DNA of 64,000 bases, taken from Azonexus hydrophilus. Its GTDB lineage: Bacteria; Pseudomonadota; Gammaproteobacteria; Burkholderiales; Rhodocyclaceae. Shown in pieces: positions 1 to 64,000 of this stretch (position 1 is the first letter of the stretch; the number at the start of each line of letters is the position of its first letter). The translations under genes were made by a program, and so were the position numbers. The notes under the pieces are model-generated. The model made no database searches. It was not told the DNA's origin and worked only from the letters and a program-made list of their open reading frames with translations. The stretch covers positions 434,001-498,000 of the forward strand of contig NZ_MTHD01000001.1 in assembly GCF_001956855.1 (NCBI RefSeq). The letters are read 5' to 3'.

Positions 1-1
1 C

Positions 2-958
2 ATCGTTGCCCAGAAGCTGGTCGATGCCAAGGTCAATGGCATCATCGGTCACCTGAATTCGGGCACCACGATCCCGGCTTCCAAGCTGTATTTCGATGCC
101 GGCATGCCGCAGGTTTCGCCGTCGGCGACCAATCCGAAGTACACGCAGCAGGGCTTCAACACCGCGTTCCGCGTCATGGCCAACGACATCCAGCAGGGTA
201 AGGTGCTCGGTGAGTTCGCCGTCAAGCAGGGCGCCAAGACCGTCGCCATCATCGATGACCGCACGGCTTACGGCCAGGGTCTCGCCGACGAATTCCGCAA
301 GGCTGCTGAAGCTGCCGGCCTGAAGGTCGTCGCCAACGAATATACCAACGACAAGGCGACCGACTTCAAGGCCATCCTGACCAAGATCAAGTCGAAGAAG
401 GCCGATCTCGTCTTCTTTGGCGGCATGGATGCCCAGGGCGGCCCGCTGGTCAAGCAGATGAAGGATCTCGGCATCAAGGCCAAGTTCCTCGGCGGCGACG
501 GTGTGTGTACGCCGGAGTTCATGAAACTGGGTGGCCCGGCTGCTGATGGCCAGTACTGCTCGCTGCCGGGCATGCCGCTCGAACAGCTGGCCAAGGGACC
601 GGAGTTCAAGAGCAAGTTCACGACCAAGTTCGGTTATGAAATCCAGCTCTACGCCCCGAACGTCTACGATGCCGTGATGGTCATCGCCGATTCCATGAAG
701 CGTGCCGACTCCATCGAGCCGGCCAAGTACCTGCCGGAAATCGGCAAGACCAACATGGAAGGTGTCAGCGGCAAGATCGAATTCGACGAATTCGGCGACC
801 TGAAGGGCGGCGCGATTTCCGTCTATCAGTACCAGGGCGGCACGCTGACCTACGTCGAGACGCTGGGTGGCGCGCCGGCCCCGGCCGCCGAGGCAGCGGC
901 AGCACCGGCAGCCGATGCGGCAGCAGCTCCGGCTGCAGCGGTCGAAGAGAAGAAGTAA
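2..958 (+). CDS. livK: Branched-chain amino acid ABC transporter, periplasmic binding protein (5' truncated)
   Basis: The reading frame is open from the first bases of the window, so the signal peptide and the N-terminal part are missing. What remains is a type I periplasmic binding fold of the LivJ/LivK (Peripla_BP_6) family, with stretches such as GIIGHLNSGTTIP, TVAIIDDRTAYGQG and DLVFFGGMDAQGGPLVKQM. It should bind leucine, isoleucine, valine or a related ligand and deliver it to LivHM. The order livK-livH-livM-livG-livF directly downstream supports this. The last 30 or so residues are an unusual Ala/Pro-rich tail ending in EEKK, beyond the normal end of the fold. Ligand specificity cannot be read from the sequence. 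Confidence 0.93.
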   Translation: MVAQKLVDAKVNGIIGHLNSGTTIPASKLYFDAGMPQVSPSATNPKYTQQGFNTAFRVMANDIQQGKVLGEFAVKQGAKTVAIIDDRTAYGQGLADEFRKAAEAAGLKVVANEYTNDKATDFKAILTKIKSKKADLVFFGGMDAQGGPLVKQMKDLGIKAKFLGGDGVCTPEFMKLGGPAADGQYCSLPGMPLEQLAKGPEFKSKFTTKFGYEIQLYAPNVYDAVMVIADSMKRADSIEPAKYLPEIGKTNMEGVSGKIEFDEFGDLKGGAISVYQYQGGTLTYVETLGGAPAPAAEAAAAPAADAAAAPAAAVEEKK

Positions 959-1028
959 GCAGCCAGTCTGCTCAGAGAAACGGCACCGCAAGGTGCCGTT
1001 TCCATATCTTGCGGTCAACGGATTCAAA

Positions 1029-1952
1029 ATGGATATTTTCCTGCAGCAGATCATCAACGGCCTGGTCCAGGGCAGCATCTACGCGCTTGTCGCGCTGGGC
1101 TACACCATGGTCTACGGCATCATGGGGCTGATCAATTTCGCACATGGCGAAGTGGTGATGATCGGTGCCCTGGTCAGCATTACCGTCACCAGTACCCTGG
1201 CTGCCGCCGGCATGCCGATCGGACTGGCCGGCCTGTTCGGGCTGGTGGCTGCGATACTGGTGTGCATGGCGCTTGGCTGGAGCCTGGAGCGCATTGCCTA
1301 CCGGCCCCTGCGCGGTTCGCCACGACTGACGCCGCTGATCACCGCGATCGGCATGTCGATCGTGCTGCAGAACCTGGCGATGATCATCTGGGGACGCAAC
1401 TACCTGACCTTCCCGCCCTTGCTGCCGAAAGTCAATTTCGAAGTAGCGGGCGCTCACTTCACGCTGGTTCAAGTGGCCATCGTGCTGCTGTCGGCCGCGA
1501 TGATGAGTGGTCTGGTCTTCCTCGTCTATCGCACCAAGCTTGGCATGGCGATGCGCGCGACGGCGCAGAATCCGGCCGTGGCCAGCCTGATGGGGGTCAA
1601 TATCAACCGCGTCATCGCCGCCGCCTTCGTTGTCGGCTCGGCACTGGCCGCGGTCGCCGGCGTGATGGTCGGCAGCTATTACGAAATCGCCCACTACCAG
1701 ATGGGCTTCATGCTCGGCCTGAAGGCCTTCACCGCCGCCGTCCTCGGCGGTATCGGCAATCTTGCCGGGGCGATGGCCGGCGGCGTGCTGCTCGGCGTCA
1801 TCGAGGCGCTGGGCGCCGGTTACATCGGCGATCTGACCGGTGGTTTCCTCGGCAGTCACTATCAGGACATCTTTGCCTTCGTCGTGCTGATCGGCGTGCT
1901 GATGTTCAAACCTTCCGGACTGTTCGGCGAGAAGACGGGAGACCGCGCATGA
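1029..1952 (+). CDS. livH: Branched-chain amino acid ABC transporter permease LivH
   Basis: Inner-membrane permease of 307 residues with about eight hydrophobic segments. The LivH signature is near the N-terminus (GLVQGSIYALVALGYTMVYG, then INFAHGE), and the conserved ILGGIGN-like loop that docks the ATPase appears as AAVLGGIGNLAGAMAGG. I chose the ATG at 1029 because it begins the family's normal N-terminus (MDIFLQQIINGLVQG); the upstream in-frame extension is the livK tail read in another frame. The stop overlaps the livM start (ATGA), so the two permeases are translationally coupled. Confidence 0.95.
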   Translation: MDIFLQQIINGLVQGSIYALVALGYTMVYGIMGLINFAHGEVVMIGALVSITVTSTLAAAGMPIGLAGLFGLVAAILVCMALGWSLERIAYRPLRGSPRLTPLITAIGMSIVLQNLAMIIWGRNYLTFPPLLPKVNFEVAGAHFTLVQVAIVLLSAAMMSGLVFLVYRTKLGMAMRATAQNPAVASLMGVNINRVIAAAFVVGSALAAVAGVMVGSYYEIAHYQMGFMLGLKAFTAAVLGGIGNLAGAMAGGVLLGVIEALGAGYIGDLTGGFLGSHYQDIFAFVVLIGVLMFKPSGLFGEKTGDRA

Positions 1953-3022
1953 AGAACTGGCTCAATCCCAAATCGATGACCGGCATCGCGCTGATTGCCA
2001 TCGCCCTGATCGTGCTGCCGCACGTGGTCGGCATGGGCGGCCAGGCCTGGGTGCGCATCCTCAATTTCGCCATCCTCTATGTTTTCCTGGCGCTCGGCCT
2101 GAACATCGTCGTCGGCTTTGCCGGCCTGCTCGATCTCGGCTACATCGCGTTCTACGCGGTCGGCGCCTATACCTGGGCGCTGCTGGCGAGTCCTCACTTC
2201 GGCCTGCATTTCCCGCTCTGGGCGATCCTGCCGATCGGCGCGCTGATGGCCTGCGTCTTTGGTGTGCTGCTCGGTTCGCCAACGCTCAAGCTGCGCGGCG
2301 ATTACCTGGCCATCGTCACGCTCGGCTTCGGCGAAATCATCCGCATCTTCCTGAACAACCTGAATTCGCCAGTGAACATCACCAATGGCCCGCAGGGAAT
2401 CACCCTGATCGATCCGGTCAAGATCGGCGATTTCAGTTTTTCCGGGACGACGCAGATTTTCGGCTTTGCGCTCAGTGGACCGCAGAAATACTATTACCTG
2501 CTGGTGGCGCTGGCGATCCTCGTCATCATCATCAACGTGCGCCTGCAGCATTCGCGGATCGGGCGCGCCTGGCAGGCCATCCGCGAGGACGAGATCGCCG
2601 CCAAGGCGGTCGGCATCAACACCCGCAACATCAAGTTGCTGGCTTTCGCCATGGGGGCTTCGTTCGGCGGTATCGCCGGCGGCATCTTCTCAGCGATGCA
2701 GGGTTTCGTCTCGCCGGAGAGTTTCTCGCTGATCGAATCCATCATGGTACTGGCGATGGTCGTGCTCGGCGGCATGGGTCATATCCCCGGCGTCATCCTC
2801 GGTGCCGTGTTGCTGACTTTCCTGCCCGAAGTGCTGCGTTACGCGGTGGGGCCAGTGCAGATGGCCCTGTTCGGCAAGATCCTGATCGATCCGGAAAGTC
2901 TGCGCATGCTGATCTTCGGCCTGGCACTGGTGCTGGTGATGCGCTTCAAGCCGGCCGGTCTGTGGCCGTCGCCGGAGCGCAGCCGGGAACTGAGTGACAA
3001 GCCGGTGGAGGCCGTCAAATGA
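1949..3022 (+). CDS. livM: Branched-chain amino acid ABC transporter permease LivM
   Basis: Second inner-membrane permease, 357 residues, with many hydrophobic helices. Family features include LNIVVGFAGLLDLGYIAFYAVGAY, LRGDYLAIVTLGFGEIIR and the late loop MVVLGGMGHIPGVILGA. It forms the LivHM channel heterodimer. The ATG at 1949 overlaps the livH stop by 4 nt and begins MKNWLNPKS before the first helix; the open frame extending further upstream has no LivM similarity. It overlaps livG the same way (ATGA at 3019). Confidence 0.95.
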   Translation: MKNWLNPKSMTGIALIAIALIVLPHVVGMGGQAWVRILNFAILYVFLALGLNIVVGFAGLLDLGYIAFYAVGAYTWALLASPHFGLHFPLWAILPIGALMACVFGVLLGSPTLKLRGDYLAIVTLGFGEIIRIFLNNLNSPVNITNGPQGITLIDPVKIGDFSFSGTTQIFGFALSGPQKYYYLLVALAILVIIINVRLQHSRIGRAWQAIREDEIAAKAVGINTRNIKLLAFAMGASFGGIAGGIFSAMQGFVSPESFSLIESIMVLAMVVLGGMGHIPGVILGAVLLTFLPEVLRYAVGPVQMALFGKILIDPESLRMLIFGLALVLVMRFKPAGLWPSPERSRELSDKPVEAVK

Positions 3023-3780
3023 GCGACATCCTTCTCGAAGCGAAAGCGGTGGCCAAGCACTTCGGTGGGGTCAAGGCATTGCAGGATGTTTCGCTGGCCA
3101 TCCGGCGCGGCGAGATTTACGGCCTGATCGGACCGAACGGTGCCGGCAAGACGACTTTCTTCAACTGCATGACCGGGCTGTACATTCCCGACGGCGGCGG
3201 CTTTGTTTTCGACGGCCAGCCGCTCAAGGCCGACGCGCCTGACCGCGCCGCCGAGCGCGGCATTGCCCGGACTTTCCAGAACATCCGGCTGTTCGGCAAC
3301 ATGACGGCGCTGGAAAACGTCATGGTCGGCCGTCATGTGCGGACCAAGGCCGGCGTCTTTGGCGCGATGCTGATGAACGCAGCGACGCGTGCGGAAGAGG
3401 CGGCGATCCGCCAGCGGGCCATCGACCTGCTGCATTACGTCGATATCGCCGACCGTGCCGACGACCTGGCCAAGAACCTGTCCTACGGCGACCAGCGGCG
3501 GCTGGAAATCGCCCGGGCGCTGGCCACCGAACCGAAACTGCTGTGCCTCGACGAACCGGCGGCAGGCATGAACGCCACCGAAACCGAGGAACTGCGCGTG
3601 CTCATCGAAGGCATCCGCAAGGACGGCACGACGGTGCTGCTGATCGAGCACGACGTCAAACTGGTCATGGGCCTGTGCGACCGCGTCGCGGTGCTTGACT
3701 ACGGGGCGCTGGTCATCGAGGATGTACCGGCGGTGGTACAGAAAGATCAACGTGTCATTGAGGCTTACCTAGGTGCTTGA
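3019..3780 (+). CDS. livG: Branched-chain amino acid ABC transporter ATP-binding protein LivG
   Basis: Cytoplasmic ATPase subunit, 253 residues. Walker A is GPNGAGKTT near residue 37, the Q-loop follows in FQNIRLFGNMTALENVMVG, the signature is LSYGDQRR rather than the usual LSGGQ, as is typical of LivG, and Walker B is LLCLDEPAAGMN. The C-terminal part (LLIEHDVKLVMGLCDRVAVLDYG) contains the switch histidine. It works with LivF to power LivHM. The start overlaps livM and the stop overlaps the livF start. Confidence 0.96.
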   Translation: MSDILLEAKAVAKHFGGVKALQDVSLAIRRGEIYGLIGPNGAGKTTFFNCMTGLYIPDGGGFVFDGQPLKADAPDRAAERGIARTFQNIRLFGNMTALENVMVGRHVRTKAGVFGAMLMNAATRAEEAAIRQRAIDLLHYVDIADRADDLAKNLSYGDQRRLEIARALATEPKLLCLDEPAAGMNATETEELRVLIEGIRKDGTTVLLIEHDVKLVMGLCDRVAVLDYGALVIEDVPAVVQKDQRVIEAYLGA

Positions 3781-4477
3781 AGTAACCGGACTCCACGTCG
3801 CCTATGGCGGCATCCAGGCGGTGCGCAGCATCACCTTCCATGTCAACGAAGGCGAGACGGTGGCGCTGATCGGCGCCAACGGCGCCGGCAAGACGACGAC
3901 GCTGAAGGCGATTTCGCGGGTGGTCAACGCGGTCGGTGGCGATGTGCATTTCTGCGGCGAGAAAATCATCGGCGTCGCGCCGCACGAGATCATCCGTAAA
4001 GGCATCGCGCTGGTGCCGGAAGGGCGCGGCGTCTTCCCGCGCCTGTCGGTGCTCGAGAACCTGCGCATGGGCGCCTTTGTCCGCGACGACAAGGCCGGGA
4101 TCGCGGCCGACATCGACCGCATGTACGCCTATTTCCCGCGGCTGAAGGAACGTGCCGACCAGTTGGCCGGCACGTTGTCAGGCGGTGAGCAGCAGATGCT
4201 GGCAATCGGCCGGGCGCTGATGAGCCGGCCGAAGATGTTGCTGCTCGACGAGCCGTCGATGGGTCTGGCGCCGATCATGGTGCAGAAGATCTTCGAGGTC
4301 ATCCGCAACGTGGCTGCGGCCGGCATGACCATCCTGCTGATCGAGCAGAATGCCAAGCTGGCGCTGGAAAGCAGCCAGCGTGCCTACGTCATGGAAAGCG
4401 GTGAAATCACCCTGAATGGCGAATCGGCGGCATTGCTGCACGATCCCAAGGTCAAGGCGGCCTATCTGGGCGAATAA
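3773..4477 (+). CDS. livF: Branched-chain amino acid ABC transporter ATP-binding protein LivF
   Basis: Second ATPase of the importer, 234 residues. Walker A is GANGAGKTT, the signature is LSGGEQQM and Walker B is LLLLDEPSMGLAP, with the typical LivF sequence VPEGRGVFPRLSVLENL. The start is a GTG at 3773, eight bases inside livG; no in-frame ATG lies near it, and the protein begins MLEVTGLHVAYGG as in other LivF proteins. It is the last gene of the liv operon. The next gene lies 177 bp downstream and is unrelated. Confidence 0.95.
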   Translation: MLEVTGLHVAYGGIQAVRSITFHVNEGETVALIGANGAGKTTTLKAISRVVNAVGGDVHFCGEKIIGVAPHEIIRKGIALVPEGRGVFPRLSVLENLRMGAFVRDDKAGIAADIDRMYAYFPRLKERADQLAGTLSGGEQQMLAIGRALMSRPKMLLLDEPSMGLAPIMVQKIFEVIRNVAAAGMTILLIEQNAKLALESSQRAYVMESGEITLNGESAALLHDPKVKAAYLGE

Positions 4478-4654
4478 ATCGGTATTCCCCTAAGGCAAGC
4501 AGGTGCTTGTTACCTTCGGGCAACAAAGCATGCCGGACGGCTGAAAAATGGGATTTGGCGGTTGCCTGTAACAATGTGACGGGACAGAATTCGCCCCGGC
4601 ATTCAAAATCCCTTTTCATCAGATGCAATCACGTTGCCGCCCGGCCCGATTCTC

Positions 4655-7237
4655 ATGACGCACGCCCTTGCCTACGAGCGCATTACCGCCCTCTATGCGA
4701 TAACGGCCGATCACCAGTCGGCCATGGACGAAAAGTTCAGCGCCCTGCTTGATCTCGGGCGTCAGACTTTCGAGCTGGATTTTGCCAGCATTGCGCACAT
4801 TGCCGATGATACGTACGAAGTCCTTGCTGTCTCGCCGGACAACGGCCTGCTGATGCCCGGTACCTGCCTGCCGCTGCGCCGGACTTACTGCAGCCGCACC
4901 ATTGCCTCACCCGAGCCGGTCGGTTTCGACCGGGCCACCGGGTCCGACTGGGAAAGCCACCCCTGTTTTCGCGAATTCCGTCTTGAAGCCTACCTCGGTG
5001 CGCGCATCCTGGTCGACGACGTGCCCTGGGGGACGCTGAGTTTTTCCAGCCGGGAACGCGTGGATCATCCGCATCCGGAAGAGGATTTTCTGTTCATCAA
5101 GCTGATGGCCCAATGGATTGGTCATGAACTTGAGCAGGGAATCCATGACGACAAGGTGGCCAGGCTCAACGAGGCGCAGAAAATGCTCGAAATCCAGGCA
5201 GCGCTGGCCCGGGCCAACGAGATCAGCCAGAGCATCGTGCATGCCATCGGTGAAGGCGTGGTCGGCGTCGAGGACGTGGCGCCGCATCGCATCCGTTTTC
5301 TCAATCCGGCGGCACAGGAATTGTTCGGCGTCAGGGAGGGCGAGGTCATTGACCAGCCGCTGGCCGCCATCATCCGGCGTTTTCCCGATGCGCCAGGGCA
5401 GACCGAGTGCCTGCTCAGCCGGCTGGTGCATGGCCAGACCTTCGAATGCATGATTTCAACGCCGGGTCGGGAAATGCCGTTCCCGGCGCAATTCGTGTCG
5501 TCGCACACGCTCGACGAGAGCGGCTTGATCGTGCTTACCGTGCAGGATGTCACCAGCCGCTGGGAGGCCGAGGAACAACTGCGCCTGGCCGAGCAGGTGT
5601 TCGAATACAGCCCGGAAGCCATTCTGGTGACCGATGGCGACGGCACCATCCTGCGCGTCAATCCTGCCTTCACGCTGATTACCGGCTATCCGCCGGAAGA
5701 TGCGATTGGCCGCAATCCGCGCATTCTCCGTTCCGACCGCCATGATGAGGCCTTCTACCGGGAAATGTGGCGCAGCCTGGCCGACGAGGACCACTGGCAC
5801 GGCGAGATCTGGGACCGGCGCAAGAATGGCGAAACCTATCCGAAGTGGCTGTGCATCAACGCGGTACGCCTGGCGCAGGGAAATACCCGCTATGTCGCCC
5901 TGTTTGCGGATATTTCGGAGCGCAAGGCGCACGAAGAGCGGATCGATTACCTGGCGCGCCACGATGCGCTGACCGGGCTGGCCAATCGCCGGCTGCTCGA
6001 AGACCGTTTCGCCAAATTGCTGGCGGCAGCCCGTCGCAGCGACGAAGGGGTGGCGCTGATGCTGATCGATCTGGATCGCTTCAAGCAGGTCAATGACAGC
6101 CTCGGCCACCAGGTCGGTGACCAGTTGCTGGTCGAGGTGGCGCGCCGCCTGAATGTCAGCGTTCGCGCCGGCGATACGGTTGCCCGTCTCGGCGGTGACG
6201 AATTCGTGGTCCTGCTGGCTGGTATCGAGAGTCATCGGGATGTCGTGCCGGTTGCCGAAAAGATCCAGGCGGCACTGGTGCAGGCAGTGCATACACCCAT
6301 GCATCTGCTGCATACCTCGCCGAGTATTGGTGTCAGCCTGTTTCCCGGGGATGGCGGCGATCTGGACAGTCTGCTGCAGGCGGCGGACATTGCCATGTAT
6401 CAGGTCAAGGCAGCCGGCAGGAATGCCTGGATGTTCTTCGAATCGCGCATGAACGACGAAGTGCGCATTCGTCACCGCCTGGAAACGGATCTGCGACTGG
6501 CGCTGGAACGCGGTGAGTTCCAGTTGCATTACCAGCCGCAGTTCGATGTCGACGGCGACGAAGTGATCGCCTGGGAAGCGCTGTTGCGTTGGCAACACCC
6601 GCTGCATGGCTGGATCGAGCCTGCTGATTTCATTCCGGTGGCCGAGGATATCGGCTTGATCCTGCCGCTCGGCGAATGGGTGCTGGAGGCAGCCTGCCGG
6701 GAAGCCGTGAAGTGGACTGACCAGCGATATGGCAATGAACGTGTGGCAGTCAATGTTTCTGCCCGTCAACTGGAGCAGGGGGATCTGGCTGGCATCGTCG
6801 CCCGGATTCTGCGTGAAACCGGACTGGCGCCGGGGCGACTGGAGCTTGAGCTGACCGAAAGCGCGCTGATGAGCAATACGCCACGGGTACAACAGACCCT
6901 GCGCGATCTGAAGGCACTTGGCGTGCATCTGACGCTGGACGATTTCGGTACCGGCTACTCCTCTCTCGCCTATCTGAGCACGTTCACCGTGGATCGGCTG
7001 AAAATAGACCGCTCGTTCATGCGCGATATTGAAAACAAGCCGAACAATGCGGCGATCATTCTCGCTGTCGTTGCCCTGGCCAAGGCGCTTGGCATGGAGG
7101 TCGTGGCCGAGGGGGTTGAAACCCTGCAGCAGCGGGCGTTTCTGGTCGGCAGCGGATGCCTGAAGGCGCAGGGCTTCCTGTATGCCAGACCCATGCCGGC
7201 CGGATCGGTGGCAGCATTCATGCCGGCCAGGCAATAA
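4655..7237 (+). CDS. Sensor protein with GAF, two PAS, GGDEF and EAL domains (cyclic di-GMP turnover)
   Basis: A soluble-looking protein of about 860 residues without membrane segments. Order: GAF (about 20-165), a helical linker, PAS (about 195-300), a second PAS/PAC (about 305-430), GGDEF (about 435-590) and EAL (about 600-850). The cyclase motif GGDEF is intact at residues 513-517 and is preceded at the right distance by RAGD, the RxxD inhibitory I-site. The phosphodiesterase motif EALLRW (about 641), DDFGTGYSSL and VVAEGVET are intact, so both activities are possible. The ligands of GAF and PAS are unknown. I use the ATG at 4655; a TTG at 4634 is in frame, and neither has a clear ribosome binding site. 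Confidence 0.93.
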   Translation: MTHALAYERITALYAITADHQSAMDEKFSALLDLGRQTFELDFASIAHIADDTYEVLAVSPDNGLLMPGTCLPLRRTYCSRTIASPEPVGFDRATGSDWESHPCFREFRLEAYLGARILVDDVPWGTLSFSSRERVDHPHPEEDFLFIKLMAQWIGHELEQGIHDDKVARLNEAQKMLEIQAALARANEISQSIVHAIGEGVVGVEDVAPHRIRFLNPAAQELFGVREGEVIDQPLAAIIRRFPDAPGQTECLLSRLVHGQTFECMISTPGREMPFPAQFVSSHTLDESGLIVLTVQDVTSRWEAEEQLRLAEQVFEYSPEAILVTDGDGTILRVNPAFTLITGYPPEDAIGRNPRILRSDRHDEAFYREMWRSLADEDHWHGEIWDRRKNGETYPKWLCINAVRLAQGNTRYVALFADISERKAHEERIDYLARHDALTGLANRRLLEDRFAKLLAAARRSDEGVALMLIDLDRFKQVNDSLGHQVGDQLLVEVARRLNVSVRAGDTVARLGGDEFVVLLAGIESHRDVVPVAEKIQAALVQAVHTPMHLLHTSPSIGVSLFPGDGGDLDSLLQAADIAMYQVKAAGRNAWMFFESRMNDEVRIRHRLETDLRLALERGEFQLHYQPQFDVDGDEVIAWEALLRWQHPLHGWIEPADFIPVAEDIGLILPLGEWVLEAACREAVKWTDQRYGNERVAVNVSARQLEQGDLAGIVARILRETGLAPGRLELELTESALMSNTPRVQQTLRDLKALGVHLTLDDFGTGYSSLAYLSTFTVDRLKIDRSFMRDIENKPNNAAIILAVVALAKALGMEVVAEGVETLQQRAFLVGSGCLKAQGFLYARPMPAGSVAAFMPARQ

Positions 7238-7345
7238 CCCTACTCGCGAAATAGTTGGCCTTGCGACGCATTCTCATCTAGTGTTGAGCCGGATGCGACG
7301 CGTTTCAACAAGCGCCGGGACACCCCAGGCAAGGGAGATGGACCG

Positions 7346-7954
7346 ATGAAAAAGAAAAGCAATGGTCAGTATTTGGAAAGCAGCCGGCGCGGCGAGATTC
7401 TTGTCGCAGCAGCCGAGCTGTTCCGGGCGAAGGGTTACGAGGCAACCACCATTCGCGACATCACCACGGCGGTCGGCATTGCCTCGGGCTCGACCTTTTG
7501 CCATTTTCGCAGCAAGCGGGAGATTCTTGACGCGGTTGCCATCGAGGGCATGCGCCATGTGCTTTCGGGGGCCGAGGCCGTCGTCAGGCGCAGTCTGGCG
7601 CCGGAAGAGTGCCTGCGGGTGCTGATGCGCCAGCACATCGGATTCCTCCACGACCCGCCGGCCCGGGATTTCGTGACGGTGCTGCTGTACGAATCGCGGG
7701 CACTGTCTGTCGCAGCGCAAAAGGAAGTCAGGTTGCTGATGACGCGCTACGAGGAAATCTGGAAAGCCTGCCTGCAAGGTCTGGCGACGGTTCCGGTCGG
7801 GCCGGTCCGCGAATCGCTGCTGCATCGTCTGCTGTTCGGTGCGCTGAACTGGAGTGTGCACTGGTATTCGCCCGGTGACGATCCGCCGCCCGAGGTGCTG
7901 GCCGAAGAACTGGCCGGGCTGGTCCTGCCGGCCATGCGGGTCAGTGCCGAATGA
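7346..7954 (+). CDS. TetR/AcrR family transcriptional regulator
   Basis: A 202-residue regulator. The N-terminal helix-turn-helix is clear (ILVAAAELFRAKGYEATTIRDI, then AVGIASGSTFCHFRSKREIL). The C-terminal ligand domain contains LFGALNWSVHWYSPGDDPPPE, a pattern I associate with TetR proteins of fatty-acid and acyl-CoA control. That makes lipid or acyl-CoA sensing plausible but unproven. A purine-rich site (AAGGGAGATGG) precedes the ATG. It ends 3 bp from the stop of the opposing LysE-type gene. No target operon is apparent. Confidence 0.9.
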   Translation: MKKKSNGQYLESSRRGEILVAAAELFRAKGYEATTIRDITTAVGIASGSTFCHFRSKREILDAVAIEGMRHVLSGAEAVVRRSLAPEECLRVLMRQHIGFLHDPPARDFVTVLLYESRALSVAAQKEVRLLMTRYEEIWKACLQGLATVPVGPVRESLLHRLLFGALNWSVHWYSPGDDPPPEVLAEELAGLVLPAMRVSAE

Positions 7955-7957
7955 GCT

Positions 7958-8572
7958 TCAGCGGCCGCTCAGCAACTTGATGCCGAAACCGATCAGGACC
8001 ATCCCGGCGAGCTTTTCCAGCAGCTTGCCGATGCCCGGATTGGCGCGCATCCGCCGGCTCAGCGTGCGGGCCAGGAAAATCGCCGTCAGGCAGTAGAGCA
8101 GGGTCAGGCCGGCAATGCTTGCGGCCATGAAGGCAAAGGTCGCCAGCCCGCGGTGCTGCACCGGGTCCACGAACAGTGGAAAGAAGGCCATGTAGAAAAT
8201 GATCGCTTTCGGATTGAGCAGCGTGATCATCATCGCCTGACGCAGATAATGGTAGGGCTTGATGTCGAGGATCGGCGTGGCGCCGGGCCTGGTCAGCAGC
8301 ATCCGGGTGCCGAGCCAGGCCAGATAGGCGGCGCCGCCCCACTGGATGGCGGTGAATACGGCCGGATGGGCGGCCAGGGCTGCAGCAACGCCGGCAACCG
8401 CCAGCCACATCAGGACCTGATCGCCGAGGATGACGCCAAAGGTCGCCGCCAGTCCGCCACGAACGCCGCCCTTGGTGGTCGAGGTCAGCAGCGCCAGGTT
8501 GCCCGGCCCCGGAATGGCCAGGAAAACCAGCACGGCAACGACGAAGGCGGGGTAGTCGGCAACGCCGAACAT
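7958..8572 (-). CDS. LysE/RhtB family amino acid exporter
   Basis: A 204-residue inner-membrane protein with about six hydrophobic segments. The family signature is near the N-terminus (FLAIPGPGNLALLTSTTKGGVRGG), followed by LNPKAIIFYMAFFPLFVDP. Members export lysine, homoserine, threonine or similar compounds; the substrate here is unknown. The start at 8572 gives the family N-terminus MFGVADYPAF and lies 2 bp after the stop of the upstream reductase gene on the same strand, so the two are probably co-transcribed. Confidence 0.9.
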   Translation of the reverse strand: MFGVADYPAFVVAVLVFLAIPGPGNLALLTSTTKGGVRGGLAATFGVILGDQVLMWLAVAGVAAALAAHPAVFTAIQWGGAAYLAWLGTRMLLTRPGATPILDIKPYHYLRQAMMITLLNPKAIIFYMAFFPLFVDPVQHRGLATFAFMAASIAGLTLLYCLTAIFLARTLSRRMRANPGIGKLLEKLAGMVLIGFGIKLLSGR

Positions 8573-8574
8573 GC

Positions 8575-9582
8575 TCAGGTGGCCGAGAAGGTGAAGGCGT
8601 CGGCGAAGAATTCCTCTTCCGGCAGAGCGCATTGCGCGACGAAATCCTTGCGCGCAATGTCGATCATCACCGGCGAACCGCAGGCGTAAACCTGGTAGCC
8701 CGACAGGTCGGGGAAGTCGCTGACCACCGCCTGGTGCACGAAGCCGGTGCGCCCGGTCCATTGGTCATCCGCCGCCGGCTCGGAGAGCACGGGAACATAG
8801 TGGATATTGGCGTGGCTGGCAGCCCAGTGCTCGGGCAGTGCATTCTGGTAAAGATCGACGCGGGTCTTGGCGCCCCAGTAGATATGCATGGGGTGTGGAT
8901 AGCCGTCGGCGATGGCTTGCTCGACAATCGACTTGATCGGTGCGAAACCGGTGCCGCCGGCGAGCAGGATGACGGGTTTGGCGGCGTCGTTGTGCAGGTG
9001 GAAACCACCGTGCGGGCCGCTGAAACGGACGATGTCCTTGACCTTCATCGTCGTGAATACCTGCTCGGTAAAGAAACCGCCGGGCACGTGGCGGATGTGC
9101 AATTGCAGCAGGTTGTCTTCGCCGGGGGCGTTGGCCAGCGAAAAGCTGCGCTTGCGCCCTTCCTTGAGCAGGATGTCGATGTACTGGCCGGCAAGGAACT
9201 GCAGGTGTTCGCTGGCCGGCAGGCGCAGGTGCATGTCGATGACGTCGGGGGCCAGCTTGTCCAGCTTCTCGATGCGTGCCGGCAGCGTTTTTACCGGGAT
9301 GTCGTGCGCTGAGCGTAATTGCTTGCATTCGATGACCAGATCGGCGGTTGGCTTGGCGCAGCAGTAGAGCGCCAGGCCGGCGGCCTTGTCGGCATCGGAA
9401 AGCTGCGCCTTGCCGTGGTCGACGCTGCCTTCGAGAACCTGCCCCTTGCAGGCCCCGCAGGCCCCGTCCTTGCAGCCGTAGGGCATGCTCAGGCCTTGGC
9501 GCAGCGCGGCGTCGAGCAGGGATTCATCGGCTTCGGCCGCGAACTGGCGGCCGCTCGGCTGGACTGTCACTTGGTAGCGCAT
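8575..9582 (-). CDS. Ferredoxin-NAD(P)H flavoreductase (CDP-6-deoxy-delta-3,4-glucoseen reductase-like)
   Basis: A 335-residue electron-transfer protein. The N-terminal plant-type [2Fe-2S] ferredoxin domain has cysteines at 37, 42 and 45 and a fourth at 74 or 75 (YGCKDGACGACKG, LYCC). A ferredoxin-reductase domain follows, with the flavin motif RSFSLAN, the nucleotide site LLAGGTGFAPIKS and the C-terminal YACGSPVMID. In this lineage it is often annotated as CDP-6-deoxy-delta-3,4-glucoseen reductase, but no deoxysugar genes are nearby. The family also covers reductase components of oxygenases, so its partner is unknown. The start at 9582 follows an AGGGGAA-type site. Confidence 0.88.
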   Translation of the reverse strand: MRYQVTVQPSGRQFAAEADESLLDAALRQGLSMPYGCKDGACGACKGQVLEGSVDHGKAQLSDADKAAGLALYCCAKPTADLVIECKQLRSAHDIPVKTLPARIEKLDKLAPDVIDMHLRLPASEHLQFLAGQYIDILLKEGRKRSFSLANAPGEDNLLQLHIRHVPGGFFTEQVFTTMKVKDIVRFSGPHGGFHLHNDAAKPVILLAGGTGFAPIKSIVEQAIADGYPHPMHIYWGAKTRVDLYQNALPEHWAASHANIHYVPVLSEPAADDQWTGRTGFVHQAVVSDFPDLSGYQVYACGSPVMIDIARKDFVAQCALPEEEFFADAFTFSAT

Positions 9583-9603
9583 CGGTTCCCCTTGGTCGTC
9601 GGC

Positions 9604-9618
9604 TACAATGCCGACGTG
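9604..9618 (+). promoter_or_regulatory. Candidate -10 element giving a leaderless transcript for the SDR gene
   Basis: TACAAT at 9604-9609 lies six bases before the GTG start at 9616, about where transcription would begin from such a -10. No ribosome binding site precedes the GTG. A good -35 is not visible at 16-18 bp, so the assignment is tentative. Confidence 0.3.
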
Positions 9619-10506
9619 CAAAAAATCCTGATTGTCGGCAGCGGGGACGTCGCCCGCCGCATCCTTACCCAACTTGCCCCGCATTATCGCGTCTACGCCC
9701 TGCTGCGCGACATTTCACGCAGCAACGCCTGGCGTCTGGCCGGGGCGATCCCGGTGCCGGGTGATCTCGACAACCCGGACAGCCTGAAACGTCTTGGCGG
9801 GCTGGCCGACATCGTCCTGCATCTGGCACCGCCGCCGACCAGCGGCGAGACCGATCCGCGTACCCGGCATCTGCTGGCGGCACTGGGCAAGGCGAAAAGT
9901 CTACCACGGCGCCTGGTTTACGTAAGCACGACAGGGGTTTACGGCGATTGTGCCGGTGCCGTCATCGATGAAACGCAGCGCCTGAACCCGGATAACCTGC
10001 GTGCCGTACGCCGGGTCGATGCCGAAAACTGCCTGCGCGCATGGGGGCGGCGCTCGGGCGTCGATGTCTGCATCCTGCGCGCGCCGGGTATTTACGCCGC
10101 CGACCGGCTGCCGCTGGAGCGCCTGGAAAAAGGCCTGCCGGCGCTGGTCGACCGCGAGGACGTGTTCACCAATCACATCCACGCCGAAGATCTTGCCGCC
10201 GCCTGCATCGCCGCCTTGCGGCGCGGTGCCTGCAATCGTGCCTACAATGCGGTCGACGACAGCGACTTGAAGATGGGCGAATATTTCGACAAGGTGGCCG
10301 ATGCCTTCGCGCTGCCGCGCCCGCCGCGCCTGGCAAAGACGCAACTTGCGGCAGTCGTGTCGCCGGTACAGATGTCGTTCATGCGCGAATCGCGGCGGAT
10401 CGGCAATCGTCGTTTGAAACAGGAATTAAAACTGAGCCTCGCCTATCCGACGGTGGACGTCGGAATTGCCGAGGCCGTCTCAAGGAGAAACGCATGCTCG
10501 TTCTGA
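9616..10506 (+). CDS. NAD(P)-dependent epimerase/dehydratase-like (extended SDR) protein
   Basis: A 296-residue protein of the atypical extended short-chain dehydrogenase group (YeeZ-like). The N-terminus carries the Rossmann nucleotide motif as KILIVGSGDVARRIL. VYVSTTGVYGDC holds the region with the catalytic Ser/Thr and Tyr, followed by ILRAPGIYAADRLPLERL. The substrate is unknown. The start is taken as the GTG at 9616, because the dinucleotide-binding strand begins immediately after it; the open frame upstream is antisense to the reductase gene and lacks similarity. It overlaps the next gene by 13 bp. Confidence 0.85.
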   Translation: MQKILIVGSGDVARRILTQLAPHYRVYALLRDISRSNAWRLAGAIPVPGDLDNPDSLKRLGGLADIVLHLAPPPTSGETDPRTRHLLAALGKAKSLPRRLVYVSTTGVYGDCAGAVIDETQRLNPDNLRAVRRVDAENCLRAWGRRSGVDVCILRAPGIYAADRLPLERLEKGLPALVDREDVFTNHIHAEDLAAACIAALRRGACNRAYNAVDDSDLKMGEYFDKVADAFALPRPPRLAKTQLAAVVSPVQMSFMRESRRIGNRRLKQELKLSLAYPTVDVGIAEAVSRRNACSF

Positions 10507-10910
10507 AGACCCTGCATATCTGGATGGTCATTTCCTGGTTCGCCGGCCTGTTCTACCTGCCGCGCATCTACGTCAACCTGGCGATGGTGCCGGCTGACAG
10601 CATCGCCGAGCGCGAACGGCTGCTGCTGATGTCGGGCAAGCTGTACAAGTTCATGACCCCGCTCGGCATTCTGGCGGTGGCCACCGGCCTGTGGCTGTGG
10701 TTCGCCTACGGTTTCCAGGGTGGCTGGCTGCACGCCAAGACTACGCTGGTCGCGGTGCTGGCGATCTATCACGTTTATTGCGGTCAACTGCTGAAAAACT
10801 TCAAGAACGGGCGCAATACCAAGTCGCACGTGTGGTTCCGCTTTTTCAACGAAGTCCCGGTGATCGTCCTGCTGGTCGTTCTTTTCCTCGTCGTCCTGAA
10901 GCCTTTCTGA
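10494..10910 (+). CDS. HemJ/CopD-family membrane protein (possible protoporphyrinogen IX oxidase)
   Basis: A 138-residue protein with four hydrophobic segments. Its pattern is that of UPF0093/HemJ: LKTLHIWMVISWFAGLFYLPR, LYKFMTPLGILAVATG, GWLHAKTTLVAVLAIYHVYCG and RFFNEVPVIVLL. HemJ oxidises protoporphyrinogen IX in heme synthesis. The His of the HemJ pattern FVYH after the first helix is not present here (YVNLAM). I therefore keep the broader CopD-family name as an alternative. An AAGGAG site precedes the ATG at 10494. The gene lies between the SDR and methyltransferase genes in one operon. Confidence 0.75.
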   Translation: MLVLKTLHIWMVISWFAGLFYLPRIYVNLAMVPADSIAERERLLLMSGKLYKFMTPLGILAVATGLWLWFAYGFQGGWLHAKTTLVAVLAIYHVYCGQLLKNFKNGRNTKSHVWFRFFNEVPVIVLLVVLFLVVLKPF

Positions 10911-10911
10911 C

Positions 10912-12054
10912 ATGAACAAATATTTCGCCATTTGCCCGCGCGGGCTCGAAGAACTGCTGCTCGAAGAGTTGCGCGCCATCGGCGCCGAAGAGTTGCGGTC
11001 GACCCACGGCGGCGTGCATTTTTCCGGCGACTGGTCGGTCTGTTACCGCGCCAACCTGGAATCCCGGCTGGCCACCCGCATCCTGCTGCACATCGTCACC
11101 GGGCCGTACGCCAAGGAAGACGACATCTACCGCCTGGCCGTGCGCCAGTTGTGGCCCAACCATTTCGCCGTGTCGCGGACGATGCGCGTGGTGACGACGG
11201 CGATCAAATGCCCGCTGAAGTCGCTCGATTTCGTCACGCTACGCGTCAAGGATGCTGTCTGCGACCGTTTCCGCGAGGACCTCGGCGAGCGCCCGAATAT
11301 CGAGACGCGCAACCCGGATGTCAGCGTCCATGTCTTCCTGACCGAGAATACCTGCACGCTGTACCTCGATACTTCCGGCCAGCCGCTGTGGCAACGCGGT
11401 TTCCGCAAGGCCAGCGTGGATGCGCCGCTGAAGGAGAATCTCGCTGCCGGCATCCTCAAGCTGAGCGGCTGGCAGCCGGGCATGCCGCTGATCGACCCGA
11501 TGTGCGGCAGCGGCACCTTCCTGCTCGAAGCCGTGCAGATGGCGCTCGACCGCGCGCCCGGGCTGGATCGTGGTTTCGCCTTCGAACTGCTGAAGAAGTT
11601 CGAAGCTCTGGAATGGGCACGCATCCGCGCCGCTGCCGAAGCCCGCGTCAAGCCGGCCGAGCGCATGGACATCCGTGGCTGGGACAACGACGACCGCGCC
11701 GTGCGCGCGACCCGGCGCAACCTGCAGGAAGCCGGTTTCGGCAATATTGTTACGGTCGACCAGGGCGATATCCTGGAAATCGCGCCGCTCAACGAAACCG
11801 GCATCCTCGTCACCAATCCGCCGTACGGCGAACGCATTGGCGAAGCGGACGATCTGGCCGCTTTCTACCCGCAACTGGGGACGGCGCTGAAGCGGCACTG
11901 GGCTGGCTGGAACTGTTTCTTCTTCACCGCCGATCTGCGCTTGCCCAAGCTGGTCGGTTTGAAGCCGAGCCGCAAGACACCGCTGTTCAACGGGCCGCTC
12001 GAATGCCGGCTGTTCGAGATCCGCATGGTGAGCGGGAGTAACCGCAAGGTCTGA
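10912..12054 (+). CDS. THUMP-domain class I SAM-dependent RNA methyltransferase (RlmL N-terminal/YpsC type)
   Basis: A 380-residue enzyme. The N-terminal part (about 1-155) is a ferredoxin-like plus THUMP RNA-binding module. The C-terminal part is a Rossmann methyltransferase with the SAM loop LIDPMCGSGTFLLEA and the catalytic NPPYGERIG typical of N2-guanine RNA methyltransferases. It resembles the N-terminal half of RlmL (m2G2445 of 23S rRNA) but lacks the RlmK half, as in the stand-alone YpsC family. The start lies one base after the stop of the HemJ-like gene. Confidence 0.9.
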   Translation: MNKYFAICPRGLEELLLEELRAIGAEELRSTHGGVHFSGDWSVCYRANLESRLATRILLHIVTGPYAKEDDIYRLAVRQLWPNHFAVSRTMRVVTTAIKCPLKSLDFVTLRVKDAVCDRFREDLGERPNIETRNPDVSVHVFLTENTCTLYLDTSGQPLWQRGFRKASVDAPLKENLAAGILKLSGWQPGMPLIDPMCGSGTFLLEAVQMALDRAPGLDRGFAFELLKKFEALEWARIRAAAEARVKPAERMDIRGWDNDDRAVRATRRNLQEAGFGNIVTVDQGDILEIAPLNETGILVTNPPYGERIGEADDLAAFYPQLGTALKRHWAGWNCFFFTADLRLPKLVGLKPSRKTPLFNGPLECRLFEIRMVSGSNRKV

Positions 12055-12080
12055 ATGCTGCACTGCGCCATGGAAGGTGT

Positions 12081-12109
12081 TTGATTCCGTGCGGAATTCC
12101 GCAGACAAT
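12081..12109 (+). promoter_or_regulatory. Promoter with operator-like inverted repeats in the spacer, upstream of the CoA-transferase
   Basis: TTGATT (12081-12086) and GACAAT (12104-12109) are separated by 17 bp. The spacer holds the perfect palindrome TGCGGAATTCCGCA (12090-12103). It overlaps a second one, ATTCCGTGCGGAAT (12084-12097), giving three CGGAAT/ATTCCG half-sites. A regulator bound here would sit between -35 and -10. The regulator is not identifiable from the window. Confidence 0.5.
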
Positions 12110-12156
12110 GCTGGGCGACTTTTGTCGTTTCCAATAAAAAAGCTCAGGAGAACAGC

Positions 12157-13452
12157 ATGTCCGTCCAATCCCTTTACCAGTCCAAACGCATGTCGGCCGC
12201 CGACGCCATCCAGGTGCTCAAGGATGGTGACACCATCGTCGTCCCGACCGGCGTCGGCGAACCGCCCAGCCTGCTGACGGCCCTCTCGGACGCGCGCCGC
12301 AATTACCGCGACATCAAGGTGTCGCAGATCCTGCCGCTGCGCAAGTACGGTTACATCGACCCGGAAACCACCGAACATGTCCGCCACAGCGCCTATTTCT
12401 TCGGTGGCGCGACCCGTCCGGGCGGCCAGGAGGGCTGGATCGACTTCGTGCCGGCCTACTTCTCCGAACTGCCGATGCTTATCAAGCGCGGCCTGACGCC
12501 GTCGGAAGTGGTGTTCTCGATGGCCTCGCCGATGGACGAACATGGTTTCTTCTCGCTGTCGCTGGCGCCGGACTACACCATGGCCGCCATCGAAAAGGCG
12601 CGCGCGGTGGTGCTCGAAGTCAATCCGAACGTGCCGTTCGCCAACGGCGATTGCCACATCCATATTTCTCAGGTGGCGGCTCTGACCGAAAGCAGCGATC
12701 CGCTGCTCGAAGTCGGCCTGCCCAAGATTGGTCCGGTCCAGGAAGCCATCGGCAGCTATGTCGCCGAAATGATCCCCGATGGTGCGACGCTGCAGATCGG
12801 CTACGGCGGCATTCCCGACGCCGTGGTCATGCAGCTGACCAACAAGCACGACCTCGGCATCCATACCGAAATGGTCGGTGACGGCATCATGACGCTGGTC
12901 GAAGCCGGCGTTGTGAACAACCTGAAGAAGAACTACCACCGCGGCAAGATGCTGGCGACCTTCGCGCTGGGCTCGAAGAAGCTGTACGACTTCATGCACC
13001 GCAATCCGGCGCTGGAAATGCACCCGGTCGACTTCACCAACGATCCGTATCTGGCTGGGCAAAACGACAACCTGCATTGCATCAATGCGACGATGCAGAT
13101 CGATTTCATGGGCCAGTGCGGCTCCGAAAGCCTCGGCGCGAAGCCGTATTCCGGCACCGGTGGTCAGGCCGACTTCGTCCGTGCGGCCAACCGCTCCAAC
13201 GGTGGCAAGGCCTTCATCGTGCTGCCGTCGACGGCCAAGGATGACACCATCTCGCGCATCGTACCGACGCTGACGCCGGGGACGCATGTGTCGACCAGCA
13301 AGAACGACATCAACTACGTCGTCACCGAGCACGGTGTTGCCCAGTTGCGCGGCAAGAGCGCCAAGCAGCGGTGTGAAGCACTGATTGCCATCGCTCACCC
13401 CGCTTTCCGTGCAGAATTGCGTGAAACCGCGAAGAAGATGAACCTGTTGTGA
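12157..13452 (+). CDS. Acetyl-CoA hydrolase / acyl-CoA:carboxylate CoA-transferase
   Basis: A 431-residue enzyme of the Cat1/AbfT (acetyl-CoA hydrolase/4-hydroxybutyrate CoA-transferase) family. It moves CoA between short-chain acids, or hydrolyses acetyl-CoA, through a glutamyl-CoA intermediate. The likely catalytic Glu is in GIHTEMVGDG. Other family stretches are QIGYGGIPDAV, GTGGQADFVRAANRS and YVVTEHGVAQLRGKS. The substrate pair cannot be assigned from sequence. The ATG at 12157 follows a CAGGAGAAC site. The promoter region carries a conspicuous palindromic operator. The next gene starts 7 bp downstream. Confidence 0.9.
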   Translation: MSVQSLYQSKRMSAADAIQVLKDGDTIVVPTGVGEPPSLLTALSDARRNYRDIKVSQILPLRKYGYIDPETTEHVRHSAYFFGGATRPGGQEGWIDFVPAYFSELPMLIKRGLTPSEVVFSMASPMDEHGFFSLSLAPDYTMAAIEKARAVVLEVNPNVPFANGDCHIHISQVAALTESSDPLLEVGLPKIGPVQEAIGSYVAEMIPDGATLQIGYGGIPDAVVMQLTNKHDLGIHTEMVGDGIMTLVEAGVVNNLKKNYHRGKMLATFALGSKKLYDFMHRNPALEMHPVDFTNDPYLAGQNDNLHCINATMQIDFMGQCGSESLGAKPYSGTGGQADFVRAANRSNGGKAFIVLPSTAKDDTISRIVPTLTPGTHVSTSKNDINYVVTEHGVAQLRGKSAKQRCEALIAIAHPAFRAELRETAKKMNLL

Positions 13453-13459
13453 GGAACTG

Positions 13460-13789
13460 ATGCACCTGCCTAAACGCTTTTCCGACCAGGAACTTGAGCA
13501 GATCGTAGAAGAAGCGACGATCTACATGTGTGCCTGTCCGGGGCAGGTGGCGGTGCAGTTGCGCGCTCTGCGTGAACTGCACCGTTATCAGGGCAATTGC
13601 GAGATCGAGCCTAGCAACGATATCGAGGTGCATCGGACGATCGCCGAAGCTGCGGTGCGCGCGCACGCGCTGATGGAAGACTGCATGGAGCGGGTGCTCG
13701 CGATCGAAGGCTGGGACCGGAGTACGCTGAAAATGCCGGAAGGTTTGCGGCGCAAGCGTAATGAAATGATCGAGCGCGACGTTTACTGA
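13460..13789 (+). CDS. Uncharacterised protein with a CxCPGQVA motif
   Basis: A 109-residue soluble protein that I cannot assign to a named family. Its most notable feature is YMCACPGQVAVQLRALRELH near residue 25. A further Cys (GNCE) and a late Cys (EDCMERV) follow. The C-terminus is charged and helical. It lies 7 bp after the CoA-transferase stop and is probably in the same operon. A GAGGAAC site precedes the ATG. The paired cysteines could bind metal or be redox-active; that is speculation. Confidence 0.75.
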   Translation: MHLPKRFSDQELEQIVEEATIYMCACPGQVAVQLRALRELHRYQGNCEIEPSNDIEVHRTIAEAAVRAHALMEDCMERVLAIEGWDRSTLKMPEGLRRKRNEMIERDVY

Positions 13790-13875
13790 GCCGGCGGCTT
13801 ACAAACTGTAGCAATTTCCCGCTGCTGTTCCGGTTGTCCTTGGACTATGCTTGATCCACAAGCACGGGGACGCAC

Positions 13876-14211
13876 ATGAAACTCGCCAGGATTTTTCCGG
13901 TATTGCTCTGCCTGTGCATTCTGGCCGGCCAGAATGCATGGGCGCACGCGCCACGGGCCCGGGTTGGCGTCTTCTTCGGCCCGGTCTGGTCGCCGTTCTG
14001 GTACCCGTCGCCCTGGCCCTACTATCCGCCGCCGATCGTTGTCGCGCCTGCGCCACCGCCGCCTCCGCCGGTGTATATCGAGCAGTCGTCGGGCAATGCG
14101 GAAGCGACCGGCGACTACTGGTATTTCTGTCACAGTGCCCGAGCCTATTACCCGGCGGTCACGACATGTCCCGAGGACTGGTTGCCCGTCCTGCCCGTGC
14201 CGGAAAAATGA
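13876..14211 (+). CDS. Small secreted Pro/Tyr-rich protein
   Basis: A 111-residue protein with a typical Sec signal peptide (MKLARIFPVLLCLCILAG, cleavage likely after AWA). A Pro/Trp/Tyr-rich stretch follows (PFWYPSPWPYYPPP, then a run of prolines). The C-terminal motif YWYFCHSARAYYPAVTTCPEDW has two cysteines able to form a disulfide. Small proteins with this ending are common in Proteobacteria and have no known function. The lipoprotein gene starts 12 bp downstream, so they probably form an envelope-protein pair. Confidence 0.8.
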   Translation: MKLARIFPVLLCLCILAGQNAWAHAPRARVGVFFGPVWSPFWYPSPWPYYPPPIVVAPAPPPPPPVYIEQSSGNAEATGDYWYFCHSARAYYPAVTTCPEDWLPVLPVPEK

Positions 14212-14223
14212 AAGGTGTCAGTC

Positions 14224-14751
14224 ATGCAACGCTTGCGAACGCCATGTGTCCTGCTGTCTTCCCTGTTGTTTCTCGGCGCCTGTACGGTCATTCCGACCGG
14301 GCCCAGCGTCATGGTCCTGCCCGGGACGGGGCAGAGTATTGAACGCTTCCGGGCCGACGAAGCATGGTGCAGGGATGATGCCATGCGTCAGATCGGTGGC
14401 AAAACGGCCGGTCAGGCGCAGCGGGAATCAGCCGTAACCAGTGCAGCGGTAGGGACGGCAGTCGGTGCGCTCGCTGGCGCCGCGATTGGTGGTGATGGCC
14501 GTGGTGCCGCAGTCGGTGCCGGTGTCGGCCTGCTGGCCGGCAGCGCCGCCGGCGGTGATGCCGGGCGGCGGTCAGGCGTGGGCACCCAGCAGCAGTACGA
14601 CAACGCCTATATCCAGTGCATGTATGCCAAGGGCCACCGGGTGCCGGTGCCTGGCAACGTCAGCTATGCCAAACCGGTGAGGGCGGCGGAGGCGGGGATT
14701 CCTGTCCCGCCGGCCGGCAAACCGCCGGCTCCGCCACCCGGCGTGCGCTGA
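14224..14751 (+). CDS. Glycine-zipper lipoprotein
   Basis: A 175-residue outer-membrane-type lipoprotein. The signal sequence ends in the lipobox LGAC, so Cys is likely lipidated. The middle of the protein (about residues 70-115) is a glycine zipper of repeating G/A pairs (AVGTAVGALAGAAIGGDGRG). YDNAYIQCMYAKGH follows, then a Pro-rich C-terminus. I chose the ATG at 14224 because AAAGGTG lies six bases upstream; a GTG at 14215 would fall on that site. It converges on lipA with one base between the stops. Confidence 0.85.
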   Translation: MQRLRTPCVLLSSLLFLGACTVIPTGPSVMVLPGTGQSIERFRADEAWCRDDAMRQIGGKTAGQAQRESAVTSAAVGTAVGALAGAAIGGDGRGAAVGAGVGLLAGSAAGGDAGRRSGVGTQQQYDNAYIQCMYAKGHRVPVPGNVSYAKPVRAAEAGIPVPPAGKPPAPPPGVR

Positions 14752-14752
14752 C

Positions 14753-15706
14753 TCAGGCGACGCCGGCGCTGTGCGCCTGCTCGTCGGCCCAGTAGCTTGA
14801 ACGGACCATCGGTGCGCAGGCGGCACCGGTGAACCCCATCTTCTTCGCTTCTTCCTCGTACATCTTGAAGATGTCGGGATGGACGTAGCGCGTTACCGGC
14901 AGGTGGTGGCCGGACGGCGCCAGGTATTGGCCGATGGTCAGCATCTCGACGTCGTGGGCGCGCAGGTCGCGCATGACTTCCAGAATTTCCTCGTCGGTTT
15001 CACCGAGGCCGACCATCAGGCCGGATTTGGTGGAAACCTTCGGGTAGCGGGCCTTGAACTGCTTCAGGAACTCGAGCGAGTGCTTGTAGTCCGCACCGGG
15101 GCGGGCCTGCTTGTACAGCCGCGGCACCGTCTCCATGTTGTGGTTGAGGACGTCGGGCAGGGCGCCACCGAGGACGTCGAGGGCGACGTCCATGCGGCCG
15201 CGGAAGTCGGGCACCAGGGTTTCGATGGTGGTCGTCGGTGACAGGGCGCGCGTGTTGCTGATGACGTCGACAAAGTGCTGGGCACCGCCGTCGCGCAGAT
15301 CGTCACGGTCGACACTGGTGATGACGACATAACGCAGCTTCAGTGCGGCGACCGATTCGGCCAGTTCGCGCGGTTCGTCCGGGTTGGGCGGCAGGGGTAC
15401 CCCATGACCGACGTCGCAGAACGGGCAGCGGCGGGTGCAGATGTCGCCGAGGATCATGAAGGTGGCGGTGCCGCGGCCGAAGCATTCACCGATATTCGGG
15501 CAGGTCGCTTCTTCGCAGACGGTGTGCAGCTTCTTTTCGCGCAGCATGGTCTTGATCTCGCCGAAGCGGCCGGCGCTGTTGCCGGCCTTGACGCGGATCC
15601 AATCCGGTTTGCGCAGCGGTTCGGCGACCGGCACGATCTTGATCGGGATGCGTGCGGTCTTCAGTTCGCCTTTTTGTTTGACGCCTTTTTGCTTGATTTC
15701 AGCCAT
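14753..15706 (-). CDS. lipA: Lipoyl synthase
   Basis: A radical SAM enzyme of 317 residues that inserts two sulfurs into protein-bound octanoyl groups to make lipoate. The auxiliary cluster cysteines are at 64, 69 and 75 ([12 protein letters not shown]). The radical SAM CxxxCxxC is at 90, 94 and 97 (CTRRCPFC). The conserved RSSYWADEQ is near the C-terminus. It overlaps lipB by 8 bp and is last in an operon with lipB, ybeD, the D-amino acid transaminase and the PBP. Confidence 0.97.
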
Positions 15707-16316
15707 TTTGTCGGTCCAGTTGCTGCAGCAGGTGCTGCGAGAGTTGCTCGCCGGCCTCGTCAGTGGTGAGCGGAATGTTCAGGTCGCGGGTCTGGGTCAC
15801 TTGCAGACCCGGGTAGCCGCAGGGATTGATTGCGGCGAATGGCGTCATGTCCATGTCCACGTTCAATGACACGCCGTGGTAAGAGCAGCCGTTCCTGATG
15901 CGCAGGCCTAGCGCGGCGACCTTCGCGTCGGCGACGTAGACGCCGGGGGCACCGTCGCGGCGTTCGGCGGTCACGCCGTGTTCGGCAAGCAGGTCGATGA
16001 CGGCCTGCTCGATGGCGGTGACCAGTTCACGCACCTTGATCTTCAGGCGCGACAGGTCGAGCAGCAGATAGATCAGCACCTGCCCAGGGCCGTGATAGGT
16101 GACCTGGCCGCCACGATCGATTTTGACGATGGGAATGCCGACGTCGCGCAGGATGTGCTCCGGCTTGCCGGCCTGGCCCAGCGTGTACACCGGCGGATGC
16201 TCGACGATCCACAACTCGTCCGGCGTTTCCGCTGTCCGGGTGGCGGTGAAATCCTGCATGGCCTGGAAGGTCGGTTCGTAAGCGACCCGCCCCAGGCGTT
16301 TGACGGTGATGTTCAC
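15699..16316 (-). CDS. lipB: Octanoyltransferase LipB
   Basis: A 205-residue enzyme that transfers octanoate from acyl carrier protein to lipoyl domains, the step before LipA. Family motifs are [29 protein letters not shown] (with the catalytic Lys region) and [13 protein letters not shown] (catalytic Cys). The start is a GTG at 16316 one base past the ybeD stop, giving MNITVKRLG; translation is probably coupled to ybeD. Confidence 0.96.
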
Positions 16317-16317
16317 G

Positions 16318-16587
16318 TTAAAGGACGACCTTCACCAGCGGATGGGCGGTCAGATCCGTGTACAGCGCATCGAGTTGCGGCTTTGAGGTGGCGACGACGG
16401 TACAGGTCAGGCTCAGGTAATTGCCGCCGGAACTGGCGCGCATTTCCATGCTGGCACCGTCGAAGTCGGGGGCGTGCCGGGTGACGATGGTCAGCACGAC
16501 CTGGGCGAGTTCATCGTGCGCCTTGCCCATGATCTTCAGGGGAAAGTCGCAGGGAAATTCGAGGAGGGTGTCCTTGTACGAAGCCAT
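16318..16587 (-). CDS. ybeD: YbeD-like DUF493 protein
   Basis: An 89-residue protein of the DUF493 family, a small alpha/beta fold resembling ACT/regulatory domains. [20 protein letters not shown] and [20 protein letters not shown] match the family, as does the placement beside lipB, which is also seen in E. coli. Its molecular role is unknown; a regulatory or accessory role in lipoylation is inferred from context only. Confidence 0.92.
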
Positions 16588-16588
16588 G

Positions 16589-17464
16589 TCAGCCTTTGCG
16601 CATTACCGTGTTCTTGAAATCCTGGTACCACTGCCACATCCGTTCGCCCACGGGGCCCGGGCGCCCGCTGCCGACGGGTTGTCCGTCGAGCGTCGTGATC
16701 GCCAGCACTTCCTTGGTCGATGAGGTCATCCAGACCTCATCGGCGGCGCGAAGTTCAGTTTCTGCAATTTCGCGGATTTCCAGTGGTTGACCGCGAGATT
16801 CTGCGAGTTCGAGGATGACGTCGTAGGTGATGCCGGGCAGCATCAATTGCGTCTTCGGTGGTGCCAGCAATACGCCATCCTTGACGACGAAGATGTTCGA
16901 CGCGGCGCCTTCCTTCAGCAGGCCATCGCGGATCAGCAGCGCCTCGGCGCAGCCTGCCTCGACCGCCTGCTGGCGGGCCAGTACATTGGCCAGCAGGGAG
17001 ATCACCTTGAGGTCGCAACGTCCCCAGCGCAGATCGGGGACCGTGATCGCCGCAACGCCAGTTGCCCGGGTCTCGGCTGGCGTCGTCACCAGCGGCGAAG
17101 CGAAGGCGAAGGCGGTCGGCGCGACTGGAGGCGACGGAAAGGCGTGGTCGCGCTTGTTGTCGGCGCCGCGTGTGACCTGCAGGTAGATCGACTGGTCGTC
17201 CCACGGGGCGGCATTGATCAGCTTGAAAATCACCGTTTTCCAGTCGTCGACCGCAAGCGGGTTGGTCATGTGAATGCCGGCCAGCGTCGCCTGCAGGCGC
17301 TGCAGGTGTTCATCGATGCGGAAGGCCTGGCGCGAATAGACCGGAATGACTTCGTAGACGCCGTCGCCGTACAGGAAACCCCGGTCGAGTGGCGAGATGC
17401 CGGCATCGGCCAGCGGCAGATACTGACCGTTCAGGTAAACGGGGTCGGCGACGTATGGGGTCAT
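16589..17464 (-). CDS. D-amino acid transaminase (class IV PLP enzyme)
   Basis: A 291-residue fold-type IV PLP enzyme. SPLDRGFLYGDGVYEV, the PLP-lysine region CDLKVISLLANVLARQ and the late EVWMTSSTKEVLAIT match D-alanine aminotransferases (Dat), which interconvert D-amino acids and 2-oxo acids. Branched-chain transaminases and ADC lyase share the fold. The location between a PBP and lipoate genes is the order familiar from betaproteobacteria, and supply of D-amino acids for peptidoglycan is plausible. The start at 17464 gives MTPYVADPVYLNG and lies 4 bp after the PBP stop. Confidence 0.88.
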   Translation of the reverse strand: MTPYVADPVYLNGQYLPLADAGISPLDRGFLYGDGVYEVIPVYSRQAFRIDEHLQRLQATLAGIHMTNPLAVDDWKTVIFKLINAAPWDDQSIYLQVTRGADNKRDHAFPSPPVAPTAFAFASPLVTTPAETRATGVAAITVPDLRWGRCDLKVISLLANVLARQQAVEAGCAEALLIRDGLLKEGAASNIFVVKDGVLLAPPKTQLMLPGITYDVILELAESRGQPLEIREIAETELRAADEVWMTSSTKEVLAITTLDGQPVGSGRPGPVGERMWQWYQDFKNTVMRKG

Positions 17465-17468
17465 GAGA

Positions 17469-18605
17469 TCAGTTGAACCAGAGTTTGACGGAGTCGATGG
17501 CTCTACCGAATATGCCGGCGACCGGCACATTTTCAAGCGCCGGAACGGGATATTCGCCGTAGGCCTTGCCATCGACGGAAATCTTCAAGGTCGCTACGGT
17601 CTGCCCTGCCTGTACCGGTGCCATCAGCGGTTGCTGGGAAACCAGCTGGGCTTGCAGCTTGTTCGCCTGGCCCTTGGGGACGGCGAGAATGAAGTCGTTC
17701 GGGAAGCCGGCCTTGATCCGGTTCTGCGCACCCTTCCAGACACGCAGCGAAGAGATTGCCTGGTCCTTCCGGTAGAGCACGACCGCATCGTAGGACAGGA
17801 AACCCCAGTTGAGCAGCTTGAGCGATTCGCTGGTGCGTGCGGCATCCGAGCCGGTGCCGAGAACGACCGACAGCAGACGGCGCTGGTCGCGCATGGCCGA
17901 GGAAATGAGGCAATAGCCGGCGGCGTCGGTATGACCGGTCTTCAGGCCGTCGACCGAAGGATCGCTCCAGAGCAGGCGGTTGCGGTTGGGCTGGGTGATT
18001 TCGGCGTAGCGGAATTCCTTCATCGAGTAATACTGCTTGTACTCTTCCGGGAATTCCTTGATCAGCGCTGTGGCGAGCTTTGCCAGGTCGCGGGCGGTGG
18101 TGTAATGCTCCGGGTCCGGCATGCCGGTTGAGTTGCGGAAATTGGTGCTGGTCATGCCCAGGCGTCTGGCTTCGCGGTTCATCATCTGGGCGAAGTTTTC
18201 CTCGCTGCCGGCGATGGCTTCGGCCAGCACGATACAGGCATCGTTGCCCGACTGAACGATCATGCCCTTGATCAGGTCTTCGACAGCGACCTGCGTATTG
18301 ACCCGGACGAACATCTTGGAGCCACCCATGCGCCAGGCTTTTTCGGAAACAGGCAGCGACTGGTTGATGGCCAGGGTTTTCTGGCGGATCGCCGAGAAGG
18401 TCAGGTAGGCGGTCATCAGCTTGGTCAGCGAGGCCGGCTCCAGGCGTTGGTCGGCCTTCTCTTCGGACAGGACCTGACCTGAGCCCATTTCTATCAGCAG
18501 CCAGGATTTGGCTGCCAGGACTGGCGGAACCGGGCGGCTTTGTGCGAGGACGTTGACGGAAAGCAGCAGCGAAAAAACGAGAAACAGGTACTTGCGAAAC
18601 AACAT
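17469..18605 (-). CDS. dacA: D-alanyl-D-alanine carboxypeptidase (PBP5/6 family)
   Basis: A 378-residue periplasmic low-molecular-mass penicillin-binding protein. The signal peptide is MLFRKYLFLVFSLLLSVNVLAQ. The catalytic triad is present: SxxK in PASLTKLMTAY, SxN in QSGNDACIVLAE and KTG in VDGLKTGHTDAAG. The C-terminal beta domain and a terminal amphipathic stretch (IDSVKLWFN) for membrane attachment complete it. I prefer the start at 18605 over 18641: the latter ATG lies inside a TATAAT sequence, and 18605 begins directly at the signal peptide. Confidence 0.93.
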   Translation of the reverse strand: MLFRKYLFLVFSLLLSVNVLAQSRPVPPVLAAKSWLLIEMGSGQVLSEEKADQRLEPASLTKLMTAYLTFSAIRQKTLAINQSLPVSEKAWRMGGSKMFVRVNTQVAVEDLIKGMIVQSGNDACIVLAEAIAGSEENFAQMMNREARRLGMTSTNFRNSTGMPDPEHYTTARDLAKLATALIKEFPEEYKQYYSMKEFRYAEITQPNRNRLLWSDPSVDGLKTGHTDAAGYCLISSAMRDQRRLLSVVLGTGSDAARTSESLKLLNWGFLSYDAVVLYRKDQAISSLRVWKGAQNRIKAGFPNDFILAVPKGQANKLQAQLVSQQPLMAPVQAGQTVATLKISVDGKAYGEYPVPALENVPVAGIFGRAIDSVKLWFN

Positions 18606-18639
18606 TTTATGGAGACTCTGCAGGGCGGGGGGGAGAGCC

Positions 18640-18645
18640 ATTATA
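18640..18645 (-). promoter_or_regulatory. Candidate -10 element for the PBP gene
   Basis: TATAAT read on the minus strand, overlapping the TAA stop of the upstream nhaR gene. It would start transcription about 30 bp before the PBP ATG. No convincing -35 is visible at 16-18 bp, so confidence is low. Confidence 0.3.
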
Positions 18646-19549
18646 ACGCCGTCGTTGCGGCGACTTGCGGGGCGCTGGCGCAAAGGACCTCGATTGCCGG
18701 ATGACGGATGCGTCGTTCATTGGAAATTGCATAGATGTGTTCGCTGACGCCATCCAGTTCGCCGACCTGGCGCGCGTCGTATTCGCTGGCCAGTTGACTG
18801 GCCAGTGCCAGCGGTGCCGGGAAAATGCCCAGGCCGCCCCGGCCGAACGTGGTGAGTAAAGCGCTGTCTTCGAATTCGCCGACAATGCGGGGGTGGAGTT
18901 GCTGTTCCTCCAGCCAGCGGTCGATCCGGCCGCGCAAGGCGTTGTGCCGGGTTGGCAGGAGCATCGGGGCATTGTTCAGGCTGGCTGGAAAATCCTGGCT
19001 GTATCGTTCGGCCAAGGCGGGTGCCGCGAACAGGGCGGTGGGGAACTCACCGAGACGGCTGCTGAATACCTTGAGATTGCCCCCGATCGGCGCGGCACGG
19101 TCGGTCAGTACGACATCCAGGCGATGCAGCGCCAGTTCGGCGAGCAGGTTTTCAAACTCGCCCTCGTCGCAGATCAATCGCACGTCACCCGGCATTGCGG
19201 TGACCAGGCTGAGCAGGCGGTAGGCCAGCAGTTTCGGGATGCCGTCGGAAATGCCTGCGCGCAGGCGCAAGGTGGTTTCGCTGTCGCTGTGCAGCAGCGC
19301 ATCTTCAAGTTGTTCACCGAGCTGGAATATCTGGTCAGCGTAGCCCAGCGCCTTGCGTCCGGCGTCGCTCAGGACCAGTCCGCGCCCCTGGCTGTTGAAC
19401 AGCGCCTTGCCGAGTTGCCGCTCGAGCAGGCTCAGCTGGCCGCTGATGGTCTGTACGGCAACCCCAAGCCGCTCGGCGGCACGGGTGATGCTGCCTTCCT
19501 TGGCGACGACCCAGAAATAATGAAGGTGTTTGTAGTTGATCATGTTCAT
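18641..19549 (-). CDS. nhaR: LysR-family transcriptional activator, NhaR type
   Basis: A 302-residue LysR-type regulator. The N-terminal winged helix (NYKHLHYFWVVAKEGSITRAAERLGVAVQTISGQLSLLE, split here only by its own helices) carries the NhaR-specific YFWVVAKEGS and QTISGQL. The rest is a type 2 periplasmic-binding-like effector domain. NhaR activates Na+/H+ antiporter genes in E. coli, but no nhaA is in this window. It is divergent from htpX with 97 bp between the starts. Confidence 0.85.
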   Translation of the reverse strand: MNMINYKHLHYFWVVAKEGSITRAAERLGVAVQTISGQLSLLERQLGKALFNSQGRGLVLSDAGRKALGYADQIFQLGEQLEDALLHSDSETTLRLRAGISDGIPKLLAYRLLSLVTAMPGDVRLICDEGEFENLLAELALHRLDVVLTDRAAPIGGNLKVFSSRLGEFPTALFAAPALAERYSQDFPASLNNAPMLLPTRHNALRGRIDRWLEEQQLHPRIVGEFEDSALLTTFGRGGLGIFPAPLALASQLASEYDARQVGELDGVSEHIYAISNERRIRHPAIEVLCASAPQVAATTAL

Positions 19550-19646
19550 TTCGTAAAAATCGGATGACAGCTCAATTTTGCTCCGTTTTTTTGATCATTT
19601 CCATTGTTGTATCATTGCCCCGTTTCAATCACCTACGGAGTTCAAC

Positions 19647-20525
19647 ATGAAACGCGTCGTGCTATTCCTGATGACCAATCTGGCGGTCATGCTCGTACTC
19701 AGCGTGGTGACCAGCCTGCTTGGCGTCAATCGTTTCCTGACGGCCAACGGCCTCAATCTCGGCATGCTGCTGGCGTTCGCCGCGGTGATCGGCTTTGGTG
19801 GTTCCTTCATTTCCCTGCTGATGTCGAAGACCATGGCCAAGTGGAGCACCGGTGCCCGGGTCATCGAACATCCTTCGTCGTCAACCGAAGTCTGGCTGGT
19901 CGATACCGTTGGCAAGCTGGCCAAGCGGGCCAACCTGCCGATGCCCGAGGTTGCCATCTACGACGGCGAGCCGAATGCCTTCGCCACCGGCGCCAGCAAG
20001 AACAGTTCGCTGGTCGCGGTATCGACCGGGCTGCTGCAGAGCATGACCCGGGAAGAGGCCGAGGCGGTTCTGGCGCATGAAGTGGCGCATATTGCCAATG
20101 GCGACATGGTGACGCTGACGCTGATCCAGGGCGTGGTCAATACTTTCGTCATCTTCATCTCGCGCGTCGTTGGTTACCTGGTCGACTCCTTCCTGCGCCG
20201 CAATGATTCGGAAAGCAGTGGCCCGGGGATTGCCTACATGGTGACCAGCATGATCTGCGAAGTCGTTTTCGGCATTCTCGCCAGCACCATCGTCGCCTGG
20301 TTCTCGCGGCAGCGTGAATTCCGTGCCGATGCCGGTGCGGCCAGCCTGATGGGTTCGCCGACGCCGATGCAGAATGCGCTGCGCCGACTCGGCAACCTGC
20401 ACACCGAGCCGCTGCCACAGAACATGGCGGCATCCGGCATCGCCGGCGGCAAGGGCGGTTTCATGGCCTTGTTCGCCACGCACCCGCCGCTGGAAGAGCG
20501 CATCGCCGCCTTGTCCGGGCGTTGA
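19647..20525 (+). CDS. htpX: Membrane-bound zinc metalloprotease HtpX
   Basis: A 292-residue inner-membrane M48 peptidase for quality control of membrane proteins, complementary to FtsH. Two N-terminal membrane segments precede the zinc motif [10 protein letters not shown]; two further hydrophobic segments and the third zinc ligand region [14 protein letters not shown] follow. The start at 19647 ([11 protein letters not shown]) follows a TACGGAG site and matches other HtpX proteins. A clear heat-shock promoter is not visible upstream. Confidence 0.96.
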
Positions 20526-20541
20526 TTTCGCAGCAGTCAGC

Positions 20542-20569
20542 AAAAAGGGAGGCCGCGGCCTCCCTTTTT
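20542..20569. terminator. Bidirectional intrinsic terminator between htpX and the opposing gene
   Basis: A perfect 14-bp inverted repeat (AAAAAGGGAGGCCG and its complement) flanked by A and T runs on both strands. It lies between two convergent genes and can serve both. Confidence 0.85.
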
Positions 20570-20591
20570 TGTGAGTGAAAATTGGTGTTTT

Positions 20592-21353
20592 TCAGCAGTC
20601 GACCGCACGCAGGGCTTGCTCGATCAGGTCGAGCTGATGGACGATGTCCTGTGCGGCCTGATCCTGTGCGGCTTCGCTGGCGTCGCTCAACTGCAGGACG
20701 AAATTCTGCACCTGGCGGGCCAGGTGGTAGATGCCCCACATCTCGATCTGCTCGGCGTGCTGGATCAGTTCGCTGCTTTCCAGTTCAAGCGCATAGACGT
20801 CGATCGGCAGCACGTCGAGCGCTTCATGCATGCGGGCGAGGCGTTCGTCGGCATCCTGGACGAACAGGCGGTCGAGCACGTCCGAGCGTTCGCCGGGTTT
20901 GGCCGATGGCCGCATGGCGCTGGCCAGGCGTTCCGAGAAATGGCGGGCGCGGCCGGCGAGCTTCGGATTTTCCAGTCCGCCCTCGTCGAGCAGGGCTTCG
21001 GTGGTTGCGGTCAGTGCGGCAATCAGGCGGTTGCCGGGCGCGCGTTGCTCCAGGTGATCGGCAACACTGGCCAGGGTTTCGCCCAGATGCAGGCAGTCGG
21101 CATCGCCGGCTTCGATGGCGATGCCGAGAAGCGAGAAAACGGCCGGGCGGATGGCTGTCGGGTCGCTGCCCGCATGGGTCGTCCAGTGCTCGGCAAGCGT
21201 CCGGCAGGCATCCTGCCAGCGCTTGTTGAGTTCGGGAGAGAAGCGCAGGGGTTGCGACTTGCCGACCCAGGGCAGGATGGATGCCATGGCATCCAGTGTC
21301 GGGGCGAGGGCAGCCCGGGTTTCCGCAAGGTCCTTGTCGGGAATGTCTGCCAT
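20592..21353 (-). CDS. Uncharacterised alpha-helical protein
   Basis: A 253-residue protein I do not recognise. It has no signal peptide or membrane segment and is rich in Ala, Leu, Glu and Asp, as expected for a mostly helical fold. The start at 21353 (MADIPDKDL) follows a strong AAGGAGA site. The VOC gene lies 13 bp upstream on the same strand, so the two form an operon. No catalytic or binding motif can be named. Confidence 0.75.
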   Translation of the reverse strand: MADIPDKDLAETRAALAPTLDAMASILPWVGKSQPLRFSPELNKRWQDACRTLAEHWTTHAGSDPTAIRPAVFSLLGIAIEAGDADCLHLGETLASVADHLEQRAPGNRLIAALTATTEALLDEGGLENPKLAGRARHFSERLASAMRPSAKPGERSDVLDRLFVQDADERLARMHEALDVLPIDVYALELESSELIQHAEQIEMWGIYHLARQVQNFVLQLSDASEAAQDQAAQDIVHQLDLIEQALRAVDC

Positions 21354-21366
21354 CGGCCGTGTCTCC

Positions 21367-21840
21367 TTATCCGGCGAGTTTTGCGAAGGCCTCCACGACT
21401 TCCGGCGGGGCCTGGACCAGTTCGACCAGCACGCCTTCGCCGCCGATCGGGAATTCCTCGTTGCCCTTCGGGTGCAGGAAGGTGATGTCGAACCCGGCAG
21501 CACCCTTGCGGATGCCGCCCGGAGCGAAGCGCACGCCGTTGGCTGACAGCCATTCTACCGCTTTCGGCAGGTCGTCGATCCACAGGCCGACGTGGTTCAG
21601 CGGCGTGGTGTGCACGGCCGGCTTCTTTTCCGGGTCGAGCGGCTGCATCAGATCAACCTCGACCTTGAACGGACCTTTGCCCATGGCGCAGATATCTTCG
21701 TCGACGTTTTCGCGTTCGGAAACAAAGGTGCTGCTGACTTCGAGGCCGAGCATGTCGACCCACAGCGTCCTGAGCTTTGCTTTGGAAGGGCCGCCGATGG
21801 CGATTTGCTGGATGCCGAGAACCTTGAAAGGACGTGTCAT
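21367..21840 (-). CDS. VOC (glyoxalase/bleomycin resistance/dioxygenase) superfamily protein
   Basis: A 157-residue protein with two beta-alpha-beta-beta-beta modules. Candidate metal ligands are Gln near residue 12 (GIQQIAI), Glu in [10 protein letters not shown], His in LNHVGLWID and Glu in [11 protein letters not shown] His/Gln/His/Glu-like set recalls methylmalonyl-CoA epimerase and glyoxalase I, but neither can be assigned. It is co-directional with the unknown gene downstream. Confidence 0.82.
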
Positions 21841-21879
21841 GGATGGATTCCTGTGGTGATCAAGTCGAGTAATCCATAA

Positions 21880-22671
21880 TTATAGAGATTTCCGGCGGTA
21901 GGCCAAGACCAGCATGGCCACACCGGCGAGCACCATCGGCAACGACAGCCATTGCCCCATGCTGACCTGGTAGGACTGGCCGAAAATTCCGTGATCAGGT
22001 TCGCGGAAGAACTCGGTGATGAAGCGGAAGCTGCCGTAGCCGATCAGGAAAACACCGGACGTGGCACCCGTAGGGCGCGGTTTTGCGGTCCACAGCCAGA
22101 GAAGGGCAAAAAGCGCCAGGCCTTCGAGCGCAACATGGTAAAGCTGCGATGGATGGCGCGGGTCGAGGCTGCCGGATTGCGGAAAAACCATCGCCCAGGG
22201 CAGTGTCGGGTCGGCCAGGCGGCCCCACAGTTCGCCGTTGATGAAGTTGCCGACCCGTCCGGCGGCCAGGCCGAGCGGGACCAGCGGGGCGATGAAGTCG
22301 GTGATGGTCAACCAGCGCATCCGGCTTTTGCGCGCCCACAGGGCCATCGCGATCAGGACGCCGAGAAAGCCACCGTGAAAGCTCATGCCGCCTTTCCAGA
22401 CGGCGGCAATTTCCAGCGGGTTGGCCAGGTAGTAGGCCGGTTCGTAGAACAGCACCTGGCCAAGCCGGCCGCCGATGATGACACCAAGCACGCCGTAGAA
22501 CAGTAGGTCGTCGAGCTGTTCGGCATTCATCGGCGCCCGCCCGTTTCGGATGCGCAGGCGGCCGAGAGCGATGAACTGGACGAAGGCCACCAGATACATC
22601 AGTCCGTACCAGTGGATGGATACTGGTCCGAGTGAAATTGCAACGGGATCGAACTGCGGGTGGGTCAGCAT
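21880..22671 (-). CDS. lgt: Phosphatidylglycerol-prolipoprotein diacylglyceryl transferase
   Basis: A 263-residue polytopic inner-membrane enzyme that attaches diacylglycerol to the lipobox Cys of prolipoproteins. Signatures: [22 protein letters not shown], the HGGFLG loop, [14 protein letters not shown] and [13 protein letters not shown]. Several lipoprotein and signal-bearing proteins in this window would need it. It is divergent from ilvD with 89 bp between. Confidence 0.97.
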
Positions 22672-22760
22672 AGTCAGAGTGATTCGGCTAGAATTGCCCG
22701 ATTATAGATCGCGACCGTGACAACAGGATTCCGGCGCCAAATTCGACACGGAGAGTCAAC

Positions 22761-24623
22761 ATGCCCCAGTATCGTTCCCGCACCTCCACCCACGGCCGCA
22801 ACATGGCCGGCGCCCGTTCCCTGTGGCGCGCCACAGGCATGAAGGATGGCGATTTCGGCAAGCCGATCATTGCCGTCGTCAACAGCTTTACCCAGTTCGT
22901 GCCGGGGCATGTGCACCTGAAGGATATGGGGCAGCTGGTGGCGCGCGAGATCGAGGCGGCCGGCGGCGTCGCCAAGGAATTCAACACCATTGCCATTGAT
23001 GACGGCATCGCCATGGGGCACAGCGGCATGTTGTACTCGCTGCCGTCGCGCGACTTGATTGCCGATTCCGTCGAATACATGGTCAATGCGCACTGCGCCG
23101 ATGCCATGGTCTGCATCTCGAACTGCGACAAGATCACCCCGGGCATGCTGATGGCCGCCATGCGCCTGAACATCCCGGTCATCTTCGTCTCCGGTGGTCC
23201 GATGGAGGCTGGCAAGGTTACGGTCCAGGGGCAGGTCGTCCATCTGGATCTGGTCGACGCCATGGTCAAGGCGGCCGATGCTGCTGTTTCCCAGGCTGAC
23301 CTTGACGAAATCGAGCGCTCGGCGTGCCCGACCTGTGGCTCGTGTTCCGGCATGTTTACTGCCAACTCGATGAACTGCCTGACCGAAGCCCTCGGTCTCA
23401 GTCTGCCCGGCAACGGCACCGTTGTCGCCACGCATGCCGACCGCAAGCAGTTGTTCCTGCGTGCCGGCCGCCAGATCGTCGAGCTGTGCAAGCGCTATTA
23501 CGAGCAGGACGATGCTGCGGTGCTGCCGCGTGCGATCGCCACCAAGGAGGCTTTCGAGAACGCCATGACGCTGGATGTTGCCATGGGCGGCTCGACCAAC
23601 ACCGTGCTGCATATCCTGGCGACCGCCCAGGAGGCCGGTGTTGATTTCACCATGGCCGACATCGATCGTATCTCGCGCTCCGTGCCCTGCCTGTGCAAGG
23701 TGGCGCCGATGACCGACAAGTATCACATCGAGGATGTGCATCGTGCCGGTGGCATCATGGGGATCCTCGGTGAACTGGATCGCGCCGGTCTTCTGAACCG
23801 CGATCAACCGACGGTGCATGCGAAGAATCTCGGCGAAGCCATCGATCTCTGGGACGTCGTCCGTGGACACGACATCAAGGTGCATGATTTCTACAAGGCG
23901 GCGCCGGGCGGCGTGCCAACTCAGGTCGCGTTCTCGCAGGATCGCCGCTTCAATGAACTCGATCTCGACCGCACCCATGGTTGCATCCGCAACAAGGCGA
24001 ATGCCTACTCACAGGATGGTGGTCTGGCGGTTCTGTACGGCAATATCGCGCTCGACGGCTGTATCGTGAAAACTGCCGGTGTCGATGAATCAATCTGGAA
24101 GTTCACCGGCAGGGCCCGCGTGTTTGAAAGTCAGGATGCTGCGGTCGACGCGATCCTGGGCGAGAAAATCGTCGCCGGCGATGTCGTGGTGATTCGCTAT
24201 GAAGGGCCGAAGGGTGGTCCGGGCATGCAGGAAATGCTCTATCCCACCTCGTACCTGAAGTCGATGGGTTTGGGCAAGGAATGCGCCTTGCTGACCGACG
24301 GGCGATTCTCCGGCGGGACTTCCGGGTTGTCCATTGGTCACGCATCGCCCGAGGCGGCGGATGGCGGGGCGATCGGTCTGGTCGAAGAAGGGGATGTGAT
24401 CGAGATCGATATTCCCGGTCGCCGGATTCATCTGGCGGTCAGTGACGAGGTGCTGGCTGCCCGTCGTGCGGCGATGGATGGGCGGGGTGAGTCGGCCTGG
24501 AAACCGGTTGATCGCGAACGCGTTGTTTCTGCAGCGCTGCAGGCCTATGCGCTGATGGCTACCTCGGCAGACAAGGGTGCGGTCCGCGACGTCAGTCAAA
24601 TTCAGCGCCGCTCGAAGGGGTGA
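22761..24623 (+). CDS. ilvD: Dihydroxy-acid dehydratase
   Basis: A 620-residue Fe-S enzyme of isoleucine, valine and pantothenate synthesis that dehydrates 2,3-dihydroxy-3-methyl acids to 2-oxo acids. Cluster cysteines are in [12 protein letters not shown] and [33 protein letters not shown] and [11 protein letters not shown] match IlvD. The length fits the long E. coli-type form with an oxygen-labile cluster. The ATG follows a CGGAGAG site. It is transcribed alone and opposite lgt. Confidence 0.97.
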
Positions 24624-24664
24624 ACGTCAACTTTTGGCGTCATCTGCCGTTATTATTCGAACCC

Positions 24665-24684
24665 GGACCGCTTGCTGGCGGTCC
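24665..24684 (+). other. Small hairpin after ilvD
   Basis: GGACCGC and GCGGTCC form a 7-bp stem with a 6-nt loop, 42 bp past the ilvD stop. No T run follows, so it is at best a weak terminator or mRNA end-protecting hairpin. Confidence 0.4.
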
Positions 24685-24717
24685 GTTGAAGTGAAACCTC
24701 TTGTTGCATTTGATTGT

Positions 24718-24746
24718 TTGCGGTTGGTAGTGAAGGGCTATATCAT
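24718..24746 (+). promoter_or_regulatory. Candidate sigma70 promoter for the cytochrome c gene
   Basis: TTGCGG (24718-24723) and TATCAT (24741-24746) are separated by 17 bp, leaving a leader of about 55 nt before the ATG at 24809. Confidence 0.4.
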
Positions 24747-24808
24747 CCGTTCATGATTTACTGTCAAGCTGTCAAGGCATTAACCCACCCAGAAAACGGA
24801 GCGAGAAA

Positions 24809-25117
24809 ATGAAAGCTGCTTACATTGCCATTATGGCTGCCGCCGGTGTTGTCATGGCTGGTCAGGCAAACGCCGACGAAGCCCTGGCCAAGGCCAAGAA
24901 CTGCATGACCTGCCATGCGCTGGACAAGAAGCTGGTTGGTCCGTCGTATCATGACGTTGCCGCCAAGTACAAGGGTGACAAGGCTGCAGTGGCAACGCTG
25001 GCAGCCAAGATCCAGACAGGTGGCAAGGGTAATTGGGGTGCAATCCCGATGCCGCCGAACAAGGTGACGGATGACGAAGCCAAGAAGTTGGCTGCCTGGG
25101 TGCTCGCCACGAAGTGA
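24809..25117 (+). CDS. Small periplasmic class I cytochrome c (c-551/c8 type)
   Basis: A 102-residue precursor. The signal peptide ends in AGQANA and the mature protein starts near DEALAKAKN. The heme motif is CMTCH, and the distal Met ligand is likely in IPMPPNKV. The mature size (about 80 residues) and sequence match the c-551/c8 electron carriers that feed terminal oxidases or nitrite reductases. It is followed by a strong terminator, so it is monocistronic. Confidence 0.92.
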   Translation: MKAAYIAIMAAAGVVMAGQANADEALAKAKNCMTCHALDKKLVGPSYHDVAAKYKGDKAAVATLAAKIQTGGKGNWGAIPMPPNKVTDDEAKKLAAWVLATK

Positions 25118-25136
25118 GTGGGTGTTCCAGTTCAAG

Positions 25137-25164
25137 AAAAAGCCGGTAGCTACCGGCTTTTTTT
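25137..25164 (+). terminator. Intrinsic terminator after the cytochrome c gene
   Basis: A perfect inverted repeat with arms AAAAAGCCGGTAG/CTACCGGCTTTTT followed by further T residues, about 20 bp past the stop codon. Confidence 0.9.
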
Positions 25165-25188
25165 ATTGTGAAATTGTTGTGCTGGCTG

Positions 25189-25217
25189 TTGACACACCTG
25201 TCGAGGGTCCGGATAAT
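25189..25217 (+). promoter_or_regulatory. Sigma70 promoter of the tRNA-Tyr/Gly/Thr-tufB operon
   Basis: A perfect TTGACA (25189-25194), a 17-bp spacer and GATAAT (25212-25217). The bases after the -10 are CCCGGCTTC, a GC-rich discriminator as expected for stringently controlled stable-RNA promoters. The first tRNA starts 14 bp downstream. Confidence 0.8.
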
Positions 25218-25230
25218 CCCGGCTTCTCCC

Positions 25231-25315
<85 letters not shown>

Positions 25316-25355
25316 GATTGATGCTGTAGCGGCTAGTGCTGCGGGCAGGGGTTAA

Positions 25356-25429
25356 GCGGGTGTAGCTCAATGGTAGAGCTGAAGCCTTCCAAGCTTAAGA
25401 CGAGGGTTCGATTCCCTTCACCCGCTCCA
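25356..25429 (+). tRNA. tRNA-Gly (anticodon TCC)
   Basis: 74 nt. Acceptor GCGGGTG/CACCCGC, discriminator T, CCA encoded. The anticodon loop CTTCCAA gives TCC; the D arm is GCTCAATGGTAGAGC. Second in the tRNA-tufB operon. Confidence 0.95.
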
Positions 25430-25459
25430 CGACGCGGTACGGCTGGAGTTTTAAGGTAG

Positions 25460-25534
<75 letters not shown>

Positions 25535-25587
25535 CCGATTAGCTTTGATTCTGGATTGTTTGCTAATTTGATTATTGAGGAACTGGA

Positions 25588-26778
<1,191 letters not shown>

Positions 26779-26793
26779 TTGGTAATTTTTGCA

Positions 26794-26827
26794 ATCAAAG
26801 CGCTTCGGGAGACCGAAGCGCTTTGAT
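26794..26827 (+). terminator. Perfect 15-bp hairpin between tufB and tRNA-Trp
   Basis: The arms ATCAAAGCGCTTCGG and CCGAAGCGCTTTGAT pair without mismatch around a GAGA (GNRA) loop. Only GTTTCT follows, so it is either a weak terminator or a processing/3'-end signal separating tufB mRNA from the tRNA-Trp precursor. Confidence 0.65.
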
Positions 26828-26838
26828 GTTTCTGCAGC

Positions 26839-26914
26839 AGGGGTGTAGCTCAATTGGTAGAGCAACGGTTTCCAAAACCGTAGGTCGGGGGTTCGATTCC
26901 CTCCGCCCCTGCCA
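26839..26914 (+). tRNA. tRNA-Trp (anticodon CCA)
   Basis: 76 nt. Acceptor AGGGGTG/CGCCCCT, discriminator G, CCA encoded. The anticodon loop TTCCAAA gives CCA. It immediately precedes secE, the standard proteobacterial order. Confidence 0.96.
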
Positions 26915-26938
26915 CTCTCTTTAAAGATCGCGAACGTC

Positions 26939-27292
26939 ATGGCTGACAAGATCAAGTTTTCGCTGGCGCTGGTTATTCTGGCAGCTGGCGTGGCTGGCTT
27001 CTACCTGCTCTCCGAGCAGGCAATGATTTTGCGCGTCCTGGCGGTGCTCGTTGGGGTGGCGCTGGCGGTTGTCGTGGCTTGGAAAACCGAGCCGGGTCAA
27101 CGCTTCTTCAATTTCGCCAACGAGTCGGTGGTCGAGGCCCGCAAGGTCGTCTGGCCGTCGCGCAAGGAAACGGTGCAGACCACGGCAATGGTATTTGCCT
27201 TCGTGGTCGTCATGGCGCTGTTTCTCTATCTCACTGACAAAAGCCTCGAGTGGGTTCTCTATGACCTGGTCCTGGGCTGGAAAAAATCATGA
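26939..27292 (+). CDS. secE: Preprotein translocase subunit SecE
   Basis: A 117-residue three-helix SecE of the E. coli type. Two extra N-terminal membrane segments precede the conserved amphipathic stretch [18 protein letters not shown] and the essential last helix. It clamps SecY in the inner membrane. Its last codons overlap the nusG start (ATGA at 27289). Confidence 0.96.
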
Positions 27293-27822
27293 GTAAACGC
27301 TGGTACGTCGTACATGCCTATTCCGGCTTCGAGAAAAGCGTGATGCGCGCCATTCAGGAGCGCATCAACCGTTTGGGTATGCAGGACAAATTCGGCCAGA
27401 TTCTTGTGCCGGTGGAAGAGGTCGTCGAAATGAAGGGCGGCCAGAAGTCCATTTCCGAGCGCAAGTTCTTCCCGGGCTACGTGCTCGTGGAAATGGAGAT
27501 GGATGACGATAGCTGGCATCTCGTGAAGAACACGCCGAAAGTCACCGGTTTTGTCGGTGGTACGGCAAACCGCCCGGCGCCGATTTCCCAGAAGGAAGTC
27601 GACAAGATCATGCAGCAGATGCAGGAAGGCGTCGAGAAGCCGCGTCCGAAGGTGCTGTTCGAGGTCGGCGAGGTCGTGCGGGTCAAGGAAGGTCCGTTTA
27701 CCGACTTCCATGGTTCGGTCGAGGATGTGAATTACGAAAAGAATCGCCTGCGTGTGTCGGTGACCATCTTTGGTCGGGCTACGCCGGTGGAGCTGGAGTT
27801 TGCCCAGGTCGAGAAGTCCTGA
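27289..27822 (+). CDS. nusG: Transcription termination/antitermination factor NusG
   Basis: A 177-residue two-domain factor. The N-terminal NGN domain ([25 protein letters not shown]) binds RNA polymerase; the C-terminal KOW domain ([16 protein letters not shown]) contacts Rho or ribosomal protein S10. It overlaps secE and precedes the rplKAJL genes. Confidence 0.97.
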
Positions 27823-27842
27823 GCGGCATGTTTTCAAGGGTC

Positions 27843-27865
27843 TGCCGGAAGCCCTGATTCCGGCA
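27843..27865 (+). other. Hairpin in the nusG-rplK interval
   Basis: TGCCGGAA and TTCCGGCA form a perfect 8-bp stem with a 7-nt loop, about 60 nt before the rplK start. It has no T run and may belong to an L1-responsive leader of the rplK-rplA mRNA; that role is inferred from E. coli. Confidence 0.4.
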
Positions 27866-27926
27866 AGAGGAGCGTCAGTAGCCAATTGCGGTCAACGCGC
27901 GTTACAACTCAATAAAGGAGTGTTTT

Positions 27927-28358
27927 ATGGCCAAGAAAATTATTGGCTTCATCAAGCTGCAAGTTCCGGCCGGCAAGGCCAATCCGTCTCCTCCGATCGG
28001 TCCGGCGCTGGGTCAGCGCGGTCTGAACATCATGGAGTTCTGCAAGGCCTTCAATGCCCAGACGCAAGGCGTCGAGCCGGGTCTGCCGATTCCTGTCGTG
28101 ATCACCGCTTTTGCCGACAAGTCCTTCACGTTCGTGATGAAGACGCCGCCGGCAACGATCCTGATCAAGAAGGCTGCCGGCATCAAGTCCGGTTCCGCCA
28201 AGCCGCATACCGACAAGGTTGGCAAGATCACCCGCGCCCAGTGCGAAGAAATCGCCACGACCAAGATGCCTGACCTGACTGCTGCCGATATGGAAGCCGC
28301 TGTTCGCACCATCGCTGGCTCCGCCCGTTCGATGGGCATCACCGTGGAGGGCCTGTAA
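27927..28358 (+). CDS. rplK: 50S ribosomal protein L11
   Basis: 143 residues. The proline-rich N-terminal domain ([21 protein letters not shown]) is that of the GTPase-associated centre and thiostrepton site; the C-terminal domain binds 23S rRNA helices 43/44. An AAAGGAG site precedes the ATG. rplA follows after 2 bp. Confidence 0.98.
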
Positions 28359-28360
28359 TC

Positions 28361-29056
28361 ATGGCTAAGCTCACGAAGAAGCAAAAGGCGCTCGCCAGCA
28401 AGGTGGTTGCGCAGAAGTTGTACCCGCTGCAGGAAGCACTGGCTCTGGCCAAGGAAACTGCCGTCGCCAAGTTCGACGAATCCATCGATGTTGCAATCAA
28501 TCTTGGTGTTGATGCTCGCAAGTCGGATCAGGTTGTTCGTGGCTCCGTCGTGCTGCCGGCTGGTACCGGCAAGACTGTCCGTGTCGCCGTCTTCGCCCAG
28601 GGCGAAAAGGCCGAGGCCGCCAAGGCTGCTGGCGCCGATGTGGTTGGTTTTGACGACCTGGCTGCTGAAGTCAAGGCCGGCAACCTCAATTTCGACATCG
28701 TCGTTGCTACGCCGGATGCAATGCGCATCGTTGGTCAGCTGGGCCAGATTCTCGGTCCGCGCGGTCTGATGCCGAATCCGAAGGTCGGCACCGTGACCAT
28801 GGATGTTGCCACCGCCGTGAAGAACGCCAAGGCTGGTCAGGTTCAGTACCGCACCGACAAGGCTGGTATCGTGCATGCCACCATCGGTCGCGCCTCGTTC
28901 TCTGCCGAGAACCTGGAAACTAACCTGAAGGCACTGATCGAAGCATTGCAGAAGGCCAAGCCGGCTGCATCCAAGGGTCAGTACCTGCGCAAGATTGCTG
29001 TTTCTGCCACCATGGGCCCCGGCGTTCGCGTCGATCAGGCCACGCTGGCAGGCTAA
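28361..29056 (+). CDS. rplA: 50S ribosomal protein L1
   Basis: 231 residues, forming the L1 stalk near the E site. The family stretch [15 protein letters not shown] is present. In E. coli L1 represses its own rplK-rplA mRNA. The 222-bp interval after it is the L10 leader. Confidence 0.98.
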
Positions 29057-29278
29057 AAGTACTTTGGGTCGCGTCGGTCGGCATTTGCTGGCCAGCGCGA
29101 ATCGTCAAAGACCGCAGGCGCACAAGCAATTGTGCTTAATCGTGAAAGCCTGCGCAGACGGTGCTCCCGAAACGGATTTTCTGCCATTCATTTGAATGGC
29201 GAGCTTCTGGTTCAGGTCGCCGTAAGTGCGGCGGGAAATCTCTCCCGTCGTGTTATGACTTGAAAGGAGGAAAGACCT
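29057..29278 (+). promoter_or_regulatory. Leader region of rplJ (L10-type autoregulatory leader)
   Basis: The interval is full of inverted repeats. CGCAGGC/GCCTGCG (29113-29119 with 29148-29154) encloses GCACAA-GCAA-TTGTGC (29120-29135) with a 12-nt one-sided internal loop. That shape fits the kink-turn binding site of the L10-L12 complex. GCCATTC/GAATGGC (29183-29200) and CGGGA/TCCCG (29232-29247) follow, then an AAGGAGG site. I see no promoter here. Confidence 0.65.
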
Positions 29279-29776
29279 GTGGGTCTCAATCTGAACGACA
29301 AAAAAGCCGTCGTGGCTGAGGTGTCGGCACAAGTGGCCAACGCCGAGACGATCGCGATCGCCGAATACCGTGGCATTGAGGTGGGTGATCTCACCGTGCT
29401 GCGCAAAAAGGCGCGTGAGTCTGGTGTTTACCTGCGTGTGCTGAAGAACACCCTGGTGCGTCGCGCCGTGGAAGGCACGCAGTTTGCCGACCTGGCCGAG
29501 CACATGGTGGGTCCGCTGATTTACAGCGTGTCCGCTGATCCGGTGGCTGCGGCAAAAGTCCTCAACGACTTTGCCAAGACCAACGACAAGTTGGTTCTCA
29601 AGGCCGGTTCCTATGCCGGCAAGGTGCTCGACAAGGCTGGTGTGCAGGCGCTTGCCTCCGTGCCGAGCCGCGAAGAGCTGCTCTCCAAGCTGCTGTACGT
29701 CATGCAAGCTCCGGTTGCCGGTTTCGTCCGCGGCCTCGACGCCCTGGCGAAGCAGCGCGAAGAAACCGCCGCTTGA
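29279..29776 (+). CDS. rplJ: 50S ribosomal protein L10
   Basis: 165 residues. The N-terminal domain binds 23S rRNA and the C-terminal helix carries the L7/L12 dimers. The start is GTG at 29279 ([15 protein letters not shown]), with AAGGAGG eight bases upstream. The family sequence [21 protein letters not shown] is clear. The leader before it is a likely autoregulatory site. Confidence 0.97.
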
Positions 29777-29814
29777 TACTTACCGCATACGAACTGATTT
29801 AGGAGTTTATTGAA

Positions 29815-30186
29815 ATGGCAATTAGCAAAGAAGACATCCTGGAAGCCGTTGGCTCCCTGACTGTTATGGAACTGAATGACCTGGTCAAGGCATTCGAAGA
29901 GAAGTTTGGCGTCTCTGCCGCTGCCGTCGCCGTTGCCGGCCCGGCTGCTGGTGGTGCTGCCGCTGCTGAAGAGCAGACCGAATTCACCGTCGTCCTGACC
30001 GGCGCTGGTGACAAGAAGGTCGAAGTCATCAAGGTCGTCCGTGCCGTTACCGGCCTGGGCCTGAAGGAAGCCAAGGATCTGGTCGACGGTGCGCCGAAGC
30101 CGGTCAAGGAAGGCGTTTCCAAGGCTGACGCTGAAGCCCTCAAGAAGCAGCTGGAAGACGCTGGCGCCAAGGTCGAAGTCAAGTAA
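29815..30186 (+). CDS. rplL: 50S ribosomal protein L7/L12
   Basis: 123 residues: N-terminal dimerisation domain, an Ala/Gly-rich hinge (about 34-53) and the C-terminal factor-binding domain (56-123) with [16 protein letters not shown] and [20 protein letters not shown]. It recruits EF-Tu, EF-G and IF2. The C-terminal domain has a diverged counterpart inside the adjacent rpoB. Confidence 0.98.
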
Positions 30187-30202
30187 TCGATCGGTGCCCT
30201 GC

Positions 30203-30232
30203 GGGCTGGTGGCTTTTGCCGCCAGCCCTTTT
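30203..30232 (+). terminator. Attenuator-type terminator between rplL and rpoB
   Basis: GGGCTGGTGGC (30203-30213) pairs with GCCGCCAGCCC (30218-30228) with one G-T wobble and a TTTT loop, followed by TTTT. It sits 16 bp after rplL where E. coli has a partial terminator that lowers rpoBC expression. Confidence 0.75.
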
Positions 30233-30288
30233 GTGCTTGTCAAAACGGTTTAACTGCCTGAACGAATACGCTTGAATACACGCCAGCC

Positions 30289-30349
30289 GGCAAACGCAAA
30301 TCACGAGTTCCCTGTCGGAAACGACAAGGGGAGCGGGTTTGCGTTTGCC
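30289..30349 (+). other. Long stem-loop before rpoB, candidate RNase III processing site
   Basis: GGCAAACGCAAA (30289-30300) pairs perfectly with TTTGCGTTTGCC (30338-30349). An upper stem CCCTGTCG-GAAA-CGACAAGGG with one bulge caps it. The long two-part duplex and its position resemble the RNase III site between rplL and rpoB in E. coli. Confidence 0.6.
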
Positions 30350-30394
30350 TGTTTGCTCAGGTCCGACATCTGATTCCACCCTCACGGAGTTACC

Positions 30395-34678
<4,284 letters not shown>

Positions 34679-34700
34679 TTCAGGGCTCAGGAGTTAAACG

Positions 34701-37700
34701 ATGAAAGCATTGCTCGATCTGTTCAAGCAGGTAACCGCCGAAGAAGAATTCGACGCGATTACCATTGGCCTCGCTTCGCCTGAGAAGATCCGTTCCTGGT
34801 CCTACGGTGAAGTCAAGAAGCCCGAAACCATCAACTACCGGACTTTCAAGCCGGAGCGTGACGGCCTGTTCTGCGCCAAGATCTTTGGCCCGATCAAGGA
34901 TTACGAGTGCCTGTGCGGCAAGTACAAGCGCCTCAAGCACCGTGGCGTGATCTGCGAGAAGTGCGGCGTCGAAGTGACGTTGGCCAAGGTTCGCCGTGAC
35001 CGCATGGGTCACATCGAACTGGCTTCGCCGGTCGCCCACATCTGGTTCCTCAAGTCCCTGCCATCCCGTCTCGGCATGGTGCTCGACATGACGCTGCGTG
35101 ATATCGAACGCGTCCTGTACTTCGAAGCATTCGTCGTCACCGATCCGGGCATGGTCTCCAACCTGCAGCGCGGTCAGCTGCTGACCGAAGACCAGTACCT
35201 GGAGATGATGGAAGAGCATGGCGACGAATTCCAGGCGCTGATGGGCGCGGAAGGTATTCGCGAACTGCTGCGTTCGCTCGAACTGAACAGCGAAGTCGAA
35301 GCGCTGCGCGGCGAACTCGAGGTGACCGGTTCGGAAGCCAAAAACAAGAAGCTGGCCAAGCGTCTGAAGATTCTCGAAGGTTTCCAGAAGTCCGGCATCA
35401 AGCCCGACTGGATGATCCTCGAAGTGCTGCCGGTACTGCCGCCGGACCTGCGTCCGCTGGTGCCGCTGGACGGCGGTCGTTTCGCGACCTCCGACCTGAA
35501 CGACCTCTACCGTCGCGTCATCAACCGTAACAACCGTCTCAAGCGCCTGCTCGAACTGAAGGCGCCGGACATCATCGTGCGCAACGAAAAGCGCATGCTG
35601 CAGGAATCGGTTGACTCGCTGCTCGACAACGGCCGTCGCGGCAAGGCGATGACCGGTGCCAACAAGCGTCCGTTGAAGTCGCTGGCCGACATGATCAAGG
35701 GCAAGGGCGGTCGTTTCCGTCAGAACCTGCTGGGCAAGCGCGTCGACTACTCCGGCCGTTCGGTCATCGTGGTCGGTCCGCAACTCAAGCTGCATCAGTG
35801 CGGCCTGCCCAAGCTGATGGCGCTGGAACTGTTCAAGCCCTTCATCTTCCACAAGCTTGAAGTCGGTGGCTACGCCACGACCATCAAGCAAGCCAAGAAG
35901 ATGGTCGAAGGCCAGGAACCGATCGTCTGGGACATGCTCGAAGACGTCATCCGCGAACATCCGGTCATGCTCAACCGCGCACCGACGCTGCACCGTCTGG
36001 GTATCCAGGCGTTCGAGCCGACCCTGATCGAAGGCAAGGCGATCCAGCTGCACCCGCTCGTTTGTGCGGCCTTCAACGCCGACTTCGACGGTGACCAGAT
36101 GGCTGTTCACGTGCCGCTGTCGCTGGAAGCGCAGATGGAAGCCCGCACGCTGATGCTGGCCTCGAACAACGTGCTGTCGCCGGCCAATGGCCAGCCGATC
36201 ATCGTGCCGTCGCAGGATATCGTTCTTGGTCTGTACTACGCCACCCGCGAAAAGATCAACGCCAAGGGCGAAGGCATGTATTTTGCCGACGTCGCCGAAA
36301 TCGACCGCGCCATGGCGGCCGGCGAGCTCGACATTCACGCCCGTATCTCGGTGCGTCTGAAGCAGTACGACGCTGCTGCGGTCGACGGTGAATTTGACGA
36401 AAAAATCCTCCGTGTCGAAACCACGGCGGGCCGCGCGCTGTTGTCGCGCATCCTGCCGAAGGGCATGCCGTTCAAGGCCATCGACAAGGCGCTGAAGAAG
36501 AAGGAAATCTCCAAGTTGATCGACGAGTCCTTCCGTCGCTGCGGCCTCAAGGAAACCGTCGTCTTCGCCGACCAGTTGATGCAGAACGGCTACGCACTGG
36601 CAACCCGCGGCGGCATTTCCTTCTGCTCCGACGACATGCGCGTCCCGGCCAAGAAGTACGAGATCATCGCTGCTTCCGAAGCTGAAGTTAAGGAAATCGA
36701 AACCCAGTACACCAACGGTCTGGTCACCCAGGGCGAGCGCTACAACAAGGTTGTCGATATCTGGGGCCGCACCGGCGACCAGGTCGCCAAGGTGATGATG
36801 GACGAACTCGGTCACGAGGAAGTCATCGACCGCCACGGCAAGAAGGTCAAGCAGGACTCGTTCAACTCGATCTACATGATGGCTGACTCCGGTGCCCGCG
36901 GCTCGGCTGCCCAGATCCGTCAGCTGGCCGGTATGCGTGGCCTGATGGCGAAGCCGGACGGCTCGATTATCGAGACGCCGATCACGACCAACTTCCGTGA
37001 AGGTCTGAACGTTCTCCAGTACTTCATCTCGACTCACGGTGCCCGTAAGGGTCTGGCCGACACCGCGCTGAAGACCGCCAACTCCGGTTACCTGACGCGT
37101 CGTCTGGTTGACGTGACGCAGGATCTGGTGATCACCGAAGATGATTGCGGTACCAAGAACGGCTTCGTCGTCAAGGCGCTGGTCGAAGGCGGTGAAGTCA
37201 TCGAGGCTCTGCGCGAGCGTATCCTTGGTCGTGTCACGGTCGACGACCTGATTGACCCGGAAACCCAGGAAACCGTGATCTTCTCCGGCACCATGCTTGA
37301 TGAAGATCTGGTCGACCTGATCGACAAGCTTGGCATCGATGAAGTCAAGGTGCGCACGCCGCTATCCTGCGACACGCGTTACGGTCTGTGCGCCAAGTGC
37401 TACGGTCGCGACCTCGGCCGCGGCATGATGGTCAATGCCGGCGAAGCGGTTGGCGTCATCGCCGCCCAGTCGATTGGTGAGCCGGGTACCCAGCTCACCA
37501 TGCGTACCTTCCACGTTGGTGGTGCGGCGTCGCGGGCTGCCGTGGCTTCGCAGGTCGAAGCAAAGTCGGCTGGTACCGTTCGCTATACCTCCAACATGCG
37601 TTATGTCACCAGCGCCAAGGGCGAGAAGGTTGTCATCTCCCGTTCCGGCGAAGTGCTGATTACCGATGATCATGGTCGTGAGCGCGAGCGTCACAAGGTG

Positions 37701-38912
37701 CCGTATGGCGCCATGCTGGCTGCCGATGAAGGCAAGTCGGTCAAGGCCGGCACCAAGCTGGCAACGTGGGATCCGCACACCCGTCCGATCATCACCGAAT
37801 ATGCCGGTACGGTCCGCTTCGAAAACGTTGAAGAAGGCGTTACTGTCGCCAAGCAGATCGACGATGTGACCGGTCTGTCCACGCTCGTCGTCATCGACAA
37901 CAAGCGTGGTGGCAAGGCGGCAACCAAGGGCATCCGCCCGGTTGTCAAGCTGCTCGACGAATCCGGTCAGGAAGTGCGGATTCACGGCAGCGAACACGCT
38001 GTATCCATCGCTTTCCAGGTGGGTTCGATCATTTCCGTGGTCGACGGTCAGAAGGTTGGCGTTGGCGACGTGCTGGCCCGCATGCCGCAGGAGTCTGCGA
38101 AGACTCGCGACATTACCGGCGGTCTGCCGCGGGTTGCCGAGTTGTTTGAAGCCCGTACGCCGAAGGATGCTTCGGTGCTTGCTGAAGTTACCGGTACGAT
38201 CAGCTTCGGCAAGGACACCAAGGGCAAGCAGCGTCTGGTCATCACCGATCTCGACGGCGAGCAGCACGAGTTCCTGATTTCCAAGGACAAGCATGTTCTG
38301 GTGCACGATGGCCAGGTGGTCAACAAGGGCGAGAAGATCGTCGAAGGCGAGCCGGATCCGCACGACATCCTGCGTCTGCAAGGTGTCGAGGCCCTGGCCC
38401 GCTACATCACCGACGAAGTTCAGGACGTCTATCGTCTGCAAGGCGTGAAGATCAATGACAAGCACATCGAGGTGATCGTTCGCCAGATGCTGCGTCGTGT
38501 GACCATCGTCGAGCCGGGCGACACCAAGTTCATCAAGTCCGAACAGGTTGAGCGTGCCGAGCTGTTTGCCGAGAACGATCGCATCGTCGCCGAAGGCAAG
38601 CTGCCGGCGGTCTACGATCACATGCTGCTCGGTATCACCAAGGCATCGTTGTCCACCGATTCGTTCATCTCGGCGGCATCGTTCCAGGAAACCACCCGTG
38701 TTCTCACCGAGGCTGCCATCATGGGCAAGCGCGACGAACTGCGTGGTCTCAAGGAAAATGTCATCGTCGGTCGCCTCATTCCCGCCGGTACTGGCCTGGC
38801 CTACCATCGCAGCCGCAAGGCCCAACTGGCAGGCGAGGACATCGCGGCAGCACGTCCGATCGAGGAAGCTGTTGTCGAAAATGCAACACAAGAGGTCGAT
38901 CAAGGTCTCTGA
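34701..38912 (+). CDS. rpoC: RNA polymerase beta' subunit
   Basis: 1403 residues, close to E. coli (1407). The N-terminal zinc site ([20 protein letters not shown]), the active-site [12 protein letters not shown] that holds magnesium, and the second zinc site ([16 protein letters not shown] with an earlier DDCG) are intact. The ATG follows a CAGGAG site. The stop is followed by a terminator-like hairpin interwoven with the rpsL promoter. Confidence 0.98.
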
Positions 38913-38923
38913 TGCAGTAAGCC

Positions 38924-38952
38924 AACCCCCGTGTCTCGTTGACATGGGGGTT
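38924..38952 (+). terminator. Terminator-like hairpin after rpoC
   Basis: AACCCCCGTGTC (38924-38935) pairs with GACATGGGGGTT (38941-38952) with one wobble and a TCGTT loop. It lacks a T run. Its loop and 3' arm contain the -35 of the next promoter. Confidence 0.55.
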
Positions 38953-38967
38953 GATCAACCATAGAAT
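38939..38967 (+). promoter_or_regulatory. Sigma70 promoter of the str operon (rpsL)
   Basis: A perfect TTGACA (38939-38944), 17-bp spacer and TAGAAT (38962-38967). The spacer holds the palindrome GGTTGATCAACC (38949-38960). The -10 lies in ACCATAGA-A-TCTATGGT (38958-38974). Transcription would start near 38974, giving a leader of about 97 nt. Confidence 0.7.
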
Positions 38968-38982
38968 CTATGGTCTTTGTCG

Positions 38983-39006
38983 GCAGAGACTAATCATTGT
39001 CTCTGC
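38983..39006 (+). other. Leader hairpin upstream of rpsL
   Basis: GCAGAGAC and GTCTCTGC form a perfect 8-bp stem with an 8-nt loop, early in the predicted rpsL leader. A second small hairpin, GCCCC/GGGGC, follows at 39031-39047. Function unknown. Confidence 0.45.
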
Positions 39007-39070
39007 TATGGATAACAAAATTGCCGTCGTGCCCCTCGTTTCGGGGCCTGGCTGTTGAAGGAAGTTTGAT

Positions 39071-39448
39071 ATGCCGACCATCAACCAGCTCGTGCGCAAG
39101 CCGCGCGTCGCCGAAAAGGCCAAGAGCAAGGTTCCTGCGCTGGAAAAGTGCCCGCAAAAGCGTGGCGTTTGCACCCGCGTGTATACCACCACCCCGAAGA
39201 AGCCGAACTCCGCGCTGCGTAAAGTTTGCAAGGTTCGTCTGACGAACGGCTTCGAAGTCATCTCCTATATCGGCGGTGAAGGCCACAACCTGCAGGAGCA
39301 CTCAGTGGTCCTGATCCGTGGTGGTCGTGTCAAGGATTTGCCCGGTGTGCGTTACCACACCGTGCGCGGCTCCCTGGATACCCAGGGCGTCAAGGATCGC
39401 AAGCAGTCCCGTTCCAAGTACGGCGCGAAGCGTCCGAAGGCTGCCTGA
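39071..39448 (+). CDS. rpsL: 30S ribosomal protein S12
   Basis: 125 residues at the decoding centre. [12 protein letters not shown] and [13 protein letters not shown] carry the wild-type lysines whose change gives streptomycin resistance. First gene of the str operon, with a GAAGGAAG site before the ATG. Confidence 0.98.
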
Positions 39449-39497
39449 TTCATCAGGTGGTTTGAGTAAGTGGCCACTCTGCTGGGTGGCCGAGAGG

Positions 39498-39529
39498 GCC
39501 GGGGGGGTGAAAACCCCTTCCCGGCTTTT
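39498..39529 (+). terminator. GC-rich hairpin with T run between rpsL and rpsG
   Basis: GCCGGGGGGG pairs with CCCC-TT-CCCGGC around TGAAAA, then TTTT. It may be a partial terminator or an S7-responsive leader element. A small GGCCAC/GTGGCC stem (39472-39491) precedes it. Confidence 0.5.
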
Positions 39530-39558
39530 CAACTGAATAGTGATCAAGTGAGGTTAGT

Positions 39559-40029
39559 ATGCCCCGTCGTCGTGAAGTACCTAAGCGTGACATTCTTCCG
39601 GACCCAAAGTTCGGTAGCGTCGAAGTTTCCAAGTTCATCAATGCAGTGATGCAGAGCGGCAAGAAGTCGGTTGCCGAGCGTATCGTCTACGGTGCGTTTG
39701 ACATCATCACCACCAAGTCTGGCAAGGATCCGCTGGAAGTGTTTGGCTCTGCCATGTCCAACGTCAAGCCGATGGTTGAGGTCAAGTCCCGTCGTGTTGG
39801 TGGTGCCAACTATCAGGTGCCTGTCGAAGTGCGTCCGGCGCGTCGCGCCGCCCTGGCCATGCGCTGGTTGCGTGAGTTCGCCCGCAAGCGTTCGGAAAAG
39901 TCCATGGGTCAGCGCCTGGCTGCTGAAATGCTGGAAGCCTCGGAAAATCGCGGTGGTGCTGTCAAGAAGCGTGATGAAGTTCACCGCATGGCTGATGCCA
40001 ACAAGGCCTTCGCTCACTTCCGCTTCTAA
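39559..40029 (+). CDS. rpsG: 30S ribosomal protein S7
   Basis: 156 residues; a primary 16S rRNA-binding protein that nucleates the 30S head. [20 protein letters not shown] is the conserved start. In E. coli it autoregulates the str operon by binding the S12-S7 interval; here that interval is 110 bp and structured. Confidence 0.98.
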
Positions 40030-40055
40030 TCCGATTATTTTCGAAGGTATCTACC

Positions 40056-42149
40056 GTGGCACGTAAAACCCCTATTGAGCGCTACCGCAACATTGGTATC
40101 AGCGCGCACATCGACGCCGGCAAGACCACCACGACCGAGCGCATCCTGTTCTACACCGGTGTGAATCACAAGATCGGTGAAGTGCATGATGGCGCCGCAA
40201 CCATGGACTGGATGGAGCAGGAGCAGGAGCGTGGCATCACGATCACCTCCGCTGCAACGACCTGTTTCTGGAAGGGTATGGACAGTTCCTTCCCGGAGCA
40301 TCGTTTCAACATCATCGACACCCCGGGACACGTCGACTTCACCATCGAAGTCGAGCGCTCGATGCGCGTTCTCGACGGCGCCTGCATGGTTTACTGTGCG
40401 GTCGGCGGCGTTCAGCCGCAGTCGGAAACCGTCTGGCGTCAGGCAACCAAGTACAAGGTGCCGCGTCTGGCCTTTGTGAACAAGATGGACCGTTCCGGTG
40501 CCAACTTCTTCAAGGTCGTCGATCAGATGCGTACCCGTCTGCGGGCTTCTCCGGTGCCGATCGTTATTCCCATCGGGGCTGAAGATAACTTCGAGGGTGT
40601 GGTTGATCTGCTGAAGATGAAGGCGATCTACTGGGATGAGGCTTCCCAGGGTATGAAGTTTGACTATCGCGAGATTCCGGCTGACTTGCTGGAAACTGCG
40701 AAAACCTGGCGCGAGCAGATGGTTGAGGCGGCCGCAGAAGCTTCCGAAGACCTGATGAACGAATACCTTGAAAACGGCGAACTGCCGGAAGACAAGATCC
40801 GTGAAGGTCTGCGTCTGCGTACCCTGGCTTGTGAAATTCAGCCGATGCTGTGCGGTACTGCGTTCAAGAACAAGGGTGTTCAGCGCATGCTCGACGCCGT
40901 CATCGAACTGCTGCCGTCGCCGGTTGATATTCCGCCGGTCACTGGTCTTGACGAGCGCGATAACGAAGTCTCGCGCAAGGCTGACGATTCCGAAAAGTTC
41001 TCGGCACTGGCTTTCAAGTTGATGACTGACCCGTTTGTCGGCCAGCTGACGTTTATTCGCGTTTACTCCGGCGTTCTGATGTCTGGTGCCGCGGTCTACA
41101 ACTCGATCAAGGGCAAAAAGGAGCGCATCGGTCGTATCCTGCAGATGCACGCCAACAACCGCGAAGAAATCAAGGAAGTTCTGGCGGGTGACATTGCTGC
41201 CTGCGTTGGTCTCAAGGATGTGACGACGGGTGAAACCCTGTGCGATCCGGATGCGCCGATCATTCTCGAGCGCATGATTTTCCCGGAGCCGGTGATTCAC
41301 GTTGCCGTCGAACCGAAGACCAAGGCTGACCAGGAAAAGATGGGCTTGGCGCTTGGTCGTCTGGCTGCAGAAGATCCGTCGTTCCGCGTGCGTACCGATG
41401 AGGAGTCTGGTCAGACCATCATCTCCGGCATGGGTGAATTGCACCTCGATATCATCGTCGACCGCATGCGTCGCGAATTCAATGTCGAAGCGTCCGTCGG
41501 TGCGCCGCAGGTGGCCTATCGCGAATGCATCAAGAAGGCCGTCGAACAGGAAGGCAAGTTCGTCAAGCAATCCGGTGGTCGCGGCCAGTTCGGTCACGTC
41601 TGGCTCAAGATCGAGCCGAACGAAGCCGGCAAGGGTTACGAGTTCGTCGACGCCATCAAGGGCGGTGTCGTTCCGCGCGAATTCATCCCGGCGGTCGACA
41701 AGGGGCTGCAGGATGCTGTCACCAGCGGTGTGCTGGCCGGCTTCCCGGTGGTTGACGTCAAGTTCACGCTGTTCGATGGTTCCTACCACGACGTTGACTC
41801 GAACGAAAACGCATTCCGCATGGCAGCTTCGATGGCCTTCAAGGAAGGTATGAAGAAGGCCAGCCCGACCCTGCTGGAGCCGATGATGGCGGTCGTCGTC
41901 GAAACGCCGGAAGACTATATGGGTAACGTCATGGGCGATCTGTCCTCGCGTCGCGGTATTGTTCAGGGTATGGAAGATCTGCCTGGCGGTACCAAGGAAG
42001 TTCGTGCCGAAGTGCCGCTGTCCGAAATGTTCGGCTACGCTACTTCGCTGCGCTCCCTGTCGCAGGGTCGTGCTACCTACACGATGGAATTCAAGCACTA
42101 CGTCGAAGCGCCGAAGAACGTCGCTGAAGCGGTTATCAACAAGAAGTAA
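40056..42149 (+). CDS. fusA: Elongation factor G
   Basis: 697-residue translocase GTPase. [19 protein letters not shown] is the P-loop region, DTPGHVDF is G3 and NKMDR is G4; domains II-V follow. The start is GTG at 40056 ([18 protein letters not shown]), preceded by a GAAGG site. Last-but-one gene of the str operon. Confidence 0.98.
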
Positions 42150-42170
42150 TGCTTTATTGGAGATCCGATA

Positions 42171-43361
<1,191 letters not shown>

Positions 43362-43381
43362 TTGCTCTTTTGAAAAAACCC

Positions 43382-43403
43382 GGGGCGGCAAGCTTGCTGC
43401 CCC
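43382..43403 (+). other. Hairpin between tufA and rpsJ flanked by a 12-bp direct repeat
   Basis: GGGGCGGCAA and TTGCTGCCCC pair with one wobble. ATTGCTCTTTTG occurs on both sides (43361-43372 and 43404-43415). The first copy overlaps the end of the tufA stop codon. It may slow or process the tuf-rpsJ transcript. Confidence 0.5.
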
Positions 43404-43425
43404 ATTGCTCTTTTGGAAGCCAAAA

Positions 43426-43737
43426 ATGCAAAGCCAAAAAATCCGTATCCGTCTCAAGGCCTTCGACTATCGCCTGATCGATCAGTCGGCTCAGGAAATC
43501 GTTGAAACCGCCAAGCGTACCGGCGCTGTCGTTCGTGGTCCCGTGCCGCTGCCGACCCGCAAGCAGCGTTTTGACATCCTGCGTTCGCCGCACGTCAACA
43601 AGGCTTCCCGTGACCAGCTCGAGATTCGTACCCATCTGCGTTTGATGGATATCGTTGATCCGACTGACAAGACGGTCGATGCACTGATGAAGCTGGACCT
43701 GCCGGCTGGCGTGGACGTCGAAATCAAGTTGCAGTAA
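43426..43737 (+). CDS. rpsJ: 30S ribosomal protein S10 (NusE)
   Basis: 103 residues ([20 protein letters not shown]). A 30S head protein that also pairs with NusB and NusG in antitermination. The start at 43426 matches the family; the longer upstream frame is the end of tufA. It is 64 bp from tufA with no promoter seen, so it is probably read from the str operon. Confidence 0.97.
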
Positions 43738-43758
43738 TTGTGGTATTGCGGATATAAT
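43729..43758 (+). promoter_or_regulatory. Sigma70 promoter of rplC and the S10 cluster
   Basis: TTGCAG (43729-43734, overlapping the rpsJ stop region), 18-bp spacer and TATAAT (43753-43758). The -10 lies in a small inverted repeat, GCGGA-TATAA-TCCGC (43748-43762). A leader of about 80 nt follows, with a TGGCCGG/CCGGCCA stem (43775-43781 with 43813-43819). Confidence 0.6.
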
Positions 43759-43847
43759 CCGCGCCTTTCGGGGGTGGCCGGCAACGGTTGCCCATTTGTT
43801 GTTTTACATCGACCGGCCAATCGCAGCCGGCGATGAGGAGAATAACC

Positions 43848-44486
43848 ATGAGTCTAGGCCTTGTTGGTCGCAAGGTTGGCATGACTCGCATTTTTGCCGA
43901 GGATGGCGCGTCCATTCCGGTAACTGTGCTTGACGTGTCCAATAACCGAGTGACCCAAGTAAAAACGCCGGAGATCGATGGCTACGCAGCCATTCAGGTC
44001 GCATTCGGCCAGCGCCGTGCCTCGCGCGTTTCCAAGCCCCTCGCTGGCCATCTGGCCAAGGCGGGCGTGGAAGCCGGGCATGTGCTCAAGGAATTCCAGA
44101 TCGATGCTGATCAACTCGCTACCTTCAAGGCGGGCGATCAGGTTGCTGTCACCATTTTTGCCGAAGGGCAAAAGGTTGACGTGACCGGCATGTCCATCGG
44201 TAAGGGTTTTCAGGGCGGTATCAAGCGCCATAACTTCAGCTCCAACCGTGCTTCCCACGGTAACTCGGTTTCGCACAATGCGCCGGGTTCCATTGGTATG
44301 GCGCAGGATCCGGGTCGTGTTTTCCCGGGTAAGCGCATGGCCGGTCACCTGGGTGATGTGCAATCCACGATGCAGGGTTTGACGATCGTTCGCGTTGATG
44401 CTGAACGTCAGTTGCTCCTCGTCAAGGGTGCTGTTCCGGGTGCCAAGGGTTCCGACGTCGTCGTGCGTCCGGCAGTCAAGGCTTAA
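43848..44486 (+). CDS. rplC: 50S ribosomal protein L3
   Basis: 212 residues. [20 protein letters not shown] is the family start, and [21 protein letters not shown] holds the conserved loop with the methylated Gln position region. The ATG at 43848 follows a GAGGAG site; the frame upstream is leader. Confidence 0.97.
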
Positions 44487-44495
44487 GGGGGCGAC

Positions 44496-45119
44496 ATGGA
44501 ACTGAAGGTTATTAACGAACAAGGTCAGGAAGCAGCGAAGCTGCAGGCTTCCGACGTGCTGTTCGGTCGCGAATTCAACGAAGCCCTGGTTCACCAGATC
44601 GTCGTCGCCTACCAGGCGAATGCGCGTTCCGGCGACAGCAAGCAGAAGGATCGCTCCGAAGTCCGTCACACCACCACCAAGCCGTGGCGCCAGAAGGGTA
44701 CCGGTCGCGCTCGCGCCGGCTCCAATGGTTCGCCGTTGTGGCGTGGGGGCGGTCGGATTTTCCCGAACTCCCCGGACCAAAACTACTCCCAGAAGGTTAA
44801 CAAGAAGATGTTCCGCGCCGGTATGGCAGCGATCCTCTCCGAGTTGGCCCGTCAGGACCGTTTGATCGTTGTTGACGATCTTGCGGTCGACGCACCGAAA
44901 ACCAAGCTTTTCTCCGCCAAGTTGAAGAGCATGGGTCTCGACGGCAACCTGCTGGTCATCACCGACGAACTGAACGAAAACCTCTATCTGTCGTCGCGCA
45001 ACCTGCCCAATGTTCTGGTGCTTGAAGCTCAGGAAGCCGATCCGGTTTCGCTCGTTCGCTTCGCCAAGGTGCTGGTCACCAAGAACGCCGTGGCCAAGTT
45101 CGAGGAGATGTGGGGATGA
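44496..45119 (+). CDS. rplD: 50S ribosomal protein L4
   Basis: 207 residues. The extended loop [21 protein letters not shown] lines the exit tunnel. In E. coli L4 controls the S10 operon by attenuation. Whether the leader before rplC serves this here is unknown. Overlaps rplW by 4 bp. Confidence 0.97.
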
Positions 45120-45418
45120 ACCAGGAACGTCTGATGCAGGTGCTGCTGGCACCGCAAATCTCCGAAAAGGCAACCTATGTTGCCGAGAAGAACGATCAGG
45201 TGATCTTCCGCGTTGCTACCGATGCAACCAAGCCGGAGATCAAGGCCGCGGTCGAGCTTCTGTTCAAGGTTGAAGTCGAATCCGTCCAGGTCGCCAACGT
45301 CAAGGGCAAGGTCAAGCGCTTCAAGGGCGCCACCGGTCGCCGCAAGGGTTGGAAGAAGGCCTACGTCTGCCTCAAGGCTGGCCAGGAAATCAACTTCGTT
45401 GAAGGGGGTAACGCCTGA
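45116..45418 (+). CDS. rplW: 50S ribosomal protein L23
   Basis: 100 residues at the tunnel exit, docking site for trigger factor and SRP. The ATG at 45116 overlaps the rplD stop (ATGA) and gives [20 protein letters not shown]; an ATG at 45110 is also in frame. Its stop overlaps the rplB start by one base. Confidence 0.95.
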
Positions 45419-46245
45419 TGGCTCTCGTTAAAGTCAAGCCGACTTCCCCCGGCCGTCGCGCCGTGGTCCAGGTCGTCAATGCCAATCTGCACAAAGGCAA
45501 GCCGTTTGCGGCTCTGGTCGAAAGCCAGTCCAAGAACGCCGGCCGCAACAACAATGGTCGCATTACCGTGCGTCACCAGGGTGGCGGTCACAAGCAGGCT
45601 TACCGGATCATCGATTTCAAGCGTACCAAGGACGGTATCCCGGCCAAGGTCGAGCGTCTGGAATACGATCCCAATCGTACTGCCAACATCGCGCTGGTTT
45701 GCTACGCCGACGGCGAGCGCCGTTACATCATTGCCAACAAGGGCATGGTGGTCGGTCAGCAGGTCATGAGCGGCTCCGAAGCTCCGATCAAGTCCGGCAA
45801 TGCGCTGCCGATCCGGAATATTCCGGTCGGTACGACGATCTGCTGCGTCGAGATGCTGCCAGGCAAGGGCGCGCAGATTGCTCGCTCTGCTGGTACTTCG
45901 GTTCAGTTGCTGGCGCGTGAAGGTACCTACGCCCAGATCCGTCTGCGTTCCGGTGAAGTTCGCCGCGTTCACGTCGAATGCCGCGCCACCATCGGTGAAG
46001 TCGGTAACGAAGAAAACAACTTGCGCAAGATCGGCAAGGCCGGTGCCATGCGCTGGCGTGGTGTTCGTCCGACGGTTCGTGGTACGGCGATGAACCCGAT
46101 CGATCACCCGCACGGTGGTGGTGAAGGTCGCACTGGCGAAGGTCGCGTGCCGGTCAATCCGTGGGGTCAGCCCACTAAGGGTTACCGCACCCGCAGCAAC
46201 AAGCGCACGAACAGCATGATCGTTCAGCGCCGTCACAAGCGTTAA
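45418..46245 (+). CDS. rplB: 50S ribosomal protein L2
   Basis: 275 residues near the peptidyl transferase centre. The conserved [20 protein letters not shown] contains the functional His. The C-terminus is [14 protein letters not shown]. Confidence 0.98.
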
Positions 46246-46255
46246 GGGGTAGGAA

Positions 46256-46531
46256 ATGGGACGTTCTCTCAAAAAGGGCCCGTTTATTGATGCGCATCTG
46301 ATCGACAAGGTCGAGGCAGTTCGCGCCACCAATGACAAGCGCCCGATCAAGACCTGGTCGCGTCGTTCGACGATCCTCCCCGAGTTCATCGGCCTGACGA
46401 TTGCGGTCCACAATGGTAAGCAGCATATTCCGGTGTTCGTCACCGAAAATATGGTCGGTCACAAGCTCGGCGAGTTCTCGCTGACCCGGACGTTCAAGGG
46501 TCACACCGCCGGCAAGAAGGCCAAGAAGTAA
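46256..46531 (+). CDS. rpsS: 30S ribosomal protein S19
   Basis: 91 residues in the 30S head, beside S13. [15 protein letters not shown] and [16 protein letters not shown] are family signatures. A GGGTAGGAA site precedes the ATG. Confidence 0.98.
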
Positions 46532-46540
46532 GGAGCTGAC

Positions 46541-46870
46541 ATGGAAACTCGTGCAAGTCTGCGGGGCGTACGCCTCTCTGCGCAAAAAGGCCGTCTGGTG
46601 GCGGATCTCGTGCGCGGCAAGCCGGTTGGTCAGGCTCTCAACATCCTGGCCTTCAGCCCGACAAAGGGCGCTGGTATCGTCAAGAAGGTTCTCGAGTCGG
46701 CAATTGCCAACGCGGAACATAACGACGGCGCCGATATCGACGAACTGACGGTGAAAACCATCTACGTCGAAAAAGGCATGGTGCTCAAGCGCTTCACTGC
46801 GCGCGCCAAAGGTCGTGGCAATCGGATCAGTAAGCCGACCTGCCATATCTATCTGACCGTTGGTAACTAA
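46541..46870 (+). CDS. rplV: 50S ribosomal protein L22
   Basis: 109 residues; its beta hairpin ([19 protein letters not shown]) lines the exit tunnel at the macrolide constriction. An AAGGAGC site precedes the start. Confidence 0.98.
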
Positions 46871-46879
46871 GGAAGAGCC

Positions 46880-47665
46880 ATGGGACAGAAAATTCATCCG
46901 ACTGGCTTTCGTCTGGCCGTCACCAAGAACTGGAGTTCGCGCTGGTTTGCCAACAGCAAGGACTTCCCGGGCATGCTGCAGGAAGACGTCAAGGTTCGTG
47001 AGTATCTCAAGCGCAAGCTGGCTCACGCTTCCGTTGGTCGTGTCCTGATCGAGCGTCCGGCCAAGAACGCCCGCGTCACCGTTTACTCCGCCCGTCCGGG
47101 CGTGGTCATCGGCAAGAAGGGCGAGGACATCGAGCAACTGCGTACGGATCTTCAGCGGATCATGGGCGTTCCTGTCCATGTGTCGATCGAAGAAATCCGC
47201 AAGCCGGAAATCGATGCCCAACTGATCGCCGATTCGATTGCCCAGCAACTCGAAAAGCGCATCATGTTCCGTCGTGCCATGAAGCGCGCGATGCAGAATG
47301 CGATGCGTCTTGGTGCCCAGGGTATCAAGGTGATGAGTGCAGGTCGTCTGAACGGTGCCGAAATCGCTCGTAGCGAATGGTATCGCGAAGGTCGCGTGCC
47401 GCTTCATACCCTGCGTGCCGATATCGACTACGCAACCTCTGAAGCGCTGACCACGTACGGCATCATCGGTATCAAGGTTTGGGTTTACAAGGGCGACATG
47501 CTTGATCGCAACGAGCAGCCGGTAGTTGAAGAGCCGGTTGCCGACGATCGTCGTCCGCGCCGTAACCCGGGCAAGCCTGAAGGCGACAAGCCGCGCACCC
47601 GTACGGTCAAGAAGGCCGACGGTGCTGGCGACCCGGCCAAGCGCGTAAGAAAGGCAGGTGCTTAA
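46880..47665 (+). CDS. rpsC: 30S ribosomal protein S3
   Basis: 261 residues with a KH domain ([14 protein letters not shown]) at the mRNA entry site. The C-terminal 45 residues are a basic, disordered extension ([20 protein letters not shown]) making it longer than E. coli S3 (233), a form common in betaproteobacteria. Confidence 0.97.
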
Positions 47666-47666
47666 C

Positions 47667-48080
47667 ATGTTGCAACCTAATCGTCGCAAGTTCCGCAAGG
47701 AGCACAAGGGACGCAATGAAGGTCTGGCTACCCGCGGCACCAAGGTGTCGTTCGGTGAGTGGGGCCTCAAGGCTACCGGCCGTGGTCGTCTGACCGCGCG
47801 ACAAATTGAAGCAGCCCGTCGTGCGATGACCCGCCATATCAAGCGTGGTGGTCGCATCTGGATCCGTATCTTCCCGGACAAGCCGATTTCCAAGAAGCCG
47901 GCAGAAGTTCGTATGGGTAACGGTAAGGGTAATCCGGAGTACTGGGTTGCCGAAATCCAGCCGGGCAAGGTTCTTTACGAGATGGATGGTGTCAATGAAG
48001 CGCTGGCTCGCGAGGCATTTGCCCTTGCTGCCGCCAAGCTGCCGATTGCCACCACCTTCGTGACTCGTCATCTGGGGTAA
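47667..48080 (+). CDS. rplP: 50S ribosomal protein L16
   Basis: 137 residues ([19 protein letters not shown]), organising the A-site tRNA region. The ATG at 47667 gives the standard N-terminus; an ATG three codons upstream would overlap rpsC. The SD lies within the rpsC end. Confidence 0.97.
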
Positions 48081-48082
48081 TC

Positions 48083-48277
48083 ATGAAAGCTAGTGAACTG
48101 AGAACCAAGAGCGTGGACGAGCTCAAGACGGAATTGCTGGACCTGTTGAAGGCGCAGTTTGGCCTGCGGATGCAGATTGCAACGCAACAACTGTCCAACA
48201 CCAGCCAAATGTCCAAGGTTCGTCGCGACATCGCTCGCGTTCGCACCCTCATCCGTGAAAAGGCGGTGCAGCAATGA
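48083..48277 (+). CDS. rpmC: 50S ribosomal protein L29
   Basis: 64 residues, two helices ([22 protein letters not shown]), at the tunnel exit near L23. Overlaps rpsQ by 4 bp (ATGA). Confidence 0.97.
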
Positions 48278-48540
48278 GCGAATCCTCCAGCATCAAGCGT
48301 ACGCTGATCGGTCGTGTGGTCAGTGACAAGATGGAAAAGACGGTAACCGTCCTGGTCGAGCGGAAGGTCAAGCACCCGATGTACGGCAAGGTCATGGTTC
48401 GTTCCAAGAAGTACAGCGCGCACGACGAAGGTAATGTGGCCAAGGCCGGTGACCTGGTTGAAATCGTCGAAACCCGTCCGGTTTCGAAGACCAAGGCATG
48501 GGCGGTGACCACTGTTCTGGAGAAGGCTATCGTCGTCTGA
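48274..48540 (+). CDS. rpsQ: 30S ribosomal protein S17
   Basis: 88-residue OB-fold 16S rRNA-binding protein ([20 protein letters not shown]). Last gene of the S10 operon; a terminator/promoter composite follows. Confidence 0.98.
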
Positions 48541-48559
48541 CGATTTTTCTTCAAAATGC

Positions 48560-48589
48560 TTGCGCAGTCAGTAAAGAAGCCGGTATAAT
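48560..48589 (+). promoter_or_regulatory. Sigma70 promoter of the spc operon (rplN)
   Basis: TTGCGC (48560-48565), 18-bp spacer, perfect TATAAT (48584-48589). The -10 is exactly the loop of the rpsQ terminator hairpin. The discriminator is CCGGCTTC, like the tRNA promoter. Start near 48596, leader about 95 nt. Confidence 0.7.
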
Positions 48590-48603
48590 CCGGCTTCTTT
48601 TTT
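48573..48603 (+). terminator. Intrinsic terminator of the S10 operon
   Basis: AAAGAAGCCGG (48573-48583) and CCGGCTTCTTT (48590-48600) form a perfect 11-bp stem with loop TATAAT, followed by TTT. It sits 32 bp after rpsQ. Confidence 0.85.
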
Positions 48604-48690
48604 GCAGCTATCAAACTAGCATGCAAATCTGTTCGACCCTCACGGGTTCCAAGACTGACCGCTCAGCGGATTAAGTTGGAGTTTATTTAA

Positions 48691-49059
48691 ATGATTCAGA
48701 TGCAGACGACGCTGGACGTCGCCGATAACACCGGCGCCCGTTCAGTTATGTGTATCAAGGTGCTTGGCGGCTCCAAGCGCCGCTACGCCGGCATTGGCGA
48801 CATCATCAAGGTCAGCATCAAGGATGCTGCGCCGCGTGGTCGCGTCAAGAAGGGTGACGTCTATAACGCCGTGGTGGTTCGTACCGCCAAGGGTGTTCGT
48901 CGTCCTGATGGCTCGTTGGTGCGCTTTGATGGCAATGCCGCAGTTCTTCTCAACAACAAGCTCGAGCCGCTCGGCACGCGCATCTTTGGCCCGGTCACCC
49001 GCGAACTGCGTACCGAGCGCTTCATGAAGATCGTGTCCCTGGCTCCTGAAGTTCTGTAA
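48691..49059 (+). CDS. rplN: 50S ribosomal protein L14
   Basis: 122 residues ([20 protein letters not shown]) at the subunit interface, also the target of RsfS. First gene of the spc operon. A TTGGAG site precedes the ATG. Confidence 0.98.
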
Positions 49060-49069
49060 GGAGAGCGCA

Positions 49070-49387
49070 ATGGAAAAAATTCGCAAGGGCGACGAAATCA
49101 TCGTCATTACCGGCAAGGATAAAGGCAAGCGCGGAACCGTGCTGGCGCGCATCGACGAGGAGCATCTCCTTGTTGAAGGTGTGAATCGTGCGAAAAAGCA
49201 CGTCAAGCCGAATCCGATCAAGGGTGTCCAGGGTGGCATCGTTGATAAGGACATGCCGATCCATATCTCCAATGTTGCGCTGTTCAATCCGGCGACGAAG
49301 CAGGCTGACCGTGTCGGCTTCAAGTCTCTGGAAGATGGTCGCAAGGTTCGCGTGTTCAAGTCGAACGGCGAACTGGTGAACGCATAA
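49070..49387 (+). CDS. rplX: 50S ribosomal protein L24
   Basis: 105 residues with a KOW motif ([18 protein letters not shown]); an early 50S assembly initiator. An AAGGAGAGC site precedes the ATG. Confidence 0.97.
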
Positions 49388-49396
49388 GGGGCAGTC

Positions 49397-49936
49397 ATGG
49401 CGCGTTTGCAGCAGTTTTACAAGGACTCCGTCGTTGGCGAGATGTCCAAGCAGTTTGGTTACAAGTCCATCATGGAAGTGCCGCGCATCACCAAGATCAC
49501 CCTGAATATGGGTGTTGGCGAGGCGGTTGCTGACAAGAAGGTGCTTGAGAACGCCGTTGGCGACATGCAGAAAATCGCTGGTCAGAAGCCTGTTACCACG
49601 AAGGCTCGCAAGTCGATCGCTGGCTTCAAGATTCGTGATGGCTACCCGATCGGTTGCATGGTTACCCTGCGCGGTCCGCGCATGTTTGAATTCCTTGATC
49701 GTCTCGTCACCATCGCGTTGCCGCGTGTTCGCGACTTCCGTGGCGTTGCTGGCAAGGGTTTCGATGGCCAGGGTAACTACAACATGGGCGTCAAAGAACA
49801 GATCATTTTCCCGGAAATCGAGTACGACAAGATCGATGCTCTCCGGGGTATGAATATCAGCATCACCACGACCGCGAAGAGCGATGCAGAGGCCAAGGCC
49901 CTGCTTGCCGCGTTCAAGTTCCCGTTCAAGAATTGA
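49397..49936 (+). CDS. rplE: 50S ribosomal protein L5
   Basis: 179 residues, binding 5S rRNA and contacting P-site t[23 protein letters not shown] and [16 protein letters not shown] are signatures. Confidence 0.98.
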
Positions 49937-49943
49937 GGCAATC

Positions 49944-50249
49944 ATGGCAAAACTTGCTCTGATCAACCGTGAAGAGAAGCGCCGCAAGATGGTGGAGCAG
50001 TTCGCGAAAAAGCGCGCTGCCCTTGAGGCGATCATCAACGACGTGAGCCTGTCGGACGAGGAGCGTTACGAAGCCCGTCTGAAGATCCAGGCGCTGCCGC
50101 GTAATTCGAGCCCGTCGCGTCTGCGCAATCGCTGCCAGCTGACCGGTCGTCCGCGTGGTGTTTTCCGTAAATTCGGCCTGTGCCGTCACAAGATCCGCGA
50201 ACTTGCCTTCAATGGCGAGATTCCGGGTGTTGTCAAGGCCAGCTGGTAA
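49944..50249 (+). CDS. rpsN: 30S ribosomal protein S14 (zinc-free form)
   Basis: 101 residues ([20 protein letters not shown]). This is the long form without the CxxC pairs of zinc-binding S14. The ATG at 49944 lies 7 bp after rplE with a TGAGG site; a longer upstream frame lies within rplE. Confidence 0.97.
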
Positions 50250-50263
50250 GAGGAGATACAGAA

Positions 50264-50662
50264 ATGGCTATGAGCGATCCCATCGCGGACATGCTGACCC
50301 GCATCCGCAACGCCCAGCTCGCCGAAAAGGCGTCTGTGTCCATGCCGTCGTCCAAGCTCAAGGTGGCTATTGCTGCCGTGCTCAAGGATGAAGGTTACGT
50401 TGAAGAATTTGCTGTCCGTCAGGCTGATGATGGCAAGGCGACTCTCGAAATCGCACTCAAGTATTACGCCGGTCGTCCGGTTATTGAGCGCATCGAGCGT
50501 ATCTCCAAGCCTGGTCTGCGCATCTACAAGGGTGCAGAGGACATTCCGCGCGTCATGAACGGCCTTGGTGTGGCGATTGTCTCCACGCCGAAGGGTGTGA
50601 TGACCGACCGCAAGGCGCGCGCTTCCCGTGTCGGGGGCGAAGTCCTCTGCATCGTGGCGTAA
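50264..50662 (+). CDS. rpsH: 30S ribosomal protein S8
   Basis: 132 residues ([18 protein letters not shown]), a central-domain 16S binder. In E. coli S8 represses the spc operon at the L5 region. AGAGGAGA lies well placed before the ATG at 50264; MSDP at 50270 is the alternative start. Confidence 0.96.
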
Positions 50663-50675
50663 GGAGCGAAGCAAA

Positions 50676-51206
50676 ATGTCTCGTGTAGGTAAAAATCCAA
50701 TCGTGCTGCCGGCTGGTGTTGAAGTCGCCATCGGTGAGCAGATCGTCGTGAAGGGGCCCCTGGGTACCCTGAAGACGGCCGCGAACCCCGCCGTTAAGAT
50801 CAGCCAGGAAGGGCAGAGTATCGTCGTTTCCAAGGTTGAAGGCGTGGAAAATGCATCCGCCATGTGGGGCACCATGCGTGCTAACCTCAATAACATGGTC
50901 GTTGGCGTTTCCAAGGGGTTCGAGCGTAAGCTGCAACTGGTCGGCGTGGGCTATCGCGCCCAGGCTCAGGGCGATGTCCTGAACCTTTCGCTCGGCTTTT
51001 CGCACCCTGTCGCGCACAAGATGCCGGCCGGTGTGAAAGTCGAATGTCCGACCCAGACCGAAGTCCTGATCAAGGGCTCGGACAAGCAGCAAGTCGGGCA
51101 GGTTGCCGCCGAAGTTCGTGCCTATCGCAAGCCGGAGCCCTATAAGGGCAAGGGTGTGCGTTACTCGGACGAAGTGGTGGTTATCAAGGAAACCAAGAAG
51201 AAGTAA
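50676..51206 (+). CDS. rplF: 50S ribosomal protein L6
   Basis: 176 residues ([17 protein letters not shown]), near the sarcin-ricin loop. The start at 50676 has an AAGGAGC site; the longer frame upstream overlaps rpsH. Confidence 0.97.
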
Positions 51207-51215
51207 GGGTGGCAT

Positions 51216-51572
51216 ATGTTTAACAAGAAAGAAGCACGTTTGCGTCGTGCCCGCAAAACCCGGGCCAAAATCGCCGAGCTCAAGGCTGTGCGCTTGTGTA
51301 TCAACCGCACGAACTGCCACATTTACGCCCAGATCATCTCGCCGTGTGGCGGCAAGGTCCTGGCTTCGGCTTCCACGCTGGACAAGAACGTTCGTGGCGA
51401 TGTCGCGAATGGCGGTAACAAGGCTGCAGCCACTTTTGTTGGCAAGCTGATCGCCGAGCGCGCCAAGGCCGCCGGTGTTGAGCAGGTGGCTTTCGATCGC
51501 TCCGGGCTCCAGTACCACGGTCGTATTCAAGCGTTGGCGGAAGCTGCGCGTGAAGCCGGTCTGAAGTTCTGA
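51216..51572 (+). CDS. rplR: 50S ribosomal protein L18
   Basis: 118 residues ([20 protein letters not shown]), binding 5S rRNA with L5. [23 protein letters not shown] is the conserved end. Confidence 0.97.
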
Positions 51573-51598
51573 TCGCCGCGAAAGGAATAGGTTACAAA

Positions 51599-52126
51599 AT
51601 GGCTAAACCTGAAAGAAACAAGAAGCCGCAGCAAGCTGAAGAGCGTGATGACGGCATGCGCGAAAAGATGGTCGCGGTCAATCGCGTCACCAAGGTGGTG
51701 AAGGGCGGCCGGATTCTCGGTTTCGCAGCACTCACCGTCGTTGGTGATGGCGATGGCAGCATCGGCATGGGCAAGGGCAAGTCCCGCGAAGTGCCGGTGG
51801 CCGCTCAGAAGGCAATGGAAGAGGCTCGTCGCAAGATGGCCAAGGTCAGCCTGAAGAACGGTACCGTCCATCACACCGTGATGGGCCGTCATGGCGCAAC
51901 GACCGTGATGATCCAGCCGGCACCGGAAGGTACGGGCATCATCGCCGGCGGCGCCATGCGCGCCGTCTTCGAGGTGGTCGGCGTGACCAACGTGGTTGCC
52001 AAGGCACACGGCTCGACCAATCCCTACAACATCGTGCGTGCCACCATCGACGGTCTGTCGAAGGTGAATACGCCGGCCGAAATTGCTGCCAAGCGCGGCA
52101 AGTCGGTTGATCAGATCCTGGGGTAA
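51599..52126 (+). CDS. rpsE: 30S ribosomal protein S5
   Basis: 175 residues, important for decoding accuracy. [20 protein letters not shown] carries the spectinomycin loop region in wild-type form (VTKVVKGG). An AAAGGAA site precedes the ATG. Confidence 0.98.
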
Positions 52127-52129
52127 GTC

Positions 52130-52312
52130 ATGTCTGACAAGAAAATCAAAGTGACGCTCGTCAAGAGCATCATCGGCACCAAGCAGGACCACCGCGCCAC
52201 CGTTCGTGGTCTCGGCCTGCGCAAGCTGAACAGCTCTGCCGAGCTGCTGGATACGCCGTGTGTTCGCGGCATGATCCAGAAGGTTCAGTATCTCGTCAAG
52301 GTTGAGGGTTAA
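52130..52312 (+). CDS. rpmD: 50S ribosomal protein L30
   Basis: 60 residues ([20 protein letters not shown]), the short bacterial form. Three bases separate it from rpsE. Confidence 0.97.
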
Positions 52313-52315
52313 GCC

Positions 52316-52750
52316 ATGCGTCTGAATACCATCAAGCCGGCTGAAGGCTCCAAGAAGAACGCCAAGCGCGTTGGTCGCGGTATCGGTTCTGGCCTCGGCA
52401 AGACCTGTGGTCGTGGCCACAAGGGTCAGAAGTCCCGTTCCGGCGGTTTCCACAAGGTCGGTTTCGAAGGCGGTCAGATGCCTTTGCAACGCCGCCTGCC
52501 GAAGCGCGGTTTCAACTCGCTGACGCGTGCCCGCAACTACGAAGTTCGTCTGAACGAGCTGGAAAACCTGCCGGTCGAGGAAATCGATCTGCTGGTTCTG
52601 CAAGTTGCCGGTATTGTTCCGGGTGACGCACTGTCCGCGAAGGTGATCCTGTCGGGTGCCATTACCCGCAAGGTTGTCCTCAAGGGCGTTGGTGCGACCA
52701 AGGGTGCGAAGGCTGCCATTGAGGCAGTCGGCGGCTCGATCGCCGAGTAA
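52316..52750 (+). CDS. rplO: 50S ribosomal protein L15
   Basis: 144 residues. The Gly-rich N-terminal tail ([20 protein letters not shown]) threads the 50S core; [17 protein letters not shown] is conserved. Confidence 0.98.
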
Positions 52751-52769
52751 GACAGGAAAGGTTAGAACG

Positions 52770-54092
52770 TTGGCTGCAAATCCCAATACCGTTGGCAAGG
52801 GTGGAAAGTTCGGCGACCTCAAGCGCCGGCTGTGGTTCCTGCTTGGCGCCCTGGTTGTGTACCGCATTGGCGCGCACATCCCGGTTCCCGGTATCGACCC
52901 CAACGTTCTGGCCGATCTGTTCAATTCGCAGCAAGGCGGCATCCTGGGCATGTTCAACATGTTCTCGGGTGGCGCCCTGTCGCGCTTCACCATCTTCGCA
53001 TTGGGGATCATGCCGTACATTTCGGCGTCGATCATCATGCAACTGATGAGTGTTGCCAGCCCGCAGCTCGAAGCTCTCAAGAAAGAGGGCGAGGCTGGAC
53101 GACGCAAGATCACTCAATACACCCGTTACGGTACTGTCGTGCTGGCCCTCTTCCAGGGTATCGGCATCGCGGTTGCGCTGGAAGCGCAGGCCGGGCTGGT
53201 CAATGATCCGGGTTTCATGTTCCGCCTGACGACGGTATCCACCCTGCTGACTGGGACGATGTTCCTGATGTGGCTGGGCGAGCAGATTACCGAGCGTGGT
53301 CTGGGTAACGGTATCTCGATCATCATTTTTGCCGGTATCGCTGCTGGTTTGCCAAGCGCGATCGGTGGCCTGCTCGAACTGGTTCGTACCGGTGCGATGC
53401 ATCCGCTGACGGCGATCGTCATCTGTCTGCTGGTCGTTCTCGTCACTGCCTTTGTGGTGTTCGTCGAGCGCGGTCAACGCAAGATTCTGGTCAATTATGC
53501 CAAGCGCCAGGTTGGCAACAAGGTTTATGGCGGTCAGAGCTCCCATCTGCCGCTCAAGCTGAACATGTCGGGCGTCATTCCGCCGATCTTCGCTTCGTCG
53601 ATCATCCTGTTTCCGGCCACGCTGGCTGGCTGGTTTGGTTCCGGCGAATCGATGACGTGGCTGAAGGATATGGCTGCGGTCCTGTCGCCAGGACAGCCTA
53701 TCTATGTGATGCTCTACGCTGCAGCGATCATCTTCTTCTGTTTCTTCTACACCGCCCTTGTGTTCAATTCCAAGGAAACGGCTGACAATCTGAAGAAAAG
53801 CGGCGCCTTTGTTCCCGGGATTCGTCCGGGTGAGCAAACCGCGCGTTACATCGACAAGATTCTGATGCGTCTGACGCTGATCGGTGCGGCGTACATCACC
53901 GTGGTCTGTCTGCTGCCGGAATTCCTGATTCTCAAATGGAACGTACCGTTCTATTTCGGGGGTACCTCGCTGCTGATCATCGTTGTCGTCACCATGGATT
54001 TCATGTCTCAGGTCCAGGCCTATGTCATGTCCCACCAGTATGAAAGTCTCTTGAAGAAAGCAAACTTCAAGGGGTCCCCGATGATCAAGTAA
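52770..54092 (+). CDS. secY: Preprotein translocase subunit SecY
   Basis: 440 residues, ten membrane helices forming the Sec channel. [30 protein letters not shown] (plug and gate region) and the cytoplasmic loop VEQGQR-like [17 protein letters not shown] are present. The start is TTG at 52770, giving [20 protein letters not shown] (read as Met), with an AGGAAAGG site; no ATG or GTG fits between rplO and the first conserved residues. Confidence 0.95.
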
Positions 54093-54097
54093 GCGCA

Positions 54098-54316
54098 ATG
54101 GCTAAAGAAGACTATATCGAGATGCAGGGCGAGGTCGTTGAGAACCTCCCCAACGCAACTTTCAAGGTCAAGTTGGAAAACGGACACGTTGTCCTTGGCT
54201 TTATCTCCGGCAAGATGCGGATGCATTACATCCGTATCCTGCCGGGCGACAAGGTCACTGTGCAATTGACTCCGTATGATTTAAGCAAGGCCCGGATAGT
54301 TTTCCGGGCAAAGTAA
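54098..54316 (+). CDS. infA: Translation initiation factor IF-1
   Basis: 72-residue OB-fold protein ([20 protein letters not shown]) that occupies the A site during initiation. Five bases after secY, the usual betaproteobacterial location. Confidence 0.98.
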
Positions 54317-54390
54317 AAGTTCTCTACGCAATAAACCGCAGGGCAAGGAATCACGGCTGCTTCCAAGCTCTCGCAGACGAGGAGTAAAAC

Positions 54391-54504
54391 ATGAAAGTGC
54401 AACCTTCAGTGAAGCGCGTTTGCCGCAATTGCAAGGTGATCCGTCGCAAGGGTGTCGTTCGCGTCATTTGCAAGGATCCGCGTCACAAACAGCGCCAGGG
54501 TTAA
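54391..54504 (+). CDS. rpmJ: 50S ribosomal protein L36 (zinc-binding form)
   Basis: A 37-residue gene: [20 protein letters not shown] then [17 protein letters not shown]. Zinc ligands C11, C14, C27 and H32 are all present. A GAGGAGT site lies before the ATG. Confidence 0.97.
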
Positions 54505-54554
54505 TTCCTGACGAAGTCGGCATTCGTTAATTTTAGAAATATTGGAGTGAGTCA

Positions 54555-54917
54555 ATGGCCCGTATTGCAGGGGTAAACATTCCGAACCATCAGCATGCCT
54601 GTATCGCCCTCACGGCGATTTATGGCATCGGCCGTACCCGCGCACAGAAGATCTGTGACGCGGCCGGTGTTGGTCGTACCACGAAAATGAAGGACATTTC
54701 CGATACGGATATGGACCGTCTGCGTGATGAAGTGGCGAAGTTCACCGTCGAAGGTGATCTGCGTCGCGAAGTCACGATGAACATCAAGCGCCTGATGGAC
54801 CTCGGTTGCTACCGTGGTCTGCGTCACCGCAAGGGCTTGCCCTGCCGCGGTCAGCGTACCAAGACCAATGCACGTACCCGCAAGGGCCCGCGCAAGGCCA
54901 TTGCTGGCAAGAAGTAA
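54555..54917 (+). CDS. rpsM: 30S ribosomal protein S13
   Basis: 120 residues at the 30S head, contacting P-site t[23 protein letters not shown] and the basic tail [10 protein letters not shown] match. First gene of the alpha cluster. Confidence 0.98.
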
Positions 54918-54929
54918 TAGGGACTGAAC

Positions 54930-55319
54930 ATGGCCAAGACTGCTACCAAAGTTCGCAAGAAGGTTAAGAAGAACGTTGCCGAGGGCATTGCCCACATTCA
55001 CGCTTCGTTCAACAACACCATCATCACCATTACCGATCGCCAGGGCAACGCGCTGTCGTGGGCAACTTCCGGCGGTGCCGGTTTCCGCGGTTCGCGGAAG
55101 TCCACCCCGTTCGCTGCCCAGGTCGCTGCGGAAGCTGCCGGCAAAGCCGCGCAGGAATGTGGCGTTAAGAATCTGGAAGTGCGCATCAAGGGCCCAGGCC
55201 CGGGCCGCGAATCTTCTGTCCGTGCGCTGAATGCACTGGGCATGAAGATCACCGCGATTTCCGACGTGACGCCGGTGCCGCACAACGGCTGCCGTCCGCC
55301 CAAGAAGCGCCGCATCTAA
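54930..55319 (+). CDS. rpsK: 30S ribosomal protein S11
   Basis: 129 residues on the platform. [20 protein letters not shown] and [17 protein letters not shown] are signatures. Confidence 0.98.
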
Positions 55320-55331
55320 GGAGAAAGACAA

Positions 55332-55961
55332 GTGGCTCGTAATCTCGATCCGAAATGCCGTCAGTGCCGCCGCGAAGGCGAAAAGCTGTTCCTGAAGGGC
55401 GAAAAGTGTTTTACCGACAAGTGTGCCATCGAGCGTCGCTCGTACGCACCGGGTCAGCATGGCCAGAAGTCTGGCGCCCGTCTCTCCGACTACGGCGTCC
55501 ACCTGCGTGCCAAGCAGAAGATCCGTCGCGTTTATGGCGTTCTTGAAGGCCAGTTCCGTCGCACCTTTGCCGAAGCTGACCGCCGCAAGGGCCAGACCGG
55601 TGAAAACCTGCTGCAGTTGCTGGAAGCCCGCCTGGACTCCGTCGCCTACCGCATGGGTTTTGGTGCTTCGCGCACTGAATCCCGTCAGATCGTCCGTCAC
55701 AACGGCGTTCTGGTTAACGGCAAGCGCGTGAATATTCCTTCCTACCTCGTCAAGCCGGGTGATGTTGTCCAGCTGACCGATCGTTCCCGCGCTTCCCTGC
55801 GTTGCAAGGCCGCTCTCGAAGCTGCCGAAGCACGTGGCTTCCCGGAATGGATTTCTGTCGATGTCAAGGAAGGCAAGGGCACGTTCAAGGCCATGCCGCA
55901 GCGCTCGGAGCTGCCGGCAACCCTGAACGAAGGTCTGGTCATCGAACTTTATTCGAAGTAA
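55332..55961 (+). CDS. rpsD: 30S ribosomal protein S4 (zinc-binding form)
   Basis: 209 residues, 30S assembly initiator with an S4 RNA-binding domain. The start is GTG at 55332. The N-terminus has C9, C12, C26 and C31 (CRQC then CFTDKC), the zinc-finger form known from Bacillus S4 rather than the E. coli form. In E. coli S4 represses the alpha operon. Confidence 0.97.
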
Positions 55962-55985
55962 CCCGCAAGCAGAGGAATCAAGCCC

Positions 55986-56960
55986 ATGCAGAGCAGTGGA
56001 CTTCTTAAGCCCCGCATCATCGACGTGCAGAGTGTTTCGCCGGTCGAAGCCAAGGTTGTCATGGAGCCGTTTGAACGCGGTTTCGGACATACCCTCGGCA
56101 ACGCCCTGCGTCGCATCCTGCTGTCCTCGATGCCTGGCTACGCACCGACGGAAGTGTCGATCGACGGCGTGTTGCATGAATATTCGACTATCGACGGTGT
56201 TCAGGAAGATGTCGTTGACATCCTTTTGAACCTCAAGGGAATCGTCTTCAAGCTGCATAACCGTGAAGTCGTCACCCTGAAGCTGGCCAAGGAAGGCGAG
56301 GGCGTGATCCGTGCTGGCGATATCGAGTTGCCGCACGACGTCGAAATCATCAATCCGGAGCACGTCATTGCCCACCTTTCCACCGCCGGCAAGCTGTCGA
56401 TGGAAATCAAGGTCGAAAAAGGCCGTGGCTATGTTCCCGGTAACGTGCGCAATCTCGGCGATGCCAAAACCATTGGTCAGCTCGTGCTGGACGCCTCGTT
56501 CAGCCCGGTTCGTCGCGTTGCCTACTCGGTCGAGAATGCCCGGGTCGAACAGCGTACCGATCTGGACAAGCTGATTGTCGATATTGAAACCAACGGCGTT
56601 GTCGAGCCGGAAGAAGCGATCCGTTACGCAGCCCGCGTACTGATCGAGCAACTGTCGGTCTTCGCTGACCTGGAAGGTACGGCACCCGTTGCCGAGGCTT
56701 CCAAGCCGGCTCAGGTCGACCCGGTGCTGCTTCGTCCGGTCGATGATCTCGAACTGACGGTTCGTTCTGCGAACTGCCTCAAGGCCGAGAACATCTACTA
56801 CATCGGCGACCTGATCCAGCGCACCGAAAATGAGCTGCTGAAGACGCCGAATCTGGGTCGCAAGTCGCTCAACGAAATCAAGGAAGTTCTTGCCGCGCGT
56901 GGTCTCACGCTGGGCATGAAACTGGAAAACTGGCCGCCCGCCGGTCTGGAGAAGGCGTAA
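55986..56960 (+). CDS. rpoA: RNA polymerase alpha subunit
   Basis: 324 residues: N-terminal assembly domain ([20 protein letters not shown]), linker, and the C-terminal domain that binds UP elements and activators ([36 protein letters not shown]). The ATG lies 24 bp after rpsD. Confidence 0.98.
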
Positions 56961-57017
56961 GCCTTTTCCCGATCCGGGCAGTCAAGGGACGCCTGCAGAA
57001 CATAGAAAGGATTAACC

Positions 57018-57419
57018 ATGCGTCACCGCAATGGACTTCGCAAACTGAACCGTACCACCAGCCATCGCCTGGCGATGCTGCGCAACATGACCGTTTCCCT
57101 GCTCCGTCACGAGGCCATCAAGACCACGTTGCCGAAGGCCAAGGAACTGCGTCGTGTCGTCGAGCCGATGATCACGCTTGGCAAGAACCCGTCGCTGGCC
57201 AACAAGCGCCTGGCGTTCGATCGCCTGCGTGACCGCGAGATCGTCGTCAAGCTGTTTGCTGAAATCGGCCCGCGCTATGCAACCCGTCCGGGTGGCTACC
57301 TGCGCATCCTGAAGTGCGGTTTCCGCGTTGGCGACAACGCACCGATGGCTTTCGTCGAATTGCTCGATCGCCCGGAACCCACCGAAGCGGTTGAAATTGC
57401 CGACGAAGCTGCCGAGTAA
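57018..57419 (+). CDS. rplQ: 50S ribosomal protein L17
   Basis: 133 residues ([20 protein letters not shown]), near the tunnel exit. Last gene of the alpha operon; a strong terminator follows. Confidence 0.98.
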
Positions 57420-57432
57420 TCGACGCTTCATC

Positions 57433-57460
57433 AAAAAAGGCCGGGTTTCCGGCCTTTTTT
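57433..57460. terminator. Bidirectional terminator after rplQ
   Basis: AAAAAAGGCCGG and CCGGCCTTTTTT form a perfect 12-bp stem with a GTTT loop and T runs on both strands, between convergent genes. Confidence 0.92.
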
Positions 57461-57488
57461 TTCGTCTGTCACATCTGATCAGTTTTGC

Positions 57489-59027
57489 TCATGGGCAGTC
57501 GATGATCATCAGCGAAACGTCGTCAGCCGCCGGAATTTCACCAAGATGTGCGGCGAGTGCGTCCTCGAGTGCAGCGAATCGATTCACTGGCAGGGTGTCG
57601 GCGATCGCTGCCAGCACCCCTGCCGATCCGAATTGCACCCCCTCTGCATTGGCGGCTTCCAGCAAGCCATCGGAGTACATGAGAAGCTGGCTGTCTGTGG
57701 TCCAGTCGAAGCAGCGCGGCTTGATCTCGATCTGGTCGCTGTCGAGGATGCCCAGCGCCAGATTCTCCGAGGCGAAGCGGTCGGTCGGGTGGCCCTGGGC
57801 ATTGATCAGATAGGCCTCCGGTGTTCCGCCGATCCAGATTTCACCTGACAGGCTGATTTCATCCAGGCAGACTACGGTCGCCGCGACGAAACGTCCGACC
57901 GGCATCGATTCCCGCAATTGCTGATTCATTTCAATGATCAGTTCGCGGATGGTGCGATTCAGACGTGTCATCCGGTAGAACAATGCCAGTACCGGTAGGA
58001 CACTGATTGCTGCCGGCAGGCCATGTCCTGTTGCGTCGGCGAGCAGGGCATAAAATCGGCCTTCCGGCGAGCGTGAGGCGGCGACGATGTCGCCGCTGAA
58101 GTTCTCCGTTGCCGTCACCTTGTAGCGAAGGCGCGGATCGCGCAGGCCGGGGCGGTGCAGCAGTTTTTCCATCAGCCGTATGGCCAGTTGTTGCTCATTC
58201 TGGCTGTGATCGAAATACGCTTGCAGCAAGGTCGCATTCTGTTGGAGCTGGATTTCCGAGCGCTTGCGTTCCGAAATGTCACGGATGACGCCAACGAACA
58301 GTCGCTCCTGGTCAATGCATACCTCGGATACACCAATCTCGACCGGAAACTGCTGTCCATCCCGCCGGACAGCTATGCCCTCGCGGTCGCGTCCCTTGAA
58401 TGTAGCAAGCTTGCAACTGCTCCCGTTCCTGCCTTCCGCATCGCTACCGGTGAAGATTTCCGGCAGCAACTGGGTCACGGGCTGGCCGATCATCTCTCTG
58501 GATGGTCGGCCGAAAATACGCTCCGTAGCCTGGTTGACCGTAAGAATCTGGCCGTTGGTGTCGGCGGTGACGATTGCATCGAGGACGTTGTCCGAAATTG
58601 CCCGTAACCTTTCCAGGGCGACCGCTGCACTCTGCTGCATGGTCAGGGAGCGCTGCATCGAGCGCAGCTTGGCTTCGAGGACGACGAAATTGATCGGTTT
58701 GGTCAGGTAGTCGTCGGCGCCGGCTTCGAGTCCTTCGACCAGGTTTTCGTCGCGATTCAGTGCCGACAGGAAGATGATGGGTACCCACTTGTCGCGACAG
58801 GCCGCCTTGATCCGCCGTGCCGCCTCGAAACCATCCATGACCGGCATCATGATGTCGAGCAGGACCAGATCCGGCTGCAACTGCTCGAAGCGCTGCACGG
58901 CCTGCTCGCCGTTCTCGGCGAGGATGACATCGTGCCCGAGTTTTTTCAGGAAGACCTGCAATATGTGCAGGTTGGTGCGGTTGTCATCTACCGCGAGAAC
59001 GCTCATCTTGTCGAATGCGGTGTTCAT
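57489..59027 (-). CDS. Response regulator with REC, PAS and PP2C (SpoIIE/RsbU-type) phosphatase domains
   Basis: 512 residues. REC domain at 8-125 with acidic DD14-15, phosphoacceptor D58 (LVLLDIMMP), S88 and K110. PAS domain about 145-270. C-terminal PP2C-type serine phosphatase with metal-binding Asp in FSGDIVA, LLADATGHG, YSDGLLEA and AADDVSLM. Such proteins dephosphorylate anti-anti-sigma factors in partner-switching pathways; no partner is in the window. The start at 59027 (MNTAFDKMSVLAVDD) is preferred; MSVLAVDD at 59006 is possible. Confidence 0.92.
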   Translation of the reverse strand: MNTAFDKMSVLAVDDNRTNLHILQVFLKKLGHDVILAENGEQAVQRFEQLQPDLVLLDIMMPVMDGFEAARRIKAACRDKWVPIIFLSALNRDENLVEGLEAGADDYLTKPINFVVLEAKLRSMQRSLTMQQSAAVALERLRAISDNVLDAIVTADTNGQILTVNQATERIFGRPSREMIGQPVTQLLPEIFTGSDAEGRNGSSCKLATFKGRDREGIAVRRDGQQFPVEIGVSEVCIDQERLFVGVIRDISERKRSEIQLQQNATLLQAYFDHSQNEQQLAIRLMEKLLHRPGLRDPRLRYKVTATENFSGDIVAASRSPEGRFYALLADATGHGLPAAISVLPVLALFYRMTRLNRTIRELIIEMNQQLRESMPVGRFVAATVVCLDEISLSGEIWIGGTPEAYLINAQGHPTDRFASENLALGILDSDQIEIKPRCFDWTTDSQLLMYSDGLLEAANAEGVQFGSAGVLAAIADTLPVNRFAALEDALAAHLGEIPAADDVSLMIIDCP

Positions 59028-59120
59028 CGTTACTGGCCTGTTTCTGTCGGGAAGCCAATCATCACGAGAGCGGTCTCTACACTGATGTTGCAACGGAAAG
59101 GATCTGCTCCCGGAACGGCA

Positions 59121-60950
59121 TCATCCTACCACGGCGGCAATGGCTTGCCCGCGCTCGTCCTGAATTTCACGTTGCTGGAGGAACCACATCCTGGCGTATT
59201 CGCCATCATTCGCCAACAGCGCCGCGTGGGTGCCACTTTCGACGATGCTGCCGTCGCTGATGACCAGGATGCAGTCGGCGTTCATGACCGTGGATAGCCG
59301 GTGAGCGATGGTCAGCGTGGTGCGTCCGCGCGCTGCCAGTTCAAGCTCGCGCTGGATGGCGCGCTCGGTCGCTGAATCCAGTGCCGAGGTGGCTTCGTCG
59401 AAAATCAGTATCGGCGGATTTTTCAACAGCGCACGGGCAATGGCGACACGCTGTTTTTCGCCGCCGGATAGTTTCAGCCCGCGCTCGCCAACGCGCGTTT
59501 CGTATTTGTCCGGCAGTGACTCGATGAAATCATGCAGGCTGGCCGCGCGGGCTGCTGCCAGAACTTCCTCGAGGCTGGCCTCGGGGCGGCCGTAACGGAT
59601 GTTGTAGAGAATCGAGTCGTTGAACAACACGGTGTCCTGCGGCACGATGCCGATGGCCGAACGCAGGCTGTGCTGGGTCAGTTGCCGCAGATCGTGGCCG
59701 TTGATCCGGATGGCGCCACCGGTGACATCGTAGAAGCGGTAGAGCAGGCGCGACAGCGTGGATTTCCCGGCGCCGGAATGACCGACGACGGCCAGTGTGT
59801 GACCGGCCGGGATCGTGAAACTGACATGGCGGAGAATCTGCCGATTTGGCTCGTAACCGAAGTCGACCGCAGCAAACTCGATCGCCATGGCGCGTTCGGC
59901 GGGCAGGTCGTGGGCGTCGGCGGCATCGGCGATCTCGCGGTTTTCCTTGAGCAGACCGAACATGCGTTCGATATCGGTCAGTGCCTGGCGGATTTCGCGA
60001 TAGACGATGCCGAGAAAGTTGAGCGGCATGTAGAGCTGGATCAGGAAGGCATTGACCAGTACCAGATCGCCAATGGTCATCGTGCCTTCGACGACGCCGT
60101 GGGCGGCACGCCACATCATCGCTGTCACGCCCAGGGCAATGATGGCTTGCTGGCCGAGGTTGAGGAAGGCCAGCGTTGTCTGGCTGCGCGTGCTGGCGTC
60201 CTCCAGCTTCAGCAGTTGCTCGTCGTAGCGCCGTGCTTCCCAGGCCTCGTTGTTGAAATACTTGACCGTTTCGTAGTTGAGCAGGCTGTCCACCGCACGT
60301 GTATTGGCCGCCGAGTCGTTTTCGTTGACAGCACGCCGGATGGCAATGCGCCAGTTGCTGACCTTGACGGTAAACACCACGTAGGCGAGCAACGAAGCAG
60401 CGGTGATCAGCACGAAACCGATGTCGTACTGAACGAAGAGGATGACGAGGACCAGGGTGATTTCGATCAGTGTCGGCAGGATCGAATACAGCGTGTAGGA
60501 AATCAGGCTGGAGATTGAACGCGTGCCGCGCTCGACATCGCGCGAGATGCCGCCGGTCTGGCGCTCCAGGTGGAAGCGCAGCGACAGCGCATGGAGATGG
60601 CGAAAGACCTCCAGCGCCACCTGCCGGATGGCGCGCTGGGTCACCCGGGCAAACAGGATCTCGCGCAATTCCGTGAACAGCGAGTTGGAAAACCGCAGAG
60701 CACCGTACAGCGCCAGCAGCAGTACCGGCAGCGCCAGCACTTCGCCGGACATGCCGTCGATCATGTCCTTGAAGACGAGCGGGACGCCGACGTTGGCCAG
60801 CTTGGCGGTAATCAGGCAGAGCAACGCAGCGACAACGCGGAAGCGATACTGCCAGAGGTAGGGGAAGAGCGTGCGCAAGGTTTGCCAGACGTGGGTTTCC
60901 GGCAGCGGCTGGCCGGCCGGTGGCTTGGGTGACGCGGTGGCGCGACGCAT
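59121..60950 (-). CDS. ABC exporter of the Atm1/ABCB7 heavy-metal-tolerance family
   Basis: 609 residues: six-helix transmembrane domain, then an ATPase with Walker A GHSGAGKS, signature LSGGEKQR and Walker B ILIFDEATSALD. The stretch NYETVKYFNNEAWEARRYDE is the hallmark of Atm1/HMT1-like half-transporters, which export glutathione-linked metal or Fe-S-related compounds. The substrate is inferred. Its gene precedes the response regulator on the same strand with a 93-bp gap. Confidence 0.93.
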   Translation of the reverse strand: MRRATASPKPPAGQPLPETHVWQTLRTLFPYLWQYRFRVVAALLCLITAKLANVGVPLVFKDMIDGMSGEVLALPVLLLALYGALRFSNSLFTELREILFARVTQRAIRQVALEVFRHLHALSLRFHLERQTGGISRDVERGTRSISSLISYTLYSILPTLIEITLVLVILFVQYDIGFVLITAASLLAYVVFTVKVSNWRIAIRRAVNENDSAANTRAVDSLLNYETVKYFNNEAWEARRYDEQLLKLEDASTRSQTTLAFLNLGQQAIIALGVTAMMWRAAHGVVEGTMTIGDLVLVNAFLIQLYMPLNFLGIVYREIRQALTDIERMFGLLKENREIADAADAHDLPAERAMAIEFAAVDFGYEPNRQILRHVSFTIPAGHTLAVVGHSGAGKSTLSRLLYRFYDVTGGAIRINGHDLRQLTQHSLRSAIGIVPQDTVLFNDSILYNIRYGRPEASLEEVLAAARAASLHDFIESLPDKYETRVGERGLKLSGGEKQRVAIARALLKNPPILIFDEATSALDSATERAIQRELELAARGRTTLTIAHRLSTVMNADCILVISDGSIVESGTHAALLANDGEYARMWFLQQREIQDERGQAIAAVVG

Positions 60951-61043
60951 GGTGGCAGAAAATCCTTGGTGGGAAAGCGCGAGTATATGAAATGCGCCGG
61001 GTTTCCGGGAGAATCGTGGCTGTTATCTCTTGAAGGAAGTCGC

Positions 61044-61442
61044 ATGCAGTCTGAACCTGTCCAGTTGCCCGAACGCCAACCCGCACTGCGCGTCGTACCC
61101 ATGCCTGCCGACCTGAATCAGAACGGCGATGTTTTCGGCGGCTGGGTCATGGCTCAGGTCGATGTTGCCGGGGCCATACCCGCAATGCGGCGTGCGCGTG
61201 GCCGGGTCGCCACTGTTTCGGTGAACTCGTTCCAGTTCCGGCAGGCCATTTCCGTTGGTGATATCGTCAGCTTCTACGCCGAGATCGTCCATGTCGGCAG
61301 GACCTCGATCACCGTCTGTGTCGAGGTTTTTGCCGAGCGCAATCACGCTGATCCGATCACCGTCCGGGTTACCCAGGCGGAGCTGACCTATGTGGCGATA
61401 GACGAATCCGGCGGCAAGCGTGAAGTCCCCGCCGAAAAATGA
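61044..61442 (+). CDS. Acyl-CoA thioesterase (YciA-like hotdog protein)
   Basis: 132 residues with a single hotdog fold. PADLNQNGDVFGGWVMAQVD is the family signature, with the catalytic Asp region in the same stretch, and VNSFQFRQAISVGDIVSFYA follows. It hydrolyses acyl-CoA. GAAGGAAG precedes the ATG at 61044; longer in-frame starts lack a site. Confidence 0.9.
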   Translation: MQSEPVQLPERQPALRVVPMPADLNQNGDVFGGWVMAQVDVAGAIPAMRRARGRVATVSVNSFQFRQAISVGDIVSFYAEIVHVGRTSITVCVEVFAERNHADPITVRVTQAELTYVAIDESGGKREVPAEK

Positions 61443-61500
61443 GCAAAATGGAATAAAATCGCGCGGTTAAATAATTCCGAAGCCTTCGAGGAACGAAGCA

Positions 61501-62652
61501 ATGATCAAGACCACTATGCGTACCCTGCCTGCCCTGATGCTGCTGGCTTTTTCCGGCTTGGCGTCGGCTGCCGGTTTCCAGTCCCTGGAACAGAATGCCA
61601 GCGGGCTCGGGGTTGCCTACGCAGGCTCGGCAGCGATTGCCGATAATGCCAGCACCGTGTTTTACAACCCGGCCGGCATGACGCAGCTCGGCGGCTTCCA
61701 TTTTTCTGCCGGGGTTGTCGGCGTCAGCGAATCGCACAAGTTCCGCAGTGTCGCCGGCGTTTCCTCGGGTGGCGATGCAGGTGAGTCGGCGATGCTGCCG
61801 AATGCCTATCTGACCTGGCAGATCAATCCGCGTCTGAGCGCCGGCTTGGGTATTTCCCGTCCATTCCAGATGGCGACGGACTATAACGCCGGCTGGACAG
61901 GTGCTGCGGAAGGTATTGAGTCGGAAATCAGTACGGTCAATATCAACCCGGCGGTGGCTTACAAGGTCAACGACAAGCTGGCTCTCGGCTTCGGGTTGAA
62001 TTATCAGACCATGGATGTGCGCCTGACCGACAGCACCGCCTCCTTCAAGGCAGATGACGGCGCTGTGGGCTGGAATGTCGGCGCCTTGTTTACCCTGTCT
62101 CCGGCGATGCGCGTCGGGGTTGCCTATCGTTCCGGCATTGATTACAAACTCGAAGGTCGGCGCAACGGCGTTGCCGCCAAGGCCGATGTCGAGTTGCCCG
62201 GCGTTTTCACGCTGTCGGTCTGGCAACAGGTTTCTGATCGCTGGGAGGCGATGGGTGACCTGTCCTACACGCGCTGGAGTTCGGTTGATCGTGTCGCCGT
62301 AGTCAATCGCGCCACTGGCGCCGTGCTGGCCAACGAAGTCTTCAATGCCGACAATGCCTGGCGAATTGCCTGGGGCGCTGCCTACAAGATGAGCGATACC
62401 AGCAAGTTCAAGTTTGGCGTTGCCTATGATCGTTCGCCGGTGAGCGACAGCAATCGCAGCGTCCGTCTGCCGGATAACGACCGCCTCTGGCTGTCGCTTG
62501 GTGGTCAGTGGAAGTTCGGTCGTGCCAGTGTCATTGATGCCGGTTACGCCTATCGCTACATGCGGGATGCGAAAATTGCCGACGGTGCAGCGGTCGGCAA
62601 GTACGAGAGCGGTGCCCACGTGGTTGGCGTCCAGTACTCCGTCGGGTTCTAA
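61501..62652 (+). CDS. Outer-membrane porin of the OmpP1/FadL/TodX family
   Basis: 383 residues with a signal peptide ending in GLASA. The mature N-terminus AGFQSLEQNASGLGVAYAG and the motif DNASTVFYNPAGM are those of FadL-type long-chain fatty acid or hydrocarbon transporters; amphipathic strands follow and the C-terminus ends in Phe (VQYSVGF). The adjacent acyl-CoA thioesterase fits a fatty-acid theme. A GAGGAAC site precedes the ATG. Confidence 0.94.
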   Translation: MIKTTMRTLPALMLLAFSGLASAAGFQSLEQNASGLGVAYAGSAAIADNASTVFYNPAGMTQLGGFHFSAGVVGVSESHKFRSVAGVSSGGDAGESAMLPNAYLTWQINPRLSAGLGISRPFQMATDYNAGWTGAAEGIESEISTVNINPAVAYKVNDKLALGFGLNYQTMDVRLTDSTASFKADDGAVGWNVGALFTLSPAMRVGVAYRSGIDYKLEGRRNGVAAKADVELPGVFTLSVWQQVSDRWEAMGDLSYTRWSSVDRVAVVNRATGAVLANEVFNADNAWRIAWGAAYKMSDTSKFKFGVAYDRSPVSDSNRSVRLPDNDRLWLSLGGQWKFGRASVIDAGYAYRYMRDAKIADGAAVGKYESGAHVVGVQYSVGF

Positions 62653-62658
62653 GGGGTC

Positions 62659-63207
62659 GTGTTCGGAGCCGGCTTGCCCTCGCTTGAAATCGCCGGTCTG
62701 ACGATCGGCGTTCGCGAGGGTGTGCTTGCGCTGATTTTTCTCGTCGCGCTGTATATCGGCCTTGTGCTGTTCCGGATGCGGCGCCTGACCGGCCAGCCTC
62801 GATCAACTGAGGATCGTGAGCCGCCGCTTGTCGGTGCAGCAAGCCAGGATGTCGCTGCAAGCTCGCCGGAGCCAGCGGTTTCGCATTCCGATGACGAGGA
62901 TGCCGCTGCCTTTCAAATGACCTCGTCGCGGATGGCCAATGAACTGCTGAATGACGGCCTGGAGCGCGAACTGGCGCAATTGCGCAATGAAGTGGACATC
63001 ATGCGCGGTGAATTGTCGGCGCTGCGCGAGGACATGCTTCAGGAAATGGCGCACCTGCGGGCGACGCAAACCGTGTCACCGATCTATGGTGACGCGATGC
63101 AGATGGCCGCAGCGGGGTACGATGCAGCAATGATTGCCGAGCGCTGCGGGATTGCCCGTGCAGAAGCCGAGCTTGTCGTGGCGCTGGCACGCAGTCAGGT
63201 TCAGTGA
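62659..63207 (+). CDS. Membrane-anchored coiled-coil protein, DUF2802-like
   Basis: 182 residues. One N-terminal membrane helix (VLALIFLVALYIGLVLF), an acidic low-complexity linker, a coiled coil (ELAQLRNEVDIMRGELSALRED) and a C-terminal segment YDAAMIAERCGIARAEAELVVALAR that looks like a small helix-turn-helix, as in DUF2802 proteins. The start is GTG at 62659, seven bases after the porin stop. Function unknown. Confidence 0.78.
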   Translation: MFGAGLPSLEIAGLTIGVREGVLALIFLVALYIGLVLFRMRRLTGQPRSTEDREPPLVGAASQDVAASSPEPAVSHSDDEDAAAFQMTSSRMANELLNDGLERELAQLRNEVDIMRGELSALREDMLQEMAHLRATQTVSPIYGDAMQMAAAGYDAAMIAERCGIARAEAELVVALARSQVQ

Positions 63208-63215
63208 GGATGACG

Positions 63216-63989
63216 ATGCCGGAAAAGACCGAAACAACGGATGTGAGCCCCGATCTACGCAATCAGCTGGCCAAGCGCCTGGCGGTGGCGGGTGGTCTGG
63301 TGGCCATCCTGCTCGGCATGCTGGCCGTTTTCGATCATTTCTCTCAGCCGGCTGATGAACGGGAACTGCAGGTTTTTACCCAACCGGTTCCCGTTGCTCC
63401 GAAGAAAATGGTGACGCAGCCGGTAACGCCGGCGGAGATTGTGCCAGAGCCGACGACAGAACCGCTCGAGACAGCGGCCGTGGCGCCTGTCGCCGAAGCG
63501 GAAACGCCGCCACCTCCGGTGGTTGCAGCAGAGCCGGCGGCAGAACCCGCCCGGGTGCCCGCAGCCACAAACCGGTCCGCAGCACGCACTGCAACGCCGG
63601 CGAAAGAGCCCGCTGTGGTCCCGGAAATGACCTCTGCACCGCCCATTGCACCGACGCCGGTCGATCAGCCCAGCCGCAAACCGGTGCCGCCGACAGCTCG
63701 GGTGATCGAGTCCGTTCCTGCTTCGTCTCCCGCGCCGGTTGCTCCCGTCACGCCGGCCGGTGCGCCGCGGCTGTTCTCGGGCTTCGTGCTGCAGGCGGGA
63801 GTTTTTACCAGTGCCCAGCGTGCCGAGGAACTGCATGCCAAGCTGACCTTGAGCGGTGTGCCGTCGCAGATCGAGACCCGTGTTCAGGTCGGGCCGTTCA
63901 GGACGCGCAAGGAAGCCGCAGAGGCGCAGGCCAGACTGCACGAACTCGGTATCGACACCATCCTGGTGGCGCCGAAAAGCGCCCGCTAA
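63216..63989 (+). CDS. SPOR-domain membrane protein
   Basis: About 257 residues. A cytoplasmic N-terminus, one membrane helix (AVAGGLVAILLGMLAVFDHF), a long Pro/Ala/Glu-rich periplasmic linker and a C-terminal SPOR domain (FVLQAGVFTSAQRAEELHAKL through GPFRTRKEAAEAQARL), which binds denuded septal peptidoglycan. I prefer the ATG at 63216 (MPEKTETT) because GTGAGGA lies just upstream; GTG 63204 and ATG 63210 are in frame. The architecture resembles DedD/FtsN-like division proteins. Confidence 0.85.
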   Translation: MPEKTETTDVSPDLRNQLAKRLAVAGGLVAILLGMLAVFDHFSQPADERELQVFTQPVPVAPKKMVTQPVTPAEIVPEPTTEPLETAAVAPVAEAETPPPPVVAAEPAAEPARVPAATNRSAARTATPAKEPAVVPEMTSAPPIAPTPVDQPSRKPVPPTARVIESVPASSPAPVAPVTPAGAPRLFSGFVLQAGVFTSAQRAEELHAKLTLSGVPSQIETRVQVGPFRTRKEAAEAQARLHELGIDTILVAPKSAR

Positions 63990-63998
63990 GCGCTTTTT
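63975..63998 (+). terminator. Intrinsic terminator overlapping the SPOR gene stop codon
   Basis: AAAAGCGC (63975-63982) pairs with GCGCTTTT (63990-63997) across a 7-nt loop containing the stop codon, followed by more T. Confidence 0.75.
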
Positions 63999-64000
63999 TG

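Follow-up and report, generated by a model that had tools for sequence, protein, structure and literature searches.

A conserved superposition of a terminator-like hairpin and a predicted promoter, attached to a probable S8 leader, at the S10-spc junction of Azonexus hydrophilus

Layout of the rpsQ-rplN junction

Between them, the S10 and spc operons account for about twenty ribosomal proteins. They adjoin on the plus strand of the stretch of DNA analysed here (hereafter the window; 64,000 nucleotides of Azonexus hydrophilus contig NZ_MTHD01000001.1). The open reading frame of rpsQ (uS17; 48274..48540), whose protein served as the query for relatives and has its nearest named counterparts in three Azonexus (97, 93 and 93% identical), is the last of the S10 operon, and that of rplN (uL14; 48691..49059) is the first of the spc operon. 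Between them lie, all on the plus strand, (i) a -35 element, TTGCGC (48560..48565), assigned from the sequence and from relatives, (ii) the 5' arm AAAGAAGCCGG of a hairpin (48573..48583), evident from sequence and fold and with variants in relatives, (iii) the hexamer TATAAT (48584..48589), at once the predicted -10 box of the spc promoter and the whole loop of the hairpin, (iv) the 3' arm CCGGCTTCTTT (48590..48600), which at the DNA level would supply the promoter's GC-rich discriminator and start region, (v) a T6 tract (48598..48603), seen likewise in relatives, which would be both the U-tract of a terminator and the initially transcribed region of spc, (vi) an spc leader element (48649..48679), recognised by sequence comparison, and (vii) the rplN Shine-Dalgarno sequence GGAG (48678..48681), placed from the sequence and from its spacing in relatives. 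Farther downstream, the open reading frame at 50264..50662 (plus strand; start placed inside the listed frame) is presumably rpsH, encoding uS8, the presumed ligand of the leader element.

The first-pass annotation had described an 11-bp stem with TATAAT as its entire loop and TTGCGC 18 bp upstream, and both are borne out by the sequence (48573-48583 pairing with 48590-48600; 48560-48565). The stem folds with z -4.17, none of 200 shuffles being as good, and the 28-mer of stem and loop occurs once in the 3.6-Mb genome. An 11-bp, GC-containing stem followed by T6 has the make-up of an intrinsic terminator, and TATAAT (6/6 to consensus) with TTGCGC (3/6), 18 bp apart and kept in relatives, has that of a sigma70 promoter with its hexamers at 16-18 bp; the label 'sigma70 promoter' rests on the perfect -10 box and on conservation, and not on the -35 match. 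A consensus scan of the window for promoters and terminators lists neither part of 48560-48603, the promoter because the -35 element agrees with consensus at three of six positions where the limit is four, and the terminator because A-U pairs of the stem use up part of the T-run. A match of the Rfam family sroD to the hairpin was rejected (23.2 bits against a threshold of 50).

From the position of the -10 box we infer that spc transcription starts at 48595..48597, with T or C, that is, within the 3' arm and T tract, in agreement with the earlier proposal that the promoter start lies inside the T tract of the terminator. Since purines are absent from 48594-48603 of the plus strand, transcription would have to begin with a pyrimidine, at the T-run or within it. 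Pyrimidine starts are unusual, and slippage at the start of the T-run is possible.

Hairpins over -10 boxes do not appear to be a habit of this genome. Among 34 distinct TTG/TATAAT control sites, collected with two whole-genome patterns (35 places, one of them double-listed), a fold around the -10 box with z < -5 occurs at only two, the spc site and C10:446592; a third site reaches z -2.64, and for the remaining 31 z exceeds -1.3. A chance origin of the junction is rejected on the same count together with the conservation described below. The second site (C10:446592-446639; L213 1193-1242) has a very strong hairpin across its -10 box without a T-run directly after the stem, and is flanked by what we take to be a pseudouridine-synthase-like gene on one side and a rimP-like, then a nusA-like gene on the other.

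Two further elements lie in the neighbourhood. Over the rpsQ stop codon there is a second, weaker hairpin (48529-48544), of variable sequence and at a place where weak hairpins are common in relatives; it may also end S10 transcripts or assist in doing so. Between rpsJ and rplC, the palindrome GCGGATATAATCCGC (43748-43762) contains TATAAT (43753-43758), and TTGCAG precedes this hexamer by 18 bp. The two may form another nested promoter, this one within the S10 operon itself; the fold of the site is unremarkable (z -1.2).

Hairpin and -10 box in relatives

Gaps between rpsQ and rplN were extracted from 80 named loci, 45 order-level genomes and 55 class-level genomes, the last drawn from 141 class genomes with rpsQ (our own and one order member included). 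A -10 box was placed in the 126 gaps of the window, the named loci and the order-level genomes (by hand in L055 and L058), and 118 were kept, the E. coli junction being counted separately. Dropped were the order genomes L145, L150, L152, L154 and L155, with short, broken or odd gaps, and the named loci L049, L066 and L069, in which no rplN start was found within 700 bases after rpsQ and the S10-spc junction looks broken or misassembled. As Rhodocyclales we count, by name and rpsQ identity, the named loci L002-L081 minus L074, L075, L078, L079 and L081, which with the window gives 73 usable gaps, 53 of the 'CCGG type', defined by CCGG on both flanks of the -10 box, and 20 with other arms. Because the inner arms define the CCGG group, only its loop and outer arms test conservation. 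'Burkholderiaceae-like' (the family of G078) is a label given from resemblance to named L074-L081; the hairpin set for this group is the best 30, by score, of 90 matches to the leader model introduced below, 28 of them distinct.

In close relatives the arrangement is kept. Among the named loci, 52 have an rpsQ identity of at least 82%, and 51 of them were usable; 50 of these read CCGG-TATAAT-CCGG, and the remaining one, L052, has a different stem around TATAAT. The gap comparison proposed in the first-pass annotation thus came out in its favour, TATAAT being kept between paired arms in 51 of 51 and loss of the loop with an intact stem never being seen among them. All 53 CCGG-type gaps have the TATAAT hexamer and a TTG at the -35 place (spacer 18 in 48, 17 in five), and in 51 the longest T-run is 6 or 7. 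The group comprises 13 distinct 22-nt stems, one with a compensated G:C, and the inner nine pairs of the 53 stems hold 13 G:T cells (12 at A:T positions) against one A:C cell, as expected for a sense RNA, cells here being sequences and not independent events.

The 20 other Rhodocyclales place different arms around TATAAT (17), TACTAT (2) or TACAAT (1). To compare native with foreign arms, 3' flanks were exchanged among species and folding energies recomputed. In these 20 sequences the native mean is -9.54 against -6.94 for swapped flanks (sd 0.58; none of 200 swaps as good), so that swapped arms cost 2.6 kcal/mol on average; in the 30 Burkholderiaceae-like sequences it is -18.59 against -14.11 (sd 0.54; lowest of 200 swaps -15.96), an advantage of 4.5 kcal/mol for the native arms; and in 45 wider sequences, mostly one per family, -7.44 against -6.35 (sd 0.34; again 0/200). 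At least six pairs run across or into the -10 box in 29 of the 30 Burkholderiaceae-like sequences (shuffles: mean 22.3, maximum 27). Judged by these energies, the arms differ yet stay co-adapted around the -10 box in both the other Rhodocyclales and the Burkholderiaceae-like genomes, the 3' arm being also under promoter constraint, and the superposition of hairpin and promoter looks selected. Fixed-register covariation in the 20 other Rhodocyclales was rejected as strong evidence (103 of 160 cells paired against 94.1 after swapping; 20 of 2000 swaps as high); when the register is displaced by +1 to +3, just as many cells or more are paired (104, 116 and 119), and the register-free energy test was used for that reason.

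Where the -10 box sits relative to the hairpin varies. Relative to the best terminator-like hairpin of the 45 wider sequences, it falls in the 3' arm in 16 (shuffles 6%), in the tail in seven (8%), in the 5' arm in three (6%) and in the loop in two (3%); the hairpin lies upstream of the -10 box in seven (12%) and downstream in two (3%), and none was found in eight (62%). This distribution indicates that superposition is common and its register free. Counting any weak helix that encloses the -10 box gives no enrichment in the same 45 sequences (26, against 32.6 in shuffles) and hardly any in the 20 other Rhodocyclales (18 against 16.4); in 10 of the latter the best terminator-like hairpin follows the promoter, and the search for such hairpins preferred sites away from the -10 box in 16. 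The earlier reading of one segment as both terminator-like and promoter-like stands, while its statement that the -10 box is exactly the loop needs correcting, this register being a lineage-specific solution at family level.

The T-run sets a similar limit on the word 'terminator'. After the -10 box, the longest T-run reaches at least 5 in only seven of the 20 other Rhodocyclales, and is only 2-3 in 29 of the 30 Burkholderiaceae-like sequences, too short for a U-tract though the stem is strong. Since it is usually short outside the Azonexus group, 'terminator' does not describe the hairpin in every group; termination, as predicted from sequence, is well supported only in the Azonexus group, with its long T-run. 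At class level most gaps leave little room for such a device, 41 of the 55 being at most 80 nt long, 13 longer and one not placed. In six Rhodocyclaceae/Propionivibrio-type relatives (L056, L057, L059, L060, L064 and L070) a strong GC hairpin with a short T-run (TTTC/TTC) behind it stands just past the predicted spc start, and could be a leader attenuator.

A shared stop and start site

We propose that polymerase coming out of the S10 operon copies the inverted repeat into RNA, that this RNA would then fold as AAAGAAGCCGG/CCGGCUUCUUU around the loop UAUAAU, and that U6 would release the S10 transcript with a predicted end at 48600-48604. In DNA, the same loop would serve as the spc -10 box, and the spc transcript would begin about 7 bp downstream, at 48596/48597, in the 3' arm or T tract. 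This RNA would not be stopped by the hairpin, because it would be without the 5' arm, and the predicted start inside the 3' arm argues against reading the hairpin as an attenuator. The element would insulate the two operons in minimal space and reset expression there, and operon insulation is the most economical function that we can assign to it.

The junction of E. coli is built in a similar manner. There, the TATAAT after rpsQ, which we take to be the spc promoter, lies inside the inverted repeat CCCATATC...GATATGGGG, followed by ATTTTT (z -3.95; 0/300 shuffles as good), and thus shares with Azonexus a -10 hexamer within an inverted repeat with a T-rich tail. It differs in having an extra, separate terminator-like hairpin upstream and in placing the -10 box partly in an inner stem, whereas Azonexus has a simple 6-nt loop. 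In the frd terminator/ampC attenuator of E. coli, too, one operon's terminator overlaps the regulatory region of its downstream neighbour. The ampC hairpin, however, sits downstream of the ampC start and serves as its attenuator, whereas the spc RNA of Azonexus would be without the 5' arm. A description of the terminator/promoter overlap was not found in the portions consulted of the open-licence literature, including PMC4245973 and PMC12207403.

It is about an even question whether economy alone accounts for the arrangement, that is, whether a short gap needing both a terminator and a promoter came to share bases between them without any regulatory interplay. That different lineages put the -10 box in different parts of the hairpin agrees with such an origin, as does the separate upstream hairpin of E. 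coli; against it, Burkholderiaceae-like genomes keep a hairpin over the promoter despite their short T-run and although their gap is long, at 216-265 nt in the named loci L074, L075, L078, L079 and L081.

A coupled switch, in which read-through or termination would occlude the spc promoter or recycle polymerase onto it, so that S10 output sets spc output, seems to us unlikely. The predicted start and stop sites do coincide within a few bases, and the arrangement is conserved in close relatives, but with the register differing between lineages no fixed geometry of start and stop is conserved.

We regard it as rather improbable that the inverted repeat belongs to the promoter at the DNA level, as a symmetric operator or a bidirectional promoter, instead of acting as an RNA terminator. 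The Burkholderiaceae-like genomes without a long T-run would fit this reading, and so would a promoter-like site on the minus strand (48614-48585), although such sites number 4 against a shuffle mean of 6.0. The strand asymmetry of folding fits it as well: the bias of folding energy is mostly base composition, shuffled flanks showing most of it, so that the plus-strand bias was rejected as proof of RNA function, and only the Burkholderiaceae-like set exceeds both controls. The case for RNA and not DNA as the selected molecule consequently rests mainly on the sense-side T tract, with its run of at least 6 in nearly all CCGG-type gaps, and on the 13:1 excess of G:T over A:C cells, and the stem and loop have the sizes of an intrinsic terminator. 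A terminator-like hairpin around a predicted core promoter, retained while the sequence of both arms has turned over, offers a clean natural setting in which to ask whether termination and initiation interfere.

The spc leader and its probable ligand

Between the predicted start and rplN, the element CCAA-G-ACUG-A-CCGC-UCA-GCGG-AUU-AAG-UUGG (48649..48679) conforms to a pattern with 14 fixed positions, CCAA, ACU and AAGUUGG (CCAAxACU-helix-AAGUUGG), which is found in 115 of the 118 gaps retained (or 115 of all 126); in most cases 8 to 13 nt separate it from the rplN start codon. Of the three misses, L026 is a one-base variant, the extracted gap of L127 is too short (the covariance model matches it), and in L112 no element was seen. 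The stretch from ACU to AAG, 16 to 75 nt long, encloses a helix in which 91% of cells are paired in register, against 30-45% in four off-register alignments; two alignments on the same diagonal reach 73 and 82%. In the 57 short-loop leaders 97.8% of cells are paired, against 14.0-46.5% when slid, and seven double changes occur against 0.6 in shuffles; six of the 11 pairs are invariant, partly because the pattern fixed them.

A covariance model of the element finds exactly one copy in each matched genome. With a cutoff of E 0.1 it matches at least 62 of the 120 order genomes, a lower bound because 14 of the 20 listed non-matches carry the pattern, and with a cutoff of E 1 it matches 90 of the 96 Burkholderiaceae-like genomes; where rpsQ was mapped in the matched order genomes, the leader lies 3' of it in 26 of 26. 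In the class sample two of 114 genomes match, our own and G205; the latter carries rpsQ twice, on contigs C217 (with the leader match) and C110. Two copies, one with a beta-type leader, suggest that the G205 assembly is contaminated. No Rfam 15 family matches the leader in a search of 38000-58000 at E 5 or better.

The helix and the specific placement ahead of the spc operon are what would be expected of an operator, and the core points to uS8. In the sections available of PMC4176348, the S8-binding core of 16S rRNA consists of the triples A595-(A596-U644) and (G597-C643)-U641 and the invariant A642, and the E. coli spc mRNA has the corresponding triple A+80-(A+81-U+11), its operator lying in rplE at +7..+12 / +79..+83. 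The leader sets U-AAG-U against A-G-ACU-G, and 16S h21 of the same genome reads TTAAGA...TGACTG. By the core as given there, the leader pattern reproduces both triples, A642 and a paired 598-640, the last as a swapped Watson-Crick pair, with 641 free (G 88, A 22, T 5 of 115), in the same 115 of 118 gaps. With the E. coli operator, as described in those sections, the leader shares the strand order, the core AxACUG / yAAGU and the mimicry of 16S h21; it differs in position, the E. coli operator being in rplE and the betaproteobacterial element in the rplN 5' leader, over the first Shine-Dalgarno sequence.

A search rule built on the S8 core picks out the known E. coli operator at its correct position and finds 98 of the 126 gaps with four inner pairs required and 29 with five, although the covariance model and this rule fix, or have learned, the same core and are therefore no fresh test of it. 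At rplE starts the rule finds nothing under either setting in the 55 loci where the start was located (it was not located in 25 of 80), and in the window, too, no S8 core was found at the rplE start (49397..49516, plus strand), the place of the E. coli S8 operator. A stricter form of the rule gives five matches in the 64-kb window, the leader among them, so that the rule is not specific by itself.

Going by this mimicry, the leader element is a probable uS8 operator, moved from rplE to the rplN Shine-Dalgarno sequence, and the overlap of GGAG with the UUGG strand suggests a direct block of the first gene. The spc RNA would carry a 95-nt leader whose hairpin at 48649-48679 mimics the uS8-binding core of 16S rRNA, and excess S8 would most likely repress the spc operon at its first gene through that overlap. 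We thus consider it likely, taking both halves of the junction together, that 48560-48603 is a superposed terminator and promoter and that the leader behind it mimics the uS8 core and allows S8 to repress at rplN. That the element binds uL14, uL24 or uL5 instead is very doubtful, its position next to rplN being offset by the agreement of the core positions, with 641 free, with both 16S h21 of the same genome and the E. coli S8 operator as far as PMC4176348 describes them. As a uS8 operator, the leader would be directly testable for much of a bacterial order.

Conserved structured 5' UTRs ahead of ribosomal protein genes have been reported before (Eckert and Weinberg 2020; PMC7247131), and the spc leader resembles those described in the sections available; Table 1 of that paper, as available, holds no S8, L14 or spc leader. 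An S8-type rplN leader was found neither in Rfam 15 nor in the parts consulted of the open-licence literature, PMC2704228 included. In the accessible parts of a 2024 review (PMC10931766), phylogenetic study of spc autoregulation is said not to have advanced, and outside E. coli and V. cholerae, B. subtilis included, the regulation of spc is described as unknown.

The leader is also a candidate mechanism for a mutation in Bordetella pertussis. According to the portion consulted of PMC7742992, a spontaneous G-to-T change 18 bases before rplN raises rplN-rpsD transcripts by a mechanism that its authors call as yet undefined. Base -18 is the G of AAG in 25 of the 30 Burkholderiaceae-like leaders; the other five have this G at -17 to -15 and a different base at -18. 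With these leaders as guide, the element may explain the B. pertussis mutation. It is tempting to speculate, albeit tentatively, that betaproteobacteria possess a two-layer S10-spc device, composed of a terminator hairpin around the spc promoter, with a shared stop and start site and a U-tract start open to UTP-sensitive slippage, and of an S8 operator at the first Shine-Dalgarno sequence, and that the B. pertussis mutation is the loss of the invariant G of this operator.

Another possible regulatory site lies farther along the window. Ahead of rpsM, 54505-54587 matches the Rfam family Alpha_RBS (RF00140) with 42.3 bits against a threshold of 38, and the S4 site of the alpha operon thus seems, from this match, to be present in this betaproteobacterium.
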